Shown here piece by piece: positions 1 to 64,000 of a DNA stretch of 64,000 bases; position 1 is the stretch's first letter; each line of letters opens with the position of its first letter. The position numbers were made by a program, and so were the translations under genes. A model generated the notes under the pieces. It saw only the letters and a list, made by a program, of their open reading frames with translations. It searched no databases and was not told the origin of the DNA. Origin of the DNA: Owenia fusiformis (lineage: Eukaryota; Annelida; Polychaeta; Sabellida; Oweniidae); assembly GCA_903813345.2 (NCBI GenBank), contig CAIIXF020000011.1, forward strand, positions 13,189,754-13,253,753. The letters run 5' to 3'.

Positions 1-180
1 AGGTATTATGTTAATCATCAGATACACAATCTCCCAATCAACAACCCCAACGAGCTGGAAATTGCAGTTCAAAGAACATGGGTTAATATCCCTGGGCAGT
101 GCATCAGGAGACCCTTTAAAAGCATACCGAGAAGAGTTCGTGCTCTTATCCAAAATCGCGGTTATCCCATTATATATTGA
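1..180 (+). pseudogene. C-terminal fragment of a Tc1/mariner-type transposase
   Basis: Reading frame 1 is open from the window edge to a TGA at 178-180, about 59 residues. It has the pattern that ends many Tc1-like transposases: an 'NPNELE' stretch, a Trp before an 'IP' pair (TWVNIP), then 'SIPRRVRALIQNRGYP' and a short tail. No DDE residues are visible because the rest lies outside the window, so completeness cannot be judged. The match is by family pattern only. It is probably a transposon remnant rather than a host gene. Confidence 0.6.
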
Positions 181-545
181 TGATGAACTTGTTGACTTCA
201 TATTAGAATCATCTTTATTTCATTTCAGCTTATTTAGACTAGGTTTACACCACGAGTGCAATCCCATGCTAAATTTCGACAGATTTTCATATTTTACGGC
301 AAAGTTAGCATTCAAAATGTATCAATGAACAATACAACATAGCAATATGGCAATCATAAATTCAGTATGTTATGTTTTATGTTTGCAAAACTCGCAAAGT
401 TATGATCGTGCACTTACAGCATAAAAAGCAACAAAAATAATAAAATAGAACCTCTTAGAGATTAGCCTTAACAACATAGATCCTATAATTTAAATACAAT
501 TCCACCGCTACGTAGAGATGGCGGAACATCAGATGAACATAATGC
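181..545. other. Unannotated AT-rich spacer
   Basis: I see no gene, repeat unit or hairpin here beyond ordinary AT-rich sequence. It probably contains the 3' end of the transposon whose transposase tail is at 1-180, but I found no matching terminal repeat. Confidence 0.4.
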
Positions 546-1280
546 CAAAATGAGGAGGGAAAGTAGCGCAACAGATTAAGGACAGTCAAATGTTGGATTT
601 GGGCTATTTTCTGAGGATTTAAACAGATGCATATATTAGGTCAATGCATTACTTACAGAAAAAGCACTCTTAGAGATGATAAAATAATTTCGACTTTGAG
701 ACAGGGAAGATGCAAACAACCCACCCACATGTTTTATCTGAAATGTTGTCCTGATTTTCAAGCCCTTCCACCCTGCTTTTTCAATTTTTGATGCATCAAT
801 AGCCTAGTTTATGTTTTGACACACAATTAACCCCATTAAAGGAATAAGTAATTCCTTCAGGGGTTTTAAAGATATCCATTATGGATGACCAAAATTAGCT
901 GAAAGCAATGGATCGCATGAGTATTCCCTATGGGAAAAAAACATGGGGAATATTGTTTTAGAGGAATTACTTATTCCTTTAAAGGTGTCTTAACTGTGTC
1001 TTAAAACGCAACATATTGTTGCAACAAAAATTGAAAAAGCAGGAGTGGAAGGGGTGGAAAATCAGGTCAACATTTTAGAAAAAACATGTGGGTGGGTTGT
1101 TTGCATCTCCCCTGTCTCAAAGTCGAAATTATTTTATCATCTTTATGAGTGCTTTTCCTGGAGATAATGCATTGGCTTAACAAATGCACCTGTTAAAAAT
1201 CCTCAGAAAATAGTCAAAATTTAACATATGACTGTCCGAAATCTGTCGCGATACTTTCCCTCCTCCTTTCATGGCTTTGC
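546..1280. repeat. Large imperfect foldback (inverted repeat) element
   Basis: The left arm (about 546-860) and right arm (about 955-1280) are reverse complements with scattered mismatches. The pairs include GACTTTGAGACAGGGAAGAT with its complement near 1102-1122, and AATAAGTAATTCC near 843 with GGAATTACTTATTCC near 963. The centre is near 905. There is no coding potential. A transcript would fold into a hairpin of about 300 bp. It is probably a foldback or MITE-type DNA transposon derivative; target-site duplications were not resolved. Confidence 0.7.
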
Positions 1281-1424
1281 ACAATATATTAGCGAAGTTA
1301 TACAGGAAAACGTATTGTCAAAATTTCCAATTTGAAATGTTGATCACACAAATAATAAAAATCTACAAAGGTTGCCAAACTTATGGAAGGGAGTGCAAGT
1401 CAAAGGGAACTTTCTAGCCGCTAT

Positions 1425-1482
1425 GCTATCTGATCCAATTTGAACCACCTGGTGGTGAAACTGGTATCTACCTACTCGCATC
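1425..1482. repeat. Dispersed repeat fragment (copy near 7728-7785 in opposite orientation)
   Basis: The block ACCACCTGGTGGTGAAACTG with flanking sequence reappears inverted near 7735-7760, where it reads CAGTTTCACCACCAGGTGG. It is itself partly palindromic. It looks like a short transposon fragment; the boundaries are not defined. Confidence 0.45.
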
Positions 1483-1650
1483 TGACAGATCTGAGTTGTT
1501 GTCTTTTTATTCGAATAATTTCATGGATTAAGTAAGGCTGCTTTCTGCTTGAATTACAATATATGTGAAAAATAAGTTTTCATGTCACCACCAAAAAGTG
1601 GTGACATATTGTCATGGTCTACGTTTCTTTTGGCGGCGGATGGCCGTATA

Positions 1651-2638
1651 CAGGGTGTCTCAAAAAAATGTACCCAAAAGTATATCAAGAGCACAGATAA
1701 ACCAATCAATATTTTCAGACATTGTTTGCATGGTCATGTAGCCAAAACATGAAAGTTTTCTCCCTAATACACCATTTTTATTTCTGTCTTGTCTTTTTGA
1801 TGCTTTAACCGTTTATCTTTTACACCAAATAATCGATGAAACCTCATATTTCGATGACAGCCTGTATCCTTACTGCTTCATTGTTCATCACATTTGATAG
1901 TAATTCCGGTGGAATGTTTTGGATTTCTCTTTGGATGTTGCCCTCAAGTTGTTCTAGGTCTTTTTGCTTGGAATGAGCATTAAAACACTCCTTCAAATAG
2001 CCACAGAGAAAGATGTTTGAGGATGACGATGGGAGAACAAACACAGATAATCAGGTCAATTATCGGCAAATAATTCAGGAGTTTAGTAACCTTCCAGAGT
2101 TAGTCAGGCTAGCCTGGAGACCAAATGATATCTAAATGAAAACACAGTGGTCTCAAATTGATACACACAACAAAGGCTACACTAGAATCGCCACCAATGC
2201 AGTTTCTTGAACCTCTGACCTCTCTGTATAAGGGGGCTATAAGACATTGTGAGGGCCTCACTATTCACCATATTTGACGGCCCATACTTTTTTCTGAGGC
2301 TATTTGAAGGAACATTTTTATGCTAAACTGCAAGCTAAGAGACCAAGAACAACTTAAGACCAGAATCCGAACAGAAACCAAAACATTCCACCAGAAATAT
2401 CAAATGTGATGAACAATGTAGTAGTAAGAATGCTGACTGTCATCGAAATATGAGGTTACATTGAATATGTGGTGTAAAGGGTAACGGGTTAAAGTATCAA
2501 AAAGGCAAAACTGAATTGAAAACTGTGTATAGGTGAAAAAACTTTTATCTACAAGACCATGCAAAAAATGTCTGATAATATTGATTGGTTTGTCTATGCT
2601 GTTGACATACTTTTGGGTACATTTTTTTGAGACACCCT
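1651..2638. mobile_element. Palindromic mariner-like element with two inverted transposase ends
   Basis: The ends are perfect inverted repeats beginning CAGGGTGTCTCAAAAAAATG and flanked by TA, as expected for IS630/Tc1/mariner. Both arms carry the 3' end of a transposase pointing inward. The minus strand at 1844-2044 encodes a C-terminal domain with FLCGYLKE, REIQNIPPELLSNVM and RIQ-VIE, a typical mariner pattern. The plus strand at about 2285-2460 encodes a decayed version of the same segment. The catalytic DDE/D region is absent, so it could move only in trans. It probably arose by fusion of two 3' halves head to head. Confidence 0.7.
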
Positions 2639-2657
2639 ATATAGATTGGCTGTGGAT

Positions 2658-2677
2658 GGGGGGGGGGGGGGGGGGGG
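2658..2677 (+). repeat. Poly-G run (20 G)
   Basis: Uninterrupted G homopolymer directly outside the mariner-like element. It can form G-quadruplexes and its length is unreliable in most sequencing. Confidence 0.9.
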
Positions 2678-2679
2678 AC

Positions 2680-3509
2680 AGTCATTATGAAACACCCTGT
2701 ATATAACTATTTGACATATATTCTGTGTTTTTCACCTTAACCCACAAGGGCAGTGTATGGGGGGACAGAAATTTATATTAATTTTGAGATCTTTCTGAAG
2801 TATAGCTTTATTATACTCAAATTAAATTATAATATAATTATGATGGCAAATATTGTATCACTTTTCTGATTTGGGCCTTATAAAATTCAAAATGGCTGTC
2901 AAATGGAGAATTTCATAGTAATTTTCTGTTATCTCCAAAGTATGGCTATATTATACTCAAATTTAAGGAATTTTAGAGTAGATCACATTTATGGTATTGT
3001 TCTTACGATTTGTGCCCCAGAAAATTCAAAATGGCTGCCTAAAGGAGGAATTCAATATTACTTAGAGATTTCTTCAAAGTATGTTTACATAATAGTATAT
3101 CAGATCTCACATATTGTATTGTCTTTATGATTTTAGTCTTTGAAACTACATGGACATCCAAAATGCTTAAATTGGTGGGAATTCTGATACATCTCTAATG
3201 TATGTCTTTTAATATCTGCCAACTTAATCAAGGGTAGAGTAGATTGTAAATATTACATTGTGACATATACAGGATTCATGAATATAGAGTTTATTGGGAT
3301 TTGCTACTACGGGAAGTTGCAGATTTCTTGTTTGAACTAGAGCTAGCAACCAAGTGCAATAATCATGGTGGATGTATCATTACATGTCTCATGATTTTTT
3401 GATCTCTGAGCATTAGGTAGATAACATTGAAAATGAAGGATGTCACAATGAAAGATGAAATGTTGAATCAAAGAATGTGATTTCTTGTAACATCAAATAA
3501 CATCATCAG
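2680..3509. other. AT-rich spacer with weak internal repetition
   Basis: Short degenerate units of the type 'TATAGCTTTATTATACTCAAATT ... AAAATTCAAAATGGCTG' recur at about 2800, 2940 and 3030, which suggests an old ~120 bp tandem repeat. No gene is supported. Confidence 0.4.
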
Positions 3510-4360
3510 CTACTATTCTACCGGAGAAAATAATCTTAAATATGAATATAATCAATATTCACAAGATATTTTCGTAATCATTTATACCAGAGAAAATAGT
3601 CTAAATGCATTCTGATACTCATAGCATCGCTGTTGCATCTCTCCAGAAGGATAGATATGGAGAGGGCGTGGCTTACCACGATGGTCTAAATGTGAATCAA
3701 ATTAATATTCACAAGATGTTCTCATAACCATCCCTACTGGAGAAAATAATTTTAAATGTGAATATACATAATCAATATTCACAAAATGTTTTCGCAATCA
3801 TTTGTACTGGAGAAAATAGTCTAAATGTGAATCAAATTAATATTCACAAGATCTTTTCATAATCATTCATACTGGAGAAAATAATTTTAAATGTGAATAT
3901 AATCAATATTCGCAAGATGTTTTCGTAATCATTTATACCAGAGAAAATAGTCTAAATGTGAATCAAATTAATATTCACAAGATCTTCTCATAATCATTCA
4001 TACTGGAGAAAAGAATTTTAAATGAGAATTGAATTAATATTAACAAGATGTTTTTGTAATCATTCATACTGGAGAAAAGAATTTTAAATGTGAATATAAT
4101 CAATATTCATAAGATATGTTTCATAATCATTCATACTGGAGAAAATAATTTTACATGTGAATATAGTCAATATTCACAAGATATGTTTTCGTAATCATCC
4201 ATACTGGAGTAAATAATTTTAAATGTGAATATAATGAATACCTATTCACAAGATATGTTTTGTAATCATTCATACTGGAGAAAATAATTTTGAGTGAATA
4301 TAATCAATATTCATAAGACACGTTTTTCGTAATCATTCATACTGGCGAAAATAATTTTCA
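3510..4360. repeat. Degenerate tandem array, unit about 65-80 bp
   Basis: About a dozen units share a core made of CATACTGGAGAAAATAATTT, then AAATGTGAATATAATCAATA, then TTCACAAGAT and TTTTCGTAATCATT. Unit length and sequence drift along the array, which argues for an old satellite-like block rather than recent slippage. It has no reading frame and no link to the INTS8 3' end. Confidence 0.85.
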
Positions 4361-4420
4361 AGGTGGATATCATCAGTATTCATATGATATAAAGAAGTTA
4401 TTCACCAGGAGGGATTTGAT

Positions 4421-4511
4421 ATGGGGAATATCAGAAGGATGATATCAATGTTTCCCAAGGGAACTCAGTGACCGAGGGAAATATTGATATCATCCAAGGG
4501 ATATTCCCCAT
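4421..4511. repeat. Hairpin (36 bp arms)
   Basis: ATGGGGAATATCAGAAGGAT at the left pairs with ATCCAAGGGATATTCCCCAT at the right. The arms cover about 4421-4456 and 4476-4511, with a loop of about 20 bases. It resembles the 'GGATAT...ATATCC' inverted blocks near 17228, 19480 and 31100-31800, so it may belong to one dispersed family. Confidence 0.6.
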
Positions 4512-5166
4512 AAAAAACCTACTGCCAGTAGGATGGTACAAAATAACATTTTTGAAAAGTTATAATATTGTTCTTTTAGAGGATAAAAGGGATGTGAAAT
4601 TAAAAAGAATTTACTTCTCCCATAGGCCAAAAAGTTTAACAATTTGGCCTAAATGGCAAATAACATTTATTTCCTAGATTCAAATAAAGAATGCAATGGG
4701 TTACAAGACTAAAAATTTTGAAAAATAATTAAGAAAAAAATATTTTGGAACAAAAATTTGAAAAAACCTACTTGGTATAAGATAGAATGGGGTTTATCCC
4801 TGCATCCCTCTGGATATCCAAGACCTCACATTTCTTAACTCTTATGTACATGTCAGAGATCTAGCAATGTTTAACTCTATATAATACAAGATTCTATATT
4901 TGACATATGTATTGGACAAAATATGGAATTAAACTCACCATTTATTCCCCACCTGTTGTATCTTACCCGTACATTCAACTGTCATACATAATTGGTACAG
5001 CCCCTGTGTCCATGTATAAATTTAATGGAGGTAGGAATAATCATTCACAGAATAGACAAATATCTTTATATCTTTTAAATTTATATTTCATGATTTCTAC
5101 TTCTGAGATATTGACAAGTATGTCTAACATACCTGCATATTTCCAAACATTGCTAAAACTGTACAC
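4512..5166. other. Spacer downstream of INTS8, no gene seen
   Basis: AT-rich sequence with only chance reading frames. It lies beyond the likely INTS8 poly(A) site. Confidence 0.5.
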
Positions 5167-5172
5167 TTTATT
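5167..5172 (-). promoter_or_regulatory. INTS8: Poly(A) signal of INTS8
   Basis: AATAAA on the minus strand, about 78 bases after the INTS8 stop codon. It is the first canonical signal downstream, so the 3' UTR is probably short (about 100 bases). Confidence 0.6.
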
Positions 5173-5249
5173 TTACAAAACTGACAAATGCAGTTTATAG
5201 TTCAATGATGTTATCAAAAGACCACTCATCCTTTCTATTCAGTATAGTA

Positions 5250-5381
5250 CTATGATGAATTGTCTCTACAATATTGATTGGCAAGTGTCCGTAAAAATTT
5301 CAACTTCCGTTTCTCAACAGCTTGATGTAGGATCTCCTCTGTATTGCTACTGTTCAATTCATAGCAACTAATTGCCTTTAG
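5250..5381 (-). CDS. INTS8: INTS8 coding exon 24 (last)
   Basis: Codons 948-990 and the TAG stop at 5250-5252. It encodes LKAISCYELNSSNTEEIL and ends KLKFLRTLANQYCRDNSS, matching the vertebrate C-terminus. The acceptor is gtattttcag|CTA. Confidence 0.96.
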   Translation of the reverse strand, partial: LKAISCYELNSSNTEEILHQAVEKRKLKFLRTLANQYCRDNSS

Positions 5382-8300
5382 CTGAAAATACAATAAATTA
5401 ACATTACTATGGTAGCACGCATACTGTAACAATAGTATCTGATGATGTCATGGAGCAGAAAACTCCGCAACCATAACAGCACAGTATTTGCGTGCTTGCA
5501 GGCTCTACGCTGTTGGTAATACTGTAAACACTTTAAATCTGCGGCACCAATGTTCCGCGAAAGTTCCAAGAAAGGAATAATCTGTGACACTTGATTCACG
5601 TATCACATTACAGTTAATTCACCGGATTACCTTATCAATAGAGAGTTTAAGCTTGCGCTGTTTTTCACAACCTAAACATGAATGGAAAGTACATGACTCA
5701 ATATAGGAATGGGTCGAGCTCGCACTTTACTTTTGTATGCGCTAAATTCAACCATGAGAATAAAACCCTGTTTATCATGCCGATCAGGTAAATCCTAACG
5801 ATCTGAAAAATGAGACCTGTATCGCCCTTATTTCAAAAGTTATAGCATCCATCCAAATTGGAGGGGGTCTGAATTTCAACAAAACCCTGGTTACCATGGC
5901 AATCAATCAAAAACCAGCTCCCAAAACCCAAAGTCTTATACAAGACTTAAAATCAACATTTTAAAGATCTTTTTAAGATCTGAAATAAGATCTGAAAAAA
6001 TTAAACCTGTATCTCCCTTATTTCAAAAGTTATAACATCTATCCAATGTGGGGTTTCGAGTCTGGGAAATATACCCCAGTATAAGCCATGGACCCATAAC
6101 TACAAAATCTGAGATTCTATGGATTGATCTTTACATTAAATTGTTGCTAGTAGATTATTATTTTCCATTCAAACTAGCACATGTGTGACAAAGTATGCAT
6201 GAAATGATTCTTTCCTTCCTGAAAAAATGGCCTGAAAATCGACATCAAAAGGGTGTTTTATCTGTTTCCATGGCAACCACCATGACATGAAATTTTTATC
6301 ACATATTTAGTTACCCTATACCAATGTATCCTAGTAATTTGAAAACATTCCAACGAGTTTCTTGGAGTTCTGGACCAGTTTCATAGTTGGGGTCCAAATT
6401 ATAGCCCGTGGGGGGTAAAATGGCCACAAAATCTAAACGCTGAAAAACTAAGATCTAATAATCCATACAAATACGTAAAATCATACTTGCATCATGGAAA
6501 ATTATTACCCTAAAATCCCTCCGAGCGCACGCTTAAACCCTCATTCTGACAAGACTAAAGCCATTCGGGTTGTTTTCAGTTTTTACTCATTATAATTCCA
6601 GGGGACTTTTATTCTAGGCTAAATACTTGATTTATTTAAAGCATCTGTTTTTCATGTGCATTTAATTTTTGCGATGTTTTGTAAATGGCAAAAATGTGGA
6701 AATTAAGTGCACATAAAATTTATGTGTTTTACAGTATATCCATGTGAATATCATTAAAGAATTTTCATTCACAGCTGCAACAACAGGATATACATGATAT
6801 TAAATTGTATTATCTCATTCTACTTACCGCAATCTGTTGTTTATCTTCCTCCCCTCTGTTATGATGAAGATCTTCAAAAAGTTAAGTCCAAAACAAAAAT
6901 TATCAAAATCATTGAGATAACTAGGAGCAAGTGGTTTATAATTGATTTTAAATCAAAGTACATGTATACCCTAGCAAATAAAGACCAATGTTGAATATTT
7001 TCATTTTAGTTTTTGAATTTGGACAAAAATCAATAACATTTACTTTATAAGGTTAAATAAACTAAACCCCCTTTTACTCAAGCGAAAGTCATTTTTAAAA
7101 TATTTTCAAAGATCTTTCAAGTGGCTAAATTTAAAACTGAAATATCCCATCATAAAACATAATAAAAATATAAACAACAAGCCAAAAGGCATGAAAATAA
7201 TTTATACTTTCATGTACGAAACCCTACTTGAAATTACTTTTAATAAAAAAGATACTGGCTAAGTACTCCAGGATGGTGATATCCCATATGAAATCATAAT
7301 AGGTATCCATGGCATCACAAGTCCCTTTCTCTTGTGCTGACTTGAATGCAAGTGAGTAATCCACATCATCTAGCAGCTGGCATAGCACTATTACCTACAA
7401 TACACATGAGACTATATACCATGAGATGGATATGAATAACCCAGATCCGAGTAGATACATGGCTAAAGCAACAAACTTCAAATTTCCTGAAAATTTAATG
7501 GTGAAAGATGTGGGCTAAGCGAGTGGTGAGTTTGGGCGGGTCCTCCCTCCCAAGAAATTTTGGGAAAAGAGATTATAATTAAATATGACCTTAATTTAAT
7601 AACTCTTGCTTGACCACCTACTTCCCCCTAGAAATAAACCCTGATTTTTACTGAACTCAATAGGGTCAGATTTTGGTCCATTTTTTCCTGAAATTTCCTG
7701 AAGTTCCTAAAGACTAAGCCATGTAGGTAGTACCAGTTTCACCACCAGGTGGCTAATTCGGGTCAGATAACAGGGCAGGTTATGAGAAAGTAAACTTGAA
7801 TATTCATCAGTTCTAGTGGATCAATTTTCATATTACCTTTATGAATCTGATAGTTATACAAATTAAAATATGTCCAGTAAAAGGTAATATTATCTGTCCA
7901 ATATAAGAAAAGATATTTCACTTTTTGTGATTTTATAACATGGGGTCTATGGGGAATCTTCTTGACCTAGAAATCACACTTTCAAAGAAAATTAAATTTC
8001 AAAATTAATAAACACTTCTACAATTAAACAACAATTCTAGATGTAATTTTACATGTAGATTTCAAATATGACATCACTTTGACTCACATTGGACTGAATT
8101 TTGAATATTTAATGATGTAAATCAAGATTATTTCTACTCGCATCGAGTCTACTGATATCATGAAAATCAAATACTTTTACATGCACACAAGAGATTTTCC
8201 ACTGTTCAGAAAATGTGCTTCTTATTACGCAATTTTCTGGAAAGATATTCAAAATGGGTTCAGTTTTGTGTAATTGTAGTTCTTGGTTTCACACAACTTT

Positions 8301-11300
8301 AATACCCTGGTTGAAAAAAGCATGCAATTTAAATAAGAATTAAAAACATGGCAGCTACCTGTGTATGATTGTTGAGATTCGAGCAGCACTTGATCAGTCT
8401 ACGGTATAGGGCATCATTGTATATATTAAGAGGCACAGGTTGACTAAAGTAATGGCTACTCACTGCCCCGGCCTCTAAGTAGCTCTGTACTGCGGCCATA
8501 TACTGTTGACAGGCTAAAACATGCAATAAGCATACTGTTATAATGTTTGTTGTAACATCAGCTTTATTATGGAGATTATGGCAATTTGAACATTCGCCAA
8601 TTTCCACCTTTTCCAACATTTAAGAGAAATCTTCTGGAATCTGTTCTTTTTTTGTTTGAAAAGTACATATTACTGTATACATTTAAAGGGAATAGTTAAA
8701 ACTGTTCAAACACCTTGCACTTTGAATAAGTGGACTTAGAAAATTGATATACTTATTAAGAAACTCAGGATGCATCTTAAGAAATTTTAACCTATTGTCA
8801 AAACTGAGGCACAAAATTTTCATTTTATTTTTGTAGACATGTCGAAAAAATTAGGTGGCTCAAGTCTCTGGTTCCATGCTCTGTCACCCTGATGACATTG
8901 GAAATCTATGCAACATTATACAATACAATGTACCTACCATAGTGAATATCAGCCTTTGTACGTAACAGTTGAGCATTGTTGGGTGAGGTCTCGATAGAAT
9001 GATCCATCAATCTCCAAACACCATCCCCAAGAGCTGATTGGTTGATGCCACCTGAACTATAAATAGAATAAATTCAAATATATCAAGTGCCTCTCAGCCA
9101 ATCAGATTTAAGTAATTTGGTATAAATGAACAGCTGTATATGGAAAAAATTCTCCAAAGTTTGCAATTGTAGTACTGTGACATCACAGTAAAGTGATACT
9201 GACATTAAAACAACATGAAGCTATATTTGAGCTGAAATATATCATGCTTCCAATATGCTTATATGTATTATCATGGGCATTCAACTAGTTGAATGCCCAT
9301 GGTATTATGTAATATTTGAATTGCAATAAACAATCCTGTCAGTCTATATTGAATATGTATGCACTCATCACCAATAAAAGGTAATGTTATTACACTTCAA
9401 GCCTCTGACACTTTATCTACAGTATGACATTTCACATACCGTATTCTCTGTAATTAGCGCCCAGGGCATTTAGAAAATTGAAAATACATTATTTAGACCA
9501 TTCTAATAAGCACCCATGTATGAAAGAAATCAGATATCCCGAGGAATTTCATGTATGGCAATTTTTCTTGACAAGAATGCATTTTCTTCAACATATTTTT
9601 ATAATAATATGACAAGTGCTGTTATTGGAGAGAATACGGTAAAGATCGCTTAGACAATATTGACAGTGGTTGAAGACCCGTCTATGTCTAATTTATTTCC
9701 GGCACGCCCACTTTGTCATTATCGCCGATTACCTTCAATATTTCCACTAGAGACTGCTGGATATCGATCTAAAGTTATACATTATTTCTAATTTGATGAG
9801 AGATCATCATTATTCGTGCAAAAGTCGTGTAAAAGTCGAGAAACATTAAAAAGAAACCAGAAAGTTCACGACCTTGACATGCGCAGAACATCTGCGCAGT
9901 AGCTTTTGAAATTTCTGAATGCCGATAAAGAACAATTCCTTCATTCATTATGGATTATTATGATTCCTCGATGTTTCTTGAACTTTGTGAAGCGGGGTGG
10001 GCGCTTATTAGAGAGTGGGCGGTAATTACAGAGAATACGGTATGTTGCATCTTTGATATAATCACTAAATCTTACGTTGGTAGTGCAGTGGGCCAGAGAC
10101 TGATATATTCACAGGATATTTCACATGTTATATCTTTGATATAATCACTAAATCTTACGTTGGAAGTGCAGTGGGCCAGAGACTGATATATTCACAGGAT
10201 ATTTCACATGTTGTATCTTTGATATAATCACTAAATCTTACGTTGGAAGTGCAGTGGGCCAGAGACTGATATATTCACAGGATATTTCACATGTTGTATC
10301 TTTGATATAATCACTAAATCTTACGTTGGTAGTGCAGTGGGCCAGAGACTGATATATTCACAGGATATTTCACATGTTGTATCTTTGATAAAGTTACTAA
10401 ATCTTAAGTTGGTAGTGCAGTTGGCCAGAGACTGATATATTCACAGGATATTTCACATGTTGTATCTTTGATAAAGTTACTAAATCTTACGTTGGTAGTG
10501 CAGTGGGCCAGAGTCTGATATATTCAAAGGATATTTCACATGTTGTATCTTTGATAAAGTTACTAAATCTTACGTTGGTAGTGCAGTGGGCCAGAGACTG
10601 ATATATTCACAGGATATTTCACATGTTGTATCTTTGATAAAGTTACTAAATCTTACGTTGGTAGTGCAGTGGGCCAGAGACTGATATATTCACAGGATAT
10701 TTCACATGTTGTATCTTTCACAATGCTGTAGAGTTTAGTCACACAAGACAGCAGAACTCTCAAGCATAATGAGCCCTTATAAAATAGAAATATAACATGC
10801 ATAATATTACCCTTTTATAACTTAGGCTATGATACAGCAAATAACTTAATTTGGTTGGTTTTGTATCAAGGATAACAGTGAAAATAAAACAAATAAGAAA
10901 TTGTGTAAAATGTTTACTTAATTAACATGTAGTTTGGGTATTCTAACATTCATATTGCCCTAAAATTATCCACATTCAACATAACTAGTATTGTGCCTTG
11001 TTCTTACTTGTATTTTGAGGGCAAATGTGAGGAAGGAATGCTGGGATAGTTGTTCCATACTTTTCTGTCCCCCTGTACCACTGTATAGTTGAACCACTAA
11101 AAATGGAAGTGGATTATAGATTTTCACAAGGCATTAACATGCAAAATGTCACTACCTGCCATTAGTTATGGATGCTGACAAGTTTATGAAAAGTGTTCAG
11201 ATTAACATTAGACAGATTAATTTTTCAAATATGACTGTTCATTACTCAAATTGTGAGGTGTTCTGGCATTTTAAGGGTTTTCTAACATGAGAGTCAATGG

Positions 11301-14300
11301 GAGGAAAAATTGGGACTAAAAAGTGTTCAGATTGGGAGGTGTTTGGATTAGCCATTCAAATATACAGGTTTTATTGTACTAAATAATTAAATGAATTATA
11401 TGTACAGTATTCTTCTTATGGGGGTACAGTGGTGAATATGGTATAATTGTACCTGTGTCCCATAGATTTCTACTTGGTTTGCGAGCATTCTGTATGTCTG
11501 GTAGTTCCTTGCATGTCTCTGCTACAGCCCTGGCAAACTGAAATATCAACAAACTCAAAGGGTGATTCATATAGGGCTATTTAGGACACATTTCTTTCCA
11601 AAAACAAAAAATTGGATAACATTTTTTTAGTTTATACCAGTATTTGATTAAAAAGCTGATGTTCTAATTCCATTATTATATTTCATGGCAAAATGAATAA
11701 TTCTTTGAAGTGAGCACCATCTATTTAGCATTTTAAAGCTATTTTACACCTCAACAAGTCAATATCCCATTAACGGTTTCTAAATAAATGCAGGTCCTTA
11801 CAATTTTGGAATATGTCAGGTGATATCTCATCAGATGTTAATGAAAAAACTCCATTTTCTCTCTACTGAAACGAATCATCAACGTGACGAAAAGTAACCA
11901 CCTGGTTAAACACAATGATTTCATTTTCATGTTCAACTTATATAAATTGAACACCTTTATGGTTTTTCAAATTTTGATAATGCACTGATATACCCCCCTA
12001 TGGGTATCTAGTGTGTAAATGTAATACTTGATCATAATAATTATGTTATATGAATAAAAAAAAAGAATAAAAAAAGTGTGACAATTTGTTACAGACACCA
12101 AAATGCAAACTGATCGATCACTGGCCCTAACTAGTGGTAATGACAAATTGATCTCACACTGATACATGAGTGTGGTTGAACCTTAAATGAATTTCATGTT
12201 ATTTCTTCAATGAAAATATTGATTAAGTATGTCAATGTCATGGTTCACTTTGTGTCAGTTTGTGTTGTTTAAGCACTTGTTAATTTTTGGTGAAGTTTTT
12301 TATAAAAATTCCCACCCCTGTCTGTTCTCGCAGGGGGGTCTCAAAAATGTGAATGGTTTTACCCTGCAATCCCAAGCACAACACAGTGGTATTCTATTAA
12401 AACACTAAAATGGCATATAGCCACAATCCACTCATATGATATTAAGTGCAGCACATACATATGAGGGTTACCTGTATGTATTCGTTGGTGGTGTTGGTAG
12501 CGTGGCAGATGTATTCCCATTCCTCCACACACAGTAGGAAAGCCAGCGAGTATGTCATTGTCTCCAGGCCTGGTTTGATATCTACAATGTAAGAAGTATA
12601 TAGTTGAATTATTTACAAATGTTTACATAGTACTATTTATTTGCATGTACATAAAGTCTCCTAAATTGCATCTAAATTCTTTGTTTTTGGTGTTTTTACC
12701 TGATATTTTCTAGAATGGAATGTAGCATTCTATTTTTGGTTTTTGGAAAATCACCACCAATGGTTAAGTTGGTAATAACATGAAAACGTCAAAGTTATTT
12801 GCCCAATGATCAAAATTGTAATAATGGGTAGGAATATCCTCCTAGAAGTGTCCTAAAATATCATATGCATTTATTTAGCACACTTTAATGTAGACTAAGG
12901 GGAGATGATGGATGTAGTAGACTATATTTAATTTACAATGTTACGATATAGAAAAAATTCAAATGTATTTTTACCAAAATTGAGGCTCAATTTAGCCACA
13001 TTTTAAGGTGGTAGGTATACGCAATTTAACAAACAGAGCATAGAAAATTTGGTTCGAGTGAAGCTGCAAGTGATGGAATGTTTTTAAGATGTGCACCTAC
13101 CTGAAAAAAAATTCTGGGGAGATCACTGACCTGCAATTTGGTACAGATGCCAAATGGGTAAAGACGGGTCCATCTATACCCATAAAAATATAACCATGAG
13201 AAAGAAGAAAAGAGCTTTAAAATGCTTTTTATTTGAAACTTCTAGCTCAATTTTGAAGAAAGTTGCATCAATTTTTGTAAAATTCAAGATAAATCTTAAT
13301 TTTTTGGCTTGTTTATGCCACAAACGCACACCCCAGACTGAAAACAAAATTTTTTGGCAATCGCCCCCCCCCCTGACTGAAAGCTGGCTACACCCCTGAT
13401 GTGTCACCACTTGTGGTGGTCACATACAAAACAGTTTCATATCATTTCCAACATACATGTATATCAATGCTATACCTGATTCTAATCTGTATGCTGTTAC
13501 ACATGCCTTGGCTTTCTTCAGTAGTTCTGGTTTAGCAACCCCCTCCATAACAGTGCCATGTCTCTGATAATACAGAAGGTCAGCTAGTAGCACCTCCCAG
13601 CGAATCAGTTTAACAAGCTTGTAGGAGAACTCTTTAATTGTCTTTTCAGCTGTCAGTAGTAACTCTTTGGCTTTGCTGTATAGCTGAAATACATAATCTT
13701 AAAAGTACTTTTTGAAATTGTAAAGGATTAAAGGCAGTCTAGAGTAAATTATTAAAAATGCAATACGAAAGAGTTTTCGCACAATGCATTATAGCTAAAA
13801 CGTATCCGAATCTTGCTTTATCTGAACTACTACGCATAAATCTGGTAAATACGTTACAGATTTAATATATGTAAGGCTAAGAACGTTGTGCGAAAACTTG
13901 ATTAGAAAATGGAGAAAATGTGATGAATATTTACATAAACACAGCTTTAACATGACAAAATATCACTACCTGGTTTTGCATTAACAAAAGTTCAACCATT
14001 TTTCACACCAACACAACAAATGCAGGTAACAACAAAAAGTGGAGGCTTAAAAATATGTCAGCACTTTTTTGGTGGTGACTGAACCTAGATCTTTGTGTTA
14101 AAGTAAGCATCAATAAACTGTTTTGGAAATGAATTTCTGCAATATGTTTTTCATTGTTATTTTTGCAAAAGTAGAGATATTAAAAAAGCATTTTTAGTCG
14201 ACTCTTGACTCTACTTGCACCACAAATTATGTCATCGTTTGAGAGCTAATTTCTGTTACAATATAACAACCTACCTTCATTTGTAAGGCCTGTCTGGCCT

Positions 14301-17300
14301 TAGCAACCACTATAAAGCACCAACTTTGGTTAAGGCCCTGAGGGAAACTGTCAAAAATGGCCTGGAGCTCACGATGTAACTTCCACTGAAAAACATGAAC
14401 AGTGATCCTCAGTGCAGCATTTGATCAATTTTAATATTTTTATTTACTTTTCTTATTTTTTATTTTATCTTTACAATCTTATTCAATTTATTATTTCGTC
14501 CTATTTAAGTCCTAAGGGGAACTATCAAAGATGCACCGCAGCCAATAATGAAAGTTCACAAAATTTATCTGTATGGGTCTTAGATGACAAGGTATACTAA
14601 CAATTAATTTTCATGAAACTTACATACCTTTTCATTTAGACCTTTAACAGCCCAGCCCAACTTTGGGTGCAACTGTTGTAGAATAGCTTTAATTTCAGCA
14701 GGATCGTAGGACAGTAGAAGAGCCTTCTCTAGAACTCCTGGTTCTAAAATATATACATGCATCTTTAGAGCTGCATTAAATATAGGATATAAGTGGTCAG
14801 GGGAGGGAGCAATGTATCAAATGGAGCTAAGTTGAAGTAAATATCTAGATGCATAAATAACATTGAAATAGTTGAATATTTAAGTTGTATAAAAGTCTGA
14901 CAGAGATGAAAGAATTCCATTGCCAATTTCTGGTCCAATATAGTGTTTTAAGTCTGATTCTGGAAAACATGTGAGATCCCAATCAAAAAGCTATCAAGAA
15001 TGGCAAAAGACTTCCACTGGAAAAATACAATATGCAGAGATCAAAAAGCTCTCCATTACAGCAAAACAAAATGCACACAAGAAATACACAGGGGATCAAA
15101 ATGACCAGTCAGTGATTGAAAAACCAAACTAATACATACCATTACTATGCGTTTCCCAATGGTTCAATGAAGTGTCAGGCTTGAAACAAGGTCTGCTCTC
15201 TGCAGCAAGTAATATCTGTAAGCTGTCACTGTTCTCTATGTATTGCATAAGGTTGTTCTGGGTCAACAATGGAAGTATCTCAGATGTCTGTACACTTAGT
15301 CTTGATAACACACTCCTGTTTAATTTAAGTAACAGTTATTAGGTATAATACATAGGCAAGAAGTACCCTTACTCCAATATTAATACAAATACAGGGTGCA
15401 CAAAAAACAGGGTCAAAGAAAAGTTTATTAACTCGATCAATCTTGCACACACTGCCTTTGTATTACACAATTATTAAGTCCATTTAATGTGAATTTTGTA
15501 TTGAAAGTTTGATGAATCTGCCAATTAAGTCAAAAAGTACATTAATTCACAAAACATGGTACAAGTGGACATCTCTCCTCTCTATATTCAGTTGAGCATG
15601 AGTGAGTTTAAAAGGGTTTCACAAAAATGTACTTATTTGAAAATGCAGGATACTGCTTGTTGAGATGAAAATCATTATTTTCAAACATACTTTCCTAGCC
15701 AGAAAAGTATAATCCACCAGTAACTGCTGTTTTATTAAGTATTACCTGAGGAAGTTTCTGATGTGATGCTTCTGATCTTTAGTGGCCATTCTACCTGCCC
15801 TGTCAAGAGCCTAGAAGAAAAAGAAATTGTACCATCTGTAATTCAAACCAAATAAATAATGATAGTATTACAGCCAGGATCCTATATAGAATAATCTTTG
15901 CCTTGGTAAAAAAAAAAAAAAAATTCAAAACAATTTTCACAGTTGCTACTTTTATTTCTTAATATATGTTGATAAACTCAATATTGGATTAGTGTAGAAT
16001 TATTTTCTCAACCCTTATAAAGGGAAAATTCTTTGAAACTAGTTCCTACTCTTCAAGCAAATATACAATGGCCTTCCAACAAAATCATGTCCTTAATGTG
16101 TATGTATGTAAATTATTTAAAATGTTGCTTCAATATTAAATCCCCAGGATTAAATCAGATAATGTTACTGGCAAAGGGTTGTCACTATACATTTCCAAAT
16201 CAATATTCCCTGCTAGAGAAGCCCTGTGTTCTTTTATGTGCACTCATACATAGACATACAAGTACACACTATAGCCTTTTTACGACTTGCGGACCACTCA
16301 GTCAAACACCCTGAAGTATATTAAGCAAACAAGTAAATTAAGTCTTGCCTGAACCGGGGATCGAATCCAGGACCTATTGCGTAAGAGGTACACGCGCTAC
16401 TACTGAGCGATGTGGGTGGACTAATGCCATCTTTATATCAGGTTAAAACCATTTCAGTTTCCTTGCCTTTTTTCTCCTTTTCTCAAAACCTGTTGCAAAT
16501 ATTGAAATAACACACATACATGTACTACACCAACACATGGACTTACTTTGAACAGGAATGCGAGTTGTTGGCTGGTGAAGTCATGTATCATTGCCATATA
16601 GTGTGTGCAGACTTGAGGTTCTGCATCCAATAGTCTGTGTACAGTGTTACATGTATATAGTGATATATACACATCCCTACAAAATAAACAATGGGAAAGT
16701 CAGCCAAATAATATCACATTGTTAACACAATAAAAACATTTTTCATTGCAAGAACATATCATGTTTACCCCATGTGGCCAAGAGTGGTCTATTTGAACAG
16801 TGAATTTGTTAATGAATTGAATGGTTGATTCATTAACCCTTAAACGATTAGGCTGTATGTTAGGCCCTATGATCTTGGAAACAAAAAATCATAGGAGGTT
16901 GCATTAGCTATCATTGGAAAGGTTATCCGATTCCTAGTATTTTGAGCTTACTTATAATTATCAAAACTACTGACAATTTGGGTATTTCAGTAATTTGACA
17001 AGCTCTAACTTTCCTCCTTGGGGGGTTATAAGTCACCAACAAGCCTAATTCAATTTTAAGAAAAGCCAGGATGATAGAGAGTGAAAAATGTTGGAAGCAA
17101 TTTTTAATACCTGTCATATATGAGATCATCTTGCAATGTCTGTCTGTAGGATCTGGACAGTTCTCTAGTTTCATTGTCCTTCAGGAGTAAATCAACAAGG
17201 GCATCCTAAAACATGCAAAGCATACATAGAGATTATCCTATATGAGGTTCAGGATATTTGGATTATCCCGAGGCCAATATAATATATCTGCCCGAGGGCC

Positions 17301-20300
17301 GTAGGTAAATAGAGATTATCCCATACTTGGACATGTTTCAGGTACATAAAGCCGGTTTGTAAAAACTTTTATCCCATACTTGGACGTGTTACAGGTACAT
17401 AAAGCCGGTTTGTAAAAACTTATATTTTCATCAGCGGGCAGATATAGCTTTACGTCCCGCTCCGAGCGGGCAGATATAGTATATCTGCCCGCTACGTCAT
17501 AATCGCAACTCGCATATTTGTTCATAATTTGTAACATTCGCGTAATGACTGTAAACGACAATGGAGAAAACAGAGACTATCGGGATCTGTTTGATGGTTT
17601 AAAAAATTAGTACCGTGGGTACTGGGCTCACATGGCGACAGAAAAAACCGGATATAATTTTTTGCTGATTTTTTGTAACAAAATTATTTCAAGCCACTTG
17701 CCACTATTTTGGACTGACTGAGAGACAGATGGACAAATCAATGTTAAGTAAAATGGCTGAGAAAAAAAACGGATATAATTTTTTGCCAATTATTTGGAAC
17801 AAAATTATTTCATACAACTACTCTTTACAGTGACATGGCTTTTTGCAATGCAAGACACCTGAAATTATTTGTAAAGCTAGGAAATAGGCCAAAATTGAAT
17901 TTCGCGAGACAAAAATGGCGACCATTTTGAAATCAGGCAAGCTTTTGAAACAGGAGTCATAGGGGAGTTTTTTTGTATTGATGTTGAACAAAAATAATGT
18001 GAAACTGGAATCCTATCGACAGAGGTTTTAAGCAAATGGTTCAAAAGAGGATTTCGCAAGACAGATGGACAAATCAATGTTAACTAAAATGGCTGAAAAT
18101 AAAAAAACAGATATAATATTTTGCCGATTTTTTGTAACAAAATTATTTCATACAACTACTCTTTACAGTGACACGGCTTTTTACAATGCAGGACAGCTGG
18201 AATTATTTGTAAAGCTAGGAAATGGGCAAAAAGTGAATTTCGCGGAACAAGAATGGCGACTTTTTTGAAAATAGAGGAGCTTTTGAACCAAGAGTCATAG
18301 GAGAGTTTTTTGTATTGATGTTGAACAAAATTAATTTAAAACGGAAATCCTATCGACAGAGGGTTTAAGGTAAATGGTCCAAAAGTGGATTTTGCGAGAC
18401 AGATGAACAAATCAATGTTAACTAAAATAGCTGAAAATAAAAAAAATGGATATAATTTTTCGCTGATTTTTCGTAACAAAATTATTTCATACATCTACTC
18501 TTTACATAGACATGGATTTTTACAATGTAGGACACTTGAAATTATTTGTAAAGCTAGGAAATGGGTCAAAAGTGAATTTCGCAAGACAAAAATTGCGGCC
18601 ATTTTGAAAATAGGCGAGCTTTTGAACCAGGAGTCATAGGGGAGTTTTCTGTATTGATGTTGAACAGAAATAACTTAAAACAGGAATCCTATCGACAGAG
18701 GTTTTAAAACGTGCCACTGTTATTGACGGAAAGTGGATTTCGCGAGTCAGATAGACAAATCAATGTTAACTAAAATGGCTGAAAATAAAAAAAATAGATA
18801 TAATTTTTCGCTGATTTTTTGTAACAATATTATTACATATATCTACCCTTTACATTGACATGGATTTTTACAGTGAAGGACACCTAAAATTATTTGTAAA
18901 GCTAGGAAATGGGTCAAAAGTGAATTTCGCGAGACAAAAGTGACGGCCATTTTGAAAATAGGCGAGCTTTTGAACCAGGAGTCATAGGGGAGTTTTCTGT
19001 ATTGATGTTGAACAGAAATAACTTAAAACGGGAATCCTATCGACAGAGGTTTTAAAACAAATGGGTCAAAAGTGAATTTCGCGAGATAAAAGTGGCGGCC
19101 ATTTTGAAAATAGGCGAGCTTTTGAACCAGGAGTCATAGGGGAGTTTTCTGTATTGATGTTGAACAGAAATAACTTAAAACAGGAATCCTATCGACAAAG
19201 GTTTTAAAACGTGCCACTATTGTTGACGGACGGACAGACGGACGGACAGACAGACGGACAAGTGAGTGATTGCAAAAGCTCACCATGTGAGCTAAAAAGG
19301 GAAGGAGCATCCACTTAATCAATCAAAAATTAGAGAAAATAAATATGGGAATATTTGAGAGAACAGGAAAATCCGCCCACGGCCAAGAAAACAAAACTGG
19401 ACATGAGTATTCTAAAATATTTCCATGATTGAACAATGTTAACCAGATGACCAAGATTGGTATGGGATAAACATATTATCCTATAGTCGGTTCAGGATAT
19501 TGGGATTATCCCTTGGCCAATATAATATATTTGCCTCGGTATAATCCCAATATCCTGAACCTCATATAGGATAATCTCTATATATTTCCATCAGCGAGCA
19601 GATATAGCTTTATGTCCCGCTCCGAGCGGGCAGATATAGTATATCTGCCCGCTACGTCATAATCGCCACTCGCATATTTGTTCATAATTTGTAACGTTCG
19701 CGTAATGACTGTAAACGACAATGGAGAAAACACAGACAATCGGGATCTGTAATCAATCAGAAATTTGAGAAAATAAATGTGGGAATATTTGAGAGAACAG
19801 GAAAATCCGTCCACGGCCAAGAAAACAAAACTGGACATGAATATTCTAGAATATTTCCTTCGGTCAAATATATTATATTGGCCTCGGGATAATCCCAATA
19901 TCCTGAACCTTATATAGGATAATCTCTATTTATTAGAATCCTAATGATGACCTTGATTCTTTGATTAATGGAAAATATATGACCTTAATATCTATTCTTC
20001 CCTTTGCCAAAGATCTGAGTCACTGTGATATTAGCATCTCAACATTGAGCAGAAAAAATCTATGGTCATAACTAACTTGCTATGAATAAAAGAATCTCAG
20101 TCTTCATCTCTTAAGTTAATGTTCACAATATATGAACTTATATTCCTTCATATCATTGAATTGATTATGAATATAACTATGTAACTTACATTAGTTCTAA
20201 GTCGTTTGCATTGTTGTATTTGCTCCAGTATTGAACTCTTGGCTTTCACTTCTGGTGCTTGCATATTGTTTAGGGCATGGCATGCAGTACAATAGCCCTC

Positions 20301-23300
20301 CAGTCTCGACCTTTCTATCTGGCCTTCCCAGCCAGTGCTCGATGGGCACTCAGATATCTAGATACCAAGAAGAATCGAGTTAATGCAATTGTTTTACTCA
20401 AAGCAAACAGAGTACCCTCGAGAGCTTCTATAAGGATACAAATAGGGAAGTTAAGATACAATTTTTAAAAACTTGCATGTGAATGTGTAAAATTATGGTC
20501 CTCTTTGGATTAGTTCTCTCAACCCTCCCATTTGTTGTGTTTATTTGGCCCACTGAGTATAAAGGTAAACAGAAAATAATTGTAATTTAGGTCCCTGGGA
20601 AAATGAATTGAGAGTGGGACAGGAATCCCCAGGAGTCAAAATATTAAATGCTCATATACAGGTCCTCTTAAAAAAGTGTAACTAACCTCCCTAATATGTA
20701 TAATATAATATTCCTAGCAAAGATTTCAAGACTAAAAATATATGTTCAAGTTATTCATATCATCATCAAATATGTCTAGTACTAAGTACATAATTTGAAA
20801 TTGTCATTAACCAACAAGGAGAGGAGAGAAAACCCAATTGGAACAGCTAAAGTGTTTCATTGCAGATCTTATCCATAAAATAGTAAATTAAATTTTCCAC
20901 ATTATGCCTGAAGAGGTTATGCCCAACCTTTATCAGAAAACTTGACAACAAGAAATGATTGTGAAAATTAATCTTTCCTAGCAGATGTTCCTAAATGATG
21001 TATAAAGAGAAAATACAAAAATGCACAAGTTAATAAATACAACTATCAAATTACCTTGTCAAGTAATGTCTTAGTTTCAGTAAAGAGTTCATGTGCTTCT
21101 GTGTAATTCTGTTCATAGAATCTCAGGCAGCCAAGATCATAAAGAAGCTAAAACAGCAAAAATAAAAATACATGTAACTTATTTTATGAATGGGCTAAGC
21201 CAAAATTTGCTTTGCCAATTAATTTTGGCCTCGCCAATTTCTAGACCCCAGCTATGCCCGTTATGATGTAATAACAAGGCTTTGACATGCAAAATGTCAC
21301 CACCTACCATATGTTACAGATGGCGACTGCCAAACAACCACTGCTGAACACCATCCACAAAAAGTTGGAGACAAGGCATCAACATGACGTCACAAAAAAC
21401 AGAGACCATAACAATGTCATCACTTTTTGGTGGTGACATAAAAACTGAACACAAATTAAGAGAGAATCTTTAGTTTCTTGAAATATTTAGAGAAGACTTG
21501 GAGGCTTAACTTATACAAGAAGACAAAAATAAAACCATCAATAAAACACTAGATAAGAAAAAATCATTTCAAAACATTAGATCATGTTATATGCACAAGC
21601 ATTATTTCTATGCACCTACCTGACACTGAACCTGGTCTTTGGAAAGAACATCACCCTTCTCCCACTGAAAGAGGGAGCCACTGTCTGACATGGCTCCGAA
21701 GCACTGTAGAGTCGGAACGCGTAAATGACGACAATTGTGAAGGCACATATTCAGTACTTGACCTGATATGCTTAACTGTTCTTTTATCTGTAAAAACGAA
21801 TGTTTTTTGTATTATGCTTGAACATGCACAAGACAAAATCGTATGGAATAACTTGCGATAAGCTAGTTATTAAGCTTGTTATTATGGTCTTACTAGTGGT
21901 TATTATTGAGTAATGGTACAGGTATTCGATATGGTATTGCAGCTTACACTTAAGTAATGGTACACGTATCCTTGGATTTTAGGCCCGAATACCGAGGTTT
22001 ATTTTTTTAATTATCGTGTATTATTATTTTGTGTTAATATTAGTTAACCATCTAACTATTGGCATGATATGATAACCTTGTTATATTAATATAGCGCATA
22101 GGCGTAGCCAGGGGGATGTGATGTGTGCGATCGCACCCCCCCCCCTCCATAACCAATGAAAATAGAACCATTAGATAGAAGAAAAAAGTCTTAAAATGCT
22201 TTTTATTTGAAACTTCTAGCTCGATTTTGAACGAAGTTGCACCAATTTTTGTAAAATTCAAAACAAATCTTCAAAAACATTTTTTATGCCACGATCGCAC
22301 CCCCCCCCCCCCTCCCCCGACTGAAAGCTGGCTACGCCACTGTAACGTGTAATCAATACGCTACATTTTGTATGTTCAATTTGTATACTAAAAACTGTTA
22401 TTAATCCACAAATTTAGATGAAGACAAGATAATAATTCGAATCAAGAATGAAAAGGTGTCTAAGTATATAAATCTTAAGGGTAATGCATATTTGAATTAA
22501 ACAGAGAGGCGGGTTAATTTATATTGTGCTATGAATTACGCTATTATTCAAAATTGCAGCTAAGATGCCTGTTTTATGATACCCTGCGTGCAGAGTCTAG
22601 TTAAACTACACTAAGATGAAGCTCTCTTTTAAGAAGTGAAGTCAAACGAATGCAAAGGGTAGTTTTATGAAAAATATCACGGAAGATGTATTCTAGATAT
22701 CAGTAGTATTCTCAGAAATCTATTATCCGAAACGGATAACATCTGGCCACTCAGACAAACAATCGCAGACATAGGCTAAGCTTGTTTATTTAACAGTTAG
22801 ATTTGTTGACTTACCGATCCGTATTTCAATCTCCGGGAAGACGTTCTTTTCACTTTGTATTTGCGTGCAGTGTAATATAAGTTGATACTTTTGTTCAAAA
22901 ATGTACTTTTAATGGCCATTTTATGCCTTTTATTTTCAAATTATGTTTTTTTTTGATGTCAGTGTGAAAAGTCAAGAAACGTTAAACCCGACTTTTAATC
23001 AAAAAATGTTGGTTAATCACTTATGGCAAATCACAAGGTTGATGATGTCAACGGACCATGATCGTGGACGGCTATCAATATCAGGTGTATATCGCATAGA
23101 AAATAAATATAGCTAATTTTTCGCACTGATATGATGATGACAATTCTGGCGAATCGGGTAGATATTTCTCAGTTTTTTTCCGATAATAATACTAATCATT
23201 TCTATCAATTTTACAAACGGGGTCCTTTGAATGCACATTAAAACTATAAAAGTATTTATTGGGCGTACATACTCGTTCTGTCATGTTACTTACATTTCAT

Positions 23301-26300
23301 TGGCAAGTTGCCCACATATTAATCCGGCGTTTTGTTTAATCAAATTTCCCGCCCCTTGAGGTTTCCGACTGTAAAACTTAATATTTAATACTAACCGATG
23401 CATCAGTTAATATTTTCAGAATACAAATTTTCCATTTTTATTTCTCTGATAGATAAAGTCTCATTTTGAATCTGTTCGTGTATTAAAGAGTATGATTTTA
23501 TAATGCCTTGGTCACATTTGCTCAGATTTTCAGCACCGGCGCCCGGCCGATGAGTATTTTGTTCAAAATTGAATTCAATTCTGAACAAAATACTCAATCG
23601 GCCGGGCGCCGTAATGAAAATCGGAGCAAATGTTACCAAGTCATAACTGACGAAAAATCGAATGAGAACATGAACATGGATAATAGGGGCACTATTACGC
23701 TGCGTGCAGAGTCTAATTATAAACTACGAGAAGACAAAACACTCATTTAAGAAAAGAAGTCGAACAAATGCAAAGGGTAGGGTACTATAGAAGGGGATCA
23801 TATAAAAGCACGATCTATTTCACAACGCCTTTAACTTTTGTTCTTCAACTGTTGCCCTTTGTGCATTTCAAAAATAAAATATCTTAATCTGATTTGTTCC
23901 ACCTTTCTTTTCGCTCAGTTCTGCAATATTATGTCCATATGTTGTTTAGGATTATATGTCGTTTGCGAAATACACGTAGCTGTAAGACATTATGAGAATG
24001 AATATGGGAGTTTCCACGATAATGTTGTTCACATGATTTTATACACATACCTGCATAACAATCGGAGACAGAAGTCTTAATATTGTCCAATAAAAAAATA
24101 AGAATCTAACATTTAGTGATTACAAAAGGATTAATTGCTTAGTTCTCTTTGTTTTAGTCTTTGTTTTCTTAAATACGGAAGTGTACCAACATCACCTAGA
24201 TTACATAAGAGATCATCTAACAGTCTAAAATTGCTTTTAATTGCAAGTTAATGCATTCCGACCAAAATTTGTATACCTGTAATTTTTGGGGGGGGGGGCG
24301 ATGTTACATCACATAACCACAACGTTCATATAGAAATATACAATAAGCATGTCCGTATAAAAGCTAAAATTATAAAAACTCATTTCAAAGTCATTCTGTT
24401 CATGGAAGCGTCAAGTTATGAAAAACAATGCTAAACACTCAAACAAATCGACTTGATTACCTTTGAAAACTTCTTGAGAGGAAATGGACACATGTATTTT
24501 TCTAACTCATTAGAACGTCTGTCTGATTGAAATACTATTTTTTAAATACAAACATAAATGATTTAATCTTGGTCAGAAGTCTGAACATTGTCCAACAAAA
24601 TAATAAGAATCTAACATTTAATGATTACAAAAGGATTAATTGCTATATAGTCTTAGTCTTTGTTTTTCTAACGGCGGAAGTGTACCAACATCACCTTGAT
24701 TACAGAAGAGATCATCTAACAGTCTAAAATTGCTTTTAATTCCCGGGTTTTAATTACATTTTATGTATAGACTTTGTTGCCTCTATTCTCATTTTTAAAC
24801 CTGTTTCTGTTTGCTTATTTACTAATTGTGATAAATTATTCAGTTAGTGTCGAAATCAAAACAATTTTCTACATTATAGTCCCCTCCTCTTGCACTGACT
24901 AAATATTAAAATAAGCCAGTCTGATTGCGATTTTACAAATCCTGTAAAAGTAGCTCCAAACCGCCTTTTAATCAGAGAAAACAATAAGTTAATTCATCTG
25001 ATTGCGAAAATACGAATCAACCTGATTATCTGATCTCCATGCTATTTGATTCGTGCATTATCTACAAGTCAGTCGGGCAAGGGTGAAATTATTTCATTTG
25101 GAAACAGAAATAAATATCAGAACCCCTCTAGCATAATTATTCGGAAGAAATTCATACAAAAAATAAGGTACACAACTGATGAAGGGTCGCACACAATGCA
25201 CGCACCCCTCTCCTCCTCCTCCGTGTTTGCCCACACACGACCATATTTGACAATTTTTCTAAAAGCGTTTTTCCCGGGAATATAGGTGTAGCGGTTGCCA
25301 GAAGTCGCACAGCTTGGGAGTCGGGGTATCCTGATCCATGCTTCAACGCCTGACGGGTCTGATATTTAGAGGGGGCGCAAGAATTAATAGGGGGCGGGGT
25401 AAACGTGAAAGTTGCCAAAATATCCATAGGCGTAGCCAGGAGGGGGGGGGTGCGATGGGTGCGATAACAATAGGCTTTATATATGCTTTAATGTTTTATT
25501 TATCATGATGCTTTTATGTAGGCAATTAATTACAGTTCTTTTTGCAAGAATATAAAACTGGTATGTTTATGCAAATTCCGATTGGACTAATATAAAGGGA
25601 TATTGTTTCATTATGTGGACTTGAGAAAGTCCGACATACTCATTGCTTTCAACCCAAAACTTAAAATAGGAAGTTATCAAGATCCCAAGAACACGATCGC
25701 TACTTAAACAATACGTTTGTAAAATCCCGGCGATCGAAATGCAATCAAACTTTCGCAATCAGGTGCCTAATTAGTCTTTTGATCTCTAAAGTTTTACGAC
25801 TGAATGTTTCAATGAACTCGTGAGAAGCAAACGCAATCATCATATAAACATTTTTCTAGTCAATCTAAAATAGAGTAAAACCCAGGGAAAAAGATCGCGT
25901 GTTCATAGGAATTAGGCATATTTCAATTTTGAAATAACAAAAGTCAGTCTCGGAAGAATTTTCCAAGCATTCCCTGCTTCGATGCGTTTTTATTGCAAAA
26001 GCCGTTTAGCGCCGATATGAATTCATTATAGGGTATTAGGGTTGTGCTTTATTTGTTTTATTTATATAAATGTTATAAAATGTGTACGACACTTCTGCAC
26101 TTTAATGAATTATTTTTAGGGTTACAATGCATATTTGACTTTTCCCTCTAAACATTTAAAATTCATCTTTATACTTTTCTTAGTTTGCTTCAATAAAATA
26201 AACATTGGATCCCAGATAGTTATCAAATTCTCAGACATTTGATTAATATAGATATTTGTACTTCCTTTGACCAGTGGTGCTGGTGTGACTGAGATTCGAA

Positions 26301-29300
26301 TCTAATCTGTTTCATTTTTATGTAAATTGAGAGGAATAAAGTTTTATTTTAAGCGTTTTAACAATCTTAACGTTTGGTGTGCAGCTCAACTTAATACACA
26401 ATCAAAGGTCAAATACAGAAATAAGAACATGCCTTTTATTTGTTATTCAAGCTCGAGCAATATCCCCGTTATAAAACCAAAATAACTGCGGTTAGGTACC
26501 ATATCTTGCTTACAGTAAAGACAGGCCATATCATTCTGGTATGACAGAGCCACTCTTATCTGCCGATTGTGGAAGGATAAAGACAAAAGGGTCGCGGCTA
26601 TCGCGATGAGGCCATCTTATTTCTTGGAATTATTTCTGCCTCTCATTCCTCAAACCGGCTTCGTTAAACAGTGCCAAAATATATAAGTCGGAGCCAAAAA
26701 CAAGACTATTTTTATATTTAAATCCCCTCACCTTGTCAATGTCTATGCCTGCATCTGGTTTTCCCACCTTTGGGAGGGAGCCAATATACACATAGATTAC
26801 TTACTGGCCATGGACAGGGGGGGCACAGAAACAAACATTCTGGGGTCATAAGGGATACTTGGGGAAGGGGGAGGGGTGGTGGTGAATAGTGAAGTCCGGG
26901 AGTGAAGTTAAGGGGTACTGAAATCTTTCTTTTGATATTTAGTGCTTGAATGGAGACTTGTTTCCACTCCCCGCATTCTAGTAGAATTTAAATATTTGAT
27001 CCAAAGGAGTTATTTTAAATCAAACTTGCATTCCGATTAATTAACACTCCAATGATTGTACCGCTTCACTATTGTCTAAGATAATTATAATGAATTCACG
27101 GGACACTATAGTCTTCCTTTTAAACTTTAGTGGTTGGATTGAGACTTGTTTCCCCACCCCGTACACTAGTAAATTTGTAAATTTTAAATATTTGATTTAG
27201 GGAGGTATTTGCAATCCAACTCTGATGATGCAAGACTAGTCAGCCAAGACTAAATTATGAACTTATTATCATTTAGACTATTGAGCTCATTAAATTATAA
27301 TTCCATAGTTAATATAGTTAACACATAGTTAATCCTGTCAACACAATAATGGTATTAATTGGCATGATATTTAGTCAGAGACGGTTTAAAAAGTTGTTTA
27401 GATTAATGATAGTATTAGGAAAAATCCTAACTCAAAGTTTTTGTTCTCTCGCAATCCAGAGCAAACCACTCGCCGGGCAAGTATTCTTTAAAAACGTGAA
27501 GTTTTCACCATGTTGAGCAGTTTTGAAAATTGTCCAATTTGAACCATCGCCTTGTATATTTCTGTAACTGCCCCCCCCCCCTTGACACTCGAGTGTAAGA
27601 ATCCTTTCCACACTGTCAATGGTTTTACAAAATAGTTCATGTCAGAAAGGGGGAGGGGTGAGTGTGGAGAACAATCACTGACTGCGATTTGTATGATTGA
27701 ATATTATACACTTATCATAAATCCGTAAAGAATAGTTTTAAAATAAACAGATTGTTTTATGTTATGATTGGAGTGATGTATGCATAGAAGAATGACACTG
27801 GTTTGAAATATCTTAATTATCCCATTGAATGAAGCCATCCGTCCCTCTGTCCATTCTTAACTCATACTAGTTTGATTTGATTTAAAGGAGAAGTCTCGGT
27901 GTAGAACGTGTACACACTAATGAGAACGAATTTAACTCATTTCTATTTAGGCTTCGTTTATATACTAGCGGGGCTTTAGAGCATTTACAAACGCACGAAT
28001 TGTATTGTTTTAAGGCAACTTTTATGACATATAATCATTATATTTAAAGCTGATTAATTTTAGATTATATTCGGTTCAATTTTACAAATAATGAATAGTA
28101 TTACAGTATATCGAAAAATGTACAATGATTTACATTAAATTGCGCAGACTGCAAACAATGTACATGGTTGGCGAATTTGCATGCGCGTTCTTAATAATAA
28201 GAATTAAAGGTTGAACTTAAAAATCAAACATTTTCTTTTTTAAACATAATAAATCTTTAAATCAAGAAAATAAAAATAAGATTGATGATTGAACTTTTCA
28301 TAGTCAACTGCGACTGTGTCGACGCATGTTTATTTACTTAGCTAATTAGATATAGTAAAATTGTTAATTGCCGCAACGGATAATACGTACATGTAAGCTG
28401 TTCGGATAAGACATTTCTATATGATTAATAACAAATCCCGGGCAGAATGTTATTCAACAGTACCTGATCTTATCAGTTATTATTCAATTTGGATAATAAA
28501 TCTATTATCTCGTCGTATTGATGTTTATTATATAGTGTTTCTCGTTGTGATGATATTTAACTTAAAAATGAGATCCATAGACCATGGCTTTAAAAACATA
28601 TTCATATGTCGATGAGTGACAGTGTAATAAATAATCTAGTTTCGGACAAATGTGTATAAATATTTATTGATTTAGAGACCCTTATTTTTTTGACAAAATC
28701 CAGAATAATTGCATGGGATTTTTTGGTATTTATTGATATAAGGGCTTTCCCCCTTCTACCCAAAAAGCATGTTATAATATGGAATGATTTAAAAATAGCT
28801 AAAAAAATATGTATGGTACCAGTTCAATCTTAAATGTTTGGTAACTGTGATTCAAACCTGTATAAGAACATGAGAGTTGGCTTCCTGAAGTTGGGTAGCT
28901 GGATCTGGTTGCCCTGGTAACACAGCTGGTTGTCCTGGCAACACAATATTGGCTGACTGTGTCTGTCTGTGGGGAAAACTCTCTTGGATCACGCACTGCA
29001 CACAACTAAAAATATTAAACAAGTCAAATTACTTTTAGCAATTTATTTAATTTGCCAGGAAACACGAAACCTTGAATAAAAAAGTCCAAATTAATCAAGT
29101 ATACAAGAAAAATTTTATCAATTCCTTTTTTAAAGTTAAATGTTGCACTTAAAAAAATTCAAATATACTCCTAAGTTAAGGAACACAACCATTTTTTCTT
29201 TTCTTTTACATCTCATTTGTCAAGATGGTGTTTTTATTGGAAGACAAAAATGAAATATGCTTCACAACATCTGATTTCATTATGGGAACTTAGACATAAC

Positions 29301-32300
29301 TTTTATTATATAGAGTAGTATATATCTGTCAATGGATAATGAAAAAATGAATGAACAAATGGAAAAGCAGGTTTGATTTAGTGTTATGGGAATCAAAATA
29401 CATGGATGTATTTACCATCTATGATAGAGCTGTAAGGCGAACCAGGCCTCATCTGGTATTGATGTGTAATCAAGTGTGGTATGCTTGGTCACTTCCCAAT
29501 CATCATTCAGAGTACAACATAACAGTTCTAGAAGTACAGCCTGGACAACCATCAAAGGGAGCCTGCAAGAATTATATAATAATCAGAATCACATGTTTCT
29601 TCTACCTCAGAGGTCTAACTGGAAAGACTAAAATACAACATTGCAGGCGTGTAGCCAGGGGGGGGGGCTCGATGGGTCCCCCAATCCAAAGTTTCTTTCA
29701 AAATCATGCAGTTTTCACCATTCTAGTGATTTTGGCCATTTTTGGACCAATATTGTCAAAAGTGAACCCCCTGGAATTTTTTCGAAAAGTGAACCCCCCT
29801 TGGCAAATTCTGACTACAGGCCTGCATTGTATGAACATTATGCCAAAATGGATTTACACAGCATGCAAAAAACAACAGCATGATCAGTCATCCAAAATAT
29901 TCCAAATAATGATGAAAGAAAAATGATAAAGAAACAATGCCTAACAACTCTCCCACAAAATCATTGGACATTTCATTCATACTGAAATATAATCACAAAA
30001 TATCATTCGGCTTATCCAGATGTTATGCAGAAATATATATAGCAATGTGTCCATGTGATACTATTACAACAATATTGTGTCTTTTTAATGAACAATAAAC
30101 AACCAACAGAACAAATATGAACAGTTAACCCTTTCCCGACGTGAATATAAGAGGAAAATGTTGGCCCTGGTGACGGATAAGTAAGAGCAGTTTTTAGGGG
30201 AAAACTGAAAATTACCTATGCCCAGGGACCTATACCTTGAATTTTATCACTGAAATACATTTTTTAGTAAGGACTATCGTATTAGAACAACTTGTCAAAA
30301 TTTGGTGTAAAAATACTGAATAGAACTGGAGATATTATCATTTCATCGATGTATATAAATAAAAATTATGGTGCCAAAAGGAGCCTATCGTCCTGAAAGG
30401 TATTACATAATAGGGCTCCATATGGAGCCCATCGTCGTGAAAGGGTTAAAAACCCAATGTACACCATGACATATATGTACAGATATTCAAGTTGGGGGTT
30501 TGATATAAAAATAAGGGATATATGTAGATGTACTTATATAGGAAATGTTCCATACTTGTCTTGTAGTATGGAGAGGTCCCATTTAAGATATGCAGCAGAC
30601 TTCATGGCTAGCAGCTTTAGAGTGTGTATTCTGCGTAGACGCTTCTCAACATCTCCGCCATCCTCTGAAAAATCATTAAAGGTATTCATTATTAGAAGTG
30701 TCACAGGTAAGATAATTCTCCGGGTCGGGTCGGGCCAGAAAAAAAGTGTGCGGGTCAGGTAATTTCGGGTTGGGTCAGAAGACAATAGAAAAATGAATTT
30801 AGTACTAGAAATTGAAACTATGCTTGATGAAAAAAATGATAGAAACTTAAATCGTAATAGCATTAAGTTGGAGAGAAGAAGAGTAAATTATTTTATGTTC
30901 ATAGTTTATATGTATACAAGAAATAGGCCAGCTAAAAGTTTTTGCCAGGAATATAAAGCATTTTACAACAATTTGCGATATTCCTGAGGGTTCTGACCAC
31001 ATTTTCGGATAAGGAATGACACAGGATTTTGGCTAATACAGGATCCAATAAGGGATCTGATAAGGGATTTTGAATATCAAAAATATTTGCAGGTGTTATT
31101 CACCGAGAAGTAGAAATATCATGGGATATGCAAGTTATATAAAGTTTAATGATGTATAGGATATCCTATGATTTTGAGAGACATCATTTTTATCCACGAG
31201 TTGATCAATATCTGGATATGAGTGAGCATAGCGAATGATTGCAGATATTGATATCAAAGAGTCGATTAAAATGATATCATGAAAAAATCATAGGATGATA
31301 GGATGTTCTATTTATCCCATAGTTCACTCAACGAAGCATTTCAAAACTAATCATAGGATGTTCTATTTATCCCAAAGTTTGCCTTACAAAGCTTTTCAAA
31401 ACAACATTCCGTTTTATATAGCCAAAACATTAATTGTTTCCATATTTGTGACTTCATGAAATCACCATGGAAACTCATGTAAAAATGCACGTCACATTGG
31501 CGGGAGTTCTCAAATCCGTGGAAAAATAATATCTGTGGAATATTCTCCGTATTCCACAGATATCACTTTTTTCCAAGCATTTGCAAATAAATATAAATAT
31601 AATATATATGTGTTATTCTACAGATTTGACCTCAACTATGGGATAAATAGAGGTTATTTGATGGGAGGGATGGAATATGAATTTTATTTCAAGGGATAAG
31701 GTGACAGTCTGAGTGTAAATATGATATTTTCCAAGGCCAATATCATATCTTCTCGAGGAAAAATCATATTACATCACGACCATCAATAACCTATTTATTT
31801 CATAATATTTTACTGAAACTTGTTTTGTATGTCGTCACCAAATGATGGTGGCATTAAATGATACAATCTAATTTATCGAATGACATTTTTAACTTTTATT
31901 AACAAATTTTAAAATAGAAATAATTTAAAACACTAATATAGATCATAATCTACCATAATAACACGATATTAAGTCTCATGATAGTTCTGATAGGGGATTT
32001 TGGCTGATAGGGATCTGATATGGGATTTTTTGAATATAAATTTTATTCCCTGTTATTATGGAATAATATGATTTATATGATCTCAAAACATCACTGATGC
32101 ACTCAGGAATAAATGTTAGATGGGTCAGATTTTAAGTGCTTTGGCTAGTTCCAGCACTTCTCCATATAAAGGATGTGTAATGGAGAAATTTAATATAGCA
32201 AAATAAACAATTACCATTTTCCACTGTATTGTTGTCTTGTCCTTGTTGCTTTGCAGCGCCCTCTTTATCATCCTTTGCAAGTTTCTGTGAGATTTCAGCC

Positions 32301-35061
32301 TGATTGAGAAACTGTTGTATCAACGCTGTAGCACTTGGGTCTAAAATACAATTAAAGGGATATTTTACTATCTTGACACAGGTTTCTGGAGATGACTGAC
32401 AGTTGATTTCTTGAAATAATGCTGTGGCACTTGGGTATAATATACAATTGAAGAGATATTTTACCATCTTGGGAAGTCTCTTTGAGATTTCTGTCTGGTG
32501 GAGGAGTGCTGAAACACTATAGTATTAAAACAGGGACTATTAAAGGGATATTTTGCCTCCTTGGGAAATTTGTAGGAACTTTCTAGGAGTTGTTTGCCTA
32601 GGTGGGTTTGATTTTCCTCAACTACTTGTGTATTATAATCTTGTACTTGAAAAATGTTGTCAATATTTGACCATCCTCCTAAGCAGGTGTCCAGAATCCG
32701 TACCTCCTTCTTCCCCCCTGCTATAACCAATTTGGAAGCACCCGATTAAACTGAATCATGTGATGTTATTATGCGCAATGGCTTATACATGATTTCTGTC
32801 ACAGTGTTGCGACAGCCAATCAGATTGCTAGTTCTTAATCGGGGGAATGCTAACTGCTTATTGCAGGGGGTAAAAAGAAAGAATATATTCTGGATGTTGA
32901 AGCCCTGTGATCGGAGGTTGATATTTGAAACAAATCTGAATTTTGTCTCAATAACCACCAATCCAGCTTATTTTCAACTAGAAAGATTTCAATACACAAG
33001 TAGTTGTGGAGGTGATTTGAAAAATCAACCCCACATTTATGGGGGAAGGCTGGGTGTACTATCCTTATTCGGTTTGTTTATTTTGTGGTATGAGGAAAGA
33101 AGTTCTATTAAAAACCTGCTTGGGGACTTCAATGGTATACTACAGCACCATCTTTGAATAGAATACTATAATTTGCAGACATATAATGCACAGAATAACT
33201 GGAAAACATGTGATCTAAATGGTGGACAATTCAAATGCTGAATAATTGCCGATATGAAGCATTGTTTCAAGTAATCAATCATACTATTACATCGGGAAAA
33301 GTGTTTTGTAAAAGAGAACAAGAGAATTGGTAAGGAAAATGCTGATATGAGACCTGATTTCCATCTACAATTCATCAAGGTATCCAACTAAAACAATATG
33401 GTGGACAATAGAGAGGTTAAGCAACACCACTTTTTACAACATAAACCGCGAACGGGAAGGCGCGCGCAGGTTTTTCTCAGGATATGACGTCATATTGTTC
33501 TACTTATTTCCCGGTTTACGTACATCCAAACGTGAAAAATCAAAGTCTAGGTAGGTCGTTCCGTAAAGGATTTTTCATACTTTATCAAGTTCGATTGAGA
33601 TAAATATGATATAGGTCGAATACATAAACATGTTTGACACAAATCTGTGTATAAATCGAGATCATTTGTCTCCAATCTAATCAAATATAACTTGAATATT
33701 GAGGCACCCATTCCATATGTATATTCTGATGAGATTACATGCAATTGCAATTACCCACATGTCAACTCATCCTAATTCTTTATACATATTGTGAGACCAT
33801 AGTAATAAAACTATGAATGCTTTGAAGACTTGCTTTAAAGATATTATTGCGTCCAGTTGTATTTTGTAAGATTCAAGATGTCATAGAACACTACCAGGGT
33901 GTGAAACATCTCATTTGTTAACACTTCAATTTGTCAATAAAGTAATATTTTTTATACTTTTAAAGTAGAAAATAAAACGAAAGGCCGCTAAGAAAAAGAA
34001 AAAAAATCATTTTGAGGTTTGCGTTTGTGTTACGTCTAAAGTGCTCCGCTTAAAGCACTTTTGTTCATAGTACGTAAACGGGAACGTAAAGGTTTACGTT
34101 TGCGGTTCGCGTCATGAAAAATCGTCTTGCTTAACCTCTCTAATAGGAACATTTTCAAAACCCAGATATAAATGAAAAATATATCAATGAAATAAATCTA
34201 TTGTTTAAAAAAAATATAAATGCTGAAAAAAGGCAGATATGAAGCATTGTATCCAGTAATCAATCTCTCATTACATTGGTAAACATTTTGTGAAAGAAAA
34301 CAAGAGAATACTGTACTAGGTAAGGAAACTGCTGACATAGTCCTGATTTTCATCTTCAATTCATCAAGGTATCCAACTACATCTACACAATTTGGAATAG
34401 GTTTCAGCTGTCGTTGAGGAACATGTAGTTTGCCTTATCAAGGTCAAAAAATGAAAAAAAAGCATACCGAACCCACATTCATGGGGGCACATGTGATCAT
34501 AACAGTGAATGGTAACATATTTGGGATCATTTTCTGCGGATAGATGAGCTTGCAGGCCATCTAATTATCCCGCATTTTGCTTATTTGTCACGCATTTGCT
34601 GAAGAAATTGAAGTCACGCCTGTTCTTTCTGCATGAGAGAATATGTCAAGCAAATACACGTTTTTTCAAATCATTGTCAAGCAAAAATGTTTCAGTTCAC
34701 AAAAGAACACCGAAACAAATGAACACAGTTTGGTAGGAAGTTTCATGCGAATATGTCATGCATTTGCTTTGTTTTGTCTCGTCCCCTTACCTTTGTTGAA
34801 TATTTTTGACATGAAGGTGAGACTGAGATGTTTTGCTGAATTTCTCTGAAATTCTTTGAAAGGAGAGTTCTACCCCTAGATCAAATATATGACCAATGAA
34901 TTTAATATGAATGAGGATAAATTGAAAGAAATTGGATTACCTGGTGGGTTTTGAGCAAGATGTTGTTCTAATAGTTCTTCATTTAGAACAAATTCAAACC
35001 ACATTGGTTTATTCACAAGTTGTGAGTCATCTAAAGCATTCTCTTGCTCCATCTCTGCCAT
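5250..35061 (-). CDS. INTS8: Integrator complex subunit 8 (complete, 24 coding exons)
   Basis: INTS8 is an alpha-helical repeat scaffold of the nuclear Integrator complex, which cleaves nascent RNA of paused polymerase II and processes snRNA 3' ends. With INTS6 it docks PP2A, which opposes CTD and SPT5 phosphorylation. I joined 24 exons using GT-AG borders and compatible phases: 121+126+109+147+148+168+93+168+95+130+65+176+116+111+208+110+85+89+119+119+155+139+44+132 = 2973 nt, or 990 residues plus TAG; human INTS8 is about the same size. The match runs end to end: WFEF at residues 21-24, KLLAMKSAAYLKWDL, RLEGYCTAC, AETCKELP, ISLWPTALP, YLEAGAVSS and TYYDFIWDITILEYL. The ATG at 35059-35061 is preceded by an in-frame TAA. 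No frameshift or internal stop was seen, so the gene looks functional. It is assigned by protein similarity recalled from the family, without a database search. Confidence 0.95.
5382..6827 (-). other. INTS8 intron 23 with a direct repeat
   Basis: A block containing CCCTTATTTCAAAAGTTATA occurs at about 5800-5870 and again at about 5985-6060, an old tandem duplication with a spacing of about 190 bp. There is no gene. Confidence 0.5.
6828..6871 (-). CDS. INTS8: INTS8 coding exon 23 (44 bp)
   Basis: A short exon, codons 933-947. It encodes NLHHNRGEEDKQQIA, matching the family's YLHHKRGETDKRQIA. The acceptor is tttttgaag|AT, with a CTTAAC branch-like motif about 11 bases upstream. The donor is ATTGCG|gtaagt. 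Confidence 0.93.
7256..7394 (-). CDS. INTS8: INTS8 coding exon 22
   Basis: Codons 887-933. It encodes VIVLCQLLDDVDYSLAFKS and AMDTYYDFIWDITILEYL. The donor GCCA|gtatcttttt is atypical and resembles the U12 consensus. Confidence 0.95.
7395..8358 (-). other. INTS8 intron 21, no gene seen
   Basis: It contains a small dispersed repeat fragment at about 7728-7785 that is the inverse of 1425-1482. Otherwise it is unremarkable AT-rich sequence. Confidence 0.4.
8359..8513 (-). CDS. INTS8: INTS8 coding exon 21
   Basis: Codons 835-886. It encodes YMAAVQSYLEAGAVSSHYF and RLIKCCSNLNNHTQ, near-identical in pattern to vertebrate INTS8. The donor is ACACAG|gtagct. Confidence 0.97.
8938..9056 (-). CDS. INTS8: INTS8 coding exon 20
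   Basis: Codons 795-835. It encodes WRLMDHSIETSPNNAQLL and ends KADIHY, matching the family's SINPNNHSWLIIQADIYF. The phase selects acceptor tttatag|T over ttcag|GT. The donor is CACTATG|gtaggt. Confidence 0.93.
9272..9301. repeat. Perfect 30 bp palindrome in INTS8 intron 19
   Basis: CATGGGCATTCAACT followed directly by its exact reverse complement, with no loop. A cruciform or strong RNA hairpin is possible. It has no obvious terminal repeats and may be a compact palindromic transposon end. Confidence 0.9.
9438..10041. mobile_element. MITE with long terminal inverted repeats (about 25 bp)
   Basis: The left end ACCGTATTCTCTGTAATTAG-CGCCC mirrors the right end, GGGCG-GTAATTACAGAGAATACGGT. 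TA flanks both sides, as in Tc1/mariner or pogo-type MITEs. An extra internal copy of the end (GAGAATACGGTA) sits near 9632. There is no coding frame. Its right end directly abuts the 83 bp exon-edge array. Confidence 0.75.
10042..10718 (-). repeat. 83 bp x 8 tandem array duplicating the exon 19 splice donor
   Basis: Equivalent donor positions fall at 10076, 10159, 10242, 10325, 10408, 10491, 10574 and 10657 (first exonic base on the minus strand), exactly 83 bp apart with no indels. Each unit holds about 62 bp identical or nearly so to the 3' end of INTS8 exon 19, the donor CCAAC|gtaaga and about 21 bp of intron. The unit at 10408 has lost the donor (GT to TT). The other copies are intact and so compete as cryptic donors. 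Use of a downstream copy would read into an immediate in-frame TAA (ACG TAA). Two sub-types differ in the intronic part (ATAATCAC versus AAAGTTAC on the plus strand). Confidence 0.95.
10657..10775 (-). CDS. INTS8: INTS8 coding exon 19 (its donor is multiplied downstream)
   Basis: Codons 756-795. It encodes LRVLLSCVTKLYSIVKD and ends CEYISLWPTALP, matching the family's EHISIWPSSIP. The donor is CCAAC|gtaaga. The last 62 bases of this exon and the first ~21 bases of the intron form the unit repeated in the array that follows. Confidence 0.93.
11008..11096 (-). CDS. INTS8: INTS8 coding exon 18
   Basis: Codons 726-755. It encodes VVQLYSGTGGQKS ... HSFLTFALKIQ, aligning with the family's VVQICS ... 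RSELLSFIKKL. A nearer acceptor (tatacag at 11081) would break the frame of the next exon, so tttttag|TG at 11096 is chosen. Confidence 0.88.
11453..11537 (-). CDS. INTS8: INTS8 coding exon 17
   Basis: Codons 698-726. It encodes FARAVAETCKELPDIQNAR, matching the family's AATCKELPG. The donor is GACACAG|gtacaa. Confidence 0.95.
11538..12471 (-). other. INTS8 intron 16, no gene seen
   Basis: AT-rich with an A-run near 12058. No repeat or reading frame of note. Confidence 0.4.
12472..12581 (-). CDS. INTS8: INTS8 coding exon 16
   Basis: Codons 661-697. It encodes SLAFLLCVEEWEYI. The acceptor is cattgtag|AT and the donor is ATACAG|gtaacc. Confidence 0.92.
13150..13398. mobile_element. Copy of a dispersed 'GGCTACRCC' element
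   Basis: The segment AAAATGCTTTTTATTTGAAA ... TTTTTGTAAAATTCAA ... C-run ... CTGAAAGCTGGCTACACC is shared with 22099-22341. The right end matches, while the left end is eroded. It lies in INTS8 intron 15 and is non-coding. Confidence 0.65.
13476..13683 (-). CDS. INTS8: INTS8 coding exon 15
   Basis: The largest exon, codons 592-661. It encodes KAKELLLTAEKTIKEFSYKL, then LLYYQRHG. The family has an 'AKQLFAACLELVTEFSPKL' helix here. The donor is GAATCAG|gtatag. Confidence 0.93.
13930..14090. mobile_element. Degenerate small MITE ('CACCACC' family)
   Basis: It runs from ATATCACTACCTGG to TTTGGTGGTGAC, with an interior related to 21293-21439. The terminal repeats are imperfect here. Confidence 0.45.
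14275..14385 (-). CDS. INTS8: INTS8 coding exon 14
   Basis: Codons 555-591, phase 0 at both ends. It encodes WKLHRELQAIFDSFPQ and ends RQALQMK. The acceptor is gtttttcag|TGG and the donor is ATGAAG|gtaggt. Confidence 0.92.
14628..14743 (-). CDS. INTS8: INTS8 coding exon 13
   Basis: Codons 516-554. It encodes LLLSYDPAEIKAILQQLH, matching the family's LILSVDPWRIRQILIELH. The donor is GAAAAG|gtatgt. Confidence 0.93.
15140..15315 (-). CDS. INTS8: INTS8 coding exon 12
   Basis: Codons 457-516. It encodes SVLSRLSVQTSEILPLL and SDSLQILLAAE. This is the least conserved part against vertebrate INTS8, but both phases fit. The donor is AGTAATG|gtatgt. Confidence 0.87.
15746..15810 (-). CDS. INTS8: INTS8 coding exon 11
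   Basis: A short exon covering codons 436-457. It encodes ALDRAGRMATKDQKHHIRN. The acceptor is ttcttctag|GCT and the donor is CTCAG|gtaata. Confidence 0.88.
16349..16419 (-). repeat. tRNA-derived (SINE-head-like) fragment
   Basis: On the minus strand it has a box A-like ATCGCTCAGTAGTAGCG, a 5 bp anticodon stem GCGTG/TACGC with loop TACCTCT, and a box B-like GGATTCGATCC. The loop places CCT at the anticodon position (Arg-like). The acceptor arms do not pair and the T stem has a mismatch, so it is a tRNA-derived SINE or pseudo-tRNA rather than a working tRNA. Confidence 0.6.
16547..16676 (-). CDS. INTS8: INTS8 coding exon 10
   Basis: Codons 392-435. It encodes TCNTVHRLLDAE and SQQLAFLFK. The acceptor is ttttgtag|G and the donor is TTCAAA|gtaagt. 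Confidence 0.9.
17111..17205 (-). CDS. INTS8: INTS8 coding exon 9
   Basis: Codons 361-392. It encodes DALVDLLLKDNETRELS. The acceptor is gttttag|GAT and the donor is GACAG|gtatta. Confidence 0.9.
17228..17590. repeat. Dispersed repeat block interrupted by the HINE-like element (copy 1)
   Basis: It contains GGATAT/ATATCC inverted motifs, a two-fold tandem of about 66 bp (CATACTTGGAC ... GTTTGTAAAAACTT) at about 17322-17425, and a block CAGATATAGTATATCTGCCC ... ATCGGGATCTGT. The last block is repeated at 19590-19750, where it runs on without interruption. Confidence 0.7.
17607..19296 (-). mobile_element. HINE/pearl-like non-autonomous element, minus orientation
   Basis: Read on the minus strand it starts TTAGCTCACATGGTGAGCTT (stem AGCTCAC/GTGAGCT) and has a GTCCGTCC-type microsatellite. 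About four core repeats of ~335 bp follow (marker AACATTGATTTGTC), and it ends with GTGAGCCCAGTACC-CAC-GGTACTAA, a 3' hairpin. It lies within INTS8 intron 8. No reading frame for Rep/helicase exists. The same element in plus orientation occurs at 54141-57685. This design fits non-autonomous Helitron-like (Helentron/HINE) elements, called pearl in bivalves. Confidence 0.65.
19480..19930. repeat. Dispersed repeat block, uninterrupted copy 2
   Basis: It repeats the block CAGATATAGTATATCTGCCC ... ATCGGGATCTG and continues directly into AATCAATCAGAAATTTGAG, whereas copy 1 has the HINE-like element between these two parts. It is flanked by AGGATAATCTCTAT inverted motifs. Confidence 0.7.
20190..20357 (-). 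CDS. INTS8: INTS8 coding exon 8
   Basis: Codons 305-360. It contains RLEGYCTACHAL, matching the family's RLAGYCQAC. The acceptor is placed at ggtatctag|ATA because a pyrimidine tract precedes it; an alternative is ctgag|TGC nine bases later. The donor is ACTAAT|gtaagt. Confidence 0.88.
21055..21147 (-). CDS. INTS8: INTS8 coding exon 7
   Basis: Codons 274-304, starting LLYDLGCLRFYEQNY, a TPR-like helix pair. The acceptor is gttttag|CTT and the donor is GACAAG|gtaatt. Confidence 0.93.
21293..21439. mobile_element. Small MITE with 11 bp terminal inverted repeats
   Basis: ATGTCACCACC at the left and GGTGGTGACAT at the right are exact inverses, with a spacer of about 125 bp. Related ends occur at about 1583-1605, 13400-13425 and 31829-31850. 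Non-coding; it lies in INTS8 intron 6. Confidence 0.65.
21620..21787 (-). CDS. INTS8: INTS8 coding exon 6
   Basis: Codons 218-273. It encodes IKEQLSISGQVLNMCL and ends DQVQCQ. The acceptor tttttacag|ATA keeps phase 0 after the 7.1 kb intron 5, and no further exon is needed between. Confidence 0.9.
22099..22341. mobile_element. GGCGTAGCC-type MITE
   Basis: The ends are TAGGCGTAGCCAG and CTGGCTACGCCACT, which are inverted. The interior has two poly-C tracts, each following GATCGCAC, and the AAAATGCTTTTTATTTGAAA core shared with 13150-13398. Related ends are at 25425-25462, 29643-29826 and 63600-63650, so this is a multi-copy family. Confidence 0.7.
23505..23642. repeat. Near-perfect 138 bp foldback
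   Basis: The arms start CTTGGTCACATTTGCTC and end GAGCAAATGTTACCAAG. They include the GC-rich segment GCGCCCGGCCGAT and its inverse ATCGGCCGGGCGC, and meet at TTGAATTCAA. The loop is minimal. It is probably a palindromic MITE. Confidence 0.85.
24069..24741. repeat. Direct repeat pair (about 170 bp, spacing about 506 bp)
   Basis: 24069-24242 and 24575-24741 share CAGAAGTCT ... AAGAATCTAACATTTA ... GTGTACCAACATCACCT ... AACAGTCTAAAATTGC. A second direct pair (GCGTGCAGAGTCTA ... AATGCAAAGGGTAG) lies at 22583-22668 and 23699-23782. Confidence 0.75.
28858..29005 (-). CDS. INTS8: INTS8 coding exon 5
   Basis: Codons 168-217. It encodes CVQCVIQESFPHRQTQ and a Pro/Gln-rich linker. The phase from exon 4 (2+1) requires the acceptor tttttag|TTGTG rather than the closer gtgcag. 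The donor is ATACAG|gtttga. Confidence 0.88.
29416..29562 (-). CDS. INTS8: INTS8 coding exon 4
   Basis: Codons 119-168. It encodes VQAVLLELLC ... ALQLYHR, corresponding to the human NMLLNELLC ... AVLLYNR segment. The acceptor is cttgcag|G and the donor is AGATG|gtaaat. Confidence 0.93.
29643..29826. mobile_element. GGCGTAGCC-related MITE in INTS8 intron 3
   Basis: It runs from GCAGGCGTGTAGCCAGG with a G run to CTGACTACAGGCCTGC. The interior has AGTGAACCCCC motifs repeated twice. It begins about 80 bp upstream of exon 4 in gene direction. It is transcribed as intron and not coding. Confidence 0.6.
30129..30445. mobile_element. piggyBac-type MITE flanked by TTAA
   Basis: The left TTAA|CCCTTTCCCGACG and the right CGTCGTGAAAGGG|TTAA match over 12 of 13 terminal bases, with the TTAA target duplication typical of piggyBac. 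There is an internal GGAGCC...CGTC(C/G)TGAAAG repetition. It is 317 bp with no transposase. Confidence 0.75.
30556..30664 (-). CDS. INTS8: INTS8 coding exon 3
   Basis: Codons 83-119. It encodes KLLAMKSAAYLKWDLSILQ, one of the best conserved INTS8 blocks. The acceptor is tttttcag|AG and the donor is GACAA|gtatgg. Confidence 0.95.
31010..32045. repeat. Repeat-bounded region in INTS8 intron 2
   Basis: A block with GGGATCTGATAAGGGATTTT (about 31010-31080) recurs at about 31975-32045. Between them are ATCCTATGAT/ATCATAGGAT inverted motifs and a hairpin at 31529-31563 with a perfect 14 bp stem (ATATCTGTGGAATA). It could be a decayed transposon with direct terminal repeats. Nothing in it codes for protein. 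Confidence 0.5.
31529..31563. repeat. Perfect 14 bp stem hairpin
   Basis: ATATCTGTGGAATA and TATTCCACAGATAT separated by 7 bases. Confidence 0.85.
32215..32340 (-). CDS. INTS8: INTS8 coding exon 2
   Basis: Codon 41 (last two bases) to codon 83 (first base). It encodes DPSATALIQQFLNQ and a polar linker. The acceptor is tattttag|AC and the donor is AAAATG|gtaatt. Degenerate copies of its 5' edge follow at 32374-32575. Confidence 0.93.
32275..32575 (-). repeat. Decayed tandem duplication of the INTS8 exon 2 acceptor region
   Basis: Three units of about 96 bp. The functional unit contains exon 2's 5' part and its acceptor. The second (about 32374-32470) keeps an exon-like CCAAGTGCCACAGCATTATT preceded by attatac, so the acceptor AG is lost. 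The third (about 32471-32575) is more degenerate but keeps the AAAGGGATATTTT block. On the minus strand the first two units even read as near-repeats PSATALIQQ and PSATALFQE. Confidence 0.75.
33247..34382. repeat. Direct repeats flanking a MITE in INTS8 intron 1
   Basis: 33247-33396 and 34227-34382 share GATATGAAGCATTGT, GTAATCAATC and AATTCATCAAGGTATCCAAC. The MITE at 33411-34140 lies between them, so the duplication is older than, or was split by, the insertion. Confidence 0.7.
33411..34140. mobile_element. 730 bp TA-flanked MITE
   Basis: The ends GAGAGGTTAAGCAA and TTGCTTAACCTCTC are exact inverses and both sides carry TA. The subterminal part is CpG-rich, with CGCGAACGGGAA at the left and a GGTTTACG/CGTAAACC set near both ends. 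It has no transposase; it is Tc1/mariner-like by its TA target. Confidence 0.75.
34941..35061 (-). CDS. INTS8: INTS8 coding exon 1
   Basis: Residues 1-40 plus the first base of codon 41. It starts MAEMEQENALDD and contains M-WFEF (21-24), the N-terminal motif reported to be needed for PP2A docking. The donor is CCACCAG|gtaatc. Confidence 0.93.
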
Positions 35062-35326
35062 TATCGAGCTAAAACCATAGAAAAGATTTTAAAACTTGTT
35101 TTCATGGGTTCGACGAACAGACACAACTTCCGGTTTAAGGATGGTAAAGCTTTCATTGAATTACTCTAATAGCAAGTATCATTTGGACAGAAGGTATAAT
35201 TTTTCTGCAAAAATACTACCTTAAGAAGGCTCCAGCATACTTTAACTACGATATTGAAACCCTGAGTCTCACATTTTTGCTCGAAATCTTTTGCGCAAAA
35301 CGACAGTGCGCGCGCAAATTAGTAAG
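35062..35326. promoter_or_regulatory. Probable bidirectional promoter of INTS8 and morgue
   Basis: This 265 bp separates the two start codons, on opposite strands. It contains ACTTCCGGT at 35126-35134 (ETS/GABP-type site) and the palindrome TGCGCGCGCA at 35307-35316 (NRF1-like). No TATA box stands out in a sensible place. Divergent housekeeping-type promoters with these two motifs are common. That the two genes share regulation is inferred, not shown. Confidence 0.65.
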
Positions 35327-35377
35327 ATGGCTACTTCCGTAAACAAAGTTGATGTTTCTGATTTTCTACTTGAAGAG
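35327..35377 (+). CDS. morgue: morgue exon 1
   Basis: MATSVNKVDVSDFLLEE, phase 0, donor GAAGAG|gtattt. A short exon just after the shared promoter. Confidence 0.75.
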
Positions 35378-38300
35378 GTATTTTAGTGTTTTCTAGCCTA
35401 AATTTAAACATCATTCATACAATCATAGATAGTTTATAATGTCAAGAAACTAATTACGCCATTTGATTTAGAATAACTTTGACATTTTATTTGCAATGTC
35501 TGTACACAGATATCAGAATTTTTATTGTACAGTGGTGAACATAAATAATTACTAGAGTCCATTTCACTGCTTCATTTCGTCAGTAGAACGGCGAAAATAA
35601 GAAATTGGGAGACAATTGTGCAATAATATATGGAAAAGTGTATTCATAATGTACATGAATGACATTTGTATATTTCAGATTTTTTAGTTTTTTGTGCAAT
35701 AAGCCTGTGCCGTCTTGTAATTTGAAGAATTTCAGCCATGTTAATGTTATTGAAAATAACATGGCAGAGAAACATCCAAATATAAGAGGCCACACACTTT
35801 ATAAGCCAAACTAGAAGCAATCCAAGATATACAAATGTCATTCATGTACATTATGAATATACTTTTCCATATATTATTGCACAATGGTCTCCCAATTTCT
35901 TATTTTTGCCGTTCTACTGACGAAATGAAGCAGAGCCCGGTATACACCAATGGGGCAAAATCCCACTTGCCCCATCGAGTCCCATCTTGCCCCATCGAAT
36001 CCCAATTTGCCCCATCGAATCCCACGAAGTCCCATGGGACCTTGATGACTTTGCCCCATAGAGTCCCATCAAGTCCCATGGAGTCCCATTAAATCCCACC
36101 GTGCCCCATTGGTGTATGTCAGGCTTCACACAACATGTCATATTCATCGAAAATCCAACGATGCCCCATGGAAAGAATGAACATGTTCATTATCGATGGG
36201 ACTCCTTGGGATTTTGCCCCATCTTGCCCCATCGAGTCCCACGGAGTCCGTCTCATGTGGGACTTCATGGGACCTCGTGGGACTCGATGGGGCAAAATCC
36301 CACGAAGTCCCATGGAGTCTCACGGACTTCATGGGGCACAATCCCAAAAGGTCCCACGAGGTCCCACGAATGTTAAGTCTATGGAGGTCCCAACTTGCCC
36401 CATTGGTGTATACCGGGCTTAACACTATGGAAAATACATTCTGTCACATATGTCATAAATTCTTACCTCAGTGAATTGAGTGCTCTATTTTCTCCATCCC
36501 TGAACGTACAAATAAAGTGGAATTTGTGTCCATAATGACAAAAAGGAACTTCAAAAGTATAAGTGATATTCACATGTCAAAGGTGCAACAATAAGTTCAA
36601 TGATCATCGACCAGTGTCAAAATATATTTAAGTTTGGATAAATCGTCAAGATTAACATATGTTTTTATTATCTGCAAAGAAACCCCCTGGATGAACATTA
36701 TTTCAGCTGATATTCCTCTATAAGTGGGACTCCCTTTATAGAAGCTTTGAACTGAATTTACACTTCTTAATGCTGAAATTAAGGGTTTATCCATACCTTT
36801 TAAGAAAATAGGTATGTCAAAGAAGATGTTAAGCCAAATATTGACCCGATTGCTTAGAAAAAATTTCGAATTTTCTCTCTACAGTCCTTGTTGCCCCTTT
36901 AATGCCGACTTCAAATGTTGAGATGATTTTGGAGCCCGATTATGCAACATGACACGTGCCAGCTTTCAAAATGCCGTTCTGCCATTTTGAAACCTGTCAT
37001 GAGTAAATAAGATCCATGCTTGAGTCCAAATTTTGTAGTCGATGCTTGGAGGTCGGTGGTCTATTCTTTTTCGTACACCTTATTATTTAAGCATAGGGTG
37101 TTGATATGATATGGCCCTAGTCATCTAAGAAGGTTTCTGTAACTGAAATCTATAAATTTATTTATCCAGTTTTTGATCGATGTGGGAGCATACTTTTTGG
37201 CACATTTGTTTTAAAAGTATAATCATTCTAGTGAGTGGGTTATTGTGAAAATGATTGTTTATTTTGAATCATTTTCCGTCACAGAATAAAATACCTCAAG
37301 TAATCTAGTATTTGTTGATTGGCTACTGATGCAAAACAAAGGTTCACAAAGGTATTTTCAATGCCAAATAAACATTTTTGTCCTATTGATATTTAATATG
37401 TTAATATGCTTCAATTCTAGTACAAGGCCTGCATGTTGTGTAATGCATTCTATGGGCCAAACTTTGGACAGCCTGTCTGCAGCTCATGCCACTATTTTAT
37501 TTACCCAGAAGATGTCAACATCCCAGAAGACAACTGTTTTCTAATGCAGGTAAGGTCTTGCCATTATTTATCAATAGCTACTATATCACTTAAATGCAGT
37601 TTTCTTCCCTTTTTTGTCGAGTAGGTGAAGAATTCTCATTTTTATATTTCTGACAGAAGTAGATTAACCCTTATCCTCCCGATTAAAATGGCAAAAAGTG
37701 CAATTTTGCCCCTTTCTAAAAGCTGTAAATCAAGGTTGAAATAATTACTTTTCAATTGTTTTTATTTTAAATTGATCGTGAAGACCAATTCAAACGCACA
37801 TTTTACCTAGTTTATTCAATATCATCCATGTGTGTCATACTTCACCTGTTCCAAATGTGCTTTAATTTCTTCTGGACCACCATTTTCCCAGAAGGGTTAA
37901 ATAATATTCCCATTTTCATAAAACAAGTGCAGTAAAACCTGTATATATCTTTTTACTGAAAAAAGGTGTTCACTTCAGAAAGCTAAAGGGTAATGTATAC
38001 AGAAGTCACGTGTGGAGGAAGGGTGTCTACTGGAGACAGGTGTTCACTAGAGAGAGGTGTTCACTAGAGAGAGGTGTTCACTAGAGAGGTGTTCATTAAG
38101 ACAGCTTTTACTGTAGTTCTAATTTTCAAGTTGGTGTAAATTGGTAAAATTAATCCTACTTTAACCATGTACTTTACTTACCATCATATAGAAGACAGAC
38201 TCGGGAGATTCCGGGAATGAAGAACCGAAAGGCGAGGAAGATTTTTATGAGTCTGAAGAAAAGCGTAATTTGGGGAGCCAGCCAAGCCACTATGCAAGTA

Positions 38301-41300
38301 GCCCAAAAACGGACAAATTAGTTGACAGAATAAAATCCCTCACTGTTTATCAAGAGCAGAACAAATGTAATGTTCCAGATGGACTGGTTGATTCAATACC
38401 ACCAGAAGGTAACTTTCAATATTCTATATCATGGTTCATTTTTTTAATACCAGTATATTGTTTTTGTGACCATGCTTTAAAGTAATCATCTACTTCAAAT
38501 AGATTCACTAGTATAACTAAGTGCAATCACTTACTACACAGGGATGAGACATGCCGAGTACTTAAATAGTACTCATGGCATTTTAACACTAACTGAGTAC
38601 TCTTTTCAGTAAATATTAGTACTAAATGAGCACTTATGACATAAGTACTGATTTATTGCATGTTTTAGTACTAAATGAGTACTTATATGATGAGTGATAA
38701 AATAGCAGTAATTTCATTGATTTTTAGCGCTAAATGAGTACTCATTATCATATCATGAGTGATAAAGTAGTACGAGGGGTGATCCAAAAGTCTTGGACAC
38801 CCTGCTCTATTTTTGTTGGTTTTTGACAAAATTACTTTAAACTTTCCAATAATAAAAACCAACAACCTAAATACTTTGTGTATTAATTTCATGGAGAAAG
38901 GATATATTTTATATAGTTTTCTGGATAGTTTTTAATACAGGGACCCTGCCACCCGGAACGGTATTCGCACATGGCAACTTTCAGCCTTAAATGTTGCCAC
39001 CATTTCACTTGTTTCCCAAGTCTTGACCACTATATTTCTTTGAATTTTGAATGTTAAACCATGTTAGTTTACTCCCTTTGTCACTAGGCAACCAATTAAT
39101 TGTGTTTTAATTATAATGTCACATATGACAATGACCGTACATGTCAAATTCTAAGAAAATGCCATCGGACAAGCAACCCTCATTCTGGTATCATTTTTGC
39201 TGCAAGATGGCTGCTGAAATGCAGTACACGAAAGAAATCAAAGTGGAACAAAAAATACTACAAGATTATTTTCACTATTATTGACCTTGAGCAGCTACTA
39301 TATGCACGATACAGTCTATGTATGGGTTCGTGTGATTTTCTTCCTTATCTCCAAGTTGAAAGGAGGGTTGAAAGAAAATGTTTTTTTACTCATTGGATGA
39401 GGTCAGGAGTGGCACTCCAGCAGCATTTGTATCACATAAGCAATGGTGGTGTCATAAATGTCTTCTATTCATTGATAAAGCGGTATGAAAATGTGTCCAA
39501 ATTTGTAGAAAATATGTTGAAAAGTAGGTATTAATATGTGAAAATGATGATGGCAGATGACACTCAGATTGAAAATCGAAAATTCTCTCATATCATGGCT
39601 GGTTTAGGTTGTGCACCTGCAACTAAAGTACTTGCCATATTATAACAGTTGTGATGTGATTTGCTATATCTAAATACCGTTCCGGGTGGCAGAGACCTGG
39701 TATTAAAAAATATTTAGAAAAGTAGCTAAAATATATTATTTTCTGTTGAAACTTATACACAAAGTTGTTCAGATGTTGATCTTTATTATCTGAAAGTTTC
39801 ATGTAATTATATTAGAAAATAGCAAAGTTAGAGTGGGGCGTCCAAGACTTTTGGATCACCCCTCGTACTTATAAAATTGTTTTTCAGCACTAAATGAGTA
39901 CTCATATCATGAATGAGTGCTCATGAGTGCACTTTTGCCAGAGTGCTAATTAGGAGGCCCCATCGGGGGGCCTCCTATCAATTTTGTAGATATTATTCTT
40001 TATTCTTTATTCTTTATTATTAGGAGGCCCCATCGGGGGGCCTCCTATCAATTTTGTAGATATTATTCTTTATTATTTATTCTTCCTCCCTCTTTTTCTC
40101 CTACTTCCAACTAACTTTTAACTAGCTACTACATAGTCCTACTAGGGACCTGGGCTGAACTTGGCGGGAAAGGAATTTTTATCTAGGTCAAGGTCAAAAT
40201 CTAGGTCAAATCTAAGTTTTTTCAAGTTTCTCAAATCCTGACACTACACTTCAATATTTTTGGCTGAATTTTTGCATACAGATAGATATTAGTATTCTAT
40301 TAGTCTTAGCCTTTTGCCGTCTAGAGAAATTTTGCCTAGATTTTGAGATATTGAAGGTCAAAAAAGGTCAAAAAAGGTCTTTTTTCAACTTGCTTCAAAT
40401 TGACCAAATTTTTTTTTAAAACTCATCTACAAGTTCTCAGGATTCCAAATCTGACCTTACTTTTGACCTTTGACCTTTGGTTGACCTTCAGTGACCTCCG
40501 AAAGGTCAAGAAAGTTGATTTTTCAAATGGATTTTCTGGATTCAAATTTAGGTATATTTATTCACAAAAGTCCTTCTGAGGTCTAAAAAAGTAAAATTTG
40601 CGAGGTCAAAGGTCAAGGTCATCAAACGAAATCACAAACTGTGTTTTCTAAGTTTCTCAAAATTGGAGACTACAAATCAATTTTTTTTACTGAAAGTCAG
40701 AATATATATTCCTCTAAAGGTTCTACACATATTAGCAATTGACTATTTATTAAAATTTTGCTCCAGTTGTGAGATATTAGAACTCAAAAACTGAAAAAAG
40801 GTCAAATTTCGAAATTTTTCAAGGATAAATTTCAACTTGCTCTAAATTGACCAAACTTTTTTTTAAAAAGCATCTACAAGATCTCAGGAACTCAAATATG
40901 TCCTTACTTTTGACCTCCGACCTTTGGTTGACCTTCGGTGACCTTCGAAAGGTAAAAAAAGTTGTTTTTTCAAATTGATTTTCTGGATTCAAATTTAGGT
41001 ATATTTGATCACAAAGGACCCACTGAGGTCTAAAAAAGTAAAATTTTCAAGGTCAAAGGTCAAGGTCATCAAACTAAATCACAAACTGTGTTTTCTAAGT
41101 TTCTCAAAATTGGAGACTACAAATCAATTTTTTTTACTGAAAGTCAGAATATATATTCCTCTAAAGGTTCTACACATATTAGCAATTGATTATCTATTAA
41201 AATTTGGCTCCAGTTTTGAGATATTATAGCTCAAAAACTGAAAAAAGGTCAAATTTCAGAATTTTTCAAGGTCAAATTTCAACTTGCATTAATTCGACCA

Positions 41301-44300
41301 AATCTTTTTTAAAAATCATCTACAAGTTGTCTGGAGTTCATACATGATCTTAAATTTGATATTTAACCTTTAGTTAACCTTCTAATTGGCAATGCCTACA
41401 GGGCCTCCGTAAGATTGCTTGCAATCTTCTAGTTATTAGGAGGCCCTCCTGAAAGGGCCTCCTATAGCTTTTGTAGCTTTTCTTTATTCTTTATTCTTTA
41501 TTTTTATTAGGAGGCCCTCCTGAAAGGGCCTCCTATAGCTTTTGTAGCTTTTCTTTATTTATTTATTTATTATTATTCTATCAAAGCAGTTTTCTCCTAC
41601 TTTCAACTAGCTTTCAACTTTCTACTATATGCTCCTACTAGATACCTGGTTTGATCTTGATGGGAAAATATTTCATATCTAGGTCAAGGTCAAAGGTCAA
41701 AATCTAGGTCAAATCTAAGTTTTTTTTCAAGTTTCTCAAGTTTGTCATTATACTTCATTATTTCTTGCGATGAATTAAACTGAAACTACATTTAAGTATT
41801 CTCTACAAATTGTTCACTATATGTCAGCATTAAATTTTTACCGTTTTTGAGATATTTGACGTCAAAAAACGGTCAAAAGAGGTCATTTTTCAAATTGCTT
41901 CAATCTGACCAAATTTTTTTTTAAAAATCATCTACATGTTCCCAGGAGTCCAAATCTGACTTCAGATTTGACCTTTGACCTTTAGTTGACCTTCAGTGAC
42001 CTACGAAAGGTCAGAAAAGTTGATTTTTCAAATTGAGTCTTTGGATTCAAATTTAGTTCAGTCTAATTACAAAAAGCCTACTGAGGTCTAAAAAAGTAAA
42101 AATTTCAAGGTCAAAGGTCAAGGTCATCAAATTAGGTCACAAACTGTGCTATCTAAGTATCTCATAGTTCAAGACTACAAATCAATATTTTTAATTGAAA
42201 GTCAAGATATACATTCCTCTAAGGGTTTTACACATATTAGCTATTGACTATTATTAAAATTTTGTCCCAGTTTTGAGATATAAGATCTCAAAAACTGAAA
42301 AAGGTCAATTTTTCAAAGTTTATAAGGTCAAATTTTAACTTGCTTCAAATTCACCCAAATTTTTTTAAAAAATCATCTACAACTTCTCAGGAGTTCATAT
42401 TTAACCTCAGATTTGACATTTGACCTTTAGTTGACCTTCAGTGACCTTCGAAAGGTCAGAAAAGTTGATTTTTCAAATTAAGTGTTTGGATTCAAATTTA
42501 GGGTTAGCCTAATAATAAAAGACCTACTGAGCTCTAAAGCAGTAAAATGTTCAAGGTCAAGGGTCACGGTTATCAAATTAGGTCAAAGGTCAAAATCTAG
42601 GTCAAATCTAAATTTTTTTCAAGTTTCTCAACTTTGTCCTTATACTTCATTATTTCTTGCGATGAATTAAACTGAAACTACTTTTTAGTATTCTCTACAA
42701 ATTGTTTACAATATGTCAGCATTAAATTTTTACCATTTTTGAGATATTTGACGACAAAAACGGTCAAAAAAGGTCATTTTTCAACTTGCTTCAATCTGAC
42801 CAAATTTTTTTTTAAAAATCATCTACAAGTTCCTAGGAGTCCAAATCTGACCTCAGATTTAACCTTTGACCTTTAGTTGACCTTCAATGACCTTCGAAAG
42901 GTAAAAAAAGTTTTTTGAAAATCATCTACAAGTCCTCAGGAGTTCACATCTGACCTCAGATTTGATATTTGTCCTTTAGTTGACCTTCAAATTGTCAAAA
43001 ATGCCTAAGAGGGCCTCCGTGAGATTGCTTGCAATCTTCAAAAGTCTAGTTCTTCTTCTTCTTCTTCTTCTTATTCTATCAAAGCATTTTTCTCCTACTT
43101 CCAACTAGCTTTCAACTACCTACTATATGATCCTACTAGGAACCTTGGCTGAAATTGGGGGGAAAATATTTTTTATCTAGGTCAAGGTCAAAGGTCAAAA
43201 TCTAGGTCAAATCTAAGTTTTTTTCCATGTTTCTCAAGTTTGTCATTATACTTCATTATTTCTTGCGATGAATTAAACTGAAACTACATTTAAGTATTCT
43301 CTACAAATTGTTCACTATATGTCAGCATTAAATGTTTACCGTTTTTGAGATATTTGACGTCAAAAAACGGTCAAAAGAGGTCATTTTTCAACTTGCTTCA
43401 ATCAGACCAAATTTTTTTTTAAAAATCATCTACAAGTTCCCAGGAGTCCAAATCTGACTTCAGATTTGACCTTTGACCTTTAGTTGACCTTCAGTGACCT
43501 TCGAAAGGTCAGAAAAGTTGATTTTTCAAATTGAGTCTTTGGATTCAAATTTAGGTCAGTCTAATTACAAATAGCCTACTGAGGTCTAAAAAAGTAAAAA
43601 TTTCAAGGTCAAAGGTCAAAGTCATCAAATTAGGTCACAAACTGTGCTATCTAAGTTTCTCATAGTTCAAGACTACAAATCAATATTTTTAATTGAAAGT
43701 CAAGATATACATTCCTCTAAGGGTTGTACACATATTAGCCATTGACTATTTATTAAAATTTTGTCCAAGTTTTGAGATATTCGACGTCAAAAAACGGTCA
43801 AAAGAGGTCATTTTTCAACTTGCTTCAATCTGACCAAATTTTTTTTTAAAAATCATCTACAAGTTCCCAGGAGTCCAAATCTGACTTCAGATTTGACCTT
43901 TGACCTTTATTTGACCTTCAGTGACCTTTGAAAGGTCAGAAAAGTTGATTTTTCAAATTGAGTCTTTGGATTCAAATTTAGGTCAGTCTAATTACAAAAA
44001 GCCTACTGAGGTCTAAAAAAGTAAAAATTTCAAGGTCAAAGGTCAAAGTCATCAAATTAGGTCACAAACTGTGCTATCTAAGTTTCTCATATTTCAAGAC
44101 TACAAATCAATATTTTTAATTGAAAGTCAAGATATACATTCCTCTAAGGGTTCTACACATATTAGCCATTGACTATTTATTAAAATTTTGTCCCAGTTTT
44201 GAGATATAAGAGCTCAAAAACTGAAAAAGGTCAATTTTTCAAAGTTTATAAGGTCAAATTTTAAATTTTAACTTGTTTCAAATTCACCCAACTTTTTTTT

Positions 44301-47300
44301 AAAAATCATCTACAACTTCTCAGGAGTTCAGAAGTAATCTCATATTTTACCTCAGATTTGACATTTGACCTTTAGTTGACCTTCAGTGACCTTCGAAAGG
44401 TCAGAAAAGTTGATTTTTCAAATTGAGTGTTTGGATTCAAATTTAGGGTTAGCCTAATCATAAAAGACCGACTGAGCTCTAAAGCAGTGAAATTTTCAAG
44501 GTCAAGGGTCACGGTTATCAAATTAGGTCAACGGTCAAAATCTAGGTCAAATCTAAATTTTTTTTCAAGTTTCTCAAGTTTGTCCTTATACTTTATTATT
44601 TCTTGCGATGAATTAAACTGAAACTACACTTAAGTATTCTCTACAAATTGTTCACAATATGTCAGCATTAAATTTTTACTATTTTAGGGATATTCGACGT
44701 CAAAAAACGGTCAAAAAAGGTCATTTTTCAACTTGCTTCAATCTGACCAATTTTTTTTTTAAAAATCATCTACAAGTTCCTAGGAGTCCAAATCTGACCT
44801 CAGATTTAACCTTTGACCTTTAGTTGACCTTCAATGACCTTCGAAAGGTAAAAAAAGTTGATTTTTCAAATTGAGTCTTTGGATTCAAATTTAGGTCAGT
44901 CTAATTACAAAAGACCTACTGAGGTCTAAAAAAGTAAAACTTTTCAGGGTCAAAGGTCAAGGTCATCAAATTAGGTCACAAACAGTGCTATCTAAGTTTC
45001 TCATAGTTCAAGACTACAAATCAATATTTTTAATTGAAACTCAAGATAAACATTCCTCTAAGGGTTCTTCACATATTAGTAATTGACTATCTATTAAAAT
45101 TTTGTCCCAGTTTTGAGATATAAGACTTCAAAAACTGAAAAAGGTCAAATTTTCAAATTTTATAAGGTCAAATTTTTAACTTGCTTCAAATTGACCCAAC
45201 TTTTTTTTAAAAATCATATACAACTTCTCAGGAGTTCAGAAGTAATCTCAGATTTGACATTTGACCTTTAGTTGACCTTCAGGGACCTTCCAAAGGTCAG
45301 AAAAGTTGATTTTGAAAATTGGGTTTTTGGATTCAAATTTAGGTCAGCCTAATTACAAAAGACCTACAGAGGTCTAAAAGAGTAACATTTTCAAGGTCAA
45401 TGGTCAAGGTCATCAAATTAGGTCACAAACTGTGTTATCTAAGTTTCTCAAAGTTCGAGACTACAAATCAATATTTTTATTCAAAAGTCAGAATATACAT
45501 TCCTCTAAGGGTTCTTCACATATTAGCAATTGACTATCTAATAGAATTTTGTCCCAGTTTTGAGATATAAGAGCTCAAAAATTGAAAAAAGGTCAATTTA
45601 AAAAATTTTCAAGGTCAAATTTAAACTTGCTTCAAATTGACCAAATCTATTTTTAAAATTCATCTACAAGTTCTCAGGAGTTCACAGCTGACCTCATATT
45701 TGACATTTGACCTCAAGTTGGCCCTCAAATTGTCAAAAATGCCTAAGAGGGCCTCCGTGAGATTGCTTGCAATCTTAAAAGTCTAGTTAGGAGGCCCTCC
45801 TGAAAGGGCCTCCTATAGCTTTTGTAGCTTTTCTTTATTCTTTATTCTTTATTTATTATTCTTCCAAAGCATTTTTCTCCTACTTCCAACTACCTTTCAA
45901 CTACCTACTATATGATCCTACTAGTAACCTTGGCTGGAATAGGGGGGAAAATATTTTTTATCTAGGTCAAGGTCAAAGGTCAAAATCTAGGTCAAATCTA
46001 AGTTTTTTTTCAAGTTTCTCAAGTTTGTCATCATACTTCATTATTTCTTGCGATGAATTAAACTGAAACTACATTTAAGTATTCTCTACAAATTGTTCAC
46101 TATATGTCAGAATTAAATTTTTACCGTTTTTGAGATATTTGACGTCAAAAAACGGTCAAAAAAGGTCATTTTTCAACTTGCTTCAATCTGACCAATTTTT
46201 TTTTCAAAATCATCTACAAGTTCCAAGGAGTCCAAATCTGACCTCAGATTTGACCTTTGACCTTTAGTTGACCTTCAGTGACCTTCGAAAGGTCAGAAAA
46301 GTTGATTTTTCAAATTGAGTCTTTGGATTCAAATTTAGGTCAGTCTAATTACAAAAAGCCTACCGAGGTCTAAAAAATTAAAAATTTCAAGGTCAAAGGT
46401 CAAGGTCATCAAATTAGGTCACAAACTGTGCTATCTAAGTTTCTCATAGTTCAAGACTACAAATCAATATTTTTAATTGAAAGTCAAGATATACATTTCT
46501 CTAAGGGTTCTACACATATTAGTCATTGACTATTTATTAAAATTTTGTCTCAGTTTTGAGATATAAGAGCTCAAAAACTGAAAAAGGTCAATTTTTAAAA
46601 GTTTATAAGGTCAAATTTTAACTTGCTTCAAATTCACCCAACTTTTTTTTAAAAATCATCTACAACTTCTCAGGAGTTCATATTTAACCTCAGATTTGAC
46701 ATTCGACCTTTAGTTAACCTTCAGTGACCTTCGAAAGGTCAGAAAAGTTGATTTTTCAAATTAAGTCTTTGGATTCAAATTTAGGTCAGTCTAATTACAA
46801 CAAGCCTACTGAGGTCTTAAAAAGTAAAAATTTCAAGGTCAAAGGTCAAGGTCATCAAATTAGGTCACAAACTGTGCTATCTAAGTTTCTCATAGTTCAA
46901 GACTACAAATCAATATTTTTAATTGAAAGTCAAGATGTACATTCCTCTGAGGGTTCTACACATATTAGTCATTGACTATTTATTAAGATTTTGCCCAGGT
47001 TTTGAGATATAAGAGCTCAAAACTGAAAAAGGTCATTTTTTAACTCGCTTCAATCTGACCAAATTATTTTTTTAAAATCATCTACAAGTTCCTAGGAGTC
47101 CGAATCTGACCTCAGATTTGACCTTTGACCTTTAGTTGACCTTCAATGACCTTCGAAAGGTCAGAAAAGTTGATTTTTCAAACTGAGTCTTTGGATTCAA
47201 ATTTAAGTCAATCTAATTACAAATAGCCTACTGAGGTCTAAAAAAGTAAAAATTTCAAGGTCAAAGGTCAAGGTCATCAAATTAGGTCACAAACTGTGCT

Positions 47301-50300
47301 ATCTAAGTTTCTCATAGTTCAAGACTACAAATCAATATTTTTAATTGAAATTCAAGATGTACATTCCTCTGAGGGTTCTACACATATTAATCATTGACTA
47401 TTTATTAAAATTTTGTCCCAGTTTTGAGACATAAGAGCTCAAAAGCTGAAAAAGGTCAATTTTTTAAAGTTTATAAGGTCAAATTTTAACTTGCTTCAAA
47501 TTCACCAAACTTTTTTTTAAAAATCATCTACAACTTCTCAGGGGTTCATATTTAACCTCAGATTTGACATTTGACCTTTAGTTGACCTTCAGTGACCTTC
47601 GAAAGGTCAGAAAAGTTGATTTTTCAAATTGAGTTTTTGGATTCAGATTTAGGGTAAGCCGAATCATAAAAGACCCACTGAGCTCTAAAACAGTAAAATT
47701 TTCAAGGTCAAGGGTCACGGTTATCAAATTAGGTCAAAGGTCAAAATCTAGGTCAAATCTAAATTTTTTTCAAGTTTCTCAACTTTGTCCTTATACTTCA
47801 TTATTTCTTGCGATGAATTAAACTGAAACTACATTTAAGTATTTTCTACAAATTGTTTACTATATGTCAGCATTGAATTTTTACCATTTTTGAGATATTT
47901 GACGTCAAAAAACGGTCAAAAAAGGTCATTTTTCAACTTGCTTCAATCTGACCAATTTTTTTTTAAAAATCATCTACAAATTCCCAGGAGTCCGAATCTG
48001 ACCTCATATTTGACCTTTGGCCTTTAGTTGACCTTCAATGACCTTCGAAAGGTAAGAAAAGTTGATTTTTCAAATTGAGTCTTTGGATTGAAATTTAGGT
48101 CAGCCTGATTGAAAAAGACCTACTGAGGTCAAAAAGGGTAAAACTTTTCAAGGTCAAAGGTCAAGATCATGAAATTAGGTCACAAACTGTGCTTTCTAAG
48201 TTTCGCAAAGTTCGAGACTACATACCAATATTTTTACCCCGAAGTCGAAATATACACATCCCTCTAAGGGTTCTACACATATAAGCAATTGACTATCTAA
48301 TAGAATTTTGTCCCAGTTTGAGATATAAGAGTTCAAAAATTGAAAAAAGGTCAATTTCAAAATTTTTCAAGTTCAAATTTAAACTCGCTTCAAATTGACA
48401 AAATCTTTTTTTGAAAATCATCTACAAGTTCTCAGGAATTCACATCTGACCTCAGATTTGATATTTGTCCTTTAGTTGACCTTCAAGTTGTCAAAAATGC
48501 CTAAGAGGGCCTCCGTGAGATTGCTTGCAATCTTCAAAAGTCTAGTTCTTCCTAAGCATTTTTCTCCTACTTCCAACTAGCTTTCAACTACCTACTATAT
48601 GATCCTACTAGTAACCTTGGCTGGAATAGGGGGGAAAATATTTTTTATCTAGGTCAAGGTCAAAGGTCAAAATCTAGGTCAAATCTAAGTTTTTTTTCAA
48701 GTTTCTCAAGTTTGTCCTTATACTTCATTATTTCTTGCGATGAATTAAACTGAAACTACATTTAAGTATTCTCTACAAATTGTTCACTATATGTCAGCAT
48801 TAAATTTTTACCGTTTTTGAGATATTTGACGTCAAAAACGGTCAAAAAAGGTCATTTTTCAACTTGCTTCAATCTGACCAAATTTTTTTTTAAAAATCAT
48901 CCTCAAGTTCCCAGGAGTCCGAATCTGACCTCAGATTTGACCTTCGTCCTTTAGTTGACCTTCAGTGACCTTCGAAAGGTCAGAAAAGTTGATTTTTCAA
49001 ATCGAGTCTTTGGATTCAAATTTCAGTCAGTCTAATTACAAAAAGCCTACTGAGGTCTAAAAAAGTAAAAATTTCAAGGTCAAAGGTCAAGGTCATCAAA
49101 TTAGGTCACAAACTGTGCTATCTAAGTTTCTCATAGTTCAAGACTACAAATCAATATTTTTAATTGAAAGTCAAGATGTACATTCCTCTGAGGGTTCTAC
49201 ACATATTAGTCATTGACTATTTATTAAAATTTTGTCCCAGTTTTGAGGTATAAGAGCTCAAAAACTGAAAAAGGTCAATTTTTTAAAGTTTATAAGGTCA
49301 AATTTTAACTTGCTTCAAATTCACCCAACTTTTTTTTAAAAATTATCTACAACATCTCAGGAGTTCATATTTAACCTCAGATTTGACATTTGACCTTTAG
49401 TTGACCTTCAGTGACCTTCGAGATGTCAGAAAAGTTGATTTTTCAAATTAAGTTTTTGGATTCAAATTTAGGGTAAGCCTAATCATAAAAGACCCACTGA
49501 GCTCCAAAACAGTAAAATTTTCAAGGTCAAGGTTCACGGTTATCAAATTAGGTCAAAGGTCAAAATCTAGGTCAAATCTAAATTTTTTTCAAGTTTCTCA
49601 ACTTTGTCCTTATACTTCATTATTTCTTGCGATGAATTAAACTGAAACTACATTTAAGTATTTTCTACAAATTGTTCACTATATGTCAGCATTGAATTTT
49701 TACCATTTTTGAGATATTTTACGTCGAAAAACTGTCAAAATAGGTAGTTTTTCAACTTGCTTCAATCTGACCAAATTCTTTTTTAAAAATCATCTACAAA
49801 TTCCCAGGAGTCCGAATCTGACCTCATATTTGACCTTTGACCTTTAGTTGACCTTCAATGACCTTCGAAAGGTAAGAAAAGTTGATTTTTCAAATTGAGT
49901 CTTTGGATTCAAATTTAGGTCAACCTGATTAAAAAAGACCTACTGAGGTCTAAAAGGGTAAAATTTTTCAAGGTCAAAGGTCAAGATCATGAAATTAGGT
50001 CACAAACTGTGCTTTCTAAATTTCGCAAAGTTCGAGACTACAAACCAATATTTTTAACCCGAAGTAGAAATATACACATCCCTCTAAGGGTTCTACACAT
50101 ATAACCAATTGACTATCTAATATAATTTTGTCCCAGTTTGAGATATAAGAGTTCAAAAATTGAAAAAGGTCAATTTCGAAATTTTTCAAGGTCAAATTTA
50201 AACTCGCTTCAAATTGACAAAATCTTTTTTTGAAAATCATCTACAAGTTCTCAAGAGTTCACATCTGACCTCAGATTTGATATTTGTCCTTTAGTTGACC

Positions 50301-53300
50301 TTCAAATTGTCAAAACTCCGTGAGATTGCTTGCAATCTTCAAAAGTCTAGTTTTTTTTCTTATTCTTCCAATGCATTTTTCTCCTACTTCCAACTAGCTT
50401 TCAACTACCTACTATATGCTCCTACTAGTAACCTTGGCTGGAATAGGGGGGAAAATATTTTTTATCTAGGTCAAGGTCAAAGGTCAAAATCTAGGTCAAA
50501 TCTAAGTTTTTTTTCAAGTTCCTCAAGTTTGTCCTTATACTTCATTATTTCTTGCAATGAATTAAACTGAAACTACATTTAAGTATTCTCTACAAATTGT
50601 TCACTATATGTCAACATTAAATTTTTACCGTTTTTGAGATATTTGACGTCAAAAAACGGTCAAAAGAGGTCATTTTCAACTTGCTTCAATCTGACCAATT
50701 TTTTTTTTAAAAATCATCTACAAGTTCCAAGGAGTCCAAATCTGACTTCAGATTTGACCTTTGACCTTTAGTTGACCTTCAGTGACCTTTGAAAGGTCAG
50801 AAAAGTTGATTTTTCAAATTGAGTCTTTGGATTCAAATTTAGGTCAGTCTAATTACAAAAAGCCTACTGATGTCTAAAAAAGTAAAAATTTCAAGGTCAA
50901 AGGTCAAGGTCATCAAATTAGGTCACAAACTGTGCTATCTAAGTTTCTCATAGTTCAAGACTACAAATCAATATTTTTAATTGAAAGTCAAAATATACAT
51001 TCCTCTAAGGGTTCTACACATATTAGCCATTGACTATTTATTAAAATTTTGTCCCAGTTTTGAGATATAAGAGCTCAAAAACTGAAAAAGGTCAATTTTT
51101 CAAAGTTTATAAGGTCAAATTTTAACTTGCTTCAAATTCACCCAACTTTTTTTTAAAAATCATCTACAACTTCTCAGGAGTTCATATTTAACCTCAGATT
51201 TGACATTTGACCTTTAGTTGACCTTCAGTGACCTTCGAAAGGTCAGAAAAGTTGATTTTTCAAATTGAGTTTTTGGATTCAAATTTAGGGTTAGCCTAAT
51301 CATAAAAGACCTACTGAGCTCTAAAGCAGTAAAATTTTCAAGGTCAAAGGTCACGGTTATCAAATTAGGTCAAAGGTCACAATCTAGGTCAAATTTAATT
51401 TTTGTTCAAGTTTCTCAAGTTTGTCCTTATACTTCATTATTTCTTGCGATGAATTAAACTGAAACTACATTTTAGTATTCTCTACAAATTGTTCACAATA
51501 TGTCAGCATTAAATTTTTACCATTTTTGAGATATTTGACGTCAAAAACGGTCAAAAAAGTTCATTTTTCAACTTGCTTCAATCTGACCAAATTTTTTTTT
51601 AAAAATCATCTACAAGTTCCTAGGAGTCAAAATCTGACCTCAGATTTAACCTTTGACCTTTAGTTGACCTTCAATGACCTTCGAAAGGTAAAAAAAGTTG
51701 ATTTTTCAAATTGAGTCTTTGGATTCAAATTTAGGTCAGCCTAATTACAAAAGACCTACTGAGGTCTAAAAAAGTGAAACTTTTCAGGGTCAAAGGTCAA
51801 GATCATGAAATTAGGTCACAAACTGTGCTATCTAAGATTCGCAAAGTTCGAGACTACAAACCAATATTTTTAATCCGAAGTCGAAATATACACATTCCTC
51901 TAAGGGTTCTACACATATAAGCAATTGACTATCTAATGGAATTTTGTCCCAGTTTGAGATATAAGAGTTCAAAAGCTGAAAAAATGTCAATTCGAAATTT
52001 TTCAAGGTCAAATTTAAACTCGCTTCAAATTGACAAAATCTTTTTTTGAAAATCATCTACAAGTTCTCAGGAGTTCACATCTGACCTCAGATTTGATATT
52101 TGTCCTTTAGTTGACCTTCAAATTGTCAAAAATGCCTAAGAGGGCCTCCGTGAGATTGCTTGCAATCTTCAAAAGTCTAGTTTATTCTTCCTCCCTCTTT
52201 TTCTCCTACTTCTAGCTAGGTCTGAGTTAACTCTTATATGCTCCTACTAGGAACCTTGGCTGAACTTGGCGGGAAAGGAATTTTTATCTAGGTCAAGGTC
52301 AAAGGTCAAAATCTAGGTCAACTCTAAGTTTTTTTAAAGTTTCTCAAATCCTGACACTACACATCAATATTTTTGGCTGAATTTTTGCATACAGATAGAT
52401 ATTAGTATTCTATTAGTCTTAGCCTTTTGCCGTCTAGAGAAATTTTGCCTAGATTTTAAGATATTGAAGGTCAAAAAAAGGTCAAAAAAGGTCTTTTTTC
52501 AACTTGCTTCAAATTGACCAATTTTTTTTTAAAACTCATCTACAAGTTCTCAGGATTCCAAATCTGACCTTACTTTTGATCTTTGACCTTTGGTTGACCT
52601 TCAGTGACCTCCGAAAGGTCAAAAAAGTTGATTTTTCAAATCGATTTTCTGGATTCAAATTTAGGTATATTTATTCACAAAAGATCTTCTGAGGTCTAAA
52701 AAAAGTAAAATTTGCAAGGTCAAAGGTCAAGGTCATCAAAGGAAATCACAAACTGTGTTTTCTAAGTTTCTCAAAATTGGAGACTACAAATCAATTTTTT
52801 TTACTGAAAGTCAGAATATATATTCCTCTAAAGGTTCTACACATATTAGCAATTGACTATTTATTAAAATTTTGCTCCAGTTTTGAGATATTAGAACTCA
52901 AAAACTGAAAAAAGGTCAAATTTCAAATTTTTTCAAGGTCAAATTTCAACTTGCTCTAAATTGACCAAACTTTTTTTTAAAAAGCATCTACAAGATCTCA
53001 GGAACTCAAATCTGACCTTAGTTTTGAACTATGACCTTTAGTTGACCTTCAGTGACCTTCGAAAGGTCAAAAAAGTTAATTTTTCAAATTGATTTTCTGG
53101 ATTCAAATTTAGGTTTCTTCAATCAGAAAAGATATACTGAGGTCTAAAAAAGTAAAACCTGTAAGGTCAAAGGTCAAGGTCATCAAACAAGATCACAAAC
53201 TGTGTTTTCTAAGTTTCTCAAAGTTTGTGACTACAAATCAATATTTTTGAATTAAAGTCAGGATATATATTCCTCTAAAGGTTTTACACATAATAACAAT

Positions 53301-56300
53301 TGATAATCTATTAAAATTCTGCACCAGTTTTGAGATATTGGACCTCAAAAACTGAAAAAGGTCTAATGTTGAAATTTTTCAAGGTCAAATTTCACATTGC
53401 TTCCAATTGACCAAACTTTTTTTTAAAAATCATCTACAAGATGCCTGGAGTTCATATATGTCCTTGTATTTAAGATTTGACCTTTGGCTGACCTTTAAAT
53501 GTTCAAAAAAGCCTACAGGGCCTCCGTAAGATTGCTTGCAATCTTCTAGTTTAGTACTAATTTTGTACTAATTGAGTAATCAGCATATCTCCCTATGTAG
53601 GCGATGACATCATGTTATATTGATACTTTGTTTAAAGAAAAGAAGTGATAGAGAGTGTAAAATGTCAGAAGCCTGGTTGAAAAGAAACTTCAAAAAGCAT
53701 GTCAATGTTGCCTTTAAAATATTTTTGTTTTCTGAAAAAGGATTTGAAGTAATCCTGGTCTAATGACTGAATGAAATAATAAAGATTTAAGATGCAGACT
53801 GAATTGTCCAACTTTATTACCTTTAAAAATTGAGATTTTCCTGAAATAAAGTCAGACCTGTAGGACATTTTTTAGAAAATATGCATAACATGGAATGATT
53901 GAGCAAGATTGATTTTTTCTAAACTGCTCTCTATCCCATGTTATTCATTTAATCATGCTATATATCTTGAGCTAGTGTAATGCTCCTTACTTCCTCACCG
54001 ACTTTAACACGGATATGAGAAATTCATATATGGGGGAGGGGTCTGAGGGGTATTACTTGGTGTATCTAAATACTTCAAAAACATCTTGCCTCAGATTTTA
54101 GACAATGATTGTTGATGGTAAATGGTAATGGCAGTTTTTATTAGCTCACATGGTGAGCTTTTGCAATCACTCACTTGTCCGTCTGTCTGTCCGTCCGTTC
54201 GTCCGTCCGTCCGTCCGTCCGCAGTCTTATGGAATATTTATATCACAAATAATAAGGATTTCAAGAATCTGCAGTCATCTGGAAGATGCAACAAACAGAG
54301 TTACCAGCCTGGGAAATAAACTACAATGTCAAGGCTACAGGAGCAACATACTAAATTCGTACACTAAGAAAGCTATAACAAGAAATAAATGGATATGTAC
54401 TAAATACAATATACAGGAGAATATCATCATGAAGCACTGGAAAATTAATGAGAGAAGAGAACATTAACAAATGAATATGAAACAGTATGTTCTCCGCAAA
54501 GAGGGTAAACTAAGAGGACAAATCAACATAAGACCAACAGTAAGGGGAAGGGGAGAGTTTTCCGGCCGGATCAAAACGTTTAACCCACCTATGCGCAGTC
54601 TCAAGTCTGTGGACCCTGAAGAAAGATAACTAACATCGCAATCAAATCAAGACAAAGAAAGAAGAAAATGAATGAAGAAACCAATGCAGCAACAATAAAT
54701 GACGTCCGTCTGTCCGTCCGTCAACAATAGTGGCATGTTTTAAAACCTCTGTCGATAGGATTCCTGTTTTAAGTTATTTCTGTTCAACATCAATACAGAA
54801 AACCACCCTATGACTCCTGGTTCAAAAGCTCGCCTATTTTCAAAATGGCCGTCACTTTTGTCTCGCGAAATTCACTTTTGGCCCATTTCCTAGCTTTACA
54901 AATAATTTCAGGTGTCCTACATTGTAAAAATCCATGTCAATGGAAAGATTAGATATATGAAACAATTTTGTTACAAAAAATCAGTGAAAAATTGTATCCA
55001 TTTTTTTATTTTCAGCCATTTTAGTTAACATTGATTTGTCTATCTGACTCGCGAAATCCACTTTCTGTCAATAACACAGTCGATATGTTACGACATGCGC
55101 AAAGCTCTATTTAGTGATATTTTCATTTCAAATATGGCGGCCAATCCGAAGCTTGACGACCCTTACAAAGAATCTAGGTAGTGTGCATTTTTACCTCCTG
55201 TGAAATAACAAGTGGAATTTAGTAGTTGTTTTGTGTTTAATTATCATTCTGCATCGTAATTCTATGTGATGTGGTGTTAAAATGCCGGCAGAAATAAATA
55301 TCCATACGATAATCGAGTGAATTAGAATACAGATTTTTCGAAAACCGGTCTCCTGCTAAGAGTGTAAAAACTTGTATTAACATGCTCAAAAGGGCCAATG
55401 TGCACATCAATGTCAAGCTAAATCAATGGTGTGTCTAAAACAGGTACCTGATTTACTCAAAACAGCTTGTCATTCACGTATACACGCTTAGCAAACACGG
55501 CAAAATGATCGGAATCTTGGAATTTCGTTCGAGTAATGTTTGCTCCAATTTTCGTCATTAGTGTTTATCAGACTTCACGCATGCTCAAGAGAAAACCATC
55601 AACCAATAACGTTTATAAATCAATTTTGCGCATGCGCCTTACAAGGGTAAGAAATTCGTATTTATAAACGAACTAATTTGAGATAACCCGATATCAGTCG
55701 GAAAAATCTGACGATCTACGAAACTCACTTCAAAAAATCAAATGCGGACTGACGGCTTATTCTACTATGCTGGGACCTAAGATTTTCAGTATAGATAAAG
55801 TCTTTTATGATCTTTCGAATGAGGTAAGTCTCTAGTTCGAAAGACAATCGTATCAACTTGAACAAAAGTTGAGTTTGACAAAAAATTTTAACATGCGCAG
55901 AAGTCCCATTTTCGTTGTACCATATTGACTGAACAGTGGCACGTTTTAAAACCTCTGTCGATAGGATTCCTGTTTTAAGTTATTTCTGTTCAACATGAAT
56001 TCAGAAAACTCCCCTATGACTCCTGGTTCAAAAGCTCGCCTATTTTGAAAATGGCCGCCATTTTTGTCTTGCGAAATTCACTTTTGACCCATTTCCTAGC
56101 TTTACAAATAATTTCAAGTGTCCTACATTGTAGAAATCCATTGCAAAGTAAAGAGTAGATGTATGAAATAATTTTGTTACGAAAAATCAGCGAAAAATTA
56201 TATCCATTTATTTATTTTCAGCCATTTTAGTTAACATTGATTTGTCCATCTGTCTCGCAAAATTCACTTTTGGACCATTTACCTTAAATCCTCTGTCGAT

Positions 56301-59300
56301 AGGATTCCCATTTTAAGTTATTTTTGTTCAACATCAATACAAAAAACTCTCCTATGACTCTTGGATTAAAAGCTCGGCTATTTTCAAAATGGCCGTCACT
56401 TTTGTCTCGCGAAATTCACTTTTGACCCATTTCCTAGCTTTACAAATAATTTCAGGTGTCCTACATTGTAAAAATCCATGTCAATGTAAAGGGTAGATAT
56501 ATGAAATAATTTTGTTACAAAAAATCAGCGAAAAATTGTATCCATTTTTTTATTTTCAGCCATTTTAGTTAACATTGATTTGTCTATCTGACTCGCGAAA
56601 TCCACTTTCTGTGGCACGTTTTAAAACCTCTGTCGATAGGATTCCTGTTTTAAGTTATTTCTGTTCAACATCAATTCAGAAGACTCCCCTATGACTCCTG
56701 GTTCAAAAGCTTGCCTATTTTCAAAATGGCCGCCATTTTTGTCTCGCGAAATTCACTTTTGACCCATTTCCTAGCTTTACAAATAATTTCAAGTGTCCTA
56801 CATTGTAAAAATCCATGTCAATGTAAAGAGCAGATGTATGAAATAATTTTGTTACAAAAAATCAGCGAAAAATTATATCCATTTATTTATTTTCAGCCAT
56901 TTTAGTTAACATTGATTTGTCCATCTGTCTCGCAAAATCCACTTTTGGACCATTTACCTTAAACCCTCTGTCGATAGGATTCCCATTTTAAGTTAATTTT
57001 GTTCAACATCAATACAAAAAACTCTCCTATGACTCTTGGTTCAAAAGCTCGCCTATTTTCAAAATGGTTGCCATTCTTGTTTCGCGAAATTCACTTTTTG
57101 CCCATTTCCTAGCTGTACAAATAATTTCAGCTGTCCTGCATTGTAAAAAGCCATGTCACTGTAAAAGGTAGTTGTATGAAATAATTTTGTTACAAAAAAT
57201 CGGCAAAATATTATATCCGTTTTTTTTATTTTCAGCCATTTTAGTTAACATTGATTTGTCCATCTGTCTCGCGAAATCCTCTTTTGGACCATTTGCTTAA
57301 AACCTCTGACGATAGGATTCCAGTTTCAAGTTATTTTTGTTCAACATCAATACAAAAAACTCCCCTATGACTCCTGGTTCAAAAGCTTGCCTGATTTAAA
57401 AATGGTCGCCATTTTTGTCTCGCCAAATTCAATTTTGGCCCATTTCCTAGCTTTACAAATAATTTCAGGTGTCTTGCATTGCAAAAAGCCATGTCACTGT
57501 AAAGAGTAGTTGTATGAAATAATTTTGTTACAAATTATTGGCAAAAAATTATATCCGTTTTTTTTTCAGCCATTTTAATTGACTGAGAGACAGATGGCTT
57601 GAAATAATTTTGTAACAAAAAATCAGCAAAAAATTATATCCGTTTTTTCTGTCACCATGTGAGCCCAGTACCCACGGTACTAATTTATGAATTTGATGAA
57701 GCAAGTTCTTGCATACTGTAGATACACTTTATTTGGCTACCGTTTTAATTTCATTGATGTATTGGCGGATTGAAAGAATCTGCCAAATTAAAAATCCGCC
57801 AATTTTCAGATCTATTTTGGAAAATCCCCAGGGAATTTGTATTTTGCAATTATTTCACTTGTGTAAGTGTTCCTATTTTGGATGTCAGTGCTATACCAAG
57901 ACTTACAGTAAGTAGAACATATGAATCTGAAATGCTTATTTCCCTTATTTCCAGAACAATGATAAAACTTGAATTCAGTCCTGACTCCGCCAAATTAGAT
58001 AGCCGCCAATATTTGAAATTGAGCAAATCCGCCAAATTAAGTAGTGTCAAATTAGGTGTATCTACAGTAATATAATACACTGTACTTTAGTATCACTCCT
58101 ACATCTTTAAATCTTTCTGATGATTTTCTCTTGCTATTATATAGCCATACTCTCAAGTCTCTCTCCTTGGAGGAATAATTGCTGAGATTTTATTTTTACA
58201 CTATGCTATAAGCCCATTCAAACCAAATCAAACCAAGGGGCTGAATCTGGAATTCAAGAGGTTTTAAAACAATCTAAAACCTTGATTTGTTTATTTCTGT
58301 ATTTCTTTGAATGGCCTAATCTGCTGAGATAATTATGAACCTTTGTTTATTAGATATCACCCTGTACATTTCAGTATTGCTGAGTGTATTTAAATACCTT
58401 GATGACATCTCGCTGTGGACTGCAGGAAATGTATGCTCCCGATGGCGTCAACTCCTTAGTGGAGAAACAACAGATGAAAAGTGGCAGCATTTTATAAGTC
58501 TCCGATGGCCACTGTTTCGCCCCTTTTATAAAGTGACTTCATGGAAAAGTGTCTATACAAAATTGTAAGTAACTAAATCATGTTTTCTTACCATATTTTA
58601 TGGGCACTGTGTGATGACCATGATGAAAGCATACAATTCTCACAAAGAACAGAGTTCGTCTATTATAATTGATGGAACATTCTCATTATGATTTTTAAAA
58701 TATTATTTAAATTTGTGACACTCCGGATTTCATTTTCGCTCTACTTCACAGTGTTTCAGATGGAATCACTTCTAGCCAAGTACATGTATTGACTTGAGAC
58801 TCAAGAAAATGTTTTCAGTATCACTTCAAAAAATTTATTACTTTTAGCATCTGGTATATCTTACTTGGGATTTTATGGATCTTTCATCACTTTCTAGATT
58901 CTCAATATCATTTTTACTTTTGATGGCTGCAGTGACACTTGTGAACAAAGAACACTTTAGAAACTGTTCCTTGTAGGCAGGTGTTCTCTACAAAGCAATG
59001 TTTCTTTACAGAGAGGTCAATTATTTTATATATGATTTATTTCCATAGTAAAATATGATTATTACATACATACATACAGAGAGGTCAATTAACATGTACT
59101 TCAATGGTTCTTTTCAAAGCACCACATAGGTTAGTGCAAACAATTTTGGATAGTTTTATTTTTGACTTGAAGTTTTGTTAGACCACACATTCCTCGTTTT
59201 GCATTTGAGAACAATATGTTATCTTCAACTTAAGCACAAAAAAATGTAATTTGATTATACCAATAGATAATTGATTACTTGCCCATATCCTCAGTTTTCA

Positions 59301-60473
59301 AAAATGTTTTCCTCAATTAAGAATAAGAAGATCTCTATATTTTTTGTGTCTCATATATTTTAGATCTAAACAGCTTGGAATGATTTTTATTTCAGACTAG
59401 AGAGTGCCCCTTGTCGCCACTGTCTAGAAAGCATGATGCTTCAGAGCACTCCACCTATTGAGGAAAACTCTTGGAGACATCGTAGACTGCGTAGTGAGCT
59501 GAAAACATTAAAGACTGACCCCCCTGAAGGCATTCAAGCCACCCCACTGGATCGGCATTGTTGCCATTGGCAGGCTTCAATTACTGGCCCTGAGGGTAGT
59601 GCATACCAGGGTGGGCTTTTCTATCTATACCTTCAAATACCACACAGGTAATCTTTTAACATCTGTGCTAACCAGTCATGGGGTAAGGAACTTAGTAGTA
59701 TTATATAAATGATTCGGTCTACAGTATTTGGAATTGACTTGAGGTAATGTTTTATGTCTGTGATTACGAATATCAGGGGCCAGGGCCTGGATTACTATTA
59801 CAGTTTAACAAGATAGGGTTGTGACATCAGAGAGTAAATAAACATGATAAAAGATATATAGTACTATGTAACACACTACAACTTTCATTCCCATATCGTT
59901 AAAATGATATTGTTAATATGAAGTTTCAATAAATATAAAACAAAGAATTTTTGAAGTCTGACAATGTCCAGTGTCCCCTATGTACTCTACATCTCTTAAA
60001 GGCAGTCAAATAGATTTAATAATCAATACATTGCAGTATTTGCTCACCAGCATTGTTTTTTGAGTTTCCAAAAATGCAAGGATTGAAAATGCATCTTGAA
60101 TTCATTGTTAGCTTGAGGGGCCACAATCATTTTTGACTATATGCATTTGATTTATTTTTTCAGTTATCCAATGCGCCCTCCTGTTGTGAGATTCCTAACT
60201 AAGATCTTTCATCCAAATGTCAGTCGTCATGGAGACATTGGGCTAGACTCTATTTACCATAATTGGAGCCTGGCTCTGACTATATCCAAGGTGCTAATCA
60301 GTGTGCAGTCTCTTTTAACAGACCCTTATTGTAATGTGTGTATGGAGTCTTCGGTGGCAAGGCTGTACAAGGAGGATTATAAGGAATATTCTAGAATCGC
60401 CAGATTGTGGACATGGAAATATGCAATGCATGATTTTATTAGACCTCATCATGTAACGTTAACAGGAAGTTGA
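35327..60473 (+). CDS. morgue: Morgue-like F-box / pseudo-E2 ubiquitin-pathway protein (complete, 6 exons)
   Basis: Six exons join in phase (51+129+217+211+252+310 = 1170 nt), giving 389 residues plus TGA. Domains in order: a zinc-binding motif C21-x2-C24 ... C37-x2-C40 with H41; a charged linker (61-132); an F-box at about 136-180 (LLSVFKYLDDISLWTAGNVC, then SRWRQLL); and a UBC/E2 fold at about 204-389 with HPN at 303-305, GLD at 313-315 and W321. The active-site cysteine position is Gly313 (DIGLD where active E2s have ICLD), so it cannot form a thioester. This zinc-F-box-pseudo-E2 order is that of Drosophila Morgue (modifier of reaper and grim), which promotes turnover of the apoptosis inhibitor DIAP1. 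A role as SCF adaptor and E2-variant is inferred from the family. Start choice: MATSVNK in exon 1, head to head with INTS8. Confidence 0.9.
35572..35926. repeat. Inverted repeat with about 100 bp arms in morgue intron 1
   Basis: The left arm 35572-35675 (TTCATTTCGTCAGTAGAACG ...) and the right arm 35828-35926 (... CGTTCTACTGACGAAATGAA) are near-perfect inverses. The 150 bp centre holds a smaller inverted repeat (CATGTTA...TAACATGG). It resembles a foldback transposon and ends 8 bp before the next element. Confidence 0.8.
35934..36419. mobile_element. TIR-bounded element made of 'GTCCCA/GCCCCATCG' minisatellite
   Basis: The ends AGCCCGGTATACACCAATGG and CCATTGGTGTATACCGGGCT are exact inverses. 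The interior is almost wholly short units of the type GCCCCATCGAGTCCCA, in C-rich orientation at first and in both orientations from about 36240. A truncated inner terminus (CCCCATTGGTGTATGTCAGG) sits at 36104-36124. The long overlapping frames on both strands here are low-complexity artefacts. Confidence 0.8.
36420..37420 (+). other. Rest of morgue intron 1
   Basis: AT-rich with only chance frames. I see no repeat with clear borders. Confidence 0.4.
37421..37549 (+). CDS. morgue: morgue exon 2 (zinc-binding motif)
   Basis: Residues 18-60, phase 0 at both ends. It contains ACMLCNAFYGPNFG, then PVCSSCHYFIYP. The acceptor is caattctag|TAC and the donor is ATGCAG|gtaagg. Confidence 0.92.
37668..37896. 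mobile_element. Possible piggyBac-type MITE (TTAA-flanked)
   Basis: TTAA|CCCTT at the left and AAGGG|TTAA at the right, 229 bp. The terminal match is short, so this is weaker than the copy at 30129-30445. Confidence 0.4.
38036..38098 (+). repeat. Short tandem repeat GTGTTCACTAGAGAGAG, about 4 units
   Basis: Units of 15-19 bp with the last shortened, within morgue intron 2. Confidence 0.85.
38192..38408 (+). CDS. morgue: morgue exon 3 (linker)
   Basis: Residues 61-132 plus one base. It is rich in Glu/Lys/Ser, starting KTDSGDSGNEEPKGEEDF, and so likely disordered, then has VDRIKSLTVYQEQ. The acceptor is atcatatag|AAG and the donor is CCAGAAG|gtaact. Confidence 0.88.
38773..39865 (+). mobile_element. 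Mariner-like element, 1093 bp, with long inverted ends
   Basis: TA-flanked ends CGAGGGGTGATCCAAAAGTC and GACTTTTGGATCACCCCTCG are exact inverses. Inverted similarity extends for about 200 bp on each side, up to CCACCCGGAACGGTAT and its inverse. It has only a truncated transposase frame, so it is non-autonomous. Confidence 0.85.
39100..39534 (+). pseudogene. Truncated mariner transposase remnant
   Basis: 144 residues. The C-terminal half has CDFLPYLQVERRVERKCFF and a tail VFYSLIKRYENVSKFVENM, matching the end of mariner transposases (CDFFLFPxLKxxLxGxxF ... Y..RW.KCI). The N-terminal DNA-binding region and the first two catalytic Asp are not recognisable. It is not expected to be active. Confidence 0.55.
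39951..53551 (+). mobile_element. 13.6 kb array of HINE/pearl-like units, rich in AGGTCA half-sites
   Basis: 5' modules start TTAGGAGGCC and fold (AGGAGGCCCT ... AGGGCCTCCT) at 39951, 40021, 41436, 41507 and 45787. 3' modules read AGGGCCTCCGTGAGATTGC, then the stem AGATTGC-TT-GCAATCT and CTAGTT, ending at 41434, 43051, 45788, 48547, 50352, 52182 and 53551. Between them are core monomers of about 445 bp with marker TGACCTTCGAAAGGTCAGAA. The outer units (40.0-41.4 and 52.2-53.55 kb) form one subfamily and the inner ones another. No Rep/helicase frame is present, so the elements are non-autonomous. It lies in morgue intron 3. The Helitron-like assignment is by architecture only. Confidence 0.7.
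53552..54140 (+). other. Spacer between two repeat arrays
   Basis: It begins with the resumed AGTACTAATTTTGTACTAAT tract, then AT-rich sequence and one G-rich patch (about 54031-54050). There is no gene. Confidence 0.4.
54226..54700 (+). other. Unidentified insertion in the HINE-like element
   Basis: About 475 bp of non-repeat, A-rich sequence splits the GTCC microsatellite, which resumes at 54704. It could be a retroelement fragment; I recognise no domain in any frame. Confidence 0.5.
55080..55935 (+). other. Unidentified insertion or variant core
   Basis: It interrupts a core repeat between TTTCTGTCAATAACA and CAGTGGCACGTTTTAAAACC. It contains three ACATGCGC/CATGCGC sites (about 55094, 55632, 55894). 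No reading frame of note. Confidence 0.5.
57716..58067. mobile_element. TA-flanked MITE with CTGTAGATACAC ends
   Basis: CTGTAGATACAC at the left and GTGTATCTACAG at the right are exact inverses flanked by TA. The interior has repeated CCGCCAA(AT)TTA motifs in both orientations. It sits about 290 bp upstream of the F-box exon. Confidence 0.75.
58354..58564 (+). CDS. morgue: morgue exon 4 (F-box)
   Basis: Residues 133-203. The F-box core is VFKYLDDISLWTAGNVCSRW, followed by WQHFISLRWPLFRPF. The acceptor is gtttattag|AT and the donor is AAAATT|gtaagt. It follows a 19.9 kb intron full of repeats. Confidence 0.93.
58565..59395 (+). other. morgue intron 4, no gene seen
   Basis: AT-rich sequence with a TACATACA microsatellite near 59064. 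Nothing else stands out. Confidence 0.4.
59396..59647 (+). CDS. morgue: morgue exon 5 (start of UBC fold)
   Basis: Residues 203-287. It contains RRLRSELKTLKTDPPEGI (E2 helix 1) and WQASITGPEGSAYQGGLFYL (E2 sheet). The acceptor is tatttcag|A and the donor is CACACAG|gtaatc. Confidence 0.95.
59648..60163 (+). other. morgue intron 5, no gene seen
   Basis: Plain AT-rich intron ending in a pyrimidine tract (tttattttttcag). Confidence 0.5.
60164..60473 (+). CDS. morgue: morgue exon 6 (E2 fold with Gly at the catalytic position, stop)
   Basis: Residues 287-389. It contains PPVVRFLTKIFHPNVS, then HGDIGLDSIYHNWS, then LTISKVLISVQSLLTDP. The catalytic Cys is Gly313. The TGA is at 60471-60473. The last ~70 coding bases are tandemly copied into the 3' UTR. 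Confidence 0.95.
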
Positions 60474-60615
60474 ATGGATGATGGGAAATTGAATATACAT
60501 ATGCGAGATTGTGGACACTGAAATATGCAATGCATGATTTTAATGCATGCATGATGCATGACATCAAGTTACGTTCACGAGAAGCTTAGAGGATGATGGG
60601 AAATCGAATACAGTA
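60403..60615 (+). repeat. Tandem duplication of the morgue stop-codon end
   Basis: GATTGTGGACA ... AAATATGCAATGCATGATTT ... GATGATGGGAAAT occurs at 60403-60494 and again at 60507-60612, a period of about 104 bp. The first copy is the last ~70 coding bases plus stop; the second lies in the 3' UTR and is expanded by an ATGCATGCATGATGCATGA insertion. Confidence 0.85.
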
Positions 60616-60723
60616 TTGAGTGTTTGAATCTCAAGGGCATACAGTTAAACCTTGCATATGCAGTTGAAATGAAGTTCTACTTTTTGAGAAAACTTGAGTG
60701 AGAGTTCTCATTTACCTTATACA

Positions 60724-61928
60724 GAGCTGTCAAGTGTCCCGCGAATGGCGGGATTTTCCCGCGAATTTGATCAAAATTTGGCTAATTCGCGTGTCCCGCA
60801 ATGTCCCGCGAAGTCCCGCAAATGTCGGCTTTAACCTCCGCGAATTTTCAAAATTGTAACAATCCCCGAGGCTAAATAATTGTGACTATCTTGTGATATA
60901 AGAAGCTAAGTTTTTTCGCTTTTGAGGAGTAAAGTTTACCTAATATGAAAAGTGCTGCAAAACTCCTAGTGCGTCGATCATCGAAGACTGCTTTTGGAAA
61001 GGGCATACATAAAACTGTGATTTTGATCCAAATAACACCATAGTTGGCTTATCAAGTACCTAGTTTGCCGTTATTTGGTATCAAAATAAAGAGGAAGAGA
61101 GTGCATTTTCATTTTAATTACGAAAATTGGGATGTTTGTCACGAATAGTTCCAACGTTGGCCTTTTTACTACGCGTGTCACAGCGTGGCACAGCCTTCAT
61201 CTCATTGAGCAAATGTTAGCAAACGCGAGTTCCAATAAATGGACAATGATATTTCGAAAAGAAACCTGACTCTCTATAATTTGATGTAGATTAATCGAAC
61301 CCCTATATGAATAGGTACATTTTAATATATAACACTATGGGGGGAGGGGGGGGGGTAAATGTTACATAGTAGGTCACGAACGCCATAAGTGCAAAGTATT
61401 GTTCAGAATTTTTGAATTTCGTGTTGGATTACGTCACACCTAAAGCGTGTTTTTTGATAGTTTAATAATATTTCTATGCGTATTGTGTAGAATTGTGTTG
61501 ACGTTTACTAAAGTTAAGTGCATTATATTTGATAAATCAGTATCTGAAAGTTGATTTGAGTACTTTTACATTAAGCCCCAATCACGCAAATCCCTTGAAT
61601 GTCCTGCGGCATCCCGCAAATTTAGGTGGATGTCCCGCAAAATCCCGCGAATTTAGGGCACTTTGTCTTTAAAAATCTGTCCCTCTATGAAGTCTTTGGT
61701 GGTTACCCTGTTAACTGTTCCGTAATTAGCGTGCTTGTCTTTCGAATGGTCCCGCGAAATCCCGCTAATTTGATCAAAATTTGACCTATTTAGCGCAATC
61801 ACGCGAATCCCTTAAATGTCCCGCGAAATCCCGCGAATTTAGGTGGATGTCCCGCAAAATCCCGCAAATTTTTGGCACTGGGTCTAAAAAATCTGTCCCG
61901 CGAGAAAATCTTTGGGGGTTGACAGTAC
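60724..61928. mobile_element. CCCGCGAA-repeat element with CTGTCAA inverted ends
   Basis: It begins AGCTGTCAAGTGTCCCGCGA and ends TCCCGCGAGAAAATC ... GGTTGACAGTACTG. Both flanks carry strings of GTCCCGC(G/A)AA (60739-60845 and 61590-61890), a CpG-rich minisatellite. The AT-rich centre includes a G-rich run near 61340. It has no transposase. The short CTGTCAA ends suggest a DNA-transposon derivative. Confidence 0.6.
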
Positions 61929-61962
61929 TGCTTATACCTTACATTGTGATATCATATTGAGG

Positions 61963-61968
61963 AATAAA
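61963..61968 (+). promoter_or_regulatory. First canonical AATAAA downstream of morgue
   Basis: It lies about 1.5 kb after the stop and beyond the CCCGCGAA element. I saw no nearer AATAAA, so the real poly(A) signal may be a variant. Confidence 0.25.
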
Positions 61969-62644
61969 TGAATATTCAATCATGACAAGAAGCTGTTTGT
62001 CCCATTATGGCTTTACTATATGAACTTGGCCATAGGAAAACTGGTCTTATCACAAAAATTAAAATTGTGCTACAGAGCCAAAAATGTGCCCAAGATTAAG
62101 AGGAAAATGTGCTAAATTAAAATCCGACTTTTTGGTCTATATATGCAAGGAAAAATCGTTAAGTCATAAGTCATGGCTCATTTGAAAGGTCTTTTTGTGC
62201 TTTTTAAGATTAACAAAAAAACAAAATATTGAAAAATCTGTGATAAGACCCCTTTTCCCGTGGCCTGATGATTATTAGATATTGATTATTCCCTTGATAA
62301 AAGGAGTACAGCCTTTATCACGGGATCATTTCATCTCATACTTTATATACCACCTATCCTATTTGTGATATGTTTCAACACTTATAGTGGACATTCACTC
62401 AGAATCGGTACAAGCACGGAATGCGCATCGGCTCGCCTCTAGGACCATCTTATAAACACTTTGTTGGTGGTCTTCCGACGGCTACAGGAGGTACATCAGC
62501 ACTCTTGCAAATGTTACTAAAGATGCTCAAAAAAACTTGTTGTGCATTGCTCCCTAAACTTCCAACCAAATAGCAATAGCAGGCCTTCACTTCACTTATC
62601 TTCTTATTCATTAATCTTGGCGCAGAACTCAAAGTGTGTGCCTT

Positions 62645-63302
62645 TTAATCGATCCAAGGCGTATCTCCGAAATATCTGTCGAGTAGCATCGCCGGCTTTC
62701 TGCGATCTTGCCTCATTTTAAGTCCTTCATTTCGTGTCTCTTGCCTCTTTTTGGATTTTATTGGGATCTTTTCATAATCATTCTTGGATTGAATGATTTT
62801 ATTCATTTCTTCGGAATCCACAATATTACCCTACGGATCCAAATACACGGTGGTGTACGCATCTAGGCGTATAGCCATATTCTTCGGCAAATAACTCTGT
62901 CTTAACGTTGGAAGGTGTAAACCTAACCGATCTTTTTATCTCATTCCCAGAGTTAAATTTCAAAGTGTTTCCAAACGTTTTATTGAAACTTTCTTTGACA
63001 ATCTTTGACACTTTGACATCATTCACGGAAGTCATCCGAATAGGGTCAAAACCAGGTGGGTAGGTCATTTTGCTTGGCAATAACCGTGGTATCGTGACCT
63101 CTTCGTTTTCCATTCTCTTTTCTGCGTTTTGAGTTTGATTCATTAAGAAAGCATATAACAACATTTTCATTTCTAGGATTGTACACACGTGTCGCAAATG
63201 AATCTCTTCTATGTCACCACTTAAGTTTACCATGTAGCATGAAGACACAAGTCTTCGAGTAAATAAGATCATCGTCCTAATAGAGATTTTACATTTTGGC
63301 AT
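62645..63302 (-). pseudogene. Unrecognised reading frame with a probable frameshift
   Basis: An open frame runs from the window's 63368 (or the MPKCK start at 63302, or MENEEVTIPRLLPS further in) to a TAA at 62826. It encodes polar, lysine-rich sequence such as TYPPGFDPIRMTSVNDVKVS, KESFNKTFGNTLKF and RSVRFTPSNVKTELFAEEYG. Shifting one frame, the reading continues from NIVDSEEMNKIIQSKNDYE to RYFGDTPWID and a TAA at 62645, as if one indel broke a protein of about 200 residues. No intron borders are obvious. I do not recognise the family. It could be an intronless gene, a retrocopy or a pseudogene. Confidence 0.45.
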
Positions 63303-63328
63303 GCCATTGGTGAAGGGTTTGTAGAAAA

Positions 63329-63502
63329 AAACGGGTACCGGGTAGTAAATCCTCCATGCTGGGTTCATACTTGGTACCCGGTCGAAAAAACCGGGTACCC
63401 AAAAAACTAGCCTTGCCCAAGTCGGTATTTTTTACTTATCTGATCTTGTATTATTAATAGAAATCAAGATAAGTAAAAGAGACCGACTTGGGCAAGGCTA
63501 CC
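63329..63502. repeat. Two adjacent hairpins
   Basis: GGTACCCGGTCGAAAAAACCGGGTACC (63373-63399) is a hairpin, with a third GGTACCCGG-type copy at about 63331. Then TAGCCTTGCCCAAGTCGGT (63409-63427) pairs with ACCGACTTGGGCAAGGCTA (63482-63500). It is probably a small palindromic transposon. Confidence 0.75.
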
Positions 63503-63599
63503 AAAAAACGAAAAATACGAATATATAACATAATTATTAGATCATTAGAAAATGTGTAAGATTTGTTTTGAATTTACAAAAATGTATGTTCATTGGTTA

Positions 63600-63650
63600 T
63601 GGGGGGGGGGGGGGTGCGATCGCACCATCATTGCACTTGGCTACGCTTAT
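63600..63650. repeat. GGCGTAGCC-family fragment with G run
   Basis: G13, then TGCGATCGCACC, then TTGGCTACGC, the same end type as 22099-22341. The window's last 350 bp show nothing else. Confidence 0.55.
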
Positions 63651-64000
63651 GACATTGTAAGACGATTTGAAAACCATGACAAATCAATCTTACTCTATTT
63701 TCAATAGTTCGTTTCAACATGGCCGAACTTTGGTTTTGTGAAATCTTCAATAAATATCGCAATTCTATTTCGTAAAGCTAGTCTGTCTTTTTAACTAATA
63801 GTTTATTTTGGAATAAATAGATCTTTTAAAAGTCAAGAAATACCCTGCCACCTTAAAGTGTGTCTTACTTCACGGTTGCATGCCACAGGAAACATGCAAA
63901 TGGTGAATGGGGAAATATTTGCCGTATCTCAACCCATCGTTTTGAACTTATTCTGAGATACATGTATCTTCGGTTCCAAGTAGACTGCATTAACAGTAGT

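Follow-up and report, generated by a model that had tools for sequence, protein, structure and literature searches.

Which of eight copies of one splice donor does a conserved gene use, and how does such an array arise and persist? INTS8 is an essential gene, and in the 64,000-nucleotide stretch of Owenia fusiformis DNA analyzed here (the window), the end of one of its coding exons is repeated in tandem together with its donor. The locus therefore raises the question of what the downstream donors would do to the transcript, and whether their presence calls for a function.

The INTS8 donor array

Tandem Repeats Finder reported an array at 10042-10718 of the window (period 83, 8.2 copies, 97% matches, 0 indels, score 1214), and a separate repeat search recovered the same 83-bp spacing. 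Read on the minus strand, the unit comprises the last 62 bp of the INTS8 exon, the donor CCAAC/GTAAGA (the slash marks the exon end) and 21 bp of intron. Eight full copies begin at 10718 and follow in steps of 83, with exon-end positions at 10657, 10574, 10491, 10408, 10325, 10242, 10159 and 10076. The motif CCAAC/GTAAGA is kept in seven of the eight units, and GT is changed to TT at the exon-end position 10408. These results bear out a sequence-only reading of this stretch, which had described a repeated donor array with this unit, this exact spacing and this single donor loss. As its units are arranged head to tail, fall within 10-100 bp and are present in several copies of high identity, the array is a minisatellite. 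When the unit plus the flank upstream of it was searched against the assembly, eight matches were obtained, all of which belong to the array, at a single locus.

Pairwise comparison of the copies showed 0-6 differences per 83 positions, units 1 and 2 being identical, as are units 6 and 7. Two blocks were observed, units 1-4 and units 5-8, which are set apart by three intronic changes within five bases and differ at 3-6 of 83 positions. This block structure is typical of unequal exchange, and the recent amplification claimed earlier is a fair description of copies this similar. Deviations from the unit consensus amounted to 19 of 664 positions (6 of 496 exonic and 13 of 168 intronic), and 12 of the 13 intronic ones are the three block changes, each counted four times. 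The donor nine-mer was changed at 1 of 72 positions compared to 19 of 664 overall, too few changes for a test of selection. Over positions 5250-16700, which cover most of INTS8, 677 of the 751 tandem-repeat bases belong to the array. For the window as a whole, tandem repeats make up 28% of the sequence, and satellite-like repeats of about 430-450 bp were noted in long runs at 40383-53495.

Table 1. Features of the INTS8 locus (window positions) and exon-edge arrays with homology support at other loci.
Feature	Position	Strand	Description
Array	10042-10718	-	Eight units of 83 bp and 13 bp of a ninth one; Tandem Repeats Finder and separate repeat search
Unit 1	10636-10718	-	Functional exon end 10657 and first donor
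Unit 4	10387-10469	-	Donor lost, GT to TT at 10408
Unit 8, last full unit	10055-10137	-	Donor intact (10076)
Ninth partial unit, first piece	10041-10054	-	Includes one TA of the target-site duplication
MITE, inverted repeats	9439-10040	.	602 bp, flanked by a TA target-site duplication; insertion lies within the ninth unit
Ninth partial unit, second piece	9426-9438	-	Beyond the MITE; TGTGAAATGTC compared with TGTGAAATATC, plus TA
Preceding INTS8 exon	11008-11096	-	Joined-exon model and human INTS8 match
INTS8 exon with array (exon 19 of the sequence-only reading)	10657-10775	-	119 bp, acceptor ATAAG/GG, first donor CCAAC/GTAAGA
Next INTS8 exon	8938-9056	-	Acceptor at 9056; in-frame join from the first donor
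L033			NIF phosphatase, 4.9e-6
L034	C1, 59.174 Mb		INTS9, 7.4e-17; unit ~56 bp, in-frame stop after one intron base
L035			MATE1, 3.5e-7
L036	C2, 14.995 Mb		Matrixin, 2.3e-18; 72-bp units, open and in frame
L038			Caprin C-terminal, 8.3e-7
L041			Laminin G, 4.8e-4, below the curated cut-off, part of the frame only
L043			Rieske, 3.4e-8
L047			KIAA0895-like, 4e-7
L048	C4, 22.689 Mb		SMC4, 7.9e-32; unit ~32 bp, in-frame stop after one intron base

Reading frame and donor strength

Exons 11096-11008, 10775-10657 and 9056-8938 and the next one downstream have compatible phases when joined. The joined exons contain the Pfam domain TPR_INTS8 (5.7e-44) and match human INTS8 colinearly over 143 residues without a gap (7.7e-30), which identifies the gene as INTS8, in agreement with the sequence-only reading. 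This gapless alignment depends on the first donor (10657) and on the acceptor at 9056, the one proposed earlier. From donors 2-8, by contrast, the reading goes ...LPT and then TAA before the next exon is reached; this TAA sits one base after the first donor, and the immediate in-frame stop predicted for the later donors is thus present in the exon model. The unit length (83 = 2 mod 3) does not preserve the frame either. The stop argues against any productive use that the downstream donors might have.

The U1 duplex energy was -4.6 kcal/mol for each of the seven intact array donors, compared to -4.5, -7.1, -7.7 and -10.2 kcal/mol for the other four INTS8 donors tested, which places the array donor among the weaker of the five. 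Since all seven pair equally with U1, strength alone gives no preference for the first. Tandem systems of identical donors can favour the intron-proximal donor, which counts against use of the first one. SRSF1 is reported to favour the intron-proximal donor (PMC5585400). Use of the 62-bp copies as cassette exons is unlikely because the AG sites in the unit have weak tracts, with a pyrimidine fraction of 0.47-0.59 compared to 0.61-0.78 at four real acceptors (one of the four being placed one base off).

Arrays at other exon ends

The assembly has 12 large contigs of 32-62 Mb, which hold about 477 of its 498 Mb. A random sample of twenty 10-kb pieces from the 12 largest contigs (199,977 unmasked bases, 9.1% of them in tandem repeats) gave 22 Tandem Repeats Finder rows with a period of 40-200 and at least 4 copies. 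Merging these rows and their longer or shorter periods by hand left 15 loci, among them L020 and the zinc-finger-like L032, which extrapolates to about 37,000 in the genome. We then scanned mechanically the 23 array loci of the twenty pieces and the window for a donor near the array edge behind an open frame, and obtained six rows. Two of them are INTS8 and L024; the remaining rows (L018, L023, L032 and the window array on the plus strand) were taken for chance by eye. L024 (L024:4340-4671; G000 C6, about 28.004 Mb) is a second exon-edge donor array, with 5.1 copies of a 65-bp unit composed of 42 bp of exon, CAG/GTAGGT and 23 bp of intron. Its exon had no Pfam or PDB homologue past the cut-off. 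The gene belongs to a family clustered on C6: diverged relatives of this exon were found at 11 further sites on C6 and C9, and at four of them the match stops no more than three bases from the donor. The tandem array was absent from all four of the paralogues fetched, each of which has the donor once.

When we searched for CAGGTRAGT occurring three times with gaps of 41-71 between copies, and used the reversed motif as control, there were 261 raw matches compared to 63 for the reversed motif, and the exact CAGGTAAGT pattern gave 157 compared to 60, also as raw matches. The first 100 of the 261 matches correspond to 16 loci from C1 to C8:16.8 Mb, all of which were read at their 5' edge; six further CAGGTAAGT loci (C8 beyond 16.8 Mb, C9 and C11) lie outside these 16. 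By locus, the reversed motif is not clearly the rarer one, being found 14 times in all, and 10 times on the stretch where CAGGTRAGT has 16 listed; we therefore claim recurrence at exon ends and not enrichment of the motif. Among the 16 loci listed, nine have an exon end with homology support at the start of the array (Table 1). The exon share of the unit is about 25-66 bp in seven of these nine and about five or six in L043 and L047. An open frame with no homologue over the cut-off was observed at L037, L039, L040 and L042, and no clear exon at the 5' edge of the array at L044-L046. Overall, the INTS8 array most likely belongs to a class of exon-edge splice-donor arrays that recurs across a minisatellite-rich genome.

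Substantial use of downstream donors would favour units divisible by three. Such units were present at 3 of 14 loci (P of three or fewer = 0.26 at one third) and at 1 of the 11 loci backed by homology or by paralogues; the comparison leaves out L039 and L044-L046, which have no recognised exon in the unit. Unit lengths thus show no excess of multiples of three, which fits use of the 5'-most donor. A stop lies past the first donor in 12 of the 14 loci, L036 and L042 being open in the sequence covered. Use of later donors at L036 would extend the matrixin enzyme by a 24-residue repeat.

If arrays form at any position with the density found in the sample, and assuming 100,000-200,000 donors and 65-bp units, about 490-980 arrays spanning a donor are expected by chance, or 0.2 to 0.4 per 200 kb. 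One was seen, which is compatible with this expectation, although a sample of one carries little weight. No special force is needed for the origin of such arrays; selection against them seems not to be strong. Two long arrays with the consensus CAG/GTAAGT in many units were also noted, one at C9:14148774-14150662 (~51-bp units over ~1.9 kb) and one at C8:16840457-16842840 (~54-bp units over ~2.4 kb).

Origin and persistence of the array

The explanation that we favour, with a probability of about three in four, is a minisatellite across the exon end that is tolerated as near-neutral, with the 5'-most donor being used and a MITE landing later. The minisatellite would have been born across the 3' end of the INTS8 coding exon, where a segment reaching from the exon end through the donor to intron base 21 was duplicated in tandem, and slippage or unequal exchange may have raised the number of copies to eight before the young MITE inserted in the last partial unit. 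The first copy would always retain the whole exon and its donor, whatever happens behind it, so that selection would remove the array only weakly. Moreover, because the unit spans from exon into intron, gain or loss of units would be invisible in the mRNA if the 5'-most donor is used. The alternative already raised by the sequence-only reading, that the first donor always wins, is the one that fits best.

The downstream donors might instead be used at a set rate and give premature stops, array length thereby tuning INTS8 through nonsense-mediated decay. Seven of the eight donors are indeed intact with the same U1 pairing, and each later one leads to the TAA, as this mechanism would have it. 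However, one donor is dead, and the donors of the decoy units show no sign of conservation beyond the general similarity, in a comparison with too few changes for a real test. Unrelated genes share the architecture with multiples of three near the chance level of 1 in 3, and a young array would be ill suited to tuning an essential gene. No feature of the sequence requires tuning of INTS8 in this way, which is possible, unsupported and, in our judgement, unlikely. A broader version, in which exon ends are hot spots of minisatellite birth and hundreds of genes carry arrays that vary between individuals, with leaky donor choice acting as a length-coded dimmer through nonsense-mediated decay, appears distinctly unlikely.

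U1 bound near an exon can help its recognition, and the extra U1 sites downstream might thus aid definition of this exon, whose donor pairs weakly with U1, while remaining unspliced themselves. We regard this as very unlikely, since the same type of array lies on consensus CAG/GTRAGT donors elsewhere, where such help would be unneeded, and since it does not require the 62 bp of exon to be repeated in each unit.

The array is known from one assembly, and fewer true copies could have been expanded by the assembler. Such an artefact is highly improbable given that the units carry private and block-shared variants, that the last partial unit contains a young MITE, and that many loci were assembled with arrays of other units.

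Order of arrival of the MITE

The element next to the array has terminal inverted repeats, a TA duplication (9437-9438 and 10041-10042) and many near-identical non-autonomous copies, as expected of a MITE; we take it to be Tc1/mariner-like, the superfamily name being provisional. A first look at the assembly gave 829 candidates, and the 40 that were scored, the window copy included, are about 600 bp long with 98-100% identity. TA flanks the element in all eight loci read (window copy included), and its start is CCGTATT in seven loci and CCTTATT in one. Compared to the majority of seven other close copies, chosen among the best matches, the window MITE differs at 3 of 602 positions.

The sequence-only reading had placed the end of the array directly against this element at 10041. 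The MITE does adjoin the array, but the array continues past it to 9426, with 13 bp of the ninth copy (11 of the unit and TA). Beyond the MITE, TGTGAAATGTC matches the next 11 unit bases, TGTGAAATATC, at 10 of 11 positions and at the exact expected place, and the claim of a ninth unit rests on this match. With at most one mismatch allowed, TGTGAAATATC occurs at 14 of the 128,000 positions on the two strands, a count that takes in the copies within the array itself. The 60 bases past the MITE, taken as a whole, were mildly better than shuffles (57 of 2000 equally good). Continuation of the array well past the ninth partial unit found no support, as 862 of 1000 shuffles were as good as the 90-base tail when compared to the unit. 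The ninth partial unit carried two extra bases at the MITE site.

Since the MITE landed within the ninth partial unit, it is younger than the array, or at least than the first duplication that gave rise to the array; this location and its near-identity to other copies show that the element arrived afterwards. We therefore rejected the earlier proposal that the MITE seeded the array, which is scarcely credible even though the two adjoin: the TA-flanked site lies inside a unit whose homology resumes on the far side, the element is that close to its copy majority while the array blocks differ at 3-6 of 83 positions, and its end sequence was not found in the 10-kb piece of L024, which bears an array of its own.

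Significance and comparison with known systems

Choice among several identical donors has mostly been studied in artificial minigenes. Here, one animal genome provides a natural series of near-identical donors, from few to dozens, at regular spacings and in ordinary as well as conserved genes. Should they be tolerated through first-donor use, arrays of the INTS8 type would constitute a natural test of donor choice. Junctions at such arrays would reveal the winner (first, last or any donor) and the extent to which exon length constrains the choice, as well as the load of mis-splicing that a conserved gene bears and the reason why donor-spanning minisatellites survive.

Our searches of open-licence full texts found none that treats exon-edge donor arrays as a class; what is new with respect to these texts is the recurrence in one genome and a unit that is mostly coding. 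Intronic minisatellites or VNTRs, such as those of earthworm metallothionein introns (PMC12783039), likewise consist of tandem intron units of minisatellite size, whereas the first INTS8 unit is a functional coding exon with its donor. In DOK7 intron 4, two donors also compete within one intron and the wrong choice shifts the frame, but the sites are eleven bases apart and of unequal strength, with no array of identical donors (PMC5585400).

The closest precedent for the INTS8 array is human IFI6, whose units are 12 bp long, preserve the frame and resemble the donor motif. Its minisatellite reportedly provides multiple splice donors, according to a study of 1995. Two downstream repeat units act as donors and three mRNAs result, as stated in a later text (PMC4526556). 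In both genes, the end of an exon is the start of a tandem array whose units provide splice donors; the INTS8 array starts at the end of a real coding exon and repeats the donor of that exon. In contrast to IFI6, its unit is 83 bp long, 62 bp of which are coding exon, does not keep the frame and runs into a stop, and the INTS8 case lies in a conserved gene and shows an arrangement that recurs in the genome.
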